A stretch of DNA of 64,000 nucleotides, from the NCBI GenBank assembly GCA_038049695.1, contig CP142451.1, positions 70,014,001-70,078,000 on the forward strand, given 5' to 3'. The notes beneath the pieces are model-generated. The model had not been told where the DNA came from. It was given only the letters and a program-made list of their open reading frames with translations, and did not search any database. The first letter of the stretch is position 1. Each line of letters begins with the position of its first letter. This document shows, in pieces, positions 1-64,000 of this stretch. The position numbers were made by a program, and so were the translations under genes. Origin of the DNA: Cinnamomum chago (lineage: Eukaryota; Streptophyta; Magnoliopsida; Laurales; Lauraceae).

Positions 1-654
1 ATGGTTGGCTGGCCTCAGTCAGCTTTGAGGTGATCTGACTATTGAACGAGCATCCCCCCTTAACATTGAACGGAACTTTTTTTTGAAATAGATTTGATTT
101 TATTATTGACTCATAATAGTTGTTAAAGCAATCGCCGCCCACCTTGAACAAATTTATAACAATTAACAACGCATGCCTCATATAATAATACATAAATTTG
201 TCATTACAGTGCACAAAAAGGCAATGAGAAAATCAAAATAGTCCGTTAATAGCCCTACAACATGGGTACAGAGCAGTGACGATGGCTCATGGAGAAAGGT
301 AATGATACATTTCACATTCAGGATAAACAATTATTTTGCTATGACGAATTATGCCATTCTTGGACTGAGGATATGCATAATATCTTCAAGCCTTGAGTAT
401 CTACGTCTGGGCCCAAGATTCTGTCATATGAACTGTTGGACGACAGATCCCAACATAGGTGGAGAATACACAAATTGAAAGATTCAAGGCAAGGCCACTA
501 TATATATGTCAAAAACAATAATAACATATTTAGATACTTCTCTTCTGGGTACAACATATACACCCAACATGGGCTATTCTCAAAATCACATCATCTCTGC
601 AACTAAAAAAAAAAAGACACTAAAAGAGCACATAAAGGGGAGAGAGATCCTTAC

Positions 655-1232
655 CAATTTAATCCAGTGAAAGTATGAACTCCATCAATGAAATATTGCA
701 AGGCTGCAACAGGGAGGGAGGAATCTGCAGCTGCAACAGCAACTTCACTCACAACAGGGCCCTGTGCAACAGCCACTTCCAGACTGTTCTGTTCAACCAT
801 TAGTTCTGTGCTGTTCTCAGTGAGGAAATCTGGTGCATCAGAAATGTACTTAATTTTGTCTGACCCTTCCCCAGTTATGCCGGTTGAATAGCTACGAGAG
901 GATAGTCCCAGGCCCATACTGTAAGATGACACAAGACCCCCACTACATCGAAACAAAGCACCAAATCTAGCACCACTGGTGTTGAAATCATTGTAGAATT
1001 CTTTGTGTTTGAAACTCTTGGGTTGCTGTTGGGGTGAACTTGTAGGGAGAGGATGGTGAACTGTTATTGCTGGTGGGTCAAAATCAGGTCCATCGCTTGG
1101 ACGACTTGCTGCTTTTTTATCCAAGTCACTCCCAACGATGATTTGGTGGTCAACAACTCTACAGATAACAAACTGCAGGCAGAAGGATAAAATCTTAGTT
1201 GGAAGGGCCCAACCAGTGCGATCCAGTGCCAT
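655..1232 (-). pseudogene. OXA1: OXA1-like mitochondrial insertase, N-terminal exon fragment
   Basis: The minus-strand frame contains AAADSSLPVAALQYFIDGVH followed by TFTGLNW, which I recognise as the conserved stretch just before the first membrane segment of plant mitochondrial OXA1 (inner-membrane YidC/Oxa1 insertase). It ends at a good donor (TG|GTAAGG, exon end 655) that splits the Trp codon, as at a real intron. Upstream are typical low-complexity presequence residues (GLGLSSRSYSTG). A pyrimidine-rich acceptor (CCTGCAG, exon start 1172) may mark the true exon start, so the most upstream residues are doubtful. No membrane-domain exon follows in 1-654. With the CACTA terminus at 5659 and another gene's fragment nearby, I read this as a captured fragment. 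An intact gene continuing beyond the left edge is the alternative. Confidence 0.75.
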
Positions 1233-2749
1233 CTATGGACCCACCAAGACACAACCTACTAGTAGAACTGTAGAACATTTGGACGGAATTTCTCTTGCCA
1301 TGAACTCCAAACAGAAATGCAGATGCTGTTTATGGAAACTCTGAATTCCCTATTTGGTTTACTTTGAAGAGTGAAAATTAGCAAAGCTAGCCATATGAAT
1401 TGTCACTCCAAAAGAATACAAATGGTTCTAAGTGAGTTTCCCCAAAAAGAAGAGGTAGATGTAAATATACACATTTATATACTATTATGACTAACCCCAT
1501 ATTCTACTCTCAGATAGAAGGATAGAAATAGGTTGGAACACCAGATCTACTTTGGCAGTAGCATAGACGAAGGATGTCAATGGTTACAAATCTAGTCCTG
1601 TGCCAATGCCTGACCAACACCAAAAAAGCCTACCCTGAATCAATTTTTCATCACACTTGACAACCAATTTAAAATACAACCATCAGTTAAAATACAAATC
1701 TAAAACCTATTGCAAGAAAATAGTTACAAAATCTAGAAAACCAAAAACAATTATTTTCTTGATTTTTTCCTCAAAATTTCATAAAATTCCCATCAAATGG
1801 CTGCCAAAATATAGCTGTCATTCACAAAAAACAGAGCAAATGCGCCCATGTTTTTTATTTTGTGTCCATGCCTAATGTAGGTGATATGGTGGCATAAGGC
1901 AACCATATGGCCCAAAAATACAGTGGTGATCAACCTTAGAAATATGCAAAGAGTTTATGCATAGCCAAGAAATCATGGAGCTATAGGACTAAAGATAATT
2001 TTAATAAAAGATCATGAGTACAATATCTTTTGTAGATTGTAAGAAAAAAAATCAACTGTGAGAAACATTACATAAATACAGATGTGTGTGCATAAAAGGG
2101 TTTTGTAGATATAATACAATACTCAACCTTGAATTACATTTTTAATTGCAGAACCCTTGCCCTAGCCCTAGGATTGAATTGTGCTTAAAAACTTCATTGG
2201 TGGTGGTGATGCAACCCATTCACAACCCAGCACAAATTTTTGCCATATTAGGTAAGTTTACTCTTTAAATCTTAGCCAGAGACAATCTATCTACAGTTTC
2301 CTCGGGCAAAGCATTATGTGCTGAGGCCAAGCTTTATAAGAATTTGGGTGATTTTTTTATACATCCCAAATATGGTGGGTTTCTCATAAATTAATGAAAC
2401 GCAAGAAAACAGACAACAAAATCCAATAGATACATTGGAAAGTGAAAGAAGGGGGTAAGTGTAAAGCTTGCAAAGAATCCACAGTAAAAGAAAAAAAAAA
2501 TAAAGTTAATTCTCTCAAGATAACACTTCCTAAAATGAGACTGGGCATGTCAACAACCCTAATGCCCTTATTCAATATGTGACTAATTAAACTACTTATA
2601 TGTGGCCCTCTTAGTGGACTAGGCCTATGCGATCTTCTTTGGCCTTATTTTACTTCAAGGATGCATTTGGCCCATGACCTGTGTCAGAATTCAGAACACA
2701 CCCTAAATTGAGTTTTCATGGTTTGCCTTTAAAGATCAATGATTTGTAG
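1233..2749. other. AT-rich non-coding stretch inside the CACTA-like element
   Basis: No coding signal beyond short chance frames. The composition resembles plant intron or intergenic DNA. It could be intron or flank captured together with the OXA1-like exon. Confidence 0.5.
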
Positions 2750-2900
2750 AAAACTAAATAATGTTGATGGACAAAGGTCAAATGCAAGTGAAGATGATGC
2801 ATACAAGCTGGTCTCATGCACCTTTTCTTGCTGCTCTTCCAATGACAAAGACCTCTCGACATTGCTTGAACGGAACTTCCTTCATAACATCCTTCCAAAG
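2750..2900 (+). other. Exon-like segment of an unrecognised gene
   Basis: An open stretch of about 50 codons lies between an acceptor (TTTGTAG at 2749) and a donor (AAG|GTAATG at 2900/2901). Its product contains the motif DLSTLLERNFLHNILPK and ends in frame at the donor. I do not recognise the family. It is on the opposite strand to the OXA1-like and COG0212-like fragments, so it cannot belong to the same transcript. Chance is possible, but coincident splice sites with an open frame and non-repetitive composition favour a captured exon. Confidence 0.4.
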
Positions 2901-3246
2901 GTAATGGAATATAGAAGATCTGGAAAAAGAACTCCACTCTAAAATTGCATTACACAAATTTCAAAAGTAACACAAAAAGAGTATCATGCTCAAGTAATGT
3001 CATTGAAGCAAATATAAGAAACAGACAAGGGGAAAAATGGGGGGTTCTAGCCAAGACAGAGTCCTAACAACAGAAACCAAGCCATTAACTTCAAAGCCAA
3101 ACCAAAAGGTCCAAACCAAGTAATAAGCCCATAGCAGAATCAGCTTGTTTTCATTTGTAATGCACAAAGCTAAGTTGACTAGATTCAACGGTTATTGAAC
3201 AAATGGTAAACAAATTATTTCTCTATTCGGAACATAACTGAATTAC

Positions 3247-3476
3247 TTTTGATAATTCCAATCAATTTCAGAATTAACATCTCTTTTCCCTCGTGATCTG
3301 TTTATTATTTTCATATCACTCTCAATAATAGCTTCAAGTGGGAACATCTTGTAGGAAAAATTACTTCTAGCCCATAATCCACCACCATTTGGCCAGTTGG
3401 AAACAAAATTGTCTAGCAAATGGAGTGCCCAATTCACTTGAATAGGTTGAAGAAGTGGTTCAACTTCCCACACAGC
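3247..3476 (-). other. Exon-like segment of an unrecognised gene
   Basis: On the minus strand an open frame of about 76 codons runs from an acceptor (TTTAATAG, exon start 3476) to a donor (CAAAA|GTAATT, exon end 3247). Its composition is globular and protein-like, with many Trp, Asp and Glu, for example VNWALHLLDNFVSNWPNGGG and PLEAIIESDMKIINRSRGK. I cannot assign a family. It lies between the OXA1-like and COG0212-like fragments and shares their strand. Confidence 0.45.
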
Positions 3477-4817
3477 CTATTAAACAAAGAAGTAGATTAT
3501 CTATAGTTTCCACTTCCTCCCAGTGCATAAAATATAAATTCTTGTGGAGCTATGCTCCTCAGCTAAAATATAGATTTCATAATTGAACATATCCAGAAGA
3601 TAGACTCTTCCTGTAAGCACTAAAGTGGTTAGTGAAATTCATAGAGGTCAAATCATGCCAAGTTGCCAACATACTCAAAGGTCAAGGATACTACAATCAG
3701 GGGCAAAGTCCATTTAATGGCCATTCCCTTGATGAGCATCAAGATCTATTATCATCACCCTGTTTTGATTAGCACACAGAAACAAAGCTTAGTCAAAGAT
3801 GAGAAACCGATGAATTTTTTCAAGTCACACATTGCTAAGCCTCAGCAACTGTAAAGTTCACTTAGACAACTGATCTACATACAGAGATCATAATTTGATG
3901 ACCGAGACCATTGATCCAGTGACCCACAATCAGTGAAAGATGCCCACATATCTTCCAACATGGAAGATACTAGTTAAATATAGTTCTACCATTTTTTTTT
4001 CAGACTTCTGCTCTATTCTTCCCTTAATCAACTGCGGGCCACAATCAAAAGGTTAGGATCTTCAAACCTTGGAGATTTCCAGGCATCTCCAGCATCCACA
4101 ATGGAGTTGAATTTGGAAATTTTAGTTGAATATGCAATACTAAAATGGACCAAACATCACAATTACCACTACTACAATGCAAAAGAAGCATTGACAATCA
4201 ATCAGTGGAAGCAAATCATAAAAAATTCAATGCAATTCTAGTAGCAAACTCTCAGGCTGTCATGTTACTGCCTTTTTTTCTTTCTTGCCCCCAATACAAT
4301 CATTATAAACTACGAAGCCAGAAATCTGAATCATTAATATATGCTCCAACACTAAATACAAACAGAAAAATGAGCAGAGTTTCCATTCATTTATGAAAAT
4401 AAATCCTTCATTTGACTGAGATACTTCTCATTCTCAAATGCTATAAAAACAAGGTAAGCATTGGATTCTTAGTACTTGTGAAGAAATAAAAACAATATCA
4501 AACTTGCACAAACCAAGAGAGAAATTTTACAAGGGAATAGGAGAAGGTGACCTTTCTTGGATTTTTTTTTTAAAAGTCATCCAGAGTCGATGACTGCAGT
4601 GAATGCAGTTGGTAGATGGCTGCCCATTGGAAGAAACTTCAAATTTCCAGCAACCAGAAACTTAAAATTTCCAGCAACCAAGGGTTAACAGCCTTCATAG
4701 TTCACACCCTAAACCGAACGACGATGCAAGATATATCATCCAAACGGTCTGGTCCCATTAATGCACCTTGTGGGGATGGCCTCCAAACGGCATTTTAGTT
4801 GGGGTCCTGCAGCCATG
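3477..4817. other. Non-coding stretch inside the CACTA-like element
   Basis: AT-rich sequence without a convincing frame or splice pair. A short direct duplication (AAATTTCCAGCAACCA) occurs near 4640 and 4665. Nothing else recognised. Confidence 0.4.
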
Positions 4818-4985
4818 GGCGATGTTCTCGGATTCCATTAAATCCCAAACCCTCTTTCGAATGCTCCATTTCCAAGCCTTATCGTCACTGCTACTGATCT
4901 GGGTCATCTCCTCTTCCATTGATTGGCGGGCCTTGGAGTCAAGCCTCTGCCTCTCCGCCTCAAAACCGACCTCATCGAAGCTCTC
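4818..4985 (-). pseudogene. N-terminal fragment of a COG0212 / 5-formyltetrahydrofolate cyclo-ligase-like protein
   Basis: A 56-codon minus-strand stretch contains FEAERQRLDSKARQSM and AWKWSIRKRVWDLMESENIA. I recognise these as the start of the mature plant COG0212 protein (5-FCL-like, a NagB/RpiA/CoA-transferase-fold family, chloroplast). The next family residues, the PRPVHHRIPNFVGA block, are missing: similarity stops abruptly at 4818 with no donor GT and the frame soon meets a stop. Directly upstream an in-frame TGA (4986-4988) separates it from any transit peptide, with no good acceptor. Both ends are therefore broken, which marks it as a copied gene fragment. The family call is from remembered motifs; a protein search would settle it. 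Confidence 0.7.
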
Positions 4986-5376
4986 TCACCTCCTCCCCCT
5001 GCCGCAGTCCAGATCCCAAGAACAATCCCTCTCAAACCCAATCTAAAAAACCTCGCAACATCAAGTAGCCCATCTCCATCGCAAACTGACACAACAGACA
5101 AGAACCTTGAGATCCCGGACAGGATCACGGAGGTGAGAAAGCTTAGGGATTTGGCAACACGGCGATGGAAGTCAGCGGAGCTGCTGGCGACGACGGATTT
5201 GACGAGGATGCGGAGGAGGCTGCGGGCGAGATAGGGGGCAGAGGCGGCTGGGTTGGGCTAAGGGGAGGAGAAGAGGAAGAGGGAGAGGGAGAGGAGGAGA
5301 AGAGAGAGAGAGGATTAGGGTTTTGTAGAGGAAAAAGAGGGAGGTGGAGGAGATGGATTGCCAGATGAGAAGTCAA
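4986..5376 (-). promoter_or_regulatory. Captured leader/5'UTR-like region with telo-box
   Basis: Read on the minus strand this begins with CTACAAAACCCTAATCC, which contains the AAACCCTAA telo-box common in leaders and promoters of plant housekeeping genes. A long CT-rich tract (CTCTTCTCCTCC type) follows. It lies directly upstream of the COG0212-like fragment and probably came from the same donor gene. Frames through it encode only Ser/Pro-rich low-complexity peptides. Confidence 0.45.
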
Positions 5377-5389
5377 ACGGGGCTATTAG

Positions 5390-5659
5390 AGGAAAACTTC
5401 TTGTGTCACTTTTGTTTAGTGGGGAAAATTTTAGTTTGGATTATTTTAAAAATTTACTTCGCTAGTGTCACTTTAAGAATAAAACGAGATATAGATTAGT
5501 TTTGTGTGTGTCACGTTACAGAAAAGTGACACAACAAACCTCCTCCTCGTTTACTCCTCCTCTAAAGTGACACATCAGACGATACTGTGTCACTTTATTG
5601 TAAAAGCGACACAAAAGCTCATTTTAAAAGCGAGACTAAAAGTCCTTTTTTTTGTAGTG
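5390..5659. repeat. Subterminal repeats and terminal inverted repeat of the CACTA-like element
   Basis: Copies of a GTGTCACTTT / AAAGTGACAC motif recur in both orientations (near 5403, 5466, 5508, 5522, 5564 and 5587) with degenerate AAAAGCGACAC forms close to the end. The block terminates with TTTTTTTTGTAGTG. Short repeated subterminal motifs next to a CACTA tip are the transposase-binding architecture known for this superfamily. Confidence 0.7.
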
Positions 5660-6112
5660 ATGTTTAACTCTTTGTATTTTCATAAATGCATGATTTCTAG
5701 CTTTTAAAGAGATGTTTTGCAAACACATTATCATCTTTGGAATATTAGATTGCTTTGCGAACATCCTTGTCTAAATCACATGTGCTCTTAGTAGTTAATC
5801 TTCATACAACTTGTTTAGTACTTTTCTTCAAGTTGCTTGAATCTTTCATGTGATTAGCATATAACTTCAATCATCATTTTCTGAGCTTAGATTTTAAAAT
5901 GCATCAAGCATTCATTTAAGAGCTTCATTTTAGAATTTGATTGAAGTAAACATTCATACACTTTGTTCACACACTTTAGCTAATTGTTGTGTATGTTTGT
6001 ACATTGATTCAGACTTTCATATTAGCCTATTTAAGAGGCAACATCATTGAGCTTAAATTGTATCTCTTAGAGTGTTTTTTGTGAAGACACCTTCTTAGAG
6101 AAAACTTTCATT

Positions 6113-6250
6113 GTAAAGGTTATTGCTTAGCCTTGGAAAAGCATCTTGTAAAGGTTATTGCTTAGCCTTGGAAAAGCATCTTGTAAAGGTTGTTGTTTAG
6201 CCTAGAAAAACAACATTGTAAAGGTTATTGCTTAGCCTATTAAAAAGCAT
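6113..6250 (+). repeat. Tandem repeat of about 33 bp in the L-family LTR
   Basis: Four successive copies of TTGTAAAGGTTATTGCTTAG followed by CCTTGGAAAAGCATC, the first two identical and the later two diverged. The same unit, reverse-complemented, recurs at about 44555-44650 and 60660-60750, so the array is a constant part of this LTR family. Confidence 0.85.
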
Positions 6251-6469
6251 AGTTAGTGGAAATCCGGTGGAGTGATTGGATCACAAGCCGGTAGTGGATG
6301 TAGGCATTGAGGCCGAACCACTATAAATCTCTGTGTTATGGTGTATGCTTGTGGTGATTTCTTTTGTTAGCTTCCGCATCTTGTTTGGTAAATCATCACT
6401 TGTGACTAGTTTATCTTAAAGGAATAAAATTGAGCATTATTGGTCACATGTTGTAGCACACCCTATTCA

Positions 6470-6492
6470 ACCCCCCCCCCCCCCCCCCCCCG
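6470..6492 (+). repeat. Poly-C tract near the LTR end
   Basis: An uninterrupted run of more than 20 C follows CTATTCAA. Shorter runs of 8-9 G occupy the same LTR position at 44323-44330 and 60333-60341, so the tract is a family feature that has expanded here. Confidence 0.9.
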
Positions 6493-6520
6493 CACTAGGG
6501 TTAGGATCCCAGGACTTTCA

Positions 6521-8215
6521 TGTACAAAAACACTTTCCAACCATAGATTATGCAAGTAATAAAAATAGAAAGTTTATACTAAACATGGAAAGATGCAAGT
6601 TGGGGTTTCTAAATCAAGGATTTGCAAGTAAAAATATTATCAGAATATTAACTTAAAATAAAAATAAAAGGGGTGGAAAAAATGAAAAAAAAAAAAGACG
6701 TATCAATGATCTAGAAACTAGACGATCATACAAGTATTGAAAATGCGATAATCAAGTCCTCTCTTCTCAGAGTAGGAAAAAAAATGTAAGTGATTACTTG
6801 ATGTATCTCGACTTTTAATCCATTTATTTTATTTTCAAAAACCTAGATCTAATCATGTCAAATATTATCTCCAATCAAAACATATAAAAGAACTAGAAAT
6901 AGAAAATTAAATCACTTACATAAAAGAACACGCATAATCAATCCAAGTAGCATCTTTATTCCTTGATCTTTGAGTACAAGAAATTAATGTTCTTCTCTTC
7001 TTTTCATTCTCTTAACATGGCCTCTCAACCTATGTCTAAAGGAATTAAAAGAAAGAAGAAGAAGAAGAAGAAGAAGACGAAGAAGAAGAAGAAGAAGAAG
7101 AAGAAGAAAGGGCTTAGAGAGAGAAAGGAGTGGTGTGGAATGGAATGGAGAGAGAGAAAGCCTCTAAAATTGCTACCCAAAAGTCCTGGACATCCAGCCC
7201 CCTTCGCTGGTCTCTTTTTATATATTTTGAAGCGCTTTTTTGTCAAGAATTTCCCTCCTTCATAGGGCTTTCGTTTCCTCTTTTGCCTTGATTCTTTGCT
7301 TCTTCTCCAAGCTACTCTTCTCTCTTTGGAAAGACTTTTAAATTTGAGAGATCTCCTTGCCTTATTAGGTTTCTTGATGCACACACCTTCCTTTTATAAT
7401 TCCAAGAATATCTCTAAAAATTGCATATGATGTAAAGGAAAGAAACTTTCGAAATATTGGAATTTCTTGCAATTCCCGCCTAAAATTGTAACAAACAACT
7501 TCCCAGGGTCATATCTCCCTCAATATAGCTTTTATTTATGCAATATTGGGCTCCACGGATATCTACTCGAAAAGAACTTTCCAACGGTGGCTAGATTGAG
7601 CCAATCTGACACTCTGTTTGAGAATTATGGCCATTGTAATTTGATGCCCCTGAAAAATCCATAAATAATTGTGCACAAATGGAAGCTTCTATGTTTGGCA
7701 TGCAATGGGGTGTGTGGGACCCATGTTAGACGTCCAATGCATGCTTGGACTCTTTCCTTGCTTGCTTATTTGACTTTCCTTTGACCTCTCTTCTCAAATC
7801 TCATCAATGTGGGTCCCATGTTGATTTCTCCTACGAATTGAAAGAAATAAATCTATCATTAATTACATGTAAGAAAATAAACATGAATCATACATGGGAC
7901 CCTACATGCCTAATGATGCACCCAAATGACAAACTTTCCAAAAATAGCACGTGGTTCCAAAAATAGTAGGTAGATATTGATGAAGCAAAAAAAGAAAAAA
8001 AAACTGATTTTGGGGTGACAAATGAGATGAAAAACCTTAATTTCACAAAAGTCATGCAATTCAATGAATTTTGACCAATTCTGACCATTTTCCCAATAGT
8101 ATCCTCATATGCATGTAACCATGAAATTAAGTGCAATTATATGCAATTAAACATAATTAAGTCAACAAATGCTAATGAAATGATGACCTAATGACCTAAT
8201 TTTGTGGACTTATCA
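6521..8215. mobile_element. R-family LTR-like repeat, copy 1
   Basis: A block from about 7497 to 7760 (TCATATCTCCCTCAATATAG, CTCCACGGATATCTACTCGA, GTGGGACCCATGTT) recurs with substitutions at 39798-40040. Both copies end in an LTR-like ...TATCA/CATCA (8215 and 40270), followed by unrelated sequence. No coding domain is present. The element class is not established, and the left end may have been displaced by the neighbouring L-family LTR. Confidence 0.55.
7050..7110 (+). repeat. (GAA)n microsatellite
   Basis: About 18 AAG/GAA units with a single ACG interruption. The lysine-rich and phenylalanine-rich reading frames through it are products of the repeat. Confidence 0.95.
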
Positions 8216-9809
8216 AGAGTCGCGGGCCGCGCCGCATCTTTTTGAATTTTTCTCACGATGTGGGAGGCTTGATCGCCGATAGATCTTCATGCCGATTGAT
8301 ATCGGGTGATCATGTAATTTCAGACATGGATTGCTACCAGTGGGCCGAATCTATCTGTCCTGTCGATTTCTCGATCGGTCGGGTAAAGTGTGCTTTTTTG
8401 GTCGACCGTTTGGGGATTTCAAAATGTCCAATGACATGCTTTTGACGGCAAATCCGTGATGTTGACGAAGATCAACGGATTCCATGCCTCGAAAATCATA
8501 TTTTTGGACAACCACAGGGGCCAAACATCTCAAAATGCGAAAAGGACCCAAAATGGGATTTTGGCGAAAATTCGACGACCTGGATTTCCAAGGCTGCCAG
8601 GGATCATGCACCCATGCTCGCCGGCGACGATGGGGATTTTCATCGTTTTCGGTCGCCGATTTTCGGCTGTTTTTCGATTTTTTCCGATTCTTTTTTCGTC
8701 GGTATTTTTCCTGACATTTTTGTACATGTTTTGGCCTGATTTCCCCACAGAAAATTTGACAAGAAGCCTTGCGTATCAGAGCGTAAGTTTTCCGATTTTC
8801 TGGGAAATCCGAAGACTTTGTCTCGTAGAGTTGTCGATTTGCGGTCAGAAGCCAAAACTAGGTCAAACATTGTCAGAATGACCTAAAATTTGAGGTGAAA
8901 CCTACTGAGTAATAAATAAGACCAACCATAGGCTTTCGTTTGAGTTTTGAAGCTGTGTGGGGTCCTATCGCCAGTAGACTTGATTTTGTCGCGAGGAAGA
9001 TGCTATGCTTTGATGTACGGTCAACCAATATCTGATTGACCTGAAATTTGGCAAGGAGCCTATTGGAGTCATTTTCAGATGATTCATTAGCTCCAATCTG
9101 GGAATCATGGTCCCGAGGGGCTTTATCGCCAGGAGGCCTAATTTAGCTTTCGGGAGTCAAAGTCTGGTCAAATGTTGTCAAAATGACCTGAGACTTGATA
9201 TGTAGCCCTTTAGAAGCATTTTGAAGTCACCCATGTGCTTTGTTTGATGAGTGATAGCCTCGATGGTTCTCACCGCCGATAGGCTTGATTTTACTGTCCG
9301 AGGATTGATGTATGGCCAAACGTTGTCGGTTTGACCTAAAACTTAGCATGGAGCCTTTTAGAGGTATTTTGAGACCATCCACATGCTCTAATCGAAGATC
9401 TGATGTCTTTAATGCTATCGCCACCGGGAGAGCTGACTTTGTTGTGGTTGTTTCCTTTTGGGGTCAAATGATGTCAAAATGGCTTGGAATTTGATGTAGA
9501 GCATTCTAATGGTATTTCAAGGCTAACTGTGTGCTTTGTTTTGTGAATTAGGGTCTCCAGCTTCACCGCCCTCGGGAGCTCTTGTTCAGCTGCTGGAAAA
9601 GTAAAGTTAGGCCAAATAATGTCGAAATGGCCCGAAACTTCATGTATACTCTTCTTTTGGCTGTTTTGAAGAATCTTGTAGTTTTGTTTGATTCTGACAA
9701 AATTTGATGCTTGAAGTAGCATTGCCTGTTTGTGGTAGGATGCGGCTACATATAGCTTCTCGATGTTGAAAGTGTGCGAGGAGGCAATGTGACATTTTTG
9801 GTTTCAACA
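8216..9809 (-). mobile_element. Truncated LTR of the Tat family
   Basis: Read on the minus strand from 9809 it starts TGTTGAAACC(A)AAAATGTCA, the same start as the LTRs at 12047 and 33181 with small changes. It continues through several degenerate copies of the unit around GTCAAATGTTGTCAAAATGACC and a GATTTTCATCGTTTTCGGTCG block. It stops at 8216 (AGAGTCGCGGGCC), before the TATA box, leader and 17-19-bp repeats of intact copies. It is clearly more diverged than the pair flanking the complete element. Confidence 0.85.
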
Positions 9810-10930
9810 TGAGCAAGGCTAATTTAACGGGGGTGGAATGATATGTGATATTATTTTATCACTTACTTGGGGTACTAATGCATGATCTTGGGTCCTATCT
9901 TGTTGTGGGTCCTCACTAGGATAAGATGATATTTTCTTTATCTTCTTTTGTCATTTGAATAAGTCTTTTTCTTTGTTTCTATTGTCAATTTGAATTAGTC
10001 ATGTCCTGCCCATGTACGGAGTTTGTGGAGTGTTGTGGAGCATGATTGTAGGAAGTGGGTATCTGCTATTATCTTGTATTAATTGTAGAACTTTAAATAA
10101 AATATCATCTTGAATTATATTTGCAAAAATTGTGTCAAGTGTGATCTCCCTTTTAGGCCATCTACATTTCTATCTTTGTATCTTCATCCTTGAGCAGTGA
10201 AGATTTATTCTTCACCATAGCTCTGGGTTCCAAGAAAATCATATAACACCTTCCGGTTGCAGATCCCTTTTGGTCGTCATTGATCGAGTGAAAGAGGTGA
10301 GTGCGAAAGAGGAGCGAGAGAGATGAGTGCAAAAATGAGACGGGAGTGGAAGATACAGGCATGACTGGGCAATGTTCGCTCGACCCAAGCTTGGGTTGGG
10401 TTGACCGAACCTGGAATCTGTCTCAAAATCACTGAGACAACAATAAAGCTCACTCGACCCAAGCTGGGTTCGGCCTCGATCTTGATTGCTTGACTGTAAA
10501 CCTTGAAATTCTGCATTTTTCTTCCTCCATTCTTCATGCTAATCAATTACTATAGTCCAAAACTAAAAATAGATACTTACAACTCTATTTGGACTTGAGT
10601 TTTGTTAGAAACTACCAAAGTGCCAATAAAAAATATTAACAATCTCCTCTTTTGGCAAATCATGAACAAAACTCCCTACATACAGTCAGTACTAAAAACC
10701 CATACAATTAGTCCAAAAAAAATTTGAATTGAAACCTGATAGTAAATCCACAATCCTCCTATCCTTGTAAAAATTAGAATACCTGCATGACACAATTCTT
10801 GGCAAAAGATCTCATATAAATCAAGAAATCAACAATTAAGAAAATATGAGCAATAAAGTTCAATAAAAAGTTTGAAATTTTGTCATTCCCCCTTTTTGTT
10901 CATGATTTGGGAAAATCACAACCTAACATG
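9810..10930. other. Unclassified intergenic sequence with two palindromic motifs
   Basis: No coding signal. CCCAAGCTTGGG (10384-10395) is a perfect 12-bp palindrome inside CTCGACCCAAGCTTGGG, and a related CTCGACCCAAGCTGGG occurs at about 10453. Text near 10640-10920 (TGGCAAATCATGAACAAAAC, CATTCCCCCTTTTTGTTCAT) has the look of LTR-retroelement sequence, but I could not assign it. Confidence 0.4.
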
Positions 10931-13827
10931 TGTCGCGACCCCGGACCGGGTTACCGAGGTCCTAATCCGGGATCGGGACACTAATTGTGGTGTGGTGAGT
11001 GAATGGTTAACATGTAGAGTGTGTCAACAAGGTGCACACCCTTATTTAATTTCCCACAGGTGTCCGCGGTGAGGATATCACAACCATACATGAACATTTC
11101 TATTAAGTGCGGAAGCGTGTAGCAAATCAAATGATAATTCACTTCTAATCACAAGATAAATCACATGTATAATCAAGTATCAGAATGAGCAATGATCATT
11201 AGCATGTTACCCAAAAGTAAGTTAAAGTTTATACAAAGATCATTTAATTACATTTCCCAAAAATAGAGGCCGACAAAGGCCAATATAGACAAAATACCAA
11301 TCCCCAAAAGAATGGTTAAAAGTTTTCCCAAAATGTTATCTCTCTCTAGCAATCCAATGTCTAAATGACATCATCAGCATGTCACTCAACTAACTGCTGC
11401 GGTTCTCCAACCGCCTCCTCGAGCTCCTCCTCCGGATAACCAACAACGGGACCTGAGTACCAAAGGGTGGGTCAAAAACGACGGTTTGGCAAATGGGTAA
11501 AATACAATGACGATATAATGATAAATGAATATACCTTCAAAAGCATTTAAACCTGTTTAAATATCAATTTCTATAGACAAGATAACGCATTTATTCAAAT
11601 ACAAGTAGGCATTGTAAAACATGTAAAGGTAACCAAGGAATCGGGAAACAAGCAAGATGGCAACCACACGAAGCTAAGTCCTCTATCACTAAAGTGACAG
11701 AGCAATAACTAGGCACTGATCTCAGTCACTCGAGGTGAGGAGAAACAACGGATCTTATAAATACATATACATATACTATACATGACCACGGTAGCGAGCC
11801 GGGCATCGGGAACCATAGTAGCAATCTACGGCATCGGGAAAAGACCACGGTAATAACCGGGTAGTGGGATCCAAACTACAGCTGACGGGACAAGAGGAGG
11901 ATCTCCAAGTCGGTGGATCAGACCAACAGGGTTATCCAAGCTTAGTGGTGCCGACTCATAGGTCAAATGACAATATTAAAACATGTATGAAATACATCAA
12001 TTGCAAGTACATAAATAAACGAGATGGGGGTGCTCAAAGGCAAAACTGTTGACACCAAAAATGTCACTTTGCCTCTTCACACCAAAAGCTACACGGAGCC
12101 GCATCCTACCAAAAATAGGCAGGCGCTACTTCAAGCATCAGATCTTGTCAGAATCAAACAAAAACTGCAAGGTCACTCAAAATAACCAAAAGAGAGGTAC
12201 ACATGAAGTTTCGGGCCATTTCGATATCATTTGGCCTAGCTTCACTTCTCCAACAGCTAAGCAGCAGCTCCCGGCAACGGAGCACCCGAGGGCCATGGTA
12301 CCCAATTCGGAGCTTGTGGATCATCTCAAAATGACTCCATTAGGCTCCCCATCAAATTTCAGGTCAATCGGACATCATTTGACCGAAAGTCAAAGCTCGG
12401 CATTTCGCTCGCGGTGAAATAAAGGCGAGCATTTGCATGACCCCAAACGGCTTCAAAACTCAAGCGAAAGCCTATGGTTGGTCTTAACTACTGATGAGGG
12501 AGTCACACGTCGAATTTCAGGTCAATCGGACATCGTTTGACCGAAAGTCAAAGCTCGGCATTTCCCTCGCGGTGAAATCAAAGGCAAGCATTTGCATGAC
12601 TCCAAACGGCTTCAAAACTAAAACGAAAGCCTATGGTTGGTCTTAACTACTGATGAGGGAGTCACACGTCAAATTTCAGGTCAATCGGACATCGTTTGAC
12701 CGAAAGTCAAAGCTCGGCATTTCCCTCGCGGTGAAATCAAAGGCAAGCATTTGCATGACCCCAAATGGCTTCAAAACTCAAACAAAAGCCTATGTTTGGT
12801 CTTATTTAATGCTCAAGAAGCTTCACCTCAAATTTCAGGTCATTCCGACATCATTTGATACTGTTTCAGCTACTGGCGGAAAATCAGCAGTTCTGCGTTC
12901 GGCTTTTCCCGGAAAATTAGAAACTTTTCAAACCAATTTGCAAGGATTCTCATCAGGTTTTTCAGAGGGAAATCAAGCCAAATAATGTGGATAAATGTCA
13001 GAGAAAACAAGCAAAAAAAACGGAAGCGAAAAACGATGAAAAACGGCCAAAAAGGGGCCCCGGGAAGGAATTTTTCCCCCAGGGTCGCAGACCCCCGTGA
13101 CCCTGGGCCAGGGTCGCCGGCGAGCATGGGCCCGGCGACCCTGGGAGGTCCGGGGCGCCGATTTCGCCCCGGGACCCCCGTTTCGTCCGTTTTCGCGAGA
13201 CGAGTTGTTCTGTCCCTGTGATTTTTTCAGATTCAGGCTTTTGAAGCTCCAAATTCACTGATATTCATCAAGATCACAGGACTCCTTTCCAGAACTTCAA
13301 AAACTTCGTTGATTGCCAGCCGAACAACCAAAAAAGAGCACTTTCTGCCTGCCCGATCGTGAAATCAACTGGACAGATGCTGCCGGCCCGCTGGTATCAA
13401 CCAATGCCTGAAACTACATGATCATCTGATGTTGATTTACATAAGGATCCATCAACGATCATCGTAAAAGGAATTCCAAAAGACGCAACATGGCCCGCGA
13501 CTCTTCAGCTACCGAGGCGGCCACTTAATGCTATCAATTGGCCCGTTTATGGCAAGTTAATGCGGTCATTAACCCATTATCTTGGACGGCCCAATCAGAA
13601 GCCTCTGTTCAGGAGTTACAAGTCCAAGCAATCATGGCATTCAAGCCATGAAACTCCTAACATAATGGAGATTAAAGGCGATTAAATGCCCATGACTCTC
13701 CTCCGGCCAATGAAATCCAAGGGTCAGGAGTTACAAAACAAAAAGCAATTAAACTCGTAACTCCTCCCTTAATGAGCTTTATTACCATAAAGGCTCATAA
13801 ATCACTCCTAAAGGCTACCTAAAGGCC

Positions 13828-13835
13828 TATAAATA
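13828..13835 (+). promoter_or_regulatory. TATA box of the 5' LTR
   Basis: TATAAATA lies within GCCTATAAATAGGAGTCCCC. It is present at the same place in the 3' LTR (34924) and, in diverged form, in the family copies on the minus strand (42084-42090, 58141-58147). Transcription probably starts about 30 bases downstream, near the CAAGCATTTCAAAGGGG stretch. Confidence 0.8.
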
Positions 13836-14340
13836 GGAGTCCCCTCCAAGCATTTCAAAGGGGGACACACACAGAAGGATCCGGAAAAATCGCCAGAAAA
13901 TCATTCAAAAATCCTCGGAGAAATCTCTACAACCCTGCTCCTTCAAGAAAACTCTACTGCGACAAGTACTACAAGGTGATTGAAGCCCCTTGGGGGGCCA
14001 CCCCCCCTCAAAGGCCACCTATCCTTCTATCCAACATGGCTAGATGCAACTTTTCAGCCCGTCTACTCAGCTTTTTACCGGATATAGGACCTTATCTTGG
14101 TCCTTATCCTCTAAAAGTCTGAGGTTGGAGCCAAGCCAAGAAATCAAGCACTATGTTCTCATCTGAAGGACGATGGCGGAGCCCATACATGACTCGCGAC
14201 CGTCGATCTGAACGAGCCTTCCCACAATCGCATGAGAAGTTAGATTCCTTTTTCTTGCTTTTCTATTGTAGATTGTATTTTTTTTAAGAGACAAAAAAAT
14301 TCACAATTCTTGTCTTTTACTTTTGATAAGATTTGTAAAT

Positions 14341-14412
14341 CGCCTTTTACGGCAAAATCGCCTTCAACGGCACCAAATCGCCTTCTACGGCACAAAAACG
14401 CCTTTCACGGCA
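14341..14412 (+). repeat. Four short repeats CGCCTTnnACGGCA in the LTR leader
   Basis: Copies at 14341, 14359, 14378 and 14399 with spacing near 19 bases. Each can form a tiny GCC/GGC stem. The block is kept in the 3' LTR (about 35447-35518) and, on the minus strand, in the solo LTR (about 41530-41630) and the second element's LTR (about 57545-57650), although the surrounding sequence has drifted. Confidence 0.85.
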
Positions 14413-14663
14413 TTCAAACAAAACTGTCTCTTTTATTAAAATATGTATGCAATGGAAAACTAGAAAAAAGTTTCATTTCCCTTTTTACTTGTGAAGGTGG
14501 ATCTCCGGATCACTATTTCTAAATTCCAAGTATAAAAGAGAAATTGGCATACCCGTACAAAAAAAAACTGATGCCCGCTTTTCCTTTCTTTCCCTCCACC
14601 GTACCCCGTCAGCCCCGGGGCGGAGGCAGTTTTGGAAAAAGAGAAAAGCCGGGTCCATCAAGC

Positions 14664-14684
14664 TGGCATACCCGGTGGGACTCG
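14664..14684 (+). other. Probable primer-binding site
   Basis: Three bases after the LTR end the sequence TGGCATACCCGGTGGGACTCG begins with TGG and contains GGTGGGACTCG. This is complementary to what a tRNA T-arm (CGAGTCCCACC) and CCA end would look like. I could not match the acceptor portion to a particular tRNA, so the primer identity is open. Confidence 0.5.
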
Positions 14685-14779
14685 TTCATTTGATGAGCAT
14701 GTGCTTAGATTCCTTTTGGCTCCATTCTGGTTGGTGGCCTATGTTGGATCTTGCATCTAAAAAAAAAAGAACACATGAG

Positions 14780-15475
14780 ATAGGATTCTTGGAAATTTCT
14801 TCTTTTGAGTTTATTTCCAGTCTTTCTTGTTTCTAAAAAAAAAATCTGATTTACAAAAAATTTCAGATTTTCCTCTTTTGGGTTTAAGTTGAGAAACTTT
14901 GGTTTCCTCCTTTTCGGACTTCGAGATCGCAGAAATGTTGAACTCATTTTCGGAATGGAACACCATTTGCTCTCTTCTATGAATCCATAAAAAAAATCAA
15001 AAAAATAAAATCTGATTTACAAAAAATTTCAGATTTTCCTCTTTTGGGTTTAAGTTGAGAAACTTTGGTTTCCTCCTTTTCGGACTTCGAGATCGCAGAA
15101 ATGTTGAACTCATTTTCGGAATGGAACACCATTTGCTCTCTTCTATGAATCCATAAAATAAAAAAAAAAAAAACAAAATCTGATTTACAAATTTTTTTTC
15201 AGATTTTCCTCTTTTGGGTTTAAGTTGAGAAACTTTGGTTTCTTCCTTTTCGGACTTCGGGATCGCAGAAATGTTGAACTCATTTTCGCAATGGAACACC
15301 ATTTGCTCTCTTCTATGAATCCACAAAAAAAAAACTTCAGATTTCTCCCTTTTGGGTTAAGTTGAGAAACTTTGGTTTCTTCCTTTTCGGACTTCGAGAT
15401 CGCAGAAATGTTGAACTCATTTTCGGAATGGAACACCATTCGCTCTCTTCTATGAATCCATAAAAAAAATCTTTT
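14780..15475 (+). repeat. Tandem leader repeat, units of about 135-173 bp
   Basis: Four or more units, each containing TCAGATTTTCCTCTTTTGGG, GAGATCGCAGAAATGTTGAA and CATTTGCTCTCTTCTATGAA, separated by A-rich runs. The anchor TTCGGAATGG recurs at about 14952, 15114, 15287 and 15422. It lies in the untranslated leader between LTR and gag. The minus-strand frames rich in Ser/Lys/Arg across it arise because the unit is open on that strand. Confidence 0.9.
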
Positions 15476-15724
15476 TAAAAAAAAAAAAAACCACTAAGGT
15501 TGCACCAATTGCGTTCTTTGACCAAAGTGGATCTAAGAAAAGCCTTGTCCAGAGTGTGGAGACAGCTAGACTGTTCTAGGCAAGGGTCTTCCAAACGGGT
15601 TCATTAAGTAATCCTACCCTTACCTGGGGGCTGATCTATCCACTGAGGTTTCATAAGATCGAATTGGAAAACTATGTGAATTCTTCAAAAAAAAAAAATT
15701 CTAAAAAAAAAAAGAAAAAAAAAA

Positions 15725-16010
15725 ACTTCTGTCATTTTTGGATTCATATTTGAGAAATTCTGGTTCCTTCCTTTTCGGACTTCGAGATCGCAGAAATGTT
15801 GAACTCATTTTCGGATTGGAATACCATTTGCTCTCTTCTATAAAGTCCAATCTTGACACTTTAAAAAAAAAAACTTCCGTCACTTTTGGATTCACATTTG
15901 AGAAATCTTGGTTCCTTCCTTTTCGGACTTTCGAGCTCGCAGAAATGTTGAGCTCATTTTCGGATTGGAATACCATTTGCTCTCTCCTATGAATCCAATC
16001 TTGACCTTTC
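15725..16010 (+). repeat. Second, diverged block of the leader repeat
   Basis: Two further units with the same anchor phrases (GAGATCGCAGAAATGTTGAA, then CATTTGCTCTCTTCTAT; a second unit has TCGAGCTCGCAGAAATG). They are separated from the main array by about 250 bases of single-copy leader (15476-15724). Confidence 0.85.
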
Positions 16011-16411
16011 AAAAATCCCATCTCGTGTCCTTTCCAAGGATGCGATTTGCAACATTTGTGCCTAGCGGTGCTAGTACGCCCTTTCGGGTCTACTGTATTC
16101 GCAACCGACACATTTGTATCTCAACCTTATATCATTTTACCTTGAGTGAGCTTTGCTTCTCGGTAATTTGAATTAAGGTTCACAATTGCTCCTAGCAGTC
16201 ACTGGGACGCTCATTCTGAGCTGACCCTACCTGCGTTTAGAACAATTGTGCCCTCTATGGCTTTTCTGCCTTCCTCATGTTGCTTGGGCTGGGCCATGTC
16301 CCCTCGGGCGACTTGAAGAGGCGAAACCATAGTATTTTCCATTTATGATCACTGTATTCTTGTGATTACTAATGGATATGGTCTTGTTTCAGAAGTTTTC
16401 AAAAACTAACA
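16011..16411 (+). other. Remaining untranslated leader before gag
   Basis: Non-repetitive leader of about 400 bases. It contains no long open frame and leads to the first gag ATG in the context AACAATGGCA at 16412. Confidence 0.6.
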
Positions 16412-19400
16412 ATGGCAGCTTCATTAACCATCACCTTTGATGAGAACAAGTACCAGCTCATGCTCCAAGACAAACAAACCAACACTACACCAAAAATCGG
16501 AAATTGGAACGGAAAAGCGTTCCTAATCCTTCCGTTCCTAATCCGTTAAAGTGTTCCAATTTCCGTTCCAATTTGGTACCAACCGTTCCTAATCCAAATT
16601 GGAACGGAAATTGGAACACTTTAACGGATTAGGAACGGAAGGATTAGGAACGCTTTTCCGTTCCAATTTCCGATTTTTGGTGTAGTGCAAGCGCACTTAC
16701 AAGCGCCCTGCCAGCTGCCGAAGCGTCATTTCCCTCGGCAATTCAGAAGACACCGGGTCAAACTCTACTCCCCGGACCATTGTCTTCGGGTCATTGGGAC
16801 CATTCCCACTACCCGCAGAAGAAACCGCACCTGCCAAGAAGCAGAGAACCGCCCCTCAACGTATCACTACAGTGATACCAAGGGCGATCATCAAGAAGCC
16901 TAAGGCCCGTAGCGCTCCTGCAAAGCCTCAACCAGCAAGAAACCAGGTCTGCTCGAAGACTTGGTCTCCAAGGCCTTCACCCAAACAGCGAAGGTCACAA
17001 ACATCAGCAAAGCCAGCATACCTGGCCCCTCTCAAGGAGAACCGGTTCTACCCTCTTGCTTACATGAAAGAGGAGAAGCCTACCCTCCGCCAAACAAAAC
17101 CAACTCAGCACGAGCCGGCTTGCTCATACAAGCCCAAAATCAAATCGTGCATCGTAAGGCCTCCGCAAGAACCTGCCAAGGCCTGCACACCTGCGAATCG
17201 ACCCTTCCTCTCAACAGGAGCCGAACTCGCAAAATTCAAAGCTTCACTGCGACAGGCAAAGGACCGCGTCCAGATCCTGTCCCTGCCCGTCTTCAAAGAA
17301 GACAAGCTTGGCTGCTGCGCACCAGGGACTACGTCCTTCATTGCCAGAGCACAGCCAGAGCTAACCGAAGCTCAAATCGCTCGTCGTATGCGTCGCCGCA
17401 CGGCATATCGACAAAAGAGACTAGAGAAACAAAGAACCCAGGATTCTGTACTTCAGGTCTCCCAAAAATGGGTCAAAAAAGAAAGACCCGACCAAGTTGT
17501 TGCTGTTAATATGGTTGGCAAAACCAGAAAACGCCAGAAGTCAGCAACTAAAATCCATGTCAGACGACCGGTGACTCGCAGCGTCTCCCGGACACGAAGA
17601 CATAAAGAAAACTCTCCCGCTCCTTCAAGCCAAGGACATCAGAGTGACCACTCTTCGAGCTCTTCATCTAAAAGAATGAGCTCCAGCTCAGTCACCAAGA
17701 CTGTATCCTCTTTCGACTCTCGAAGAATGAACGTCTTGGTCACAAATGCTGAGCAACCTCCGCCGCATGATGACGTAACCGGACGCATCCAGCAGCTGGA
17801 GCAAGGGCAGCAGAGGATAGAGACTCTAATAGAGAACCTAATTCTCAATCTTCAGCGTCCACAAAACAATGAAGCTCCTCCGAGCCATCAAGGCGACGAG
17901 GAAAATGCGGAAAACAGTGAGTCACGTGCCCTTACCAAAAAGGACGTTGACGATATCCTCGCCAAAGCAAAAGAAGAGGATACACTAAAGGAGCATGGGA
18001 TCAAGCCACCATATCCCTTGTGGATGGACTCGGTCCCGTTCCCTACAAAATTCAAGCAACCTACTCTCCAAACATATACGGGGAAAGGTTCAGCCAGACA
18101 ACACGTCATCCATTTCAAGATCCTGACGGGAGCTATTGCGGATCAAGATGCCCTCAAAATCCGCCTCTTTGCAAGTACCCTAAAAGGTACGGCCTTTGAT
18201 TGGTACTCCACTCTGCCTGAGGACTCCATTCAAAATTGGGCCATGTTGGAGACACGCTTCCTAACCCACTTCAAAGGTGAGGATCATCCTGTTACTATGG
18301 CTCAGCTCTGCAGCCTAAAACAGGGAGAGAATGAGTCAACATATGACTTCATTCACAAGTGGAAGGCAATGGCATACAAATGCTCCGATGTACTGCCACA
18401 AGCGTCACTGGTTGACATCTGCCGAAACAACATGAGAGCAAGAATCCGCTCCATGATCATCGGCAACAAATCAAAGAACCTGGGAGAACTCCTGGAAGCA
18501 GCCATGGAAGCTGAAACGGTGATCAAAGACCTAAACAGTCAGAAGTCATCAAAGAAAGAGCCGACTGCCATTGCAACCTCAAAACCAAAGAAAAAGGAGG
18601 TTCTCACTGTGCAAACCAAGTCAGCTCCTCAGCCGCCAAAGAAAGCTGAAAACCAAGCTGCAGGTAAAAAGCCTGAACTCTCTGATGCCTTCAAAGAACG
18701 AGTAGAAAAGAAATACCCATTCGATGAAGATGTTGAAGAAATCTTTGGGGCACTCCTAGCAAACGGCAAACTTACATTGCCTGACCCCAAAAGACCAGGA
18801 GATGTTGGCAAAACCAACGATCCTCGGTACTGTCCATACCATCAGATGGTCTCGCATCCTCTCAATCAATGCTTTGTTGTGAGAGAGAAGATAAATGAGA
18901 TGTGGAAAAACGGAGTCATTACTTTCGACAAGAACTATGGGTCTGCCTCCGTCAACATGGTGTCGTATGGACAAAAACAAAAATCACCAAAAGAGAAGAT
19001 CACTACTTCCTTCAAAGTGATAAAGATGACCCAGACGTCCCAAGAGTTGGTTCCATATCTAACATCAGACAGACAGCCCATATGGGTACACCCCGATATC
19101 CTAGAAGATGAAGATTGGGAGGTCGTCAAAACAAAGCCTACCGCTCAACAGCGAAGGCAAGCCAGGAGACAACTCCGCAGGCTCAAACAGCAGGAGAAAA
19201 CTCCGAAAAAGCAAGAAGTTGCTGAAAAGGCAGAAACCTCCTCTACCGCTTCACTGGGGGCAATAGAAGAGTCCTCTCCTAAGGCTTCAAAGGCGGCAAG
19301 AAAATTCACTCTTGGTGATTTCATGCCACCACACCTCAAAGATGAAACTACGCAGGGGGCATCATACTCTTGCAACTCAGTGGTCGGATTCTCCATGGAT

Positions 19401-19895
19401 GGATATGAGTCCAGTGACATCGATGAGTGGGAGGAATCCCTCGAAACAGGAGAATATCTCTCCGACGAGGAATGGATCCCTGAATCTCATCTTATGCCAG
19501 TAATCTGGTATAACCCATTACAGCCGCAAGGATCCTGGTCTGATGATGAAGAAGACCAAGAGGCTGTCCAAGAAAATACTCTAGTGGAACCCAACCATGT
19601 TGAACCACAAGGAGCAGACGAAGAAGAAGATTTGGTTCCCGGGCCTAATCTCGATGAATACGCAAGGATCTTGCAGCACCTTGCTATAGAGCAAGAACAA
19701 GGTCGCATCAATCAGCTTCGTCACAACCCAGCACCGGAAGTTCCTGAAAATTTACAGGAATCTCCCCCGGTAACCCCGGAAAACGAAGAAAGCAGTTGGA
19801 TCGATGATCCTCTTACATCTGAGGACGAATCTGATTCCCAACAGTTCATCTTGGAGGCATCTTCCGTCAAAGTTACTTGCAATGCAATAACTTAG
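16412..19895 (+). pseudogene. gag of the Tat element, interrupted by a MITE
   Basis: Capsid/nucleocapsid polyprotein that would package the element RNA in cytoplasmic particles. I place the start at ATG 16412 (AACAATGGCA): its frame equals that of the long open stretch after 16690 once the 205-bp MITE and its 3-bp duplication are discounted (208 bases, one more than a multiple of three). As it stands the frame breaks at the MITE. The N-terminal third is basic and disordered. A Retrotrans_gag-type capsid domain lies at about 18090-18500 (LFASTLKGTAFDWYSTLPED). A degenerate zinc-knuckle-like motif CPYHQMVSHPLNQC lies near 18831. The acidic C-terminal part ends at an in-frame TAG (19893-19895), after which the same frame stays open. 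Confidence 0.85.
16483..16687. mobile_element. CACTA-type MITE (205 bp, near-perfect hairpin) inserted in gag
   Basis: Begins CACTACACCAAAAATCGG and ends with the reverse complement CCGATTTTTGGTGTAGTG. The two arms of about 92 bases are inverted copies around a short centre with GGTACC. It is flanked by a perfect 3-bp duplication CAA (16480-16482 and 16688-16690), the size typical of CACTA transposition. It carries no gene. The near-identity of the arms indicates a recent insertion. Confidence 0.95.
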
Positions 19896-20477
19896 GATGA
19901 TAATTCCTCACCTTCTCATGCTTCGTCTCCTGAAACAGTGACATCGGAACTCAAACCTCTTCCGACTGATCACCTTGAAGAAATTCCAGCCGGTGAAATC
20001 TTCTTCAGAGAAAATCCGGTTAATTGGTCCCAAATGCCCGATCTCATCGATGATGTCTGGACCGACAAAATCTCCGATAAAGAAGGAAAGTTGCTGGATG
20101 CTGTTCAGGACTTGTTCCCGGAAAATGCTACATGCAACACAATTACTGAAGATGGCAATGCTGACACAGAGACATCTTCAGCAAATGAGAAGGAACAACC
20201 CCTCGATCTCGAGGGTGATCTTCTAAACAAAGACCCTTCTCCAGAAGCTCTTGAAGTTGGTAGAGGTACCCGTTCTGGCCGGGATTACCACAAAAACTAC
20301 AACCAACCTTCTGCTTCTTATGTAAATCCTTCGGGAAAACAAGCTGTAAACTCCCCTAGTGGCAAGAATAATGAAAATGCAGGCCCCAAGGAGGCTTTCA
20401 AGTACGACTTGATTCAGCACTTCAAACACATACCTGCACGTCTGCACATCCTAGACTTGTTACGAATGTCACCATAG
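19896..20477 (+). pseudogene. gag-protease linker segment, same frame as gag
   Basis: Open continuation of the gag frame after the TAG at 19893, ending at a second in-frame TAG (20475-20477). It is acidic and low-complexity with a RSGRDYHKNYNQP stretch. The C-terminal DLIQHFKHIPARLHILDLL leads into the protease region and resembles the segment seen before the protease in Tat-type polyproteins. Whether these stops are mutations or sites of readthrough cannot be told from this copy alone. Confidence 0.65.
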
Positions 20478-21227
20478 ACTCGTGATGGTCTCATTTCAGA
20501 ACTACAAATGCTGGATGCGGATGTCGACAAACATGCCCCACAAGTCCTACAAATTGAAATGGACCATAGGGTCAAAAAGTCAAAGACTCCCTCAAAAGGA
20601 GAAAAGAAGAAAACTGAGGGATCCTGCATCGAATGCCTCTCGGTTCAAAAAGCAGCAAGTGCAACCATCGCCTTCACCAAGGAAGACCTCCTGTTAGGCG
20701 AGACAAAGCACAACCGACCCCTGTACTTCACCGGGTACATCAAAGAGGTACCACTACGCAGAATCCAGATCGATCCAGGTTCTGCACTCAACCTCATCTC
20801 CACTTCGGCACTCGAAGAACTGGGCATTCCGCCTAGCAAGCTGAGCCACACGTCTGTGTCCATCTTTGGATATGATGGCAGCGCTCAAAGGCCGATCGGC
20901 AAAATCAGGTTCAAGTTGCAAATCGGTGATCTTATCTCCGAGGTCACTGTCTATGCAATAAAGACCCCTTCATGCTACAACATCCTTCTCGGACACCCCT
21001 GGATACACGAGAATGGTGTTGTCCCTTCGACTTTACATCAGTGCATCAAGTTCGTTGGCAATGACGGCTTGATACATCGAGTGTTTGCAGACAAAAAGCC
21101 CTTCAAAGGCAAAGAAGTCTATTTCGCAGATGCTCAGATGTACAAAGATGAAAAAGAAGAAAGGGAGGAAGAAACAGCACCCTTTGCCGAAAATCTCCAG
21201 AAAGACAAAGGCAAGGCTCCTCAGTAA
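20478..21227 (+). pseudogene. Aspartic protease (retropepsin) of the Tat element
   Basis: Would cleave the polyprotein. The frame continues from the segment before; the first ATG after the stop is 20508. The active-site loop is IDPGSALNLIS (Asp codon at 20772), the DxGS form, and it is followed by the hydrophobic flap region and a typical YNILLGHPWIHENGVVPSTL block. A Lys/Glu-rich tail ends at an in-frame TAA (21225-21227). It is short for a free-standing protein, consistent with being a polyprotein segment. Confidence 0.85.
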
Positions 21228-24200
21228 TCACCGGAAGAAAACAAACCCTCTATCAAAACTAAAGAGAATAATCAATCTCCCTTCATGGTCTCCCTCAAGT
21301 CTTCAAAGCCTCTGGTGATCACCACCAAAGCAAAGAAGACAAAACAAAGGGCTGGGGGCAAGTTTGCTGTCTCCTTCGTGTCTATCTTGCAAGACATGAA
21401 TTCGGACTCAGAGCCAGAAGATGATACATTGTCAAGCCGAGCCGATGATCAACAAGTTCAGCCCGCTCTCACTCCGTTGGAGACAACCGTTGACATAGAA
21501 CATCCGGCATCTGCTTCCTTCATTGTTCCAGCAACATCAGTAGAAGAAAAGCCAATCTTCTTCCATAAATCGGGAGTTTCTTCATCAAATTCTTCGCTTG
21601 AACCTTTCCAAAATGAAGGTATGCCTCAACTATCCCTGTATAGTCCAATGGCGCAAGCTATCATGAAGAAAATGGGCTACGACGCTCAGAACCCAATTGG
21701 TTTGGGAGATGGCCGTGGTATTATCACGCCATTGGAACCAACCCTGACCAAAAGTCAACTGGAAAGTTGGAAACCCCACCGCCACATAGAAAAGTCTTCA
21801 TATGGGCTGGGGTATGATCCTGACGCCTCCTTGAGACAGTTGACACAAAGGCCGCAAAGTCATCCTGTCGACCAAGCCTCAACATCTCATATTAATGAAG
21901 ACATTGATCTCCCTGGATATTTCTTTGAAGAGTTGACCATCAAGGATCCAGGAAGTTTATCCAATTGGTATGATTCCTCTGATGATGAAGAAGAATTGTT
22001 CGATAATACAGATACACGGTTCTCTGACCCAGAAGAACCACCGTCTCCAAAGGAAGTGCCCTACTTCGACCTAGTTTCAACAGGTGATTGGGACCACCTC
22101 ATAGCAAATCTTGAGAAAAGTACCAATCAAGAAGACCCATGGACAAAAGCAGAGCCGTGGTCTGTAGATACCTTTGGAACTCCAGAAGGCTTTGTTGGGT
22201 TGGAAGCCTCCGAAAATATTGTGGAGGAACCACCTTCAAACCTTCCAACTGAAGATTCTGTTCAAAAGATAGACTTGGGAACACCTGATAACCCACGTCC
22301 TATATTCACAAGCAAGAATATAAAGGATGATGAGTTACCCGAGTATATCGCGTTTCTTCATGAATTCGTTGATTGTTTTGCATGGTCTTACGCTGAGATG
22401 CCTGGCTTAGACCCCAAAATAGCAGTCCACAAACTCAATCTTCAAAAAAATATCAAGCCTGTCAAACAAGGCCAAAGAAGGTTCCGTCCTGATGTGATGG
22501 ACAAAATTGAACAAGAAGTTCAAAAACTCAAAAGCGTTGGCTTCATCCGTGAGGAACAACATCCTGAATGGTTGGCCAACATCGTCCCCGTGACAAAGAA
22601 AAACGGGCAAATCAGGGTCTGCATTGACTACAGAGACCTAAACAATGCATGCCCAAAAGATGAATTCCCGCTCCCTATACCGGAGGTGATGATCGACAAC
22701 ACCTGTGGGTTCGAGAGAATGACATTCATGGATGGCTTCTCTGGCTACAATCAGATAAAGATGCATCCTGAAGATGAAAAACACACAGCATTTCGGACCC
22801 CGTTCGGCGTGTATTGCTACACTGTCATGCCATTCGGTCTGAAGAATGCCGGCGCTACATATCAGAGGGCTATGATGAAGATCTTCCAAGATATGCAGCA
22901 CAAGACGGTCGAATGTTATGTCGACGACCTCGCCGTCAAAAGCAAAAGAAAAGAAGACCATCTCAAAGATCTTCGAGAAGTCTCCTTCCGACTTCGCAAA
23001 CACAAACTGCGAATGAATCCCCTCAAATGCTTCTTCGGTGTTTCATCGGGTAAGTTTCTCGGATTCATAGTACGGAAAGCTGGCATAGAGCTTGACCCCA
23101 TCAAAGTCAAGGCTATCCTAGAAATGCCATCTCCAAGAACCCTAAGACAATTAAAAGGGCTCCAAGGAAGATTGGCATACATTCGACGGTTCATCTCCAA
23201 CCTATCAGGGAAGTGTCGTCCATTCTCTCGGTTAATGAAAAAAGGTGTCGATTTTGTCTGGGATGCTGAATGTGAAGCCGCGTTCCAGGACATTAAGTCA
23301 TACCTGACTAAACCTCCAGTGTTGGCTGCCCCCACAACTAGAAAACCATTCCTCTTGTACACAAGAGCCCTTGACTGTTCTTTAGGCGCTCTACTCGCAC
23401 AAAAGAATGACGAGGGAAAAGAAGCTGCTCTATATTACCTTAGCCGCATGTTGATAGGTGCAGAGCATCGCTACTCTCCAGTCGAAAAAGAATGCTTGGC
23501 AGTGATGTTCGCCATACAAAAGCTACGTCACTATCTGCTTTTCAACACAGTTTATCTGGTCTCAAGGATCAACCTCCTAAAGGTCCTTGTCACAAAAGCA
23601 GGTTCTCTCAATGCCCGACTAGCAAAATGGTCCATCCTCCTGTCACAATTTGACATTAGGTATGTACCACAAAAAGCAATCAAAGGCCAAGCTCTAGCAG
23701 ACTTCCTCGCGGAGCATCCATTGCCTAAAGATTCTCCACTCAGGGATGACCTCCCAGACGAACCGGTCTACAGTGTGGAGACTTCCTTATCAAATGCTTC
23801 CTGGCACATGTACTTCGATGGCGCAACCAGGACAAATGAAGAGGGAAATCAAATATCGGGAATTGGCATTCTCTTTGTTAGTCCCGACAAATACATGATT
23901 CCACACGCATTCTCGCTACTGGAACCATGTTCAAACAATGCAGCTGAGTACCAAGCCCTCATCGTAGGATTGGAGCTCGCCCTTGAATCCTGCATTACTA
24001 CACTGGAAGCTTTTGGAGACTCTCAACTGATCGTCAACCAGATGAATCAGAAATTTGAAGTCAGGAAGCCTGATCTGTTGCCTTACTATAACAAGGCACA
24101 ATCGCTTGGACAAAAGTTCGACATCTGTCACATCACCCACATCCTCAGAGGTGAAAACATTCGTGCAGATGCCCTGGCTGGACTTGCTGCATCTATGGCA

Positions 24201-24971
24201 ATCCAAGAAAAGGAAAACATGCAAATTACAGTGTGTCAAAAAAGGATTCTCCCTCCTCTCAACACACATCAAGCAGTTGCTGAATGCCACCAAGTGGTTG
24301 GAAGTCGGATCTCCGTCCTTAAACCTCTGATCGGCGACTGGAGGGATCCGTTCATTGATTACATAATGTTCGGAATCCTACCTGAAGATCCAAAAGAACG
24401 GGTAAGCATCCAAAGGCGAGCCCCAAACTTTCATTTGGATATTCCTTCAAAAATGCTGTATAGAAAATCCTATAATGGAATACTTCTACGCTGCTTGTCA
24501 CAACAAGAGGCTGAGGAAACACTCAAAGAAGTACATGCTGGTCTTTGTGGAGCCCATCAGGCTGGGCCTAAGCTCTACGATCAGATAAAAAGGTTAGGTT
24601 ATTATTGGCCTACCATGGTGGCTGATGCAATGCAATTTGCTAAGCGCTACCAACAATGCCAAGTTCATGGAGATTATGTCCACATGCCTCCGGAATGGCT
24701 GCATCCTACAGCAATCTCATGGCCTTTTGAAGCCTGGGGTATGGACATCATAGGTCCTATCTCCCCTCCATCGAGCAAAGGTCATCGCTTCATCTTCGCC
24801 GCTACGGATTATTTCTCCAAGTGGTCAGAAGCATTTGCGCTTAGTGAAATGAAGACCTCATCAGTCCTTCAGTTCTTGCGCACCAACATCATTTGTCGCT
24901 TCGGCATACCTAAAAGATTCGTCCATGATAACGGACCACAGTTCCGCGATCACCGATTCTACAAGTTCTGA
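21228..24971 (+). pseudogene. Reverse transcriptase, RNase H, second RNase H and integrase N-terminal part
   Basis: Same frame as gag and protease; first ATG at 21285. Residues below count from there. A G-patch-like segment (KKMGYDAQNPIGLGDGRGI) lies near 125. Reverse transcriptase runs from about 400, with VCIDYRDLNNACPKD, PFGLKNAGATYQRAM and catalytic YVDD (codons from 22917). RNase H (FLLYTRALDCSLGALLAQ) starts near 686. A second, archaeal-like RNase H (MYFDGATRTNEEG, then EFGDSQ-like and NIRADALA) lies at about 840-970; this duplication defines the Tat lineage. Integrase starts near 1080 with the His pair (HAGLCGAHQAG), but the first zinc Cys is Tyr (RYQQCQ). Core Asp residues are in GMDIIGP and VHDNGPQF. 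An in-frame TGA (24969-24971) cuts the protein before the catalytic Glu. Confidence 0.95.
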
Positions 24972-25586
24972 GACAAATACAAAATCCAAAGTTGTCCTTC
25001 AACTCCGTACAATCCGGCGGCGAATGGGCTAGCAGAGGCCTTCAACAAGACGCTCTGCAAAATCCTCAAGAAAATGGTCTCTAGTCACAAAAGAGATTGG
25101 GGCGACAAACTGCCTGAAGCTTTGTGGGCCTATCGAACCAAAGTTCGAGGACCAACCCATAGCACACCATTCTCCTTGGTCTATGGATGCGAAGCTGTTG
25201 TCCCTTTGGAAGTTCAAATTCCTTCCTTAAGGGTATCGCTACAAAATGACATGACGCAAGAAAGTAATGTCAAATTGAGACTCCAAGAGCTGGATAACCT
25301 CGATGAGAGACGGCTCGAAGCTCTACAAAGTATTGAACTCTACCAAGCACGCATGGCAGGATCTTTTGACAAAAAGGTCAGGCAACGCGCCTACAAAAAG
25401 GGAGACTTGGTTCTTACAGTAAAAAGACCAATGGTTTTTGCCAACAAATCCAAAGGCAAATTTGAACCAAAATGGGAGGGACCTTTCGTCATCGACAAAG
25501 TCTTCTCCAACGGCGCATACGCTCTTCTAAATATGGAAGGTGACAGATGTATGCTGCCCATCAATGGAAAGTTCTTGAAGCGGTAA
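24972..25586 (+). pseudogene. Integrase C-terminal part
   Basis: Continuation of the same frame after the TGA. NPAANGLAEAFNKTL holds the third catalytic acidic residue of the DDE triad. A GPFVIDKVFSNGAYAL stretch typical of the integrase C-terminal domain (GPY/F) follows, and the frame ends at TAA (25584-25586). No chromodomain follows, as expected for Tat. Together with the preceding pieces it would form one polyprotein frame. Confidence 0.9.
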
Positions 25587-25974
25587 TACCCTTGAAGGCT
25601 TCTTCCATCGGGTCAGAGCGACGCCTGCACGGCCAAAGCCTATTCCTAGGTATCTGCTCGTCAAACCCACTCCTTTTGAAATTTTCATCCTCTTGTTGAA
25701 ATTTCTAAAAAAAAACCCCTCAAAACAATGTTTCTTTCATCGTTTCATTGTTCAAAAAAAAAAAAAAAAAAATCCAAAAATCCAAGTTTAGGAGCTTCTT
25801 CCCAAACTTAACCAAAATTTTCGATCCTTGAAACCAAAATTCACGGTTTGAAACAAAATCAGGACCTAGGGATTTCAGCCCTAGTCCATCCCGACTTTTA
25901 CCACCAAAATGGTTTTGAGTCAAAATTTACGACCCTCGTGTCTTTAAACAAAAAAAATGGTTTTTCAAAAAACC
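25587..25974 (+). other. Non-coding stretch after pol
   Basis: A-rich sequence with several homopolymer runs. No frame of interest. Confidence 0.5.
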
Positions 25975-26375
25975 GCAGGGAAGCGACGTTCAGTCGATAC
26001 TTGCAAAACCCAAAATCGGAAGGATGCGAACCCCATTCGATACTTCCAAAACCTCAAAATTTCAAAAATCGTGGAGACGCAACGTTCCAGTTGATATCCA
26101 CAACTCAAATTTTAAAACAAACAAAAAACAAAACAAAGGTTCGAAAAAACCTTAAACTTCAAAAATCGTGGGGAAGCGACATTCCATCGATACCCACAAA
26201 ACAAAAAATTTTGAAGACAAAAGCAAGGGAGCGACATCCCATCGATACTTGCACCCAAATCCGCGAGGAGGCGACATTCCATCGATACTCGCAACCGAAT
26301 GAGCAAGGAAGCGACATTCCATCGATACTTGCAATACCATTCAGTAGGGAGGCGACTTTTAGTCGATACTTGCAT
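25975..26375 (+). repeat. Minisatellite with GCGACATTCCATCGATACTT
   Basis: About seven irregularly spaced copies of a GGAAGCGACATTCCATCGATACTTGCAA-type unit, best preserved at 26170-26370, more degenerate upstream. Located between pol and the antisense gene. Confidence 0.85.
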
Positions 26376-26384
26376 TTTTGAAAA

Positions 26385-26965
26385 CCAAAAACCTGGCTTT
26401 CACGCCAAAAAACCCGGCTTCCATGCCAAAAATTCGGCTTTCACGCCAAAAAACCAAAAACCTGGCTTTCACGCCAAAAACTCGGCTTTTATGCCAAAAA
26501 TCAAAATTCGGCTTCCATGCCAACAAAACAAAATTCGGTTTTCAAAAAAAAATCCGGCTTTCATGCCACCTCAAAATCTGGCTTTCATGCCAAAAACAAA
26601 AAATCTGGCTTCCATGCCAAAAATAAATTTCGGCTTTCATGCCAAAAACAAAATCTGGTTCTTACACCAAAAACAAAACCGGCTCTCATGCCGCAAACCA
26701 AATCTTGGCTCTCATGCCACAAAATCTTTGGCTCCCATGCCATCTCAAACTCGGTTTTCATGCCATTTAAAAAAAAAAACCGGCTTTTACGCCAACCAAA
26801 ACAAAAACCCGGCTTTCATGCCAACAAAACAAACTGGTTTTCAAAACAAACCGGCTATAGATGCCATCCAAATCCGGCTATAGATGCCACCCGAAATTTG
26901 GCTTTCATGCCGTAAACAAAATCTGGCTCCCATGCCAAAACATGTCTCAAAAACTGGCTCTCATG
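26385..26965 (+). repeat. Short tandem array CGGCTTTCATGCC(A)n
   Basis: About two dozen copies of CTGGCTTTCATGCC / CCGGCTTCCATGCC separated by A/C-rich spacers of variable length. Each unit has GGC...GCC ends that can pair. The array lies just downstream of the pol stop and just downstream of the antisense gene's stop, between two convergent transcription units. Confidence 0.9.
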
Positions 26966-27163
26966 CCTAAAACAACCCTTTTGACAAAAGATTTTCACAA
27001 AATGACAACCTTTTGATCAAAATTTTCAAACAAACATTCTCATCCAACCTTTGCTTATTTTCATCAAAAGAATTTAAGTAAAAGGTACACAAAGTACCAA
27101 AAATGTTTTACATAGAGGTACAAAAAAAAAAAAAAAAAAAAGAGTTTGTTATAAATCAAGAGC

Positions 27164-28104
27164 TCAGTCTAGCATGGTCTTCAACCAAAGATCCAGCTCC
27201 TCAAGCAGACTCTTGGCCTTAGCTTCTAAAGCTTCCAGACCGCGCTTCTTCAAGATCTTGCCATAAAACATGGCAGAACGCCGCGACCCATCTTCAGCAC
27301 GAGGAAGCTCTTCCCAGAGAATTTGCCACTGCTCATACTCCTGAGTCTTCCTCCGGAGATGGCTGTCAGTTTCCTCAACCTGGCGAATCAAAGCTCCCTC
27401 TTTGGCACGAGCTTCAACGACGGCAGTCCACTTGGCAGCAGCCTGTTCTTCCAACAGTTCAAGGCGTTGTCTAGTCTCTTTGACCTCCCTATCAAGACGG
27501 TGCAGGTCCTGAGTCAGCTCAAGGATCGCTAACTCAGTAACGTTCCTCTCCCGAACATATTGCTTCCGAGTCCGCGCGATCTCGTTCATTTTAGATTTAA
27601 CCTCGCCGCATGGCTTGAAGAACATCTCTCTGAAGAAGTCATCATTTGGGAAATACTTGGTCTCATTCCACTTGTTACCCAGCGCGATGACATCATCAAC
27701 AAAGGTCTTAGCACTTGTAATGTCCAGGCCAACCTCTACACTATCAGCAAGGATGTCTTGCACGTGCTTGACCATGCCAAAGCTAGCCTCCAAGTGGCCA
27801 GAAGAAAGAGTCTCAACCCATGAGCTCAGCACACTCTTCAACACCTTCTTTGCATATCGAAGGGATGGTCCGGATGGAGATTCACCACGCTCTGTTGGCT
27901 GACTGCCCATGTCAGGCTGTGGTGGAGAAGAAATCAAAAGGCTCTTTCCAATCGGAGCCACTGAAGAAGCAATATCACCACAAAGTCCTGCCTCTGCCGT
28001 GACGGGACTGGTAGAAGAAGCCCCTACTTCTGGATCGGCTGTTGGCATCTCCTGCTCTGGCCCTGAGGAAGACGAAGGAACTTCTCCTGTTGCTTCACAA
28101 CCTG
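27164..28104 (-). CDS. Antisense gene exon 5 (coiled-coil C-terminal half)
   Basis: Starts after acceptor TTTCTGTCAG and runs open to TGA/TAA-type stop at 27164. Ser/Pro/Glu-rich at first, then an alpha-helical Glu/Arg/Leu-rich region (LTQDLHRLDREVKETRQRLE) predicted as coiled coil, ending LLEELDLWLKTMLD. It resembles the helical tails of plant transposon-encoded mobile-domain proteins in general character only. Confidence 0.8.
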
Positions 28105-31100
28105 CTGACAGAAACACAAGAAAAGGTATGAATATGATCTTGTCAAAAAAAAATCAATTTCAAGATTATCACTATGAAATACCTTCTTCTATGATGGGTG
28201 GAGTACTTTCTATCTCCATTTGCTCATCCGAGGCATCGTCGAAAGCCATATCCATAGAGGGCTCGAAGTCGGAACCCTCTGGCAAGTCAGCTGACAAGAA
28301 AACAAAAATAGGTGTCAGCAAAAAAAAAAAAAAAAAAAAATCATCCTCATACCAGGTGGAGATTCTGGGTCCTCCCCAGAGTCCCTCAACTCTTCTTCAG
28401 ATGCCGCAACTGGATCCATCACCGCCTCATCAGCAGGAACCTCGGGCATCACCAAGTTTTCATCTTCTGCAAAGAAAGAAAACAGCAAATAAAAAAAAAT
28501 CCCTCATAAAAGGAAAGAAGCGGAAATAGAGAAGAAGGAGAATCATACCAACATCGGCGGTCTCTTCTTCACGACTCCTCTTCTCTAGAGGCTCATCAGC
28601 ATCTCCTGATACCTCCTCAACGATGGTAGAAGGGACTTCCAGATCAAGAGAGTCTTCGTGGCGTCTCTCAGTGCGACGCTGTCCTCTCCTCCTCTTTTTT
28701 CTACGAGCCGGTTTACTTGAAGTACCTGCCTCACTGTCAAAGTCAGGACTTCCACTTGGCTCCTCACTGGACGACCCGCTCCTGCCAGTGGACCCCATGG
28801 AAGCCTTCATTCGCTCTGCTTGCATCCAAGTGTCGATCTCGGCTTCCTCCTCCTTGAGCTGTCTCAAGACCTCAGCAGGTATCTCTTGTGCAGCTCCGGA
28901 TCTAATGACATCCTGTTCCGCGAGAAAGCCTATCCTATGCTTCTCTCCAGAAAGGAAGAACAAAACTTCCCCTCGACGGACGCCATCTGATCTACCAAGA
29001 CCCTTCCCAGGAGATTGCTTGACATTCAGCTCCTTCTTGGAAAGCCCTCGGTACACAGCAAAGCTCTCCACGAACCACTTCGTGAAGCCAGCAGTCCGAA
29101 AAATGGGCAACTCAGGATAGGAAATCATGGCAGTAGTGTCCTCCGCACTATAGAAAGCCCATGCATTTCTCCCGTCCTGCAAAACTCCAAAACGCTTCAC
29201 CATGCTCGAAGGCGCTCCAACAACGCCTTGAGAGAAGCCTAACTGCAACGCAAAACGCGAAGGGACATACGGCTGGATGTCAACAAAAAGATGTCTGCGG
29301 TACACCATCGTGCCAACACGTATGTTTAAAAGCCACCTCTTCTCTGCGTTGGTCAAAGAATAGTGCCTTCCCGATCCTGCCCTGGTGGAATCACGGGAGA
29401 CACCAAAATCAAAAGCCTTCTTCCGCAAATCTGGAGAAAGCTTTACTGAAGATTGCCCAATCTCGACATCCCTGAATCGTCGGATTCTCAAGCGGGCAGA
29501 CAAAAGTGAATCGAAAACGGCTTTTCCCCTAGCCAACCGAATCATAAAGGGGTCATCATCCTGAGCAGCGCCCAAACGGTGGAAGCCGGGACAGTGGTAC
29601 ACATACCACGAATAAAAAATATGGGCTGAAAATACCCTATTCATAGGAAGCCCAAGCCGAACCAGAAAAGCAGCAGCCTGCAGTTCGGTGCACAAATAGG
29701 AGTAAAGAGCAGGCACCAAAGCCAACTGCTCTCCGCACGCTATCTGACAAGCCGGAAATATACAATGCGGCCTGATGTGTGCTCCGTCTCCTCCAGCAAA
29801 AACAGCCTCACCCAGCCAATAAGTGAGGTATGCAGCAACATCTCTCCGCAGCGCAATGTCGGAGCAAACGGCGTCTGTACTTGTGAGAAAGTTCTTCAAA
29901 TTCTCTCGCATGGCAGAAATCTTTTTCCCCGGATTCTTAGTCTTGGCTTCCTGGGTCATACTCTCAGAAGATTCTTCGTCGCCAAAAAAGTTTGGAGACA
30001 AAGAACTGAAACTCCTCCAACTGCTACACCGGACTTTCAAGCCCTCCTTCTCCCTCAAAAAATCGTAGAAGGCGACGAGCTGAAAGTACAAAAGCCTGAA
30101 CTCCTCAGACTGCTCCTCAAGGACGCTGTCGATTGGCATAAATTCCTCATAGAGTTTGCCGAGGATGGGCAACCCGGTAATGGCACTCAGCTCCTTCAAA
30201 GAAAAACCAATCTCACCATTCGTAACAATGAAGGTGTTGGTTTGTGGAAGGAAGGACTCCAGCATGGCCATAAAAGCCTCATCGGAGAAAACTACGGTTT
30301 GCCTAAAAGCGCGAACCGCATCAAAAATCTCGGCCTCCTTCAGAATGGCACCGCCGATCTGCAGGATGTGATCAGTCCACGACTCCCAGCCTGAGTCAAC
30401 ACTGAAACGGCCACGAAGTCGAAAAGGCTTCACCCAATTGCTGCCATCGCCCCTGAAAATGCCAAGGCCCACCGGTCTCAAATCAACCGATGGGATCAGA
30501 TCCTTGGTAGCCGCTGGCCGGCATCAACATGTCCAGACGGACAGGCGACTTCTCTGCATAACCAGAAGGACCGCCAACAAAAACCCCGGTCTTGACCACA
30601 TTGGTCCTCTTCACCCAGCTTGGAGGATCTTCTCTCTTAGAGCATGTGGGAGAAAGACTCATGATCGAAATAGTACGATCAAAAGGCGACCGGGTAGAAA
30701 TGGTTCTCTCCTCACCATCGGCTGTGTAAGAGAACTGAAAGCATCTCCTTTGATATGACGAGTCATCAGGAGCTGCATCACCAAAGAAAAAGGTAGGCTT
30801 GGGCACAATGCTCTGATCGTCCATGACCCAAGGACGATTGCTTGCCATAATCTTGTAAAACTCCTCATCCTTGAGAGCAATCAGTCGCTGTCTCATCTCA
30901 TCTCGGTTGAGCGAGTCACACTCTTCCAAGTTTCTCTCCACATACTGGACCTTCTCCCAGGCCTGCTGTACAGCCGCATTGGAAGATCTGGCAGATCGAC
31001 GAGGTGCATCGGTAACGGGCTTCTTACCCTTGTTCGTTCTGGAGGAACTACCTGCAAAGATTGAAAAAAAAAATCAATCAACAGAATGACAGAATTTTGC

Positions 31101-31940
31101 TAAAAAAAAAATCCTAGCGAAATTTTGGCATGACTCCGGGGCAATTCCGAAGAAAAGGGAATCACCCCGAAAAGAAAGGAAGCCTGAATATGAGCTCAAC
31201 ATCGCTGAGAGCTCATGATCAATGAAGGATTCTCAAAGAAGACTCGAACTCAAACATTGCTGTGAGATCAAGACAGTCTTCTCAAATTTCCGCAAGAATC
31301 GGAAAAGAGCTCAACATTGCTGCGAGCTTCAAATCCCAAAACTTGCAAAAAGCTCCTCGAGACCCCCGCAAGACTAAAGAAAGAGCTCAACATTGCTGCG
31401 AGCTTCAAATCTCAAGACTTGCAAAAGATTTCCAGGTGTGCATCATCATCATGCTCCCAATCCAATTTACAAAAATCATGCATAAAAGAAAATCATCATG
31501 CACTAGATGCTAGGGAAACCTTGACAAAATTTGACCAATTCCAACCCAATTTGGTCAAAATCAAACTTTGTCTAAGTCAAAATTCATGTTGGCTTAGCAT
31601 AGAAATTCTAGCCTTCTATCTTGATCCAAAAAAAAAAAAAAAATGCATAAACATCTTGAATTGCATGAAACCTCATTATCATGATGATGCAAAAAGGGGA
31701 GCAAGGAAAGTTTTTTTATATAAAAAAAAAAGAGAAGAAAAAAAAAAATTTTCTGGGCTGGCCCACAAGCCGAAACCCACAGGCCGTGGCCCATGGGCCA
31801 CATGGCCGTACGGCCCAAGCTGTAGGGACATGTCCGTACAGCAGCAAAAAAAAAAGAGAGAAAAAAAAAAAAAAAAGAAAGAAAAAAAAAAAAAAAAGGG
31901 TGTGTAAAAAAAAAAAGGGAAAAAAAAAAAGAACACGTGC

Positions 31941-31971
<31 letters not shown>

Positions 31972-32035
31972 ATGATGAAACTTTCTTTACATGGAATTTC
32001 TTGTAAAAAGAAATAAAAAACTTACTTGAAGCCAT
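27164..32035 (-). CDS. Antisense five-exon gene encoding a plant-mobile-domain-like protein
   Basis: Exons on the minus strand: 32035-32026, 31051-28549, 28466-28353, 28290-28183, 28104-27164, about 1220 codons. All introns start GT and end AG, and all four are phase 1, so the frame is kept across every junction. The long second exon holds a domain like the plant mobile domain (PMD; known from MAIN-type proteins and transposons), with FLPQTNTFIVTNGEIGFSL and ELSAITGLPILG, and a basic KKRRRGQRRTERR stretch that could be a nuclear signal. The last exon is Glu/Lys/Arg-rich and looks coiled-coil. One apparent frameshift lies between about 30483 and 30520. Function in the element is unknown; extra antisense genes are a known Tat-lineage trait. 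Confidence 0.8.
28183..28290 (-). CDS. Antisense gene exon 4
   Basis: 108 bases bounded by CTTGTCAG and GAAGAAG|GTATTTC. It encodes an acidic segment (EPSMDMAFDDASDEQMEIE). Phase 1 on both sides. Confidence 0.75.
28353..28466 (-). CDS. Antisense gene exon 3
   Basis: 114 bases bounded by CTTTGCAG and CACCTG|GTATGAGG. It encodes an acidic linker (DEAVMDPVAASEEELRDSGE). Phase 1 on both sides. Confidence 0.75.
28549..31051 (-). CDS. Antisense gene exon 2 (mobile-domain-like core)
   Basis: Starts after the acceptor TTTGCAG with G/GT AGT TCC TCC and ends at ...GATGTTG|GTATGATT. About 2.5 kb is open apart from one shift of reading frame near 30483-30520, where the upstream frame meets TGA (30483-30485) while the downstream frame is already open. 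The N-terminal third contains VQQAWEKVQYVERNLEECDS and a conserved-looking PKPTFFFGDAAPDD. The middle third is the mobile-domain-like region. The end is acidic and basic low-complexity. Confidence 0.8.
31220..31440 (+). repeat. Degenerate tandem repeat inside antisense intron 1
   Basis: Three to four copies of GAGCTCAACATTGCTGCGAG followed by CTTCAAATC and AAGACTTGCAAAA. A related block (GAGCTCACAACAATGTTGAG...) occurs on the other strand in the second element at about 63240-63440. Confidence 0.75.
31700..31985 (+). repeat. Purine/A-rich tract (T-rich in antisense intron 1)
   Basis: Long runs of A broken by G. Read on the antisense gene's strand this is a T-rich intron. The equivalent stretch in the second element (62700-62945) is also almost pure T with a little C. 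Lysine-rich frames here are composition artefacts. Confidence 0.8.
32026..32035 (-). CDS. Antisense gene exon 1 (ATGGCTTCAA)
   Basis: Ten bases, ATG GCT TCA A, followed by donor GTAAGT. The split Ser codon is completed by GT from exon 2. The same ten bases and donor occur at 62648-62657 in the second element, which supports both start and splice site. Upstream sequence to about 32160 is a likely leader with CTCTTGAAGAAGG-type repeats. Confidence 0.75.
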
Positions 32036-32224
32036 GGATGGAGAAGAAAGGAGAACTTAAAGACTCTTGAAGAAGGAGGATTCTTGATCTTAGAGCAACT
32101 CTTGAAGACTTTTGCAAAAAGAAAGCAATAGGAGCAAGAGATCCCACCTCAATTGCTTTTATAGAAGAGAGCAAAACAAAAGAGGAAACAAGAGAAAAGC
32201 AAGGAGGTAAGGGCTAAAAATTAG

Positions 32225-32425
32225 CAACCTTCCCAAGTAAATTTGCCTTCCCAAAAGAAAAGGAAACTTGGGATATTCTCTCCCAAAACAAAGATTCTTT
32301 GAGAAATTCTCTCCCAAAGAAAGATATTTTGAGAGAATCTCTCCCAAAATCAAGGAAACTTGAGAAAATCTCTCAAAGTAAGGATATTTTTAGATATTCT
32401 CCACCCAAAGGAGATATCTTTAGAT
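32225..32425 (+). repeat. Tandem repeat TCTCCCAAAGAAAGATATTTTGAGAGAA
   Basis: About six imperfect copies of roughly 28-36 bases. The second element has the reverse complement at about 62210-62450. Located upstream of the antisense gene's probable promoter/leader. Confidence 0.85.
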
Positions 32426-32764
32426 ATTCTTTACAAAGTGACACCATATGAGATCTAAGCCATCCTTCAAAGCTTAAGGTCCCATGGGTTAGCCCATATG
32501 AGCCAGGTTTGACCACCTAGGCACTAAAAGTGGCTTTTAGTCAAAATTTCTCTTACCAAGAGCATACAAAAATGGTCCCATGCCTCTTTTGAGTTGATTG
32601 GACCATACCATATAAAAATCCAAGCTTCATGAGTTTCCAAAAATCCAAACCATCCCACCTCATGAACCAAATTAAGCCAAAATCTTGAAATTGACATTCC
32701 ACAAAAGCCCAAACCACTCCAATGGACCCAAAATTGTCCCAAAGAGTGAACCAAAAAAAAAAAC

Positions 32765-32960
32765 CAAACCATGGTCCCCTAACTCGCCACATACAGCTTG
32801 TTGGGGCACAAGACCAAAACCAAAAATCAAAACCCGACCCCCTAACTTGCCACATACAGCCTGTTAGGTCACAAGGTCAAAACCAAAACCAAAAACCTGA
32901 CCCCCTAACCTGCCACATACAGCTTGTTAGGTCACAAGGTCAAAATCAAAACCAAAAAAC
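32765..32960 (+). repeat. Tandem repeat of about 50 bp (GCCACATACAGCTTGTTAGG)
   Basis: Three clear copies plus remnants of a unit containing CCCCTAACTTGCCACATACAGC followed by a GTCACAAGGTC block. The same array, inverted, is at 61740-61945 in the second element. Confidence 0.9.
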
Positions 32961-33167
32961 CAAAACCAAATCCAAATCCAAATGTCATTCTCAAAATCTT
33001 GCCTTAAGATGGTACGTGATCCCTCTCACTACCATAAAATCCCCTGGAAGCTCAAAAGGCTACTCCATATAAAAAAAATGCTCAAAGACTCTTGGTCAAG
33101 TCAGAAGTTCTTCTTCAAGATTCTCTTCGAGGCACATCGACAGCAAAAGCTATATCATCGCTGTACC

Positions 33168-33180
33168 TCGAGGGGGCATT
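33168..33180 (+). other. Polypurine tract before the 3' LTR
   Basis: CTCGAGGGGGCATT lies directly before the LTR start TGTTGACACC. The second element has the same sequence, inverted, at its LTR border (60036 onward), identifying it as the plus-strand primer site. Confidence 0.85.
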
Positions 33181-35756
33181 TGTTGACACCAAAAATGTCA
33201 CTTTGCCTCTTCACACCAAAAGCTACACGGAGCCGCATCCTACCAAAAATAGGCAGGCGCTACTTCAAGCATCAGATCTTGTCAGAATCAAACAAAAACT
33301 GCAAGGTCACTCAAAATAACCAAAAGAGAGGTACACATGAAGTTTCGGGCCATTTCGATATCATTTGGCCTAACTTCACTTCTCCAACAGCTAAGCAGCA
33401 GCTCCCGGCAACGGAGCACCCCGGGGCCATGGCACCCAATTCGGAGCTTGTGGATCATCTCAAAATGACTCCATTAAGCTCCCCATCAAATTTCAGGTCA
33501 ATCGGACATCGTTTGACCGAAAGTCAAAGCTCGGCATTTCCCTCGCGGTGAAATAAAGGCGAGCATTTGCATGACCCCAAACGGATTCAAAACTCAAGCA
33601 AAAGCCTATGGTTGGTCTTAACTACTGATGAGGGAGTCACACGTCGAATTTCAGGTCAATCGGACATCGTTTGACCGAAAGTCAAAGCTCGGCATTTCCC
33701 TCGCGGTGAAATCAAAGGCAAGCATTTGCATGACTCCAAACGGCTTCAAAACTCAAACGAAAGCCTATGGTTGGTCTTAACTACTGATGAGGGAGTCACA
33801 CGTCGAATTTCAGGTCAATCGGACATCGTTTGACCGAAAGTCAAAGCTCGGCATTTCCCTCGCGGTGAAATCAAAGGCAAGCATTTGCATGACCCCAAAT
33901 GGCTTCAAAACTCAAACAAAAGCCCATGGTTGGTCTTATTTAATGCTCAAGAAGCTTCACCTCAAATTTCAGGTCATTCCGACATCGTTTGATACTGTTT
34001 CAGCTACTGGCGGAAAATCAACAGTTCTGCGTTCGGCTTTTCCCGGAAAATCAGAAACTTTGCAAACCAATTTGCAAGGATTCTCATCAGGTTTTTCAGA
34101 GGGAAATCAAACCAAATAATGTGGAGAAATGTGAGAGAAAACAAGCAAAAAAAACGGAAGCGAAAAACGACGAAAAACGGCAAAAAACGGGCCCCGGGAA
34201 GGAATTTTTCCCCCAGGGTCGCAGACCCCCGCGACCCTGGGAGGTCCGGGGCGCCGATTTCGCCCCGGGACCCCCGTTTCGTCCGTTTTCGCGAGACGAG
34301 TTGTTCTGTCCCTGTGATTTTTCCAGATTCAGGCTTTTGAAGCTCCAAATTCACTGATATTCATCAAGATCACAGGACTCCTTTCCAGAACTTCAAAAAC
34401 TTCGTTGATTGCCAACCGAACAACCAAAACAAAGCACTTTTTGCCCGCCCGATCGTGAAATCAACTGGACAGATGCTGCCGGCCCGCTGGTATCAACCAA
34501 TGCCTGAAACTACATGATCATCTGATGTTGATTTACATAAGGATCCATCAACGATCATCGTAAAAGGAATTCCAAAAGACGCAACATGGCCCGCGACTCT
34601 TCAGCTACCGAGGCGGCCACTTAATGCTATCAATTGGCCCGTTTATGGCAAGTTAATGCGGTCATTAACCCATTATCTTGGACGGCCCAATCAGAAGCCT
34701 CTGTTCAAGAGTTACAAGTCCAAGCAATCATGGCATTCAAGCCATGAAACTCCTAACATAATGGAGATTAAAGGCGATTAAATGCCCATGACTCTCCTCC
34801 GGCCAATGAAATCCAAGGGTCAGGAGTTACAAAACAAAAAGCAATTAAACTCGTAACTCCTCCCTTAATGAGCTTTATTACCATAAAGGCTCATAAATCA
34901 CTCCTAAAGGCTACCTAAAGGCCTATAAATAGGAGTCCCCTCCAAGCATTTCAAATGGGGACACACACAGAAGGATCCGGAAAAATCGCCAGAAAATCAT
35001 TCAAAAATCCTCGGAGAAATCTCTACAACCCTGCTCCTTCAAGAAAACTCTGTTGCGACAAGTACTACAAGGTGATTGAAGCCCCTTGGGGGGCCACCCC
35101 CCCTCAAAGGCCACCTATCCTTCTATCCAACATGGCTAGATGCGGCTTTTCAGCCCGTCTACTCAGCTTTTTACCGGATATAGGACCTTATCTTGGTCCT
35201 TATCCTCTAAAAATCTGAGGTTGGAGCCAAGCCAAGAAATCAAGCACTATGTTCTCATCTGAAGGACGATGCCGGAGCCCATACATGACTCGCGACCGTC
35301 GATCTGAACGAGCCCTCCCACAATCGCATGAGAAGTTAGATTCCTTTTTCTTGCTTGTCTATTGTAGATTGTATTTTTTTTAAGAGACAAAAAAATTCAC
35401 AATTCTTGTCTTTTACTTTTGATAAGATTTGTAAATCACCTTTTACGGCAAAATCGCCTTCAACGGCACCAAATCGCCTTCTACGGCACAAAAACGCCTT
35501 TCACGGCATTCAAACAAAACTGTCTCTTTTATTAAAATATGTATGCAATGGAAAACTAGAAAAAAGTTTCATTTCCCTTTTTACTTGTGAAGGTGGATCT
35601 CCGGATCACTATTTCTAAATTCCAAGTATAAAAGAGAAATTGGCATACCCGTACAAAAAAAAACTGATGCCCGCTTTTCCTTTCTTTCCCTCCACCGTAC
35701 CCCGTCAGCCCCGGGGCGGAGGCAGTTTTGGAAAAAGAGAAAAGCCGGGTCCATCA
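33181..35756 (+). repeat. 3' LTR of the Tat element
   Basis: Starts TGTTGACACC, ends GGGTCCATCA. It is nearly the same as the 5' LTR, with scattered point differences and a 38-bp deletion in the GC-rich block near 34222. The TATA box is at 34924-34931 and four CGCCTTnnACGGCA repeats lie near 35447-35518. Confidence 0.95.
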
Positions 35757-36178
35757 ACAACTATCACTTCATGTCAGGCAATTCATTTCGAGGCTAGCAA
35801 TTAATACAAGTACAATTTCAATGCTTTCGGGAATAATAAATCATGTAGTATAAATCTCGGGAACAGTGAAATACAATAAACAATTGAAATTTCGGGTAAA
35901 GTATCGGGTTCAAGATTTATTTGAAGTGAATAGGGATCTCGTATGTCAATCTAATAACAATTTGGTACTCTTTGAGTTTGGAGACATTCCGGGCTCCTTA
36001 TACACTTTGAATTTTCAAAACTTCAAATGAAATCTTCGTAATGTGGTTTCTTTCTCAAATGGCCTCATACAATGCTTAGTAAATCTCCCCGACATAGAGG
36101 GGTTCTCAATGAATAGTCCCAAAACATTTAAACAACTCATCACTATCCCAAACATAGCCTTTGACAGACAAAACTCAT

Positions 36179-36440
36179 CGCTCGAGTGAACCAGAGAGTT
36201 TGCTCGAGCGAGGAGCTCTTTGGAATGGTTGTCTAGGTGGGTCCGCTCGAGTGAAGTTGAGGTCACTCGAGCGAACTCATCCAGTAGGTGGTTGGCTCGA
36301 GCGAAGTATTGGTTCGCTCGAACTAACCACTCTCTGGGACGAGTTTTGGGAGGTTCGCTCGAGCAACCAAGGGTCCGCTCGAGCGAACTGCCTACTGGAA
36401 TGCTCCGAACCCTTTTCTGGACACTTCGTTTGAGCGAACT
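36179..36440. repeat. Cluster of CTCGAG-centred palindromes in the solo LTR
   Basis: Eight or nine copies of GCTCGAGCGAA and near variants (GCTCGAGTGAA, ACTCGAGCGAA, GTTTGAGCGAA), in both orientations, within about 260 bases of the Del/Tekay-like LTR. On the LTR's own strand it lies downstream of the CT-rich leader-like region, so it is probably transcribed. Confidence 0.85.
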
Positions 36441-37769
36441 ATCCAAAAACTGATTCCGGGGCAGTTCAGCTCCTCTCTATCTCTTCCTTCTACAACCTCT
36501 TTCTAGCATCTTTTATACATCCAGTGAGGAGTCCAAAACTTCATTCAAACAACATTAACTCTCTTACAATATCCCTTCCATTCTCCTCCATCAACATCAC
36601 ATCCAATACAAAGAAAGAAGGAATGAAACCATTTCACGTAAGAGTGCATTTGGGACAAAACAAGAGGAAATTAAATGTTATGAACCAACACATCTCTATG
36701 ACCATAAATGCACTAACAAGGCTCTTCATGAGCATTTATTTCAAAGCAATGCAATAAATAGGCATGAGTGGAAAATACCAAAACCATTGAAAGCTTATAA
36801 AAATCAAGTCATCCACTTGCCTTGGTCTCTAATAAGCAAATCAAGCTCTAAAAAGCCCTCCAAGTCAATGGTCCAAGCTACAAGCAAAAACCCCAAAATA
36901 AAACCCTAAAAGAGTCAAAACATAGCATGGGGAGAAAGAAGCTTCAATAATAGGGATGGAGATTCCCTTAGGCTAAGAGAACACAGATCTAGAAGAAGGG
37001 AATGATTACTTACTTATAAGGTCCTCTAATGGCAAGAGTAAGCTCAATGAAGATCTTGGAATGGGAGGTTTTCTCCACAAAAGCTATTAAGAGAAAGTTC
37101 TCAAGGAATTGAAGAAGATGATGGCCTCAAATCTCCTATTGGTGCAAGTTTGGGAGTGGATTGAGGATGGAGAAGCAAGAAGAAGAAAAAAAAGGGAAAT
37201 CCTAGCTTTGAGAAGTTGTAGTTTGCTAGAAAAGGGAAATGAGGAAGAAGAGTTCTCTTACAAGTAAATGGGGAGTGGGCTCCACTACTAATAATCTAAT
37301 TGGGCTGAAATCATGGCTTTCGGGGCTTCTAATGAATTCGATGAAGAAGAGAAAAGTGATCGTTGAAATATCTAGTTTTCAAAAAGTATATGTTTCGCGA
37401 GTTTCGGGGATATCAAGTTTTGGGTACAGGTTTAGTGTAAAAAAGATTGTTTTGCCCTCAAGGCTATGAAATCAGGTTTCAGGGTTTCGAACGGGTACGG
37501 GATCAACATAAAAGTCGTCGGGATTAACAATACAAATAAAATGGGGTTAAAACAATGAATACAAGAATCTCCGATAAATCCCCAAGCACATGCAAGGTCA
37601 TAAAAAGGAACCCCCAAAGGGCCCCACTAATTACTAAGCAATCAAAATTCCCAGAAACTATATCAAAATCTATTATATTCCCAACTTAACCAAAATCCAC
37701 TAAACACGCTTAAAACTAAAACACAACCTAATTAATGTCAATCGAGGTCATTCGGGACGAGGTCTTACA

Positions 37770-38880
37770 ACAAGCGAGCCAATCTAAATATGATTGGGTT
37801 CTACACTCTCACATCGTAGCTTCAAGTTGTTTACATATCTTTTTTTTTTATTTTACAACTCCCATATTTGGCTTAGGAGATCAAATGTCAAATATGAAAA
37901 AACACAAAGGGTGTAGAAAATAACAAATTGTGGGGTACTGTCGGCCATTGTATGGCTTGGCCAGAGTATGATGCGTGCAGATAAGCAAGTTGGACGACTG
38001 TTGGTAGCTGGGCTTCTGCCTTCTTCTTTCTTCTTCTGATGTTAATGGAAAACATCTCAGCAAGCTTTTCTAAGGGTTGTTAAACTGAGAGTGTGAGGGT
38101 AGATGTGTTTTGATGTCCTTTAGGCAATATTTGTAGCCTATAACTCATTTTTCTGAGGATACCAAATGCGAATTCAGGGGGAGTTATTGGGGTTTTTTGT
38201 GCTAATGGAGAGAATGTTATGCCGCTCCAAGACCGTTGTATCATAAGTCACAATAATGAACACAACGAAGTCAAGGATCTCATCCCTCCTTAAGTAAAGA
38301 AGGCAAAGAAAGCCCTGGAAGATTATGAAGTTTTGATGTATCATGGCTTTAACATGATTCTAGGTACTGTTTTCTAAATCCTTTGGTTATATTCATAGAG
38401 TTAAGTACCTAGTGTTTCAGGTTGAAGGTGATGAAGGAACTTTGACAGAGTTTCACCTTTCTTTTGAATCCTCCAGCAGTTATTGGAACTGTTAGAAGTG
38501 GAGGAAGTGGAGAAAGTGGAATGGGCATCAAAATCGTGCACTGTCACATACCGCCGACTGTTATGGAGCCAATGCTTGGTGGTTTGAATTAGTCGGCGCA
38601 ATTGGTAGTGTGTGAAACTGCCTCAATATGTGAAAAGTGTTTTGACAACGGCCAGCTAACGGTTTAAACTAGTCATTGCTGGCAGTCAAGGCCATTGTGC
38701 CCTACTGTCCCAAGCCTCTGCATTCTATCTGCATTGGTCCCGTGCCAGTTCATATCAATCTCTGATGGACTCGAGCCCATCTCGTGGTAGTCTAAGCCAC
38801 CACAACTCAGCCAATTTGAGGCAATTTCACCATCTTGATCCCTGATGATTGGTCCATATTAGTACCTGACCAGTCCTAAA
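37770..38880. other. Unclassified sequence with a possible two-exon gene remnant
   Basis: Plus strand 38205-38363 reads as an open stretch with one TAA (VMPLQDRCIISHNNEHNEVK, then VKKAKKALEDYEVLMYHGFN) ending at ATTCTAG|GTACTG. A 57-base possible intron ends in GTGTTTCAG at about 38420, followed by a short open segment (VEGDEGTLTEFHLSFESS) that soon meets a stop. I do not recognise the protein. The rest shows nothing. Confidence 0.35.
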
Positions 38881-40270
38881 ACAGGGTTTCAAATATAATT
38901 TATTCTCCGCTATTATCTCTACTTGAAAAAGCAAAGATGTTAACCGAGTATCATATCCACTGGGACAAAAAGGCTAAGTTGTGTTGTTTCCTAAATTCCT
39001 AAACTAATCCTAGTAAAAGACAAAGTTCTGATTATTAAACTAATCCTAATAGAAAGCGAAGTATTGGTTTGATGGGTTTTGATTTCTAAATTAACAAATT
39101 AAAGACAATGTTGATTCAATCAGAGAAAAGATCTAAGGGTACGAATCCACTCTAACCTCACACAATGACAAGTATAGACCAAGGGTTTCACTATCAACGC
39201 TATACAGACTCATCCTGGTTACAAACCTTTAGAGTAAACAAATAAAGGATGTGGATGTCAATCGGGGCATAACCTATCTCTATGGCATAGATTATCCTAG
39301 ATCTAACAAACACATTTATTCAAGCATATTATATGACTTAGTATTCAAATCTACAAGATTAAAATACCAAAGAGAGAGATATTACATTAATAAAATCCAA
39401 TCAATGGATTAACATCTTGTCATATAACCAAAAGCGTTTAAGATAAAACCCTAAACCTATACATCACCATAAACAAGAGATTAGGGCTTCATCGCAACCC
39501 AAAGATAAGGATTTAGTTACGCATGGAAGACGATTGGCGAAGAATCTCTGATGAAATCTCCATTGACGCGCTTCCAAAAGCTCCAAAACCTTCCTCCAGA
39601 CCTTCTCCCAAGATGTGTATCTGTCTAAAAACGAGTTTGGGCCTTTATTTATAGGTTTTGGGATGAAAAACCTCGTCAAAACGTGCATAAGGTGGACTCT
39701 TAGACGATCCGGGCGTCCGGACGCCAGCTTCCGGGCGTCCAGACGCCTAGAGGCAGTGGCTTCCGGGTACTGGTCATCATAGCGAACTTTCCGAGCTCAT
39801 ATCTCCCTCGATATAGCTCTGATTTATACAATCTTAGACTCCACGGATATCTACTCGAAAAGAGCTTTCCAACAGTACATAGATTATACTAATCCGACAC
39901 TCGAGTTGAAATTCATGACCATTTCAAGTTGTTGCCCTTGAAAATTCCGAGAATAATGGTGCAATTAAAAGAACTTTCATGTTGGCATGCTATGGGGTGA
40001 GTGGGACCCATGTTGGACGTCCAAGGCATGTTTGGACTCTTGCTTTGCTTTCTTATTTGAGTCTCTTCCCATATTTGGCGTGCTTTCTTACTTGCAACTC
40101 CGGTTTGTCATGCTTTGTGAGATTTCTTCCATTTTAGCTCTGAATTTCGCTCCTTGCATCTGTAATACCTATAAACAATAAAATAACATAATTAAGCTAA
40201 TTAATCTCTTTCGACGGTATAACCAAGTCCTCATTAAGGGGCCTAAAATGTATCTTTTAGGCTCTCATCA
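38881..40270. mobile_element. R-family LTR-like repeat, copy 2
   Basis: Contains the GTTAACCGAGTATCATATCC opening common near ends of plant LTR elements, and the block at 39798-40040 shared with copy 1 (TCATATCTCCCTCGATATAG, CTCCACGGATATCTACTCGA). It ends ...GGCTCTCATCA at 40270. Two copies of a GGGCGTCC(G/A)GACGCC palindrome lie at 39709-39750. No coding region. The left border is approximate. Confidence 0.5.
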
Positions 40271-41273
40271 GTACCGAATATCGATCGGCACTAAGCTGTT
40301 GTTTGAAATTTAAAACTTTTTTTTCACTGTAATAAACAGCAGTTCTAGCCTTTTAGCCTTTAACATCAGCTAACCATACAAGGGAGTGCCCAAATTACTG
40401 CAATCCACTCCATTGATCAGGTGATTTCACTCCATTCAATTATCTTGCCCATACAATGGACCTTTCTTTCACATTAAGTGCGAAACATTTACTAAATGTA
40501 TCCATTCTGAAAAAGATCTCATCTGCACTAGAACGCAAAATACGCCGACCCTAAAACCGTGCCCCTTTAATTCCATCATCATCTACACTATCCATTCTCA
40601 TGCATATCTTCTTTGAGGTGGGCCTGCATCGATCATCTCATAACCTTTTCATCTTGGTGACTAGGACTATAGACATTCGACACTCGACAGTATCAAAAAC
40701 CCTAGAATCCGAATGAAATGCGAATCCAAGGAGTGGAAAACTAACATTTAAAAAAGAGCAGTAGCAATAAAACTAAACAGTTGGTAGGTTTTTAGATTCA
40801 TTTGTTCGTTTGCTTCTATTACCTATCTTCTGTAGCTTTACAGGAGTAACGAGGCATTCAAAATTCAAACTCAACAGTTTGCAAAACCCCAGAATCTAAA
40901 CTACATGTAAATGTCAATCCAAACAATGGATAACTAATGTTTATAAACAAAACCTAGAGATAAGAAAAGAGAGATTTTTTTTCCACCTTTCCGAAGATGA
41001 TATCAATGTTGGAAATAGGTGGGCCTCGTGGATAGATTTCAAAAACTTTTGACCCACTTGATGCAGAGATCAATTATCCATAAGGCTTCAAACTCAATTC
41101 AAGATCCAATCCTTAAACTCATCAACCATGATCGGTAGAAAAACTATCTTTAAGATAGAAAATAGCATTACTATGCATCCACAATAAATCTACAACAAAC
41201 AAAAAGTAGGTTTTACCTTGGGAGCTCGGTAGTGCTCTAATGGAGAAACTGATAACTTATCGGATGAAAAACT
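40271..41273. other. Unclassified AT-rich sequence
   Basis: No coding signal. A weak internal duplication is visible (CCCTAGAATCCGAATGAAATG near 40690 against CCCCAGAATCTAAACTACATG near 40890). Nothing else recognised. Confidence 0.35.
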
Positions 41274-43812
41274 TGATGGACCCGATTTTTTCTCTCCTCT
41301 CCTCTCTCATCCGTCCCCGGGGTCGCCGAGAGGATCCGAAATGGAGGGAGGAAAGGGGAATAAAAAAAGGGGATATATATTTTGTACGGGTATGCCAGAT
41401 TTTCTATTCTACTTGGAATTTAGAAGTGGTGATACGGAGATCCACCTTCGCAAGTAGAAAGGAAATCAACCTTTTTTCTAACTTTCCATTGCAAACATAT
41501 TTATGAAAAGAGACAGTTTTTTTTAATGCCGTGAGAGGCGATTTTGTTTGCCGTGAGAGGCGATTTTGTGCCGTAGGAGGCGGTTTGTGCCGTGAAAGGC
41601 GATTTTGGTGCCGTGAAAGGCAATTTACAAATCTCATCAAAATGAAAGACAAGAATTGTGATTTTTTGTCTCTTAAAGAAAATACAAAGTACAATAGAAA
41701 AGTAAGAAAGGAAATCTGACTTCTCAGGAGATTGTGAGGACCAGTTCAGATCGACGGTCACAAGTCATGTATGGACTTCGCCATCGTCCTTCAGAAGAGA
41801 ACGCTTGATGCTTTTGATTCTTTGGCTTGGCTTGGACTTCGATTTTTTAGAGGATAAGGACCAAGGGAGGGTCCTATACCCAATGAAAGAAACGAAGAGA
41901 CGAGTTGAAGAGCCACGTTTTGGATAGGAGAAGAGAAGGCTTTTTCTTGGGGGGGTGCCCCCCAAGAGACTTCAATCACCTTTGAGTGTTTGCTGCGGCA
42001 GAGTTTCTTCAGAGTAGCGAAGCTTCTGGATCTTGAGTTCGAAATTCCGGGATTTCGTTGTGTTTTCTTCTTGGAGTCACCCCCTTTATAGGCATTTGGT
42101 AGCCTTTAGGTGACTTTATGGGCTTTAATGCATTGAAACCACATAATGGGAGGAGTTACAAGTTTTAATTTCTTTATTTTGTAACTCCTTTCTCTTGGCT
42201 TCTGATTGGCCGGTGGAGATAATGGGCATTTAATCGTCTTCAATCTCCATGATGAGGGGAGTTTCATGACTTTAATGTCATGATGACTTGGATTTGTAAC
42301 TCCCATTTCCTTGCTTCTGATTGGGTCATCCAAAATAATGAGTTAATGACTGCATTTATTTGGGTCAATTAACATCATTAAGTGGTCGTCGAGGAGTTGA
42401 AGAGTCGCAAGTCGTACCGCATCTTTTGGAATTCTTCTTGCGATGATCGACGATGGATCTTCATGTTGATCGATGTCAGATGATCACACAACTTCAAGCA
42501 TTGGTTGATATCAGTGGGCCGGTGACATCTATCTTGTCGATTTCTCGATTGGTTGGACAGAAAGTGCACTTTCTTAGTCGGCCAGTTGGCGATCTTTGAG
42601 CGATCGATGACGATTTCATGCTCTTGACGGGGGATCCGAGATATTGACGAAGATCAGTCGATCCCCGAGCATCAAAAATCAGATTTCCAAGAAATTACAG
42701 GGGCTGGAACCTCCGAAACGCGAAAAAGGACGGAAAATGGGCCTTTCGGTGGAAATCCGGCGACCCGGATTTCCTAGGTCGCCGGCGACCATGGGGGGAT
42801 TTTCCCCTTTGGTCGCCGTTTCGTCGGCCGTTTTTCGAGTTTTTTTGTTTCTTTTTTCTCCTGTATTTTTCTTGATATTTTTCCTCATTTTTTGGCTTGA
42901 TTCTCCTGAAGAAAACCCGACAAGAAATCGCGCAAAACCGAGGCACAAAGTTTCCTATTTTTAGGAAAAGCCGAAGACTTTGTCGCGCAAAGTTGCCGAT
43001 TTTTGTCAAGAGTTGAAACTAGGTCAAACGATGTCGGAATGACCTAAAATTTGAGGTGGAGCCTCCCGAGCAGTAGATAGAACCAACCATGGGCTTTTGT
43101 TTGTGTTTTGAAGCCGTTTGGGGTCCCTTCGCTGCTAGGCTTGATTTTGCCGCAAAGAAGATGTCGCACTTTGATGTGCGGTCAACCGATGTCCGATTGA
43201 CCTAAAATTTGACAGGGAGCCTATTGGAGTCATTTTGAGATGATCCATTAGCTCCGATTTGGATGTCGTGGTCCCGGGGTGCTCCGCCGCTGGTAGCCTT
43301 GATCTTCTTTCGGAGCGTCAAAGTTGGGTCAAACGTTGTCGGAATGACCTGAAATTTGATGTGCAGCCCTTTTGAAGCATGTTGAAGCCGCTCATGTGCT
43401 CCGTTTGATGAATAATGGTCCTGGTGGTTCTCGTCGCCGAGAAGCTTGATTTTCTTTTGGAGCGTCAAAGTCGGGTCAAACGTTGTCGGAATGACCTGAA
43501 ATTTGATGTTGAGCCTTTTGGAGGTATTTTGAGATCATCCGTAGGCTCTGATCAAAGTTTTGATGCCTTCGACTCCGTCGCCGCCAAGAGCACCAGTTCA
43601 GCTGCCGGAGGAGTGAAGTTAGGCCAAATGATGTCGGAATGGCCCGAAACTTCATGTGAACTCCTCTTTTGGCTATCTTGAAGGATCTATCAGTTTTCAA
43701 GTGATTCTAACAAGATCCACATCTTGAAGCAGCATTGCCCGTTTACAGTAGGAAGCGGCTTCATGTAGCTTCTTGATGTTGAAGAGGCAAAGTGACATTT
43801 TTGGTGTCAACA
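41274..43812 (-). mobile_element. Solo LTR of the Tat family
   Basis: On the minus strand it starts TGTTGACACCAAAAATGTCA at 43812 and ends ...ATCGGGTCCATCA at 41274. It is flanked by a perfect 5-bp duplication AAACT (41269-41273 and 43813-43817) with no internal sequence, so this is a solo LTR left by LTR-LTR recombination. It keeps the TATA region (42084-42090) and the short CGCC...GGCA repeats (about 41530-41630). It is considerably diverged from the LTRs at 12047 and 33181. Confidence 0.95.
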
Positions 43813-44292
43813 AAACTCTTTCTTTCTTAACAAATTAGAATCTCCAAGACCCAATCATCTTCCACGCTATGTCCCTTATCAAATCTCTTTTCTCAAGGAG
43901 ATGGGTGAGATATCCAAGAGAAACCAACTAGAAACTCTAAAGGAATCCGTAAGGGAACTAGAAGAGGGAGAAGAGGAGGACGTGCAACACTTGCACAAAA
44001 TAGGGTTGGGCGTGCAACTCCTTGGAATTGGGGTAGGTTGGACGTCCAGCCCTTATCATATTTATAGTATGAACAACCTCCTCCTTTTCCAATCAAAATA
44101 GAAGTCTTACTTCTATTAAGAATTAGTAACTTCCTTCTTTCTAATTATTATTAGAAGTCTCACTTCCATTAACAATTAGTAACTTACTATTACCACTATT
44201 AGAAGTCTCATTTCAAATAGAAATAGTAGCTTTCTAATTCCTTTCCTTTTAGAGTTCAACTAGAATTAGTAACCATCTAACAATTGGACTAG
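43813..44292. other. Unclassified sequence between two LTRs
   Basis: Contains GTTGGACGTCCAGCCC (a GGACGTCC palindrome) near 44038 and an AT-rich array of AGAAGTCTTACTTCTATTAA-type repeats at about 44100-44280. No coding region. Confidence 0.4.
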
Positions 44293-46485
44293 TGTGGGAA
44301 CCATTAGGGGATCCGAACCCTAGGGGGGGGAGAATAGGGTGAGCTCCAATTATGACCAATTTTAATCAATTTTAACTTCTTTAACTTAAACTAGTCACAA
44401 GTGATGATTACAAATAAAATGCGGAAGCTTAATAAAAACAATCACCACAAAGCAAGCACCATCACACAAGGATTTATAGTGGTTCGGCCTCAATGCCTAC
44501 ATCCACTACCGGCTTGTGATCCAACACCCCACCGGATTTTCACTATTTATGCTTTTCAATAGGCTAAGCAATAACCTTTACAATTATACTTTTCAAGGCT
44601 AAGCAATAACCTTTACATTATGCTTTTCAAGGCTAAGCAATAACCTCTTCAACCACAAGGTTGGTTATCTCTCTAATTAGTGTCTATAAAACACTTGATG
44701 AAGATTCAATTAAGCTCATTACAATGCCTCTTAATTAGGCGGATATGGAAGTGTAAAACTAACTCACACACACACTAAATGAATGCAAAGATGTATGCTC
44801 ATGATGTGTGTATGATGTCCTCAATCATTTTTAAAATGAAAGCTCATAAATGTATGCCTAAGGCTTTTGAAAGTTTTAGCTCATAAAACATATATGATTG
44901 AGGAAATGCTAATCACATGTTAAAACTAACTTGTAAAAGATATACATTTGTATCCTAAACAAGTTGTGAAAATTCAAAGACCAAAACATGTGAAGCATAG
45001 GGATGTCAATCAAATCAACAATGTAGCTCATAAAACATAAAAATAGATTTGATTGAAATTAGGGGACAAATCATATGAAATTATAAATACAACTTGAAAA
45101 AGATATACCTATCAAAGTAAGGCAAGTTGTGAAACTTTAAAACAATAATACATATGATTTGTAAAGTTTGTTGAATCCAAAACATAAGATACATTTGAAA
45201 GAGATTTTCTTATGATGGAAAACAACAACCAAAGATTCAACCAAGTATATGAATCATGTTACATATGATTTTAAATATTCTTTCATTAACATGATCTACT
45301 TAGATTTACCAAAAATAAAGTACTACTTGGATTGAATCAAATGGTGATGTATCCAAAACAATAAATCAACTCAAAAGATAAAACATGTTAAGGACACAAC
45401 AAATCATAGTTTAACATGCTACTAAAGATTTACCAAAGATAAAACAAAAACATGAAAACATATGATTTGTAAAGATGTTGAATCCAAAACATAAGATAGT
45501 TTTGAAAGTGATTTTCTTATGTTGAAAAACAACAACCATAGATTCAACCAAGTATAGGAATCATGTTACATATAATTTCAAAGATTCTTTCATTAACATG
45601 ATCTACTTAGATTTACCAAAAATAAAGTACTACTTGGATTGAATCAAATGGTGATGTATCCAAAACAATAAATCAACTCAAAACATAAAACATGTTAAGG
45701 ACACAACACTTCATACATAGTTTATCATGCTACAAAAGATTTACCAAAAGTAAAACAAAGCATGAAAACATATGATTAAGGAAAGTAGAGCCTACTTTGT
45801 GATTTAACTTCATTAATCCAAGCTTTAGCTTTCCTAATGATTCCCTTCATCCCTTAGTTCATTTCCCTTTGATTTGCCTCAAAACCCCTCAAGGAGGGCC
45901 TTAAAATTCCCAACTTTTGGCAAAGGAAAGAACTCATATATATAGTCAAAACAGCCCAACGGCTAGTCCCCGGTCGACCTGGCAGCAGGGCTCGGTCGAC
46001 CCGGCCTTCACAACGGCTATATTTCTGACCGTTTGAAAAATGGCCAACGGTAATGTACCCGGTCGACCGGGTCCCCTGGGCCGGTCGACCAGCCACACTG
46101 CAGTCCGACCACTTGGGACCAAAATTCCCAAAAATCCATTTTACAAAGTATTTCTTGAGGGAACTTTTTGGGCCATTTAACCAAGCTTAAAAACATGTTT
46201 TAAATCATTCTAAGGGTTTTAAAACATGAACCATAAAAAGACTAAAACATTTTGAAAGATTTAAAACTCATAGGCTAGCTTGATTTTCTAAAACTCTTTT
46301 AAAAAACAAATGCATCCAAGATTAAAAACAAATCATGCATAAATCAATATATCTTCAAAACTTAAAAACCAATGCATGTATAAAACAAGATTTCAAGATT
46401 TCTTAAAACAATGCATATGAGTGTAAATCAAATGATGCTAGAATGATAATGCATCTATCAAATTGCAATCTACAAAATGCTAACA
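44293..46485 (+). mobile_element. L-family LTR, full length
   Basis: Starts TGTGGGAACC...CCCTAGGGGGGGG, ends CAAAATGCTAACA. It shares the poly-G, GGTGAGCTC, ATTTATAGTGGTTCGGCC and TTTTCAAGGCTAAGCAATAA landmarks with 60310-61728 and, inverted, with 5660-6520. It is longer than the copy at 60310 because of a duplicated internal block (AACATGATCTACTTAGATTT and neighbours occur twice, about 45290 and 45597). Flanking 5-mers ACTAG and GTGTT do not match, so I cannot call it a clean solo LTR. Confidence 0.7.
45970..46095. repeat. Cluster of GGTCGACC palindromes in the L-family LTR
   Basis: Four copies (CCGGTCGACCTGG, TCGGTCGACCCGG, CCGGTCGACCGGG, CCGGTCGACCAGC) plus a degenerate fifth within about 125 bases. 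Confidence 0.9.
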
Positions 46486-47450
46486 GTGTTGACTTACAAT
46501 TGGCCTCACTCATTATTAACTCAAAGCAAATGAATAGACAGAAACTTGAGTTCATTAATTTCTCAGGATTATAAGCCTATTGCTAGGGAATTATGAGAGC
46601 AGATCTTAAAGTAAAGACAATGTTCATAAGGTGCTTCTCATGATCCTTCAATACATCTAATGTACCAGCACCATGATTTAAAATCTTACATTCTGATGAT
46701 CGAGACAAATCACACTATCTCATAGTGATCAAAGTGTTGTAACCTTATCAGATGAGATGCTCAATCTCATCACTGGTTGAAAAGATATTTAAGTATAAGA
46801 TTTTACACATGTCTCTCGTATGTGGATCTCATCCATACACATGTGTTACATTTAATATACTTGTGGACTTCGGTTCATCTCATGAACCATCATGTCATTT
46901 ATATTGGTTATGTGTAAGTAAGTAATAAAACATCATTCAACTCATGAAAGGAAATCATGATTATATTGATAAATAAAGAAATAAATCAATTTATTACATC
47001 ATCTAATAAATTGAGTCCATATAAACTAACAATCAAATGAGGAAGGAGATCGGATATGGAGACTTGGAGTATGGCACTACCTCTGAGAACGCACTTTGCA
47101 AGGTAATGGATTCCATTAGGTTCTGATTGCGCTCTCAATTCTTCATCAATCGTCATTTGTGATGCTCAAGATGGGCTTGAGTCCATCAAAGATTGATAAG
47201 AACTGGCACGGGACCATTGCAGACTGAGTTGCGCGATGATTTCTTACAGTCTGTAGGCCGGAGATCTAGAGCAGTGGAAAGTCTTTGCTCTCTTTCTTGT
47301 ACTTTGACCTCATTCGCTTTGAAATTTTGAGATCTTCTTGACCATTCACTTGACCTACTTAGAGATTTGACTCCTTCTTTGACCTGGCTATCCTCCTGTT
47401 GTGCTTGTCTTTGACTTGATCTTTTTATGAAAACCTTTTGGGTGCCAACA
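46486..47450. other. Degenerate sequence after the L-family LTR
   Basis: Non-coding. It includes CTCATGAACCATCATGTC and other text with short inverted repeats, plus a 55-bp segment at about 47173-47227 (GGGCTTGAGTCCATCAAAGA, GAACTGGCACGGGACCATTG) that matches, inverted, 38715-38770. Confidence 0.35.
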
Positions 47451-47533
47451 ACTAATGGAAATACAAGATTGTTTCATTATTTCTTGGTAATGGAACCATT
47501 CAATGAATACAAATATTAAGTGGTTAGAAACCT

Positions 47534-47795
47534 TACCAAGTCAATGTGTTTGCCGATCAAGACATTAGGTTGACAGCTGAAGCGGAGGATTCTAAATAAA
47601 GAGATACTCTTTGCTCTCTCATAGCAAGTCCATGTTTTGCCGATCAAGACATCAAGTTAACAACTGAAGCAGAGGATTCTAAATAAAGAGATATTCTTTG
47701 CTCTCTCACAAGAAGTCCATGTGTTTGCCGAATGACAACTGAAGCAGAGGATTCAACATAAAGAGATATTCTTTGATCTCTTCCACATTCAAAGG
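47534..47795 (+). repeat. Three tandem units of about 75-100 bp
   Basis: Each contains GTTTGCCGATCAAGACAT (partly lost in the third), then ACAACTGAAGCAGAGGATTC and AAATAAAGAGATATTCTTTG. Non-coding. Confidence 0.85.
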
Positions 47796-48889
47796 AGGAA
47801 AGAAGGCAGGAATGAGCCACCAATTATGTCATTGGAGACACCAAAGTGGATGCCCAAGGATCATGTCATGAAAGTGATGGTGAGGATATTTCATTTCTTA
47901 TTGCTGAAAGGGGTGATGGAGTCAAATTCTTGCTCATGAATGATGGTCTCTCGATAAATCTCCACTGACTGATTAAGATCTCAATAGAAACTATGTAATG
48001 ATTGTTTCGAATTGGGTTATTTAGGGCTTGAAAGGGAATTGAGATATTCGAGGTTGACGATTCAATTGAGTGTGAAGTGATGAGAGACGGACTTGGAAAT
48101 TTGATACTTTTATTTCAATTTCTTACGCTTTGGGTTTGCTTATATAGAGAGATAAAGGTATGGAAGGAAGCGTTTCTTAACAAAAAATTTATATGAAGCC
48201 CCTTCATTTTTATCACAAGCAAAAGGATCAAGTTTTTCTAATGTGCTTAAATAATATGGTCAAAGCCACAATTTTTTTTTTGGATCTTCCATTTTTTTTA
48301 TCTAATATCAACTTTAATTGACATAACTTTTAAAAACGAGAACTTTTCTATAATGGTATTTTCCAAGTATTCATATAATATTTTAGAAATACTGCTAAAA
48401 TTGAATACCATGAGAAAAGTAGAAAATATCAAAATCAAAATAAAAACTGGAAATATGCCTAGAATAGTTTTACCAATAAATTATATCTATCTAATAAATA
48501 TTATTATTTAAAACTAAATTACTCTTTTTATTTTTATTCTTCAGGACCATTTATCTTAAAATGAGTTATCTTCCACTGAATTTTCACATGTCAATCAATC
48601 TAACAATTAATATTTACTCCAATCGAAGTGAAGTTCGAGACACTACCTATTCATCTAGGGGCATGTGATGTGGATGTCTTAGATTAAGGAAAAGAGGATC
48701 CTACATGAGCTAGCGGTGGGGATTATTAGTCAATTGGTGGTAGCGCTAGTAATAGGCATGAATACAAATCATGTTCAAGTCAGGACCAAAATGTCTTCGC
48801 ATTTGACACAAGTTCAAACCCTTGAATATTGGAACCAAAATCTAATTTTTCAAAAAGATCATAATTAAGACCCAAATTTACAAATTGGT
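47796..48889. other. AT-rich sequence without features
   Basis: No coding signal, no recognised repeat family. Confidence 0.4.
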
Positions 48890-49570
48890 CCTGCAATTTA
48901 AAGATATGATTGAAATTAATACAAAGTGTATCTTATCTTTTACATTAATGCAAAGTCTATCATATATTTTAACTTAATTATATCTATTGCATTAATGTAA
49001 AGTATATCATGTTTTTTGGTCCTTCAATTTAAAGATATGATTGACATTAATACAAAGTCTACCTTATCTTTTACATTAATGCAAAGTCTATCATATATAT
49101 ATTAACTTAATTATATCTATTGCATTAATGTAAAGTATATCATATTTTTTTCATACAAGGCCTATCATATCTTTTACATTAATTGTATGTTTTACATTAA
49201 TCACATCAAAGTCTATCTTATCTTTTACATTAATACAAAGTCTATCATATCTTTTAAGTTTATTATATCTATTGTTTTAATGCAAAGTATAACATATCTT
49301 TTTCATTAATACAAGGTCTATTATATCTTTTACATTAATTGTAAGTTTTACATTAATCATATCTCTAACATTGATGTAAATTTTATCATATCTTTTATAT
49401 TAATCGTATCTTTTACATTAATGTAAAGTCTATCATATCATTTATATTAATCGTATCTTTTACATTAATGTAAAGTCTATCATATCTTTTATATTAATCG
49501 TATCTTTTACATTAATGTAAAGTCTATCATGTCTTTTACATTATTTTATTTTTTTTACATGAATCCAAAG
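48890..49570 (+). repeat. AT-rich tandem array with palindromic core TTTACATTAATGTAAA
   Basis: At the right end the 16-bp perfect palindrome TTTACATTAATGTAAA sits at 49412, 49459 and 49506, an exact 47-bp period. The unit continues AGTCTATCATATCTTTTATA then TTAATCGTATC. Degenerate units (ATTAATGCAAAGTCTATCAT) extend leftward to about 48890. Confidence 0.9.
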
Positions 49571-51282
49571 TTTATTATCTCTTTTCCATTAATGGAAAGT
49601 CCATCTCACATAAACTCTTTCACCACTTGATCATAGATGATTTTCTATATTTACTAGAGAGATGGAGGAGCAATAGAAACTTCCAGTTTTTCTTTCTATA
49701 TTTCCTAGATAGACAAGGGGGAGTCTTACAGTGTTTTGAACCCCACCCCACCCCCCACCCCCCCTTCTTTTCCATGTGTGAGTTAGTCCTCCTTGCATGT
49801 GTGAGTTCCTATTACCTCACATGTGCAAGTTGTCTGCCCCTTGCATATGCGAGTTCCTATTACCTCGCATGCGCAAGTCTCTCACGGACCAAGCCCCTTA
49901 GTTGGGATACTAAAAGAAAAGGTAAATTAAAATTAGTATTGACTGTGGTAGAGAGAATACACATATTGAAAAGGCAAAACTCTTGGTCCTTTGACTTTGC
50001 TGTTATATTTCTTTTTAAAGAAAGATACAAATGTCAAAAATCAAATGGCAAAATTAAGAGTTCAGTTCATTAACCAAAATTACCTACTATAGTTAAATCT
50101 GTGTGTTTTTTAGTGAAAATAAATATCTCAGATGAAATATTTTGGAGTCAGTTAACCGGAATTTGTAAATGTGTATTGATCAATATTGTGTTTAATTTCA
50201 ACAAATGAAATTTGTATTCTGTTTATCTTCTAATGAAAGAAAAATATATAATAAAATCAGTGGGCAAAGCTCGGAGTCTTTTGTTCATATCATAAAAAAT
50301 AAAAAAATTAAAACAAAAAAAACAAAACAATCACCAAAGCTAACAGGCAAGACTTCGAATCCTTTATTAAATTAGTAAATAGATATTAATATTATGCTTA
50401 TCTTAAAAAAATAATTAATATTATATTTATCTTCAACAAAAGAATCAAATTCCAAAAGACAAAAGGCAAAACTTTGAGTCATTTAACTGAAATTAATAAA
50501 TATGCATAATATTGTGTTTATCATCAACAAAACTAAAAAAAGATAATGTCTTTACCTTCTGACAGAAGAGACAAATACCAAAAGTCAGTTGGCAATTGGA
50601 ATTGTCTTTTAACCAAAATCAGTAAATATAGTTTAATATTATGCTTATCTTCGGCAAAAGAAATAAATATCCAAACTTGATATCCTTTGAATAATAATAT
50701 GTCTATCTACAGTCAAGGAAATCAAAACTGCCTTTATCTTTCAAAACAAGAGTCCTTGAATATTATACATTAATGTTTTATTTATCTTCATTGATAGAAA
50801 TAATATTATGTTTATCTTATAATTTGAATGAAACGAATATAGGAAGTCAATAAGCAAAACTTGTAGCACTTTAACTAGAGATATTATTGGATTATCTTCA
50901 AAGAAATAAACATCAAAATTAATATACAGACGTGGAGTCCTTTAACTAGAATTATTAAATATATATTAAAATTCTTTTTATCTTCAATAAAAGAAATTGA
51001 TATTCTGTTTATCTTCAATAAAAGGACAAGTATCAAAAGTCAAAAGTCTTTAAGTTCTTTTACTAGAATTAATAAGTTTACATTAGTGTTTTGTTTATTT
51101 TTAACAAAATAAATTGATATTATGTTTATTTTCTAACGAAAGAGGCAAATACCAAATGTCAAGAGGCAAGGCTGAAGAATCCTTTCACCATAGTTAATTC
51201 ATTAATTATATATTCTTCTACAATGAAACAAATTAATATTTTTTTCAATAAAAGGTGGAAAATTCTAAAAAGTCAAAATTAA
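49571..51282. other. Degenerate AT-rich region with irregular repeat of a GGAGTCCTTTAAC phrase
   Basis: A phrase like GGCAAAACTTGGAGTCCTTTAACTAGAATTAATAAATAT recurs about ten times at irregular spacing (about 80-290 bases) between 49980 and 51290. A 447-base open frame at 49627-50073 crosses a C-rich run and two CACATGTGCAAG-type repeats and shows no family resemblance. No gene supported. Confidence 0.4.
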
Positions 51283-51500
51283 CACTTAACATGGAGTCCT
51301 TTAAAGGAAAATCACTCAGCTCTGTATTATTTTCATGTATGGTTTGTTCTAGTCTGATGATGGCCAATTGGATTCCGTATCGCACTCAACCAATCAGCAA
51401 TAAAGCTTTCATCAAGGGGCCATCATCAGACTAGAACAAACCATACGCGAAAATAATACAAAGCTGAGTGATTTTCCTTTAAAGGAATCCAAGTTAAGTG
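51283..51500. repeat. Large inverted repeat (83-bp arms, 52-bp loop)
   Basis: Left arm 51283-51365 (CACTTAACATGGAGTCCTTT...GATGATGGCC) and right arm 51418-51500 are inverted copies with five mismatches by eye. It could be a foldback/MITE-like element. The outer part of the arms is one unit of the irregular repeat to the left, so local inverted duplication is an alternative. No clear target duplication seen. Confidence 0.9.
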
Positions 51501-52321
51501 TTTTGGCTTTTTGGAATTTCCTTTATTCATTCTTGTGTTGGAATTTGGATCTCCTCACATGCGCGAATCCTAGTTATTCCCACTCGCGCCCCGAGATCAG
51601 GCTACTGTAGAAATCTGATTTTGAGTTGTGACATATTAGTATCAGAGCAGGCAAGTTTCTAGGACATAAAATACTCTAGGAACTTTAAGAAGTGTGGTGA
51701 GGAATCGTTACACCTTTAGCTAGATCTTATCTTGTTTGAGCTAAAGATCGTTTTGTGGAGAAGACTTTTCTCGTCTACTCTTCTCTTTTGGTTGTTTGGG
51801 AAATTTGGGGGACCAAATTCCTCTCTAAAGGGAGAGAATTTAGCATCTCCGTACCCACATATGGTGTTTTTTGCTTGTGTTCGCGTCAGAGTTTGTCAGT
51901 TTTATGGGCTCAGTACATGGCTTTCGAAGGATTTAAATAGATGTCATCCATTTCACTGTCGGGGATAGAATTGGTCAACCATTTCAGCGTCATGGATAGA
52001 GTTAATGAATGAAGATGTGCGCAGTTGTTAGCCAACGAGGAGCATCAGTAACGCTTGAAGTCCCCTTTTCAGTTGACCAAGGACTGTCATACAAATAAGT
52101 GCAGATTATTAGTGGAATTTGATCCATTTTTCTAAGCCAGAGGACCCTAGAAGTCAGATTAGTGATTGATCTTATGAAGACTGAAGTGATTTTCAGTTGG
52201 AAAAGATTTAAGTGGATACCCAAAGCTAAGATTCTTTCGAGTTGGATGAGTTATCATTGGAGAATTGTTTATAAATTTTCAACAATTGCAATTCTAATGG
52301 CGAAGTTGACTTATCAGAATG

Positions 52322-52709
52322 TGTAACATCCCGCCCCCTAAGGGCCTATTAACTATAATTAATTGGGTGTTTAGTTAGTAAGTTGGATTAGAGTCTAGAG
52401 AGTCAGGGTTAGCGACGAATCGTATGTGCGAAGTTTCGCACGATTCGGAGCTCGTTCGGGTATGATAGAGGTTGTTTTATTATTTGGGTAAGGTTTCAGG
52501 GATATTTATGAGAGTATGAGTTTTTGGTGAGTTTGGGTGCATTAGGTAGGTTTCATCGTTTCATGAACTTTAGTCTTCTGTCGCGTTTCGATTCGACGCG
52601 TCGAAGAGGCCCGAAACTTATCAAATGCATATGTAGGCCGACCCGGAACTTAAACTAAAAGCCCAAGCCCACAACTCAAGCCCAAAGACCCATCACTCAA
52701 ATTAGGTCA
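52322..52709 (+). repeat. 5' LTR stump
   Basis: 388 bases that I read as identical, without gaps, to 53893-54280 of the 3' LTR. The deletion breakpoint follows AAATTAGGTCA. Confidence 0.95.
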
Positions 52710-53856
52710 ACAAGTGAAGGTTGAGCATCAGAAACCTCCAGGATTACTCCAACCCTTGAGAGTACCGGAGTGGAAGTGGGAACATATCACCATGGACTTC
52801 GTTGCAGGTTTGCCACCCACGAGGGATAATGACAGCATTTGGGTGATTGTTGACAGACTTACGAAGTCAGCACACTTCATTCCGATGAAGATGAGAGGAT
52901 CCATGGACATCTTGGCACACAAGTACATTGACACTGTAGTCAAACTGCATGGAATTCCAGATTCTATTGTTTCAGACAGAGATATGAGGTTTGTGGGCAG
53001 ATTTTGGGTCAGTTTGCAAGCAGCCTTGGGTACTACATTGAACTTCAGCACTGCATATCACCCCCAGACCGATGGGCAGACAGAGAGGACCAATCAGACC
53101 ATGGAGGATATGTTGAGGGCATGTGTTCTTGATTTCGGGAAAGACTGGGAGAAGAGTCTTCCTTTGTGTGAGTTTGCCTACAACAATAGCTATCACTCCA
53201 GTATCGGGATGGCACCGTTCGAGGCATTGTACGGACGGAAGTGCAAGATCCCGATTTGTTGGGAAGAGATTGGTGTTCGGAGCTTTCATGGACCGTCGAT
53301 CATCAGTGATACCAGCGAGAAGGTGAAGCAGATTATTGATAGGCTGAAGATTGCAAGAGACCGTCAGAAGAGCTATGCAGACCCGAAGAGGAGAGATTTG
53401 GAGTTTCCGGTTGGGGACAAGGTGTTTCTCAAAGTCTCACCGACTAGAGGAACCATGAGATTCGGTCAAAAAGGGAAGTTGGCTCGGAGGTACATTGGAC
53501 CGTTTGAGATCGATAGGCGAGTTGGTGAAGTGGCCTACAGATTGATACTACCAGCAGAGTTAGCAGGTGTTCACAGAGTTTTCCATATTTCCATGCTGAG
53601 GAAGTACATTCCAGACCCTTCCCATGTGCTACATCATGAGCCATTGGATGTTCAGCCAGATGTTACCTTCGTTGAGAGACCGAAGAAGATCATAGACACC
53701 AAGGAGCAAGTGTTGAGGACAAGGACCATCCATTGGGTCAAAGTGCAGTGGGAGCATCACAGTCCGAGGGAAGCAACTTGGGAGCTCAGGGATCAGGTTC
53801 AGGAGAAGCATCCAGAGTTGTTGCCGGATTCAGAGGTTTTGCCAGAGGTGTGTTAG
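52710..53856 (+). pseudogene. Integrase catalytic core plus chromodomain (5'-truncated)
   Basis: About 380 codons, open to TAG at 53854-53856. The frame enters from the LTR stump; the first in-frame GTG is 52714. The DDE integrase core keeps all three acidic residues ([34 protein letters not shown]). The [16 protein letters not shown] block of the C-terminal domain follows, then a chromodomain-like tail ([20 protein letters not shown]). That combination marks a chromovirus, Del/Tekay group. The HHCC zinc-binding part and all upstream pol domains are missing, so it is not a working polyprotein, yet no stop or shift has accumulated, in keeping with a very recent deletion. Confidence 0.95.
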
Positions 53857-53875
53857 GGATTTGGAGGACCAAATA

Positions 53876-53892
53876 GCCTAAGCGGGGGAGGA
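53876..53892 (+). other. Polypurine tract before the 3' LTR
   Basis: AAGCGGGGGAGGA directly precedes the LTR start TGTAACATCCC, the usual position and composition of the plus-strand primer in this group. Confidence 0.85.
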
Positions 53893-56754
53893 TGTAACAT
53901 CCCGCCCCCTAAGGGCCTATTAACTATAATTAATTGGGTGTTTAGTTAGTAAGTTGGATTAGAGTCTAGAGAGTCAGGGTTAGCGACGAATCGTATGTGC
54001 GAAGTTTCGCACGATTCGGAGCTCGTTCGGGTATGATAGAGGTTGTTTTATTATTTGGGTAAGGTTTCAGGGATATTTATGAGAGTATGAGTTTTTGGTG
54101 AGTTTGGGTGCATTAGGTAGGTTTCATCGTTTCATGAACTTTAGTCTTCTGTCGCGTTTCGATTCGACGCGTCGAAGAGGCCCGAAACTTATCAAATGCA
54201 TATGTAGGCCGACCCGGAACTTAAACTAAAAGCCCAAGCCCACAACTCAAGCCCAAAGACCCATCACTCAAATTAGGTCACCCACCCATGTTCTTTCCCT
54301 CCTTCATTCATTCACTCAACTCCAACAACCACAGCACACAGCAGCCGACCCTTTTCTCTTCCTTTCCTTCATCTTCTTCTCCTCCGTCGACGAGCGTCGG
54401 AGCTCAGGCGAAGGAACCAAGCCACTCATCACCTCCCTCAAGCTTTCAAGAACCCAACCATACACTTTTCTAAGTGTTTCCTTCTCAACCCATCCTAAAG
54501 GTATGCTCTTCAAGCTTCTAGACCTAGGTAGATTACTTCCTTTGGATTAGAAATGGTGTAGATGAGCTTACTTCTTCCTTGGCATTTCATTTGTAGTGAG
54601 GTTTTGAGTGTGGAACCCATTTATTCAAGTTTGAGCTTGAGGAGGACTTTCCTCTTCATTTCTCTTTGGTTTTGAGTCAAGCTCTTCATCAAAGGCAAGT
54701 GAATAGTTATATTATTGTTTGATATGCTTGTTTTCCTTGATTTGTATGTTAAAATCATATGTTAGATTACCTTTGCTCATTTGATTCTTTAGATGCTTTG
54801 AAAACATGATAAATGGTTCATAGTTTGTAAAGAATGGATGTAGAGATTAATGGCTTGATTTGTTTGTTTTATGCCTTCAAAGTAGTGTGTTTTTATCACT
54901 ACACATGTTGCTAATCAGGTCCCATAAGAGAGAAATGGGAAAAGTCCCATTCCAGCCCAGAAACAGTGGCTGTGCCCTGTTTCTGCAGGCTGGCCGGTTA
55001 ACCGGGTAACAGAGGCCGGTTAACCGGCCAACCTTAACTGGGAGGGCCATTTAAACCTGTAACAGGCCGGTCAACCGGCTGTAGTTCAGCCGGTCAACCG
55101 GCCAAGAGGGCAGGTTAACCGGCTCAAAGGGGCAGGTCAACCGGCTCTCCTGCATTTTCTGCAGAATTTCTCCTGTGGAGTAATTTTCACCCCTTTTTGA
55201 TGGACTTTGACGGACCTTTGGTTACCCCTTTTTGGACTCACTTGACTATGTACGAGGAACGTTTTGAGCAGATGATTTCTCGTAGTTATTTTCATTTCTT
55301 GGGTTTCAATTCATTTCAATCTTGAACGGAATAGGGCAAAGGGATACCACCTCAAATCTATGCACGAAGAGGTTCCATTTTGGGTATCGTGAACCCTAAT
55401 TCCTTTCGTTGACTGATTAGGATTGTACGAGACTCCGGAAATAACAATGACCTAGGAATGGATTGTCTATCGCTTATGATTCCGAAATGTACCGTTTGGT
55501 ACTCTCCACATGAAACATCCATGTTCTTTAGCTTCGTTTGCTTGTTTTGGTTTGGGGATCTCCGTACGAACTTAGAAGATGAACTTAGGATCCCTTTTGA
55601 TGTTCCGTTTGTTTCGAAATATGATGGGGGTGTTGTGGCTAGACAGCTTTGATTAAGAAAGCATGTTGAGGACTACCTATGAAGATAAGTATGAAGTATG
55701 AAGAAGTTCGATTATGTTTGTATGATTTGATAATGGTAAGGTAGTTTCTCTTTGGTTAATGAATCCTGTTCGCGCAGGAAAGCCTAGCCCCTCACTATTG
55801 TATGTTTAGGACTCTTGTGTCAGGCATCACTCAGCTGTTAACGCCCAGCACTTTTGGCGCACCAATTGTGTGAGGACTTTGGAATGAACGTCTGCGCAGT
55901 ACGACTTTTTATATTTTAGATGGATGTACACCATCAGATACCCGTTCTGTAAGAAGTATGAATGTTCGTTTTGTTTATTTTGTTTTAAGGGTATCATATG
56001 TTTGTTTGCCGGGTTTTCATCCCGAGCCTATTGCTTTACTCTACCACAGCTCTCATGTTGAGCCAGGAGGGTCAAGTGAAACTATCCCGTGGTGATTAGC
56101 CTATGTGATTTGCCTATTTGTTAGAAGTGTGTTGGTTGATTTTATGATTCCTATGCTACACGTTTATTACAGTCAGAACGTTATGCATCTCTTATGATAT
56201 GGTCCATTCGTATATTCATTAGTCTGCATATTATTGATGATTATATATCTATTCCCTTGCCGACCTTCGTGTCTGATGATGCTACTCTTGGTGCATAGGT
56301 ACCGAGCCATACTTCGGGGAGGAAGAAGCGACGGAAGAAGTTCAGGCAGATCAGCCTGATGACTTCCTCGAGTACAGTACGGACGGCATAGTATAGCCGT
56401 ACTGACCCCGTACGAGAGAGCCTTCACTTTTGGACTAGTTTATATGTTGGTTCTTTTATTTTGATTAGGCCCGAGTTTGTTGTGGCCTGATGTTATAATT
56501 TATTTAGTTTAAAACTTGAATCTTAAGTATGATATTCAGTATTACTCTTTAACTATACATCTATGAGATACCTCTTGTGTTTGGAGTTTCCGTTATTTGT
56601 TTTATATGATTGAGAAAACATTTACACCTCACAGCGGTCTTCGATCCAGACGGGACACGATTGGGGCCAAGTGGCATTTGATTAATGATAGAAAAAGTTT
56701 TAAATTGGCCCTAATCTCACGCATAACCCCGGTTACTCTTTTGGGGGCGTGACA
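53893..56754 (+). repeat. 3' LTR of the young element
   Basis: 2862 bp, TGTAACATCCC...GGGGGCGTGACA. It contains a CT-rich leader-like region (54290-54480), a palindrome cluster (54992-55146), and terminal inverted blocks (CCGCCCCC near the start, GGGGGCG near the end). Confidence 0.95.
54992..55146. repeat. Cluster of CCGGTTAACCGG-type palindromes
   Basis: Six copies: two GGCCGGTTAACCGG, two with GGTCAACC (GGCCGGTCAACCGGC and AGCCGGTCAACCGGCC), and two half-degenerate CAGGTTAACCGGC / CAGGTCAACCGGC. Confidence 0.9.
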
Positions 56755-57314
56755 GAATGTGTCGCTTGTGTTGTTAGAGGTATGGGAAGTCGGTTTTCAA
56801 CGGCAAATGAAGAAGTTGACTACAAAATAGATCTTTTCTTGGCCGCCTGTCAACGAATTTTTCTTGAGAATCGACTTGTGGAGCATTGGATCAGATAGTG
56901 TACAGATGCAAGATGGAAAATCACCAAGTATGGACCAAGGATAGTTGAGAGATTCTAAGAAGAACTACACCTACATACGACTTGAGAAAGGTTAAACATG
57001 AGACAGAAGCAAAAGACTGAGCAGATCTACGAGTGTGACTTTTCTGCGAAGTACCATATAGGACAACTGCCTTCACAGAGGCCTCAAGCAGTAATTTAGT
57101 TGTTTTGGTTTGGTTGGGAAACAGATTTCGGTGGAGCAGTTTCGACATTAGAATATGGATCTACAACTATTAGGGGAATGACATGAAATTGATAAGCATG
57201 TCCGTATCAGTAATTGATCAATGTGCAAAAGATCAAGAGCAACAAGTAGAAGGAATCAGAGTTAGTAGGACACCTTGAGCACACTGAAGAAAGATTTGGT
57301 TTCAGGATTGCGGA

Positions 57315-60035
57315 TGATGGACCCGGCTTTTGTCCTCTCCTTCCGCCCCAGGGCTGCCGGGGTCCGGCGGAGGAGAAAAACGAGCATCAACATTTTTTTG
57401 TACGGGTATGCCAGATTTTCTATTCTACTTGGAATTTGAAGAGGTGGTCCGGATATTCACCTTCACAAGTAGAAAGGAAATCAACTATTTTTTTCTAACT
57501 TTCCACTGCACATGTATTTTTAAGAAAGAGACACAAATTTTTTTTTAAATGTCGTGAAAGGCGATTTCATTTTGTTTACAGTGAAAGGCGGGTTTTTTTT
57601 TTTTTTTTTGTGTGCCGTGAAAGGCGACTTTGCCGTAGAAGGTGATTTACAAATCTCATCAATAATGAGAGACAAGAATTGTGATTTTTTTTGTCTCTTT
57701 AAAAAAATACAAAATACAACAGAAAAGTAAGAAAATGAATCTAACTTCTCAGGAGATTGTGGGGACTCGTTCAGATTGACGATCGCAAGTCATGTATGGG
57801 CTTCGCCATCGTCCTTCAGATGAGAATATATGATGCTTTGATTCTTTTTGCTTAGCTCTAACCTAAGATTTTTAGAGGATAAAGACTAATGGGAGGTCCT
57901 ATATCCAATAAAAAACAGAGTAAACAGACTGAAATGCTGCGTTTAGGTCATGTTGGATAGAAGGAGAGGGGACCTTAGGGGGGGCTAAGGGACTTCGATC
58001 ACCTTGTGGTGTTTTTTTATTTTTTTACAGCAGAGTTTCTTCAAAGACGGAGAGCTTGTTTGTGTAGATATTTCTTCAAGAATTCTTCGGGATTTTTCTT
58101 GGATTTTTTTATGGACCCTTTCTTCTTGGAATGACCCCCCTTTTATAGGCTTTTGGTGGCCATAATGTGGGTTTATGAGCATTGATGGCATTGATGCTCC
58201 ACGATGAGAGGAGTTACAAGTTTTTATTTCTTGATTTTGTAACTCCTTTTTCCTTGAATATGATTAGCTGATGGAGAATGATGGGCATTTAATCGCCTTT
58301 AATCTCCATGATGAGGGGAGTTTCATGATTTATTGCCATGATTACTTGGAATTGTAACTCCTTTTTCCTTGAATCTGATTGGGCGGGCCGTTCAAAATAA
58401 TGAGTTAATGACCGCATTAACTTGCCATGAAACGGGTCTTTTAACTTCATTAATTGGTTGGCAGGGCGCTCGAAGAGTCACGGGCCATACCGTGTCTTTT
58501 GAAATTCTTCTTGCGATGATCGCCGATGGATCCACATGTTGTTTGATGTCGGATGGCGATGCAACTTCAGACTTTGATTGGTACCAGTGGGCCAGCAACA
58601 TCTGTCCCGTCGATTTCTCGATCGGTCGAGCAAAAAATGTACTTTCTTAGTTGGCCAGTAGGTGATTTTGAAGCATGCAATGATGATCACATGCTCTTGA
58701 TGGTAGATCCGAGTGTTGGTGAAGATCTGCTGATTTCAAGAACCAAAAATCAGATTTTCAGAAAATCACAGGGGCCAGAATTCTCGAAAAACGAAAAGGG
58801 TCAGAAAAATGATCCTTTCGGCGGAAATCCGGCAATCCGGATTTCCAGGGTCGCTGGCGACCATGGCTGGGGTTGCCGCCGGTGATTTCCCCTTTGGTTG
58901 CCTTTTTTCAGTCGTTTTTCAATCTTTTTTTATCCTTTCTTCTCCTGTATTTTTCTTGATATTTTCCTCACTTATTGGCTTGATTCTCCTGAAGATAACC
59001 TGACGAGAACCCGTGCAAACCGGAGCACAAAGTTTCCTATTTTTTAAAAAAGCCGAAGACTTTGAAGCCGATTTTCCGTCAAGAGTCAAAAATAGGTCAA
59101 ACGATGTCGGAATGATCCGAAATTTGAGATGAAGCCTCCTGAGCAGTAGATATGACCAACCATGGGCTTTTGTTTGAGGTTTGGAGCCGTGTGGGGTCTT
59201 GTCGCTAGTAGACTTGATTTTGTTGCGAGGGAGATGCCACGCTTTGATGTGCGGTCAACCGATGTCCGATTGACCTGAAATTTGACAGGGAGCTTATTGG
59301 AGTCATTTTGAGATGATCCATTAGCTCTGATTTGGAAGTCATGGTCTCGGGAAGCTCCACCGCCGGGGGTCTTGATTTTGTTCCCAAGTGTCAAAGTCGG
59401 GTCAAACATCGTCGGAATGACCTAAAATTTGACGTGCAGCCCTTTGGAAGCACGTTGAAGCCACCCATGTGCTCTATTTGATTAGTGATGGCCTCGGTGT
59501 TTCTTGCCACCAAGAGGCTTGATTTTACTGTTCGAGGGTTGATGGAGGGTAAAATGTTGTCGGTTTGACTTGAAATTTGACACGGAGCCTTTTGGAGGTA
59601 TTTTGAGACCATCCGTAGGTTTTAATCAAAGTTTTGATGTCTTCGACGCCGTCGCCGTCAAGAATGCCTGTTCAGCTACCTGAAAAGTGAAGTTAGGTCA
59701 AATGATACTGGAATGGCCTGAAACTTCATATGGAGCCTCCTAGTAGCATTTTGAGGCCAGCTGTGTGCTCTGTTTTGTGTGTTAGGGTCTCTTGCTTTAC
59801 CGCCACTGAGAGCTCCTTCTCAGCTGCTAGAGGAATGAAGTTTGGTCAAATGATATTGAAATGGCCCGAAACTTCATGTATACCCCTCTTTTGGCTGTCT
59901 TGAAGAATCTTGCAGTTTTTGTCTGGTTCTGACAAGATTTGATGCTTGAAGTGGCATTGCCTGTTTATGGTAGGATGCGGCTTCATGTAGCTTTTGATGC
60001 TGAAGAGGCAAAGTGACATTTTTTTTGTGTCAACA
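57315..60035 (-). repeat. 3' LTR of the second Tat-family element
   Basis: 2721 bp on the minus strand, start TGTTGACAC(A)AAAAAAAATGTCA, end AAAGCCGGGTCCATCA. TATA (TATAAAA) at 58141-58147 and short CGCC...GGCA repeats at about 57545-57650. It resembles the solo LTR at 41274-43812 more than the LTRs at 12047/33181. Confidence 0.9.
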
Positions 60036-60050
60036 AATGCCCCCTCGAGG
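60036..60050 (-). other. Polypurine tract of the second element
   Basis: On the minus strand CCTCGAGGGGGCATT abuts the LTR start, as at 33166-33180. Confidence 0.85.
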
Positions 60051-60309
60051 TATAGTGACGAGTTCCGTTACTGTCGAAGTCGATGTGCCTCGAAGAGAAG
60101 TTTGAATGAGAGCTTTTGATTTAACCAAGAGTCTTTGAACAGTTTTCTTTTTAGTAAAGTAGCCTTTTGAGTTTCCAAGGGGATTTTATAGTAGTGAGAG
60201 GGATCACGTACCATCTCAAGGCAAAGTTTTGAAAATGACATGAGGGATTTGGATTTGGGTTTTGGATTTTGGGTTTTATCCTTCTAACCTTGTGAACCTA
60301 AGGGCTATA

Positions 60310-61728
60310 TGAAAGTCCAAGATCGAATCCTAGAGGGGGGGGGGTGTGAATAGGGTGAGCTCAAAGAACTAGACCAAATTTTAAATCTTTTTGCTTTTAA
60401 GTCACTTATGCTTTGATGAAGGAAAATTATCTTGAGAAGAGAAGTAGACTCTAAGTTAAGCATACATAAGAAACTTACAATTACAATCTTCAATCAATGA
60501 TAGTATCAAACAAGAGAGCATCATCTATGTAATGAAAGTAAAAAGTCAATCACCATAAAACAAGCATTTATAGTGGTTCGGCCAAAGTGCCTACATCTAC
60601 TCCCGGTATCCCTACCGGATTTCCACTAACTCAAATTAAGGTTCACCTTCAACCTTACAAATACATCACTATGCTTTTCAAGGCTAAGCATAAACCTTTA
60701 CAACACTATATATGCTTTTCAAGGCTAAGCATCAACCTTTACAACAAGAGGATTTTCTCTTAAATAAAATGCCTATGAATGCATGGATTAAGAGAACAAT
60801 GTAAGTGCAATTTAATAACTTTAAATAGGTTGAATAGAAAATGAAATCTCACTCTCTAGACATATGCATATGAATGGTAAAAGTCTATGATTCATGTGTA
60901 TACTAGAAATTTTTCTTTCTCCTTTTAGAAAGAAGAAATCCTAAATGATTCAAAGTTGTTAATCATTTAATGAGCAAAAGATTTATGACAAACACATGGG
61001 TTTTCAAAGTGAACAAACTTTATTTGAAGAAGTAAAACTTAAATCTAGCAAGTTAGTTTTGAAACAATAAAACAACCTCATGTGAATAGCAAACCATATG
61101 TTGATTTCATAAATCTAGGAGATTTTAAAGTTCTAAGCATGTTATGAAAAGCAACATTTCAAAAGATAGACAACTATTTAATCATGCTTAAAGAAAACAA
61201 AGATTTAGTAACAAAGTATGAGTTTAAACTTGGGATAAAGAAAGCACACCCATTTGACAATGGCTAGTGCCCGGTCGACCTGGTACAGGGCCGGGTCAAC
61301 CGAGTGCTCAACGACTCTAAAAATGCCCGTTGGAGAGGCTAACGGCACAAATCCCCTGTCGACCCGCAGTGTGCCTGGTCGACCGACCACACAGGCAGGT
61401 CGACCTGGAGACAGCCCTAAAATTCTGAAATTTTAGAAAGTTGAAACTAAGAGGGCTTATTTCAAGGGGACTTGAGGCACATTGATCAAGTTCGGATCAT
61501 GATTTTAAAAAGGATGAAAATAGAATTTTAAAGACATGAAACATTCAAACCAAAATAGGAATTAAAGTGAAAACATTTGGAAAGATTGAAAACATTTTTT
61601 GAATTCAAAGATAGAACATTTTGAGACTTGAAGAACTGAATTAAAAACTTCATGAACTTAAGAATGAGAGGACAAGTTGTGAAAATGAATGCATCCTATC
61701 AAATTGCAACAAAACAAAAACTCTAACA
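60310..61728 (+). mobile_element. L-family LTR (probable solo LTR) inside the second Tat element
   Basis: Starts TGAAAGTCC...CCTAGAGGGGGGGGG, ends AAAACTCTAACA. It splits the ~50-bp repeat array: the left side ends ...ACCTTGTGAACCTAAGGGC and the right side resumes TGTATGTGGCACATTAGG, which together rebuild one array unit. The target duplication is at best degenerate (TATA against TGTA). No internal sequence is attached. Confidence 0.75.
61271..61412. repeat. Cluster of GGTCGACC palindromes
   Basis: Five copies (CCGGTCGACCTGG, CGGGTCAACCGAG, CTGTCGACCC, CTGGTCGACCGAC, CAGGTCGACCTGG) in the same LTR position as at 45970-46095, with different intervening sequence. Confidence 0.9.
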
Positions 61729-61739
61729 ATGTATGTGGC

Positions 61740-61945
61740 ACATTAGGCGGTTAAGAGGGTTTTTTGGTTTTTTTTACCTTGTGACCTAACAAGCTGTATG
61801 TGGCAGGTTAGGGGGGGTCAGGGTTTGATTTTTTATTTTGACCTTATGACCCAACAAGCTGTATGTGGCAAGTTGGTGGGTTAGATTTGGTTTTGGTTTT
61901 GACCTTGTGACCTAACAAGTTGTATGTGGGAAGTTAGGGGGTCAG
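61740..61945 (-). repeat. ~50-bp tandem repeat of the second Tat element
   Basis: Three to four copies of CAAGCTGTATGTGGCAGGTT followed by a GGGGGTCAGG block, inverted relative to 32765-32960. Confidence 0.9.
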
Positions 61946-62647
61946 GTTTTGATTTTGGCTCAATTTGGTACATGAGGTGGGATGGTTTGAATTTTGGAAG
62001 CATGTGAGGCTTGGATTTTCATTTGTAGGTCCAATCAACTCAAAAGAGGCATGGAACCATTTTTTTTGTATGCTCTTGGTAAGAGGGATTTTTCTTTGAC
62101 TAAAAGCCTTTTGTAGTGCCTAGGCGGTCAAACCTGGCTCATGTGGCCTCCCTTGGGATCTTAGGCTTTAGAGATGGCTTAGATCTCACATGGTGTCATT
62201 TTGTAAAGAATATTTAAAAATATCTCCTTTGGATAGAGAATATCTAAGAATATCCTTACTTTGATAGAATCTCTCATGTTTCCTTTCTTTTGGGAAAGAA
62301 TTTCTCAAGATATCTTTCTTTGGGAAAGAATCTCTCAACATATCTTTCTTTGGGAGAGAATCTTTCAAGTTTTCTTCTCATTTGGGAGAGAATTTCTCAA
62401 AGAATCTTCTCTTTAGGAGAGAATATCTCAAATCTCCTTTCTTTTGGGAAAGTTACTAATTTTTAGCACTTACCTCCTAGTTTTTCTCCTTGTTTCCTCT
62501 TTCGGTTTGCTCTCTTTTATAAAAGCAAAGGAGGTTAGATCTCTTGCCTTTATTGCTTTCTTTTTTGCAAAAGTTTTCAAGAGTGCTCCAAGATCAAGAA
62601 CTTCTCTTCTTCTTCAAGAATCTTCAAGTTCTCTTTTTTCTCCATCC
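61946..62647 (+). promoter_or_regulatory. Upstream region of the antisense gene, second element
   Basis: Read on the plus strand it runs through a TTTGGGAAAGAATCTCTCAA repeat block (62210-62460), then GCTCTCTTTTATAAAAGCAA (a TATAAAA box at about 62517) and a CTTCTTCAAGAATCTTCAAG leader ending CATCCATGGCTTCAA. The complete element has a corresponding TTGCTTTTATAGAAGAGAGC at about 32152-32171 on the other strand. Position about 130 bases before the ATG suits a promoter. Confidence 0.6.
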
Positions 62648-62657
62648 ATGGCTTCAA
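62648..62657 (+). CDS. Antisense gene exon 1, second element
   Basis: ATGGCTTCAA followed by GTAAGTTTTC, the same ten bases and donor as at 32035-32026. The conserved start ATG is in the context CATCCATGGC. Confidence 0.7.
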
Positions 62658-62689
62658 GTAAGTTTTCTTCCTTCACAAGAAAATCCATG

Positions 62690-62950
62690 TAGAAGTTGAA
62701 AATTTTTCTTTCTTTTCGTTTCTTTTCTTTTTTCTCTTTCGCTTTTTTTTTCTTTTCTTTTCCCCGTGTTTTCTTCTCATTTTTTTTACACGAGCACCTT
62801 TTTTTTTCTTTTTTTTTTTCTTTCTTTTTTTTGTTCTCCACGTTTTTCTTTTCTCTCTTTTTTTTTCACGGTTTTTCTTCTTTCTTTTTTTTGCTTCATG
62901 CTTTTCCCTTCTTTTTTTTTTTTTTTTTTTTTGAGGAGCTTTCTTTTTCT
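62690..62950 (+). repeat. Extremely T-rich intron segment
   Basis: About 260 bases of T runs broken by C and rare other bases inside antisense intron 1. Frames across it encode only Phe/Ser runs. Confidence 0.85.
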
Positions 62951-63576
62951 CTCTTTTTTTGCTCACCATGGTAATGAGGTTCTTGCAAATCAAGATGTTC
63001 ATGCAATTTTTTTTATGCATCAAGCAAAAGGCTAATATTTCTAGGTCAAGCCAACATGAATTTTGACTTGGACAAAGTTTGATTGGGTTTGACCAAGTTG
63101 GGTTGGAATTGGTCAAACTTTGGTCGAGGGTTTCCTAGCATCTAATGCATGACAGCTTTCCTTCTATGCATGATTTTTGGTAAGTTAGATTGGAAACATG
63201 ATAATGCATACCTGAAAGTCTTTTGCAAGTTTTGGGATTTGGAGCTCACGGCAATGTTGAGCCCTTTCTTAGTCTTACAAGGCCTTTTGAGGTCTGGAGC
63301 TCACAACAATGTTGAGCCCTTCTTCAAGCTTGTGGAGATTTGAAAAGACTGGCTTGATCTCGCAGGAATGCTTGAGTTCAAGTCTTCTTTGAGAATGCTC
63401 CATTGACTATGAGCTCGCCATGATGTTGAGCTCATCTTCAAGCTTCCTATCTCTTTCAGGGTGCTTCCCTTTTCTTCGGAATTGTCCCGGAATCATGCCA
63501 AGATTTCGCTAGAATTCTTTTAGCAAAATTGTGTCATTTTGGTGATGATTGATCTTTTCTTTTCCATCATTTGCAG

Positions 63577-64000
63577 GTAGTTCCTCCGGAACGAACAAGG
63601 GCAAAGAGACTGTTACTGATGCACCTCGCCGTTCTACCAAATCTTCTAATGTGGCCGTATAGCAGGCCTGGGAGAATGTCCAGTACGTCGAGAGGAACTT
63701 GGAAGAGTGTGATTCCCTCAACCGTGATGAGGCGAGACAGCAGTTGATCGCTTTCAAGGATGAGGAATTCTACAAGATTATGGTAAGCAGTCGTTGTCAT
63801 GGACGATCAGAGCATTGTGCCCAAGCCTACCTTCTTCTTTGGCGATGCAGTCCCTGACGACCTGACGTACCAAAGAAGGTGTTTTTAGTTCTCTTACACG
63901 GCAGATGGTGAGGAGAGAACTATTTCGACCCGGTCGACCTTCGATCACACTACCTCGATCATGAGCCTTTCTCCCACATGCCCTAAGCGGGAAGATCCTC
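63577..64000 (+). pseudogene. Antisense gene exon 2, second element (degenerate, cut by window edge)
   Basis: Starts after acceptor ATTTGCAG with GTAGTTCCTCCGG, matching 31051 downward in the complete element. It aligns codon for codon at first, but carries TAG where the other copy has CAG (GTA TAG CAG near 63658), a 5-base loss near 63795 that shifts the frame, and another TAG for CAG (TTT TAG TTC near 63886). It would have encoded the N-terminal part of the mobile-domain-like protein. Confidence 0.85.

Follow-up and report, generated by a model that had tools for sequence, protein, structure and literature searches.

How a retroelement could carry a gene interrupted by four introns on the strand opposite its gag-pol, and what such a gene might do there, are the questions raised by this locus. 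The window (the whole stretch of DNA analysed, 64,000 nt) contains what is, by its sequence, a Tat-clade (Ogre/Retand-type) Ty3/Gypsy LTR retrotransposon of a Lauraceae-like plant. The gene occupies 27164-32035 on the minus strand, between the end of the integrase frame (25586) and the start of the 3' LTR (33181), and thus has the antisense frame between integrase and 3' LTR that characterises Grande-type elements. We think it probable that the gene is transcribed on its own and serves its element in the nucleus, possibly as an anti-silencer or a self-regulator of the VANC kind. Anatomy, domain, conserved signals and a coding pattern of substitutions are seen in the sequence; transcription, splicing, nuclear action and anti-silencing are what we infer from them.

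The host element has a 5' LTR (12047-14660, plus strand; TGTTGA...CCATCA ends) and a 3' LTR (33181-35756, plus strand), with edges read in the sequence; the blastn matches reach 14661 and 35757, respectively. The pair is 97.0% identical by blastn with gaps counted, with 40 differences among the 2577 columns free of gaps (K2P 0.016). A polypurine-like CGAGGGGGCATT stands ahead of the 3' LTR, and a stretch starting TGG is the candidate PBS. No exact target duplication was found at the element's flanks, where AAAAC and ACAAC are one base apart. The sense gag-pol region (16414-25586, plus strand) has Pfam hits to gag, protease, RT, RNase H, a second RNase H and integrase. It forms a single frame from 16686, with four in-frame stops ahead of the frame end; an in-frame stop at 21225 falls between protease and RT in this otherwise single gag-to-integrase frame. 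Its start is likely the ATG at 16414, upstream of an inserted palindrome. Within the frame at 21228-24971 (plus strand), Pfam places RT at residues 456-615, RNase H at 705-808, PF13456 at 870-985 and the integrase zinc and core domains at 1092-1246. Tat elements are distinguished by an additional RNase H (aRH) placed after the first and before integrase, and this domain order agrees with the Tat label of the original prediction; an extra ORF with a plant mobile domain (PMD; PF10536), as reported for part of the Ogre elements, is present as well. A second, decayed element, which lies in the opposite orientation and runs off the window, carries the 5' part of the same antisense gene at 61740-64000 (plus strand).

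Five minus-strand exons had been predicted from the sequence, and between the proposed borders every intron begins with GT and ends in AG. Exon 1 (32026-32035; ATGGCTTCAA, 10 nt) is followed by intron 1 (31052-32025, 974 nt) and by exon 2 (28549-31051, 2503 nt), which encodes the PMD core as well as a basic stretch resembling an NLS. Then come intron 2 (28467-28548, 82 nt; GTATGATT...TTTGCAG), exon 3 (28353-28466, 114 nt), intron 3 (28291-28352, 62 nt), exon 4 (28183-28290, 108 nt), intron 4 (28105-28182, 78 nt as first given) and exon 5 (27164-28104, 941 nt, to the stop codon). Intron 4 has the GT-AG borders proposed for it, but avocado protein models take an adjacent second AG 3 nt downstream, with which exon 5 begins at 28101. 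Apart from one frame change within exon 2, all junctions are in phase 1, as claimed, and the frame of about 1220 codons is open from ATG to stop. The change falls in the interval from about 30523 to 30483: reading in the upstream frame ends near 30483, while the downstream frame has no stop from 30523 until the stop codon at 27164, and this copy should therefore yield no full-length protein. Even so interrupted, the gene has an open run of 687 aa, longer than any found in 40 random 64-kb sequences, whose longest runs average 181 and reach 263 at most. GC content is 26-36% in the introns and 50-54% in exons 2-5. The gene also has the TATA-like region and leader expected of it: TATAAAA starts 128 nt before the ATG, within the putative TATA box TTTGCTCTCTTCTATAAAA (32157-32175, minus strand), and the leader region (32036-32156, minus strand) has no upstream ATG.

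The core of the encoded protein had been likened to a plant mobile domain, and a profile check with PF10536 was positive, at 61.4 bits against a curated cut-off of 34.9 (E = 1.1e-16). The best stretch lies at 29672-29953 (minus strand), residues 191-284 of the frame at 28460-30523 (minus strand). Further along exon 2 is a basic run, RRKKRRR (28685-28705, minus strand), which we take to be NLS-like. The proposed coiled-coil tail is likewise supported by heptad periodicity, the observed value of which was reached by 7 of 2000 shuffles, and by a modelled long helix of 104 residues with coiled-coil character (27296-27607, minus strand; residues 183-286 of the C-terminal model, block pLDDT up to 98). 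A fold search with the C-terminal model gave three weak matches (best E = 3.1), none meaningful. The structure model of the exon 2 protein had a mean pLDDT of 37 and was not used for fold search, and a search by sequence for solved relatives returned none. In intact relatives, the product would be a protein of about 1220 residues with a plant mobile domain, a basic NLS-like run, an acidic middle and a coiled-coil tail.

Further support for a real gene comes from the second copy, which is diverged and yet retains the start codon, the TATA box and the splice signals at both ends of intron 1. Compared with the antisense gene, exon 1 is identical at 10/10 positions and the first donor at 8/8, the leader at 99 of 112 aligned columns (over 32036-32149), the TATA region (32150-32185) at 31 of 36 and the start of exon 2 at 360 of 423, against 662 of 887 for the body of intron 1. 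Sequence further upstream, beyond the TATA box, is conserved at 593 of 688 positions, no less than exon 2, and the 11 nt of the first acceptor are identical at only 8, so that conservation of the signals is clear against intron 1 only. Differences at the start of exon 2 number 15, 10 and 38 at the three codon positions, of 141 each (chi-square p = 2.4e-5), a distribution that would be expected of a constrained coding exon.

Beyond these 5' signals, the later exon borders are kept in part of the avocado protein models. In this comparison, which covered 46 proteins, exons 2 and 3 are joined ungapped at the same place in 11 of 22 alignments, the junction of exons 3 and 4 is free of gaps in 15 of 21, and exons 4 and 5 are joined at the downstream AG in 9 of 20; a quarter to over half of the alignments thus have no clean match at a given junction, and the models are annotation that may reflect splice-site predictions. 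Exon 4 is missing from P0003, P0007, P0017 and probably P0028. Among three avocado relatives scanned with PF10536, P0007 and P0008 pass and P0004 is below the cut-off (20.8 bits). P0001 and P0020 were considered as cDNAs and rejected as such; both read through the end of intron 1 and are for this reason uninformative on splicing. The P0001 frame is open where exon 2 of our copy is broken. Matches in the three protein searches, the first two of which scored only roughly 8000 candidates sharing most words, were avocado proteins, two ENA proteins and a further one from a record labelled Yersinia pestis. Pattern matches to further loci in viral and genome contig collections (53 and 34, respectively) were in no case confirmed by tblastn.

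Two short motifs link the antisense gene to the sense 5' leader. In the tandem repeats of this leader (14835-16015, plus strand), motif 1 (TCGCAGMAATGTTGARCTC) and motif 2 (TTTGCTCTCTTCTATRAA) each occur six times. Motif 1 recurs as an array of four copies, one with an extra base, in intron 1 (31192-31404, minus strand), and motif 2 coincides with the antisense TATA box, recurring in the second copy at 62506-62523 with one mismatch. There are 11 matches to motif 1 against 0.04 expected and 8 to motif 2 against 0.03, for motifs picked after the match was seen and with the six leader copies forming one tandem array rather than independent cases. The inverted match of the leader to the 3' internal region was reached by none of 150 random leaders. 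We regard the shared motifs as candidate target or co-regulation sites. A lesser but tangible possibility, compatible with our reading of the gene and covering the motifs alone, is that they are not control elements and either make the ends of the genomic RNA complementary or are relics of an inverted leader duplication. In both matches the two sequences are inverted relative to each other in the element, over 22 nt with a single mismatch in one case and over 18 nt with none in the other, and a single RNA would therefore have complementary ends. The sense leader would pair with the region complementary to intron 1, which could aid RNA circularisation or strand transfer; such pairing serves these ends in Ty1 and Ty3. 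Against this, motif 2 is the antisense TATA box and is retained in the second copy, which points to a promoter role at least there.

Given these results, what the gene does for its element has to be weighed among several readings. The protein may aid retrotransposition directly, from a real and spliced gene, and leave silencing and transcription alone; nuclear entry of the pre-integration complex, packaging and integration site choice are roles that its NLS-like basic run, coiled coil and position beside gag-pol would suit, and the first of these is discussed for antisense aORF proteins in a review (PMC7264820). Against this, the PMD proteins whose roles are known work in silencing and in the regulation of genes, and a promoter and strand of its own suggest that the gene is expressed independently of gag-pol. 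Neither argument settles the matter, and we consider direct aid credible, if rather doubtful. The anti-silencing role meets an objection of its own, in that known host PMD proteins do the opposite and promote silencing.

The agent might instead be the antisense transcript, which would be complementary to about 5 kb of the genomic RNA towards its 3' end and, by pairing with it, give rise to dsRNA, siRNA or a block to reverse transcription, leaving the protein secondary. Such roles are raised in the same review (PMC7264820), and PMD genes are described as yielding phasiRNA in tea (PMC10673657, in part), but the third-codon-position bias, the open P0001 frame and the PMD homology argue for selection on the protein and make this quite unlikely. 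PMDs are also found in host genes and MULE elements, from either of which a gene could have been captured once and be riding along without function. That view has very little to recommend it when the same gene is present in a diverged second element within the window and in many avocado protein models, its 5' coding part appears constrained, and Gypsy-only PMD-A clades have been described (extract of PMC5418596). Chance open frames with chance splice motifs on the antisense strand have no finding in their favour and are ruled out for practical purposes by the Pfam hit, the frame length against random sequence, and the conservation in the second copy and in avocado.

We therefore return to a nuclear accessory gene opposite gag-pol as the favoured reading. 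It would be transcribed from its own TATA-type promoter into an RNA with a short leader, a first coding exon of 10 nt, one long intron after that exon and three short ones further on. The introns would survive because the genomic RNA that is reverse transcribed is the opposite strand, on which they read CT...AC, an explanation that fits the sequence. The protein would most likely be nuclear and influence the chromatin or transcription of the element that encodes it, perhaps by countering silencing, and the motifs of the sense leader and of the antisense TATA box and intron 1 could serve as its targets or as co-regulation sites. In a bolder version, to which we would give a slim chance, these parts form one regulatory circuit, in which the PMD protein, translated from the spliced antisense RNA, would recognise the motif arrays at or downstream of the promoters of both transcription units and keep both open against host silencing, as a retrotransposon counterpart of VANC and as the ancestral activity from or against which the MAIN/MAIL silencers evolved.

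VANDAL transposons, which encode VANC, are DNA transposons, and we know of no plant mobile domain in VANC. VANC anti-silencers are reported to bind short motifs in noncoding tandem repeats of their own TEs (PMC10398659), and they share with the gene described here a TE origin and the proposed role on own-element repeat motifs; binding has been demonstrated for VANC, whereas the finding here is of shared motif arrays. The host proteins MAIN and MAIL1 also contain a plant mobile domain and are described in silencing and gene regulation (PMC5418596, PMC7156037, each in part), but they are PMD-C host genes acting in TE silencing, against which TE-encoded PMDs have been suggested as counter-silencing factors (passages of PMC7156037 and PMC8616336). 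For the question of how the PMD proteins of the host silence transposons, a PMD that a Gypsy element encodes, with candidate targets among the repeats of that same element, may offer a direct handle on the domain's action.

The original prediction had regarded extra antisense frames as known and a complete multi-intron structure as less expected. The gene is less unexpected than this suggested, since more of it is known in kind; the motifs shared with the sense leader did not figure in that prediction. Ty3/Gypsy elements encode the PMD-A1/A2 clades (PMC5418596), PMD eORFs are reported in 57% of Ogre elements (PMC6317226), and gene23 of maize Grande is reported as an antisense aORF that has a promoter to itself and a product found in the nucleus (PMC7264820). 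The PMD-encoding Gypsy/Ogre elements likewise have the PMD protein outside gag-pol, with exon-intron structure, promoter and orientation absent from the descriptions compared; gene23 has the same antisense site between pol and 3' LTR and an own promoter, as the TATA box and leader suggest here, with neither PMD nor introns mentioned in the account compared. New, as far as we have met, are the conserved multi-intron structure and the two short motifs common to the leader repeats and the antisense gene: in the open-licence literature, no description of an antisense PMD gene with several spliced introns came to light, and the exon structure may be in print elsewhere. The motifs shared by the sense leader and the antisense TATA box and intron 1 were likewise not encountered, in searches aimed at the gene rather than the motifs.

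Plant LTR elements are generally without introns, with Ogre and EVADE as exceptions in the part of a 2025 review compared (PMC12786077). The partly spliced Ogre intron, between protease and RT (PMC6317226, in part), is likewise a spliceosomal intron in a Tat-clade element; it lies on the sense strand, where the genomic RNA has to retain it, whereas the introns here are on the other strand. If transcribed, the gene would be a case of a retroelement keeping a multi-intron gene through reverse transcription by opposite-strand placement, and its retained introns would permit alternative splicing, as the avocado models without exon 4 may indicate, and first-intron control. Grande has served as a Retand-lineage query (PMC11963269), and the antisense ORFs of Retand elements encode TRP28 (PF04195) rather than the PMD found here. 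The TRP28 study took conserved ORFs of at least 600 bp from ORF Finder, by which spliced genes would be broken up; as plain-ORF surveys split such genes, they are possibly undercounted.

The antisense gene lies on the minus strand of the window at 27164-32035, between the integrase and the 3′ LTR of a Tat-type LTR retrotransposon that extends from 12047 to about 35756. The five exons of the original prediction were confirmed in position, with GT at every donor and AG at every acceptor, and all junctions are indeed in phase 1. From ATG to stop, the gene is open save for a single frame change in exon 2, as had been anticipated. The relative P0001 (97% identity over 87% of the query) shows no break at that site, indicating that copies intact at this place exist. 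The longest open run reaches 687 aa, compared with a maximum of 263 in random sequence (n=40), and GC content is 50-54% in exons 2-5 versus 26-36% in introns. The proposed leader and TATA-like region were also recovered: TATAAAA begins 128 nt 5′ of the ATG, with no intervening ATG.

The host element has LTRs that are 97.0% identical with gaps counted (blastn) and differ at 40 of 2577 gap-free columns (K2P 0.016). Pfam profiles identified gag, protease, RT, RNase H, a second RNase H and integrase on the sense strand; an extra RNase H placed there, ahead of integrase, is characteristic of Ogre and Retand elements (PMC6317226). This copy is damaged. Its single plus-strand frame from gag to integrase (16686-25586) contains four in-frame stops before its end (19893, 20475, 21225 and 24969), and the likely gag start is closely followed by a near-perfect, roughly 205-nt palindrome (16483-16687) with CACTA/TAGTG-like ends and CAA flanking each side. 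We take this palindrome to resemble a foldback MITE. Both LTRs contain about three copies of a 159-nt tandem repeat (12352-12858 and 33489-33992), and degenerate GGCATGNNAGCC-like units are arrayed in tandem at 26381-26975, in the interval separating pol from the antisense gene's 3′ end.

An older element in the opposite orientation carries the 5′ end of a second copy of the gene (61740-64000). Exon 1 (10/10), the first donor (8/8), the leader (99/112) and the start of exon 2 (360/423) are better conserved between the two copies than the body of intron 1 (662/887). However, the stretch 5′ of the TATA box is conserved to an equal degree (593/688), and only 8 of 11 nt match at the first acceptor, with the AG itself retained; both observations count against a special role for the kept signals. 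Differences in exon 2 fall at codon positions 1, 2 and 3 in 15, 10 and 38 cases, of 141 each (p=2.4e-5). The second copy is itself decayed, its exon 2 showing two stops and a 5-nt gap when read by eye in the frame of the first.

Junctions 2/3, 3/4 and 4/5 were assessed by comparing the predicted protein with 46 relatives. At junction 2/3, all 24 residues align ungapped in 11 of the 22 alignments reaching it; 15 of 21 run without a gap across junction 3/4 and differ by one residue further along; and 9 of 20 match junction 4/5, exon 5 beginning 3 nt downstream in each. In the remaining alignments the junction is skipped, truncated or shifted. Exon 4 is missing from P0003, P0007, P0017 and probably P0028. 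Since the relatives matching the junctions are annotated avocado gene models, they show retention of the signals and the frame by other copies and do not constitute an observation of RNA. The window is probably from Lauraceae; among the matches listed by protein searches, some of them over capped candidate sets, named relatives are from Persea americana, bar one Yersinia pestis-labelled record. That record, P0002, is a 'hypothetical protein' 80% identical to the antisense-gene protein; its sequence appears to extend into intron 2, and it is evidently plant contamination in the assembly. As judged from P0003-P0046 (except P0020), avocado annotations carry many transposon-gene copies as ordinary hypothetical proteins. 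None of the six models inspected (P0003-P0008) starts at exon 1.

The resemblance of the protein core to a plant mobile domain (PMD) was borne out by a PF10536 profile match (E=1.1e-16). C-terminal of it follow a run of basic residues resembling an NLS, an acidic region (net charge -37 in 120 residues) and heptad periodicity. In the model of the last exon, one helix spans 104 residues (block pLDDT up to 98), which with the heptads agrees with the suggested coiled-coil-like tail; the exon 2 product model had too low a confidence (mean pLDDT 37) to be of use. Earlier papers report PMDs in Gypsy elements (PMC5418596), their frequent occurrence in Ogre (PMC6317226) and a Grande antisense gene with a promoter of its own (PMC7264820). 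Among the matches listed in open-licence literature, none was met that describes an antisense PMD gene with several introns.

The TATA-type promoter and the conservation, from copy to copy, of a coding structure with introns point to an accessory protein with its own expression, which the gene probably encodes. It would be transcribed separately from this promoter and its antisense transcript spliced. Such splicing would pose no threat to the introns, since the template of reverse transcription is the sense RNA. The gene might instead act at the RNA level, or its protein directly in transposition. Over these alternatives we favour a nuclear protein regulating its own element's chromatin or transcription, given reports that transposon silencing depends on MAIN and MAIL1, PMD proteins of the host (PMC5418596, PMC7156037), the suggestion of counter-silencing for TE-encoded PMD proteins (PMC8616336) and reports that VANC anti-silencers bind short-motif tandem repeats of their own transposons (PMC10398659).

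Between PBS and gag, the sense leader contains many tandem repeats, and two short stretches from these, absent from the original prediction, recur in the antisense gene, oriented alike with respect to transcription (14835-16015 in the leader, 31192-31404 in intron 1 and 32158-32175 at the TATA box). The motifs were chosen post hoc, after the match was seen, and the six leader copies belong to one array; with this in mind, motif 1, TCGCAGMAATGTTGARCTC, occurs 11 times across the window at ≤3 mismatches where 0.04 would be expected: the leader contains six, intron 1 three and the second copy's intron 1 two. Motif 2, TTTGCTCTCTTCTATRAA, occurs 8 times at ≤2 mismatches against an expectation of 0.03, with six copies falling in the leader and one at each gene copy's TATA box. 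Two further motif 1 variants, each longer by one base, lie in intron 1 of the two copies, and a string search found one additional variant in the second copy. Between the leader and the 3′ internal region, the top score was 36.2 bits for an inverted match and 28.2 for a direct one; none of 150 random leaders reached 36.2 (maximum 32.2), and on either strand the leader scored 22.3 bits against gag-pol and 24.3 against a downstream control stretch. Comparison of the leader with the LTR found no match. The shared motifs could represent common regulatory elements, a duplication of the leader, or ends of the genomic RNA that are complementary to each other.

Elsewhere in the window, 388-nt direct repeats, 100% identical, enclose a 400-aa frame (52322-54280) with a strong SH3_Tf2-1 match and weak, below-cut-off chromodomain and integrase matches; this may be a chromovirus-like element that is very young and has been shortened internally. 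A 260-nt stretch at 51260-51519 matches its own reverse complement at 80%.
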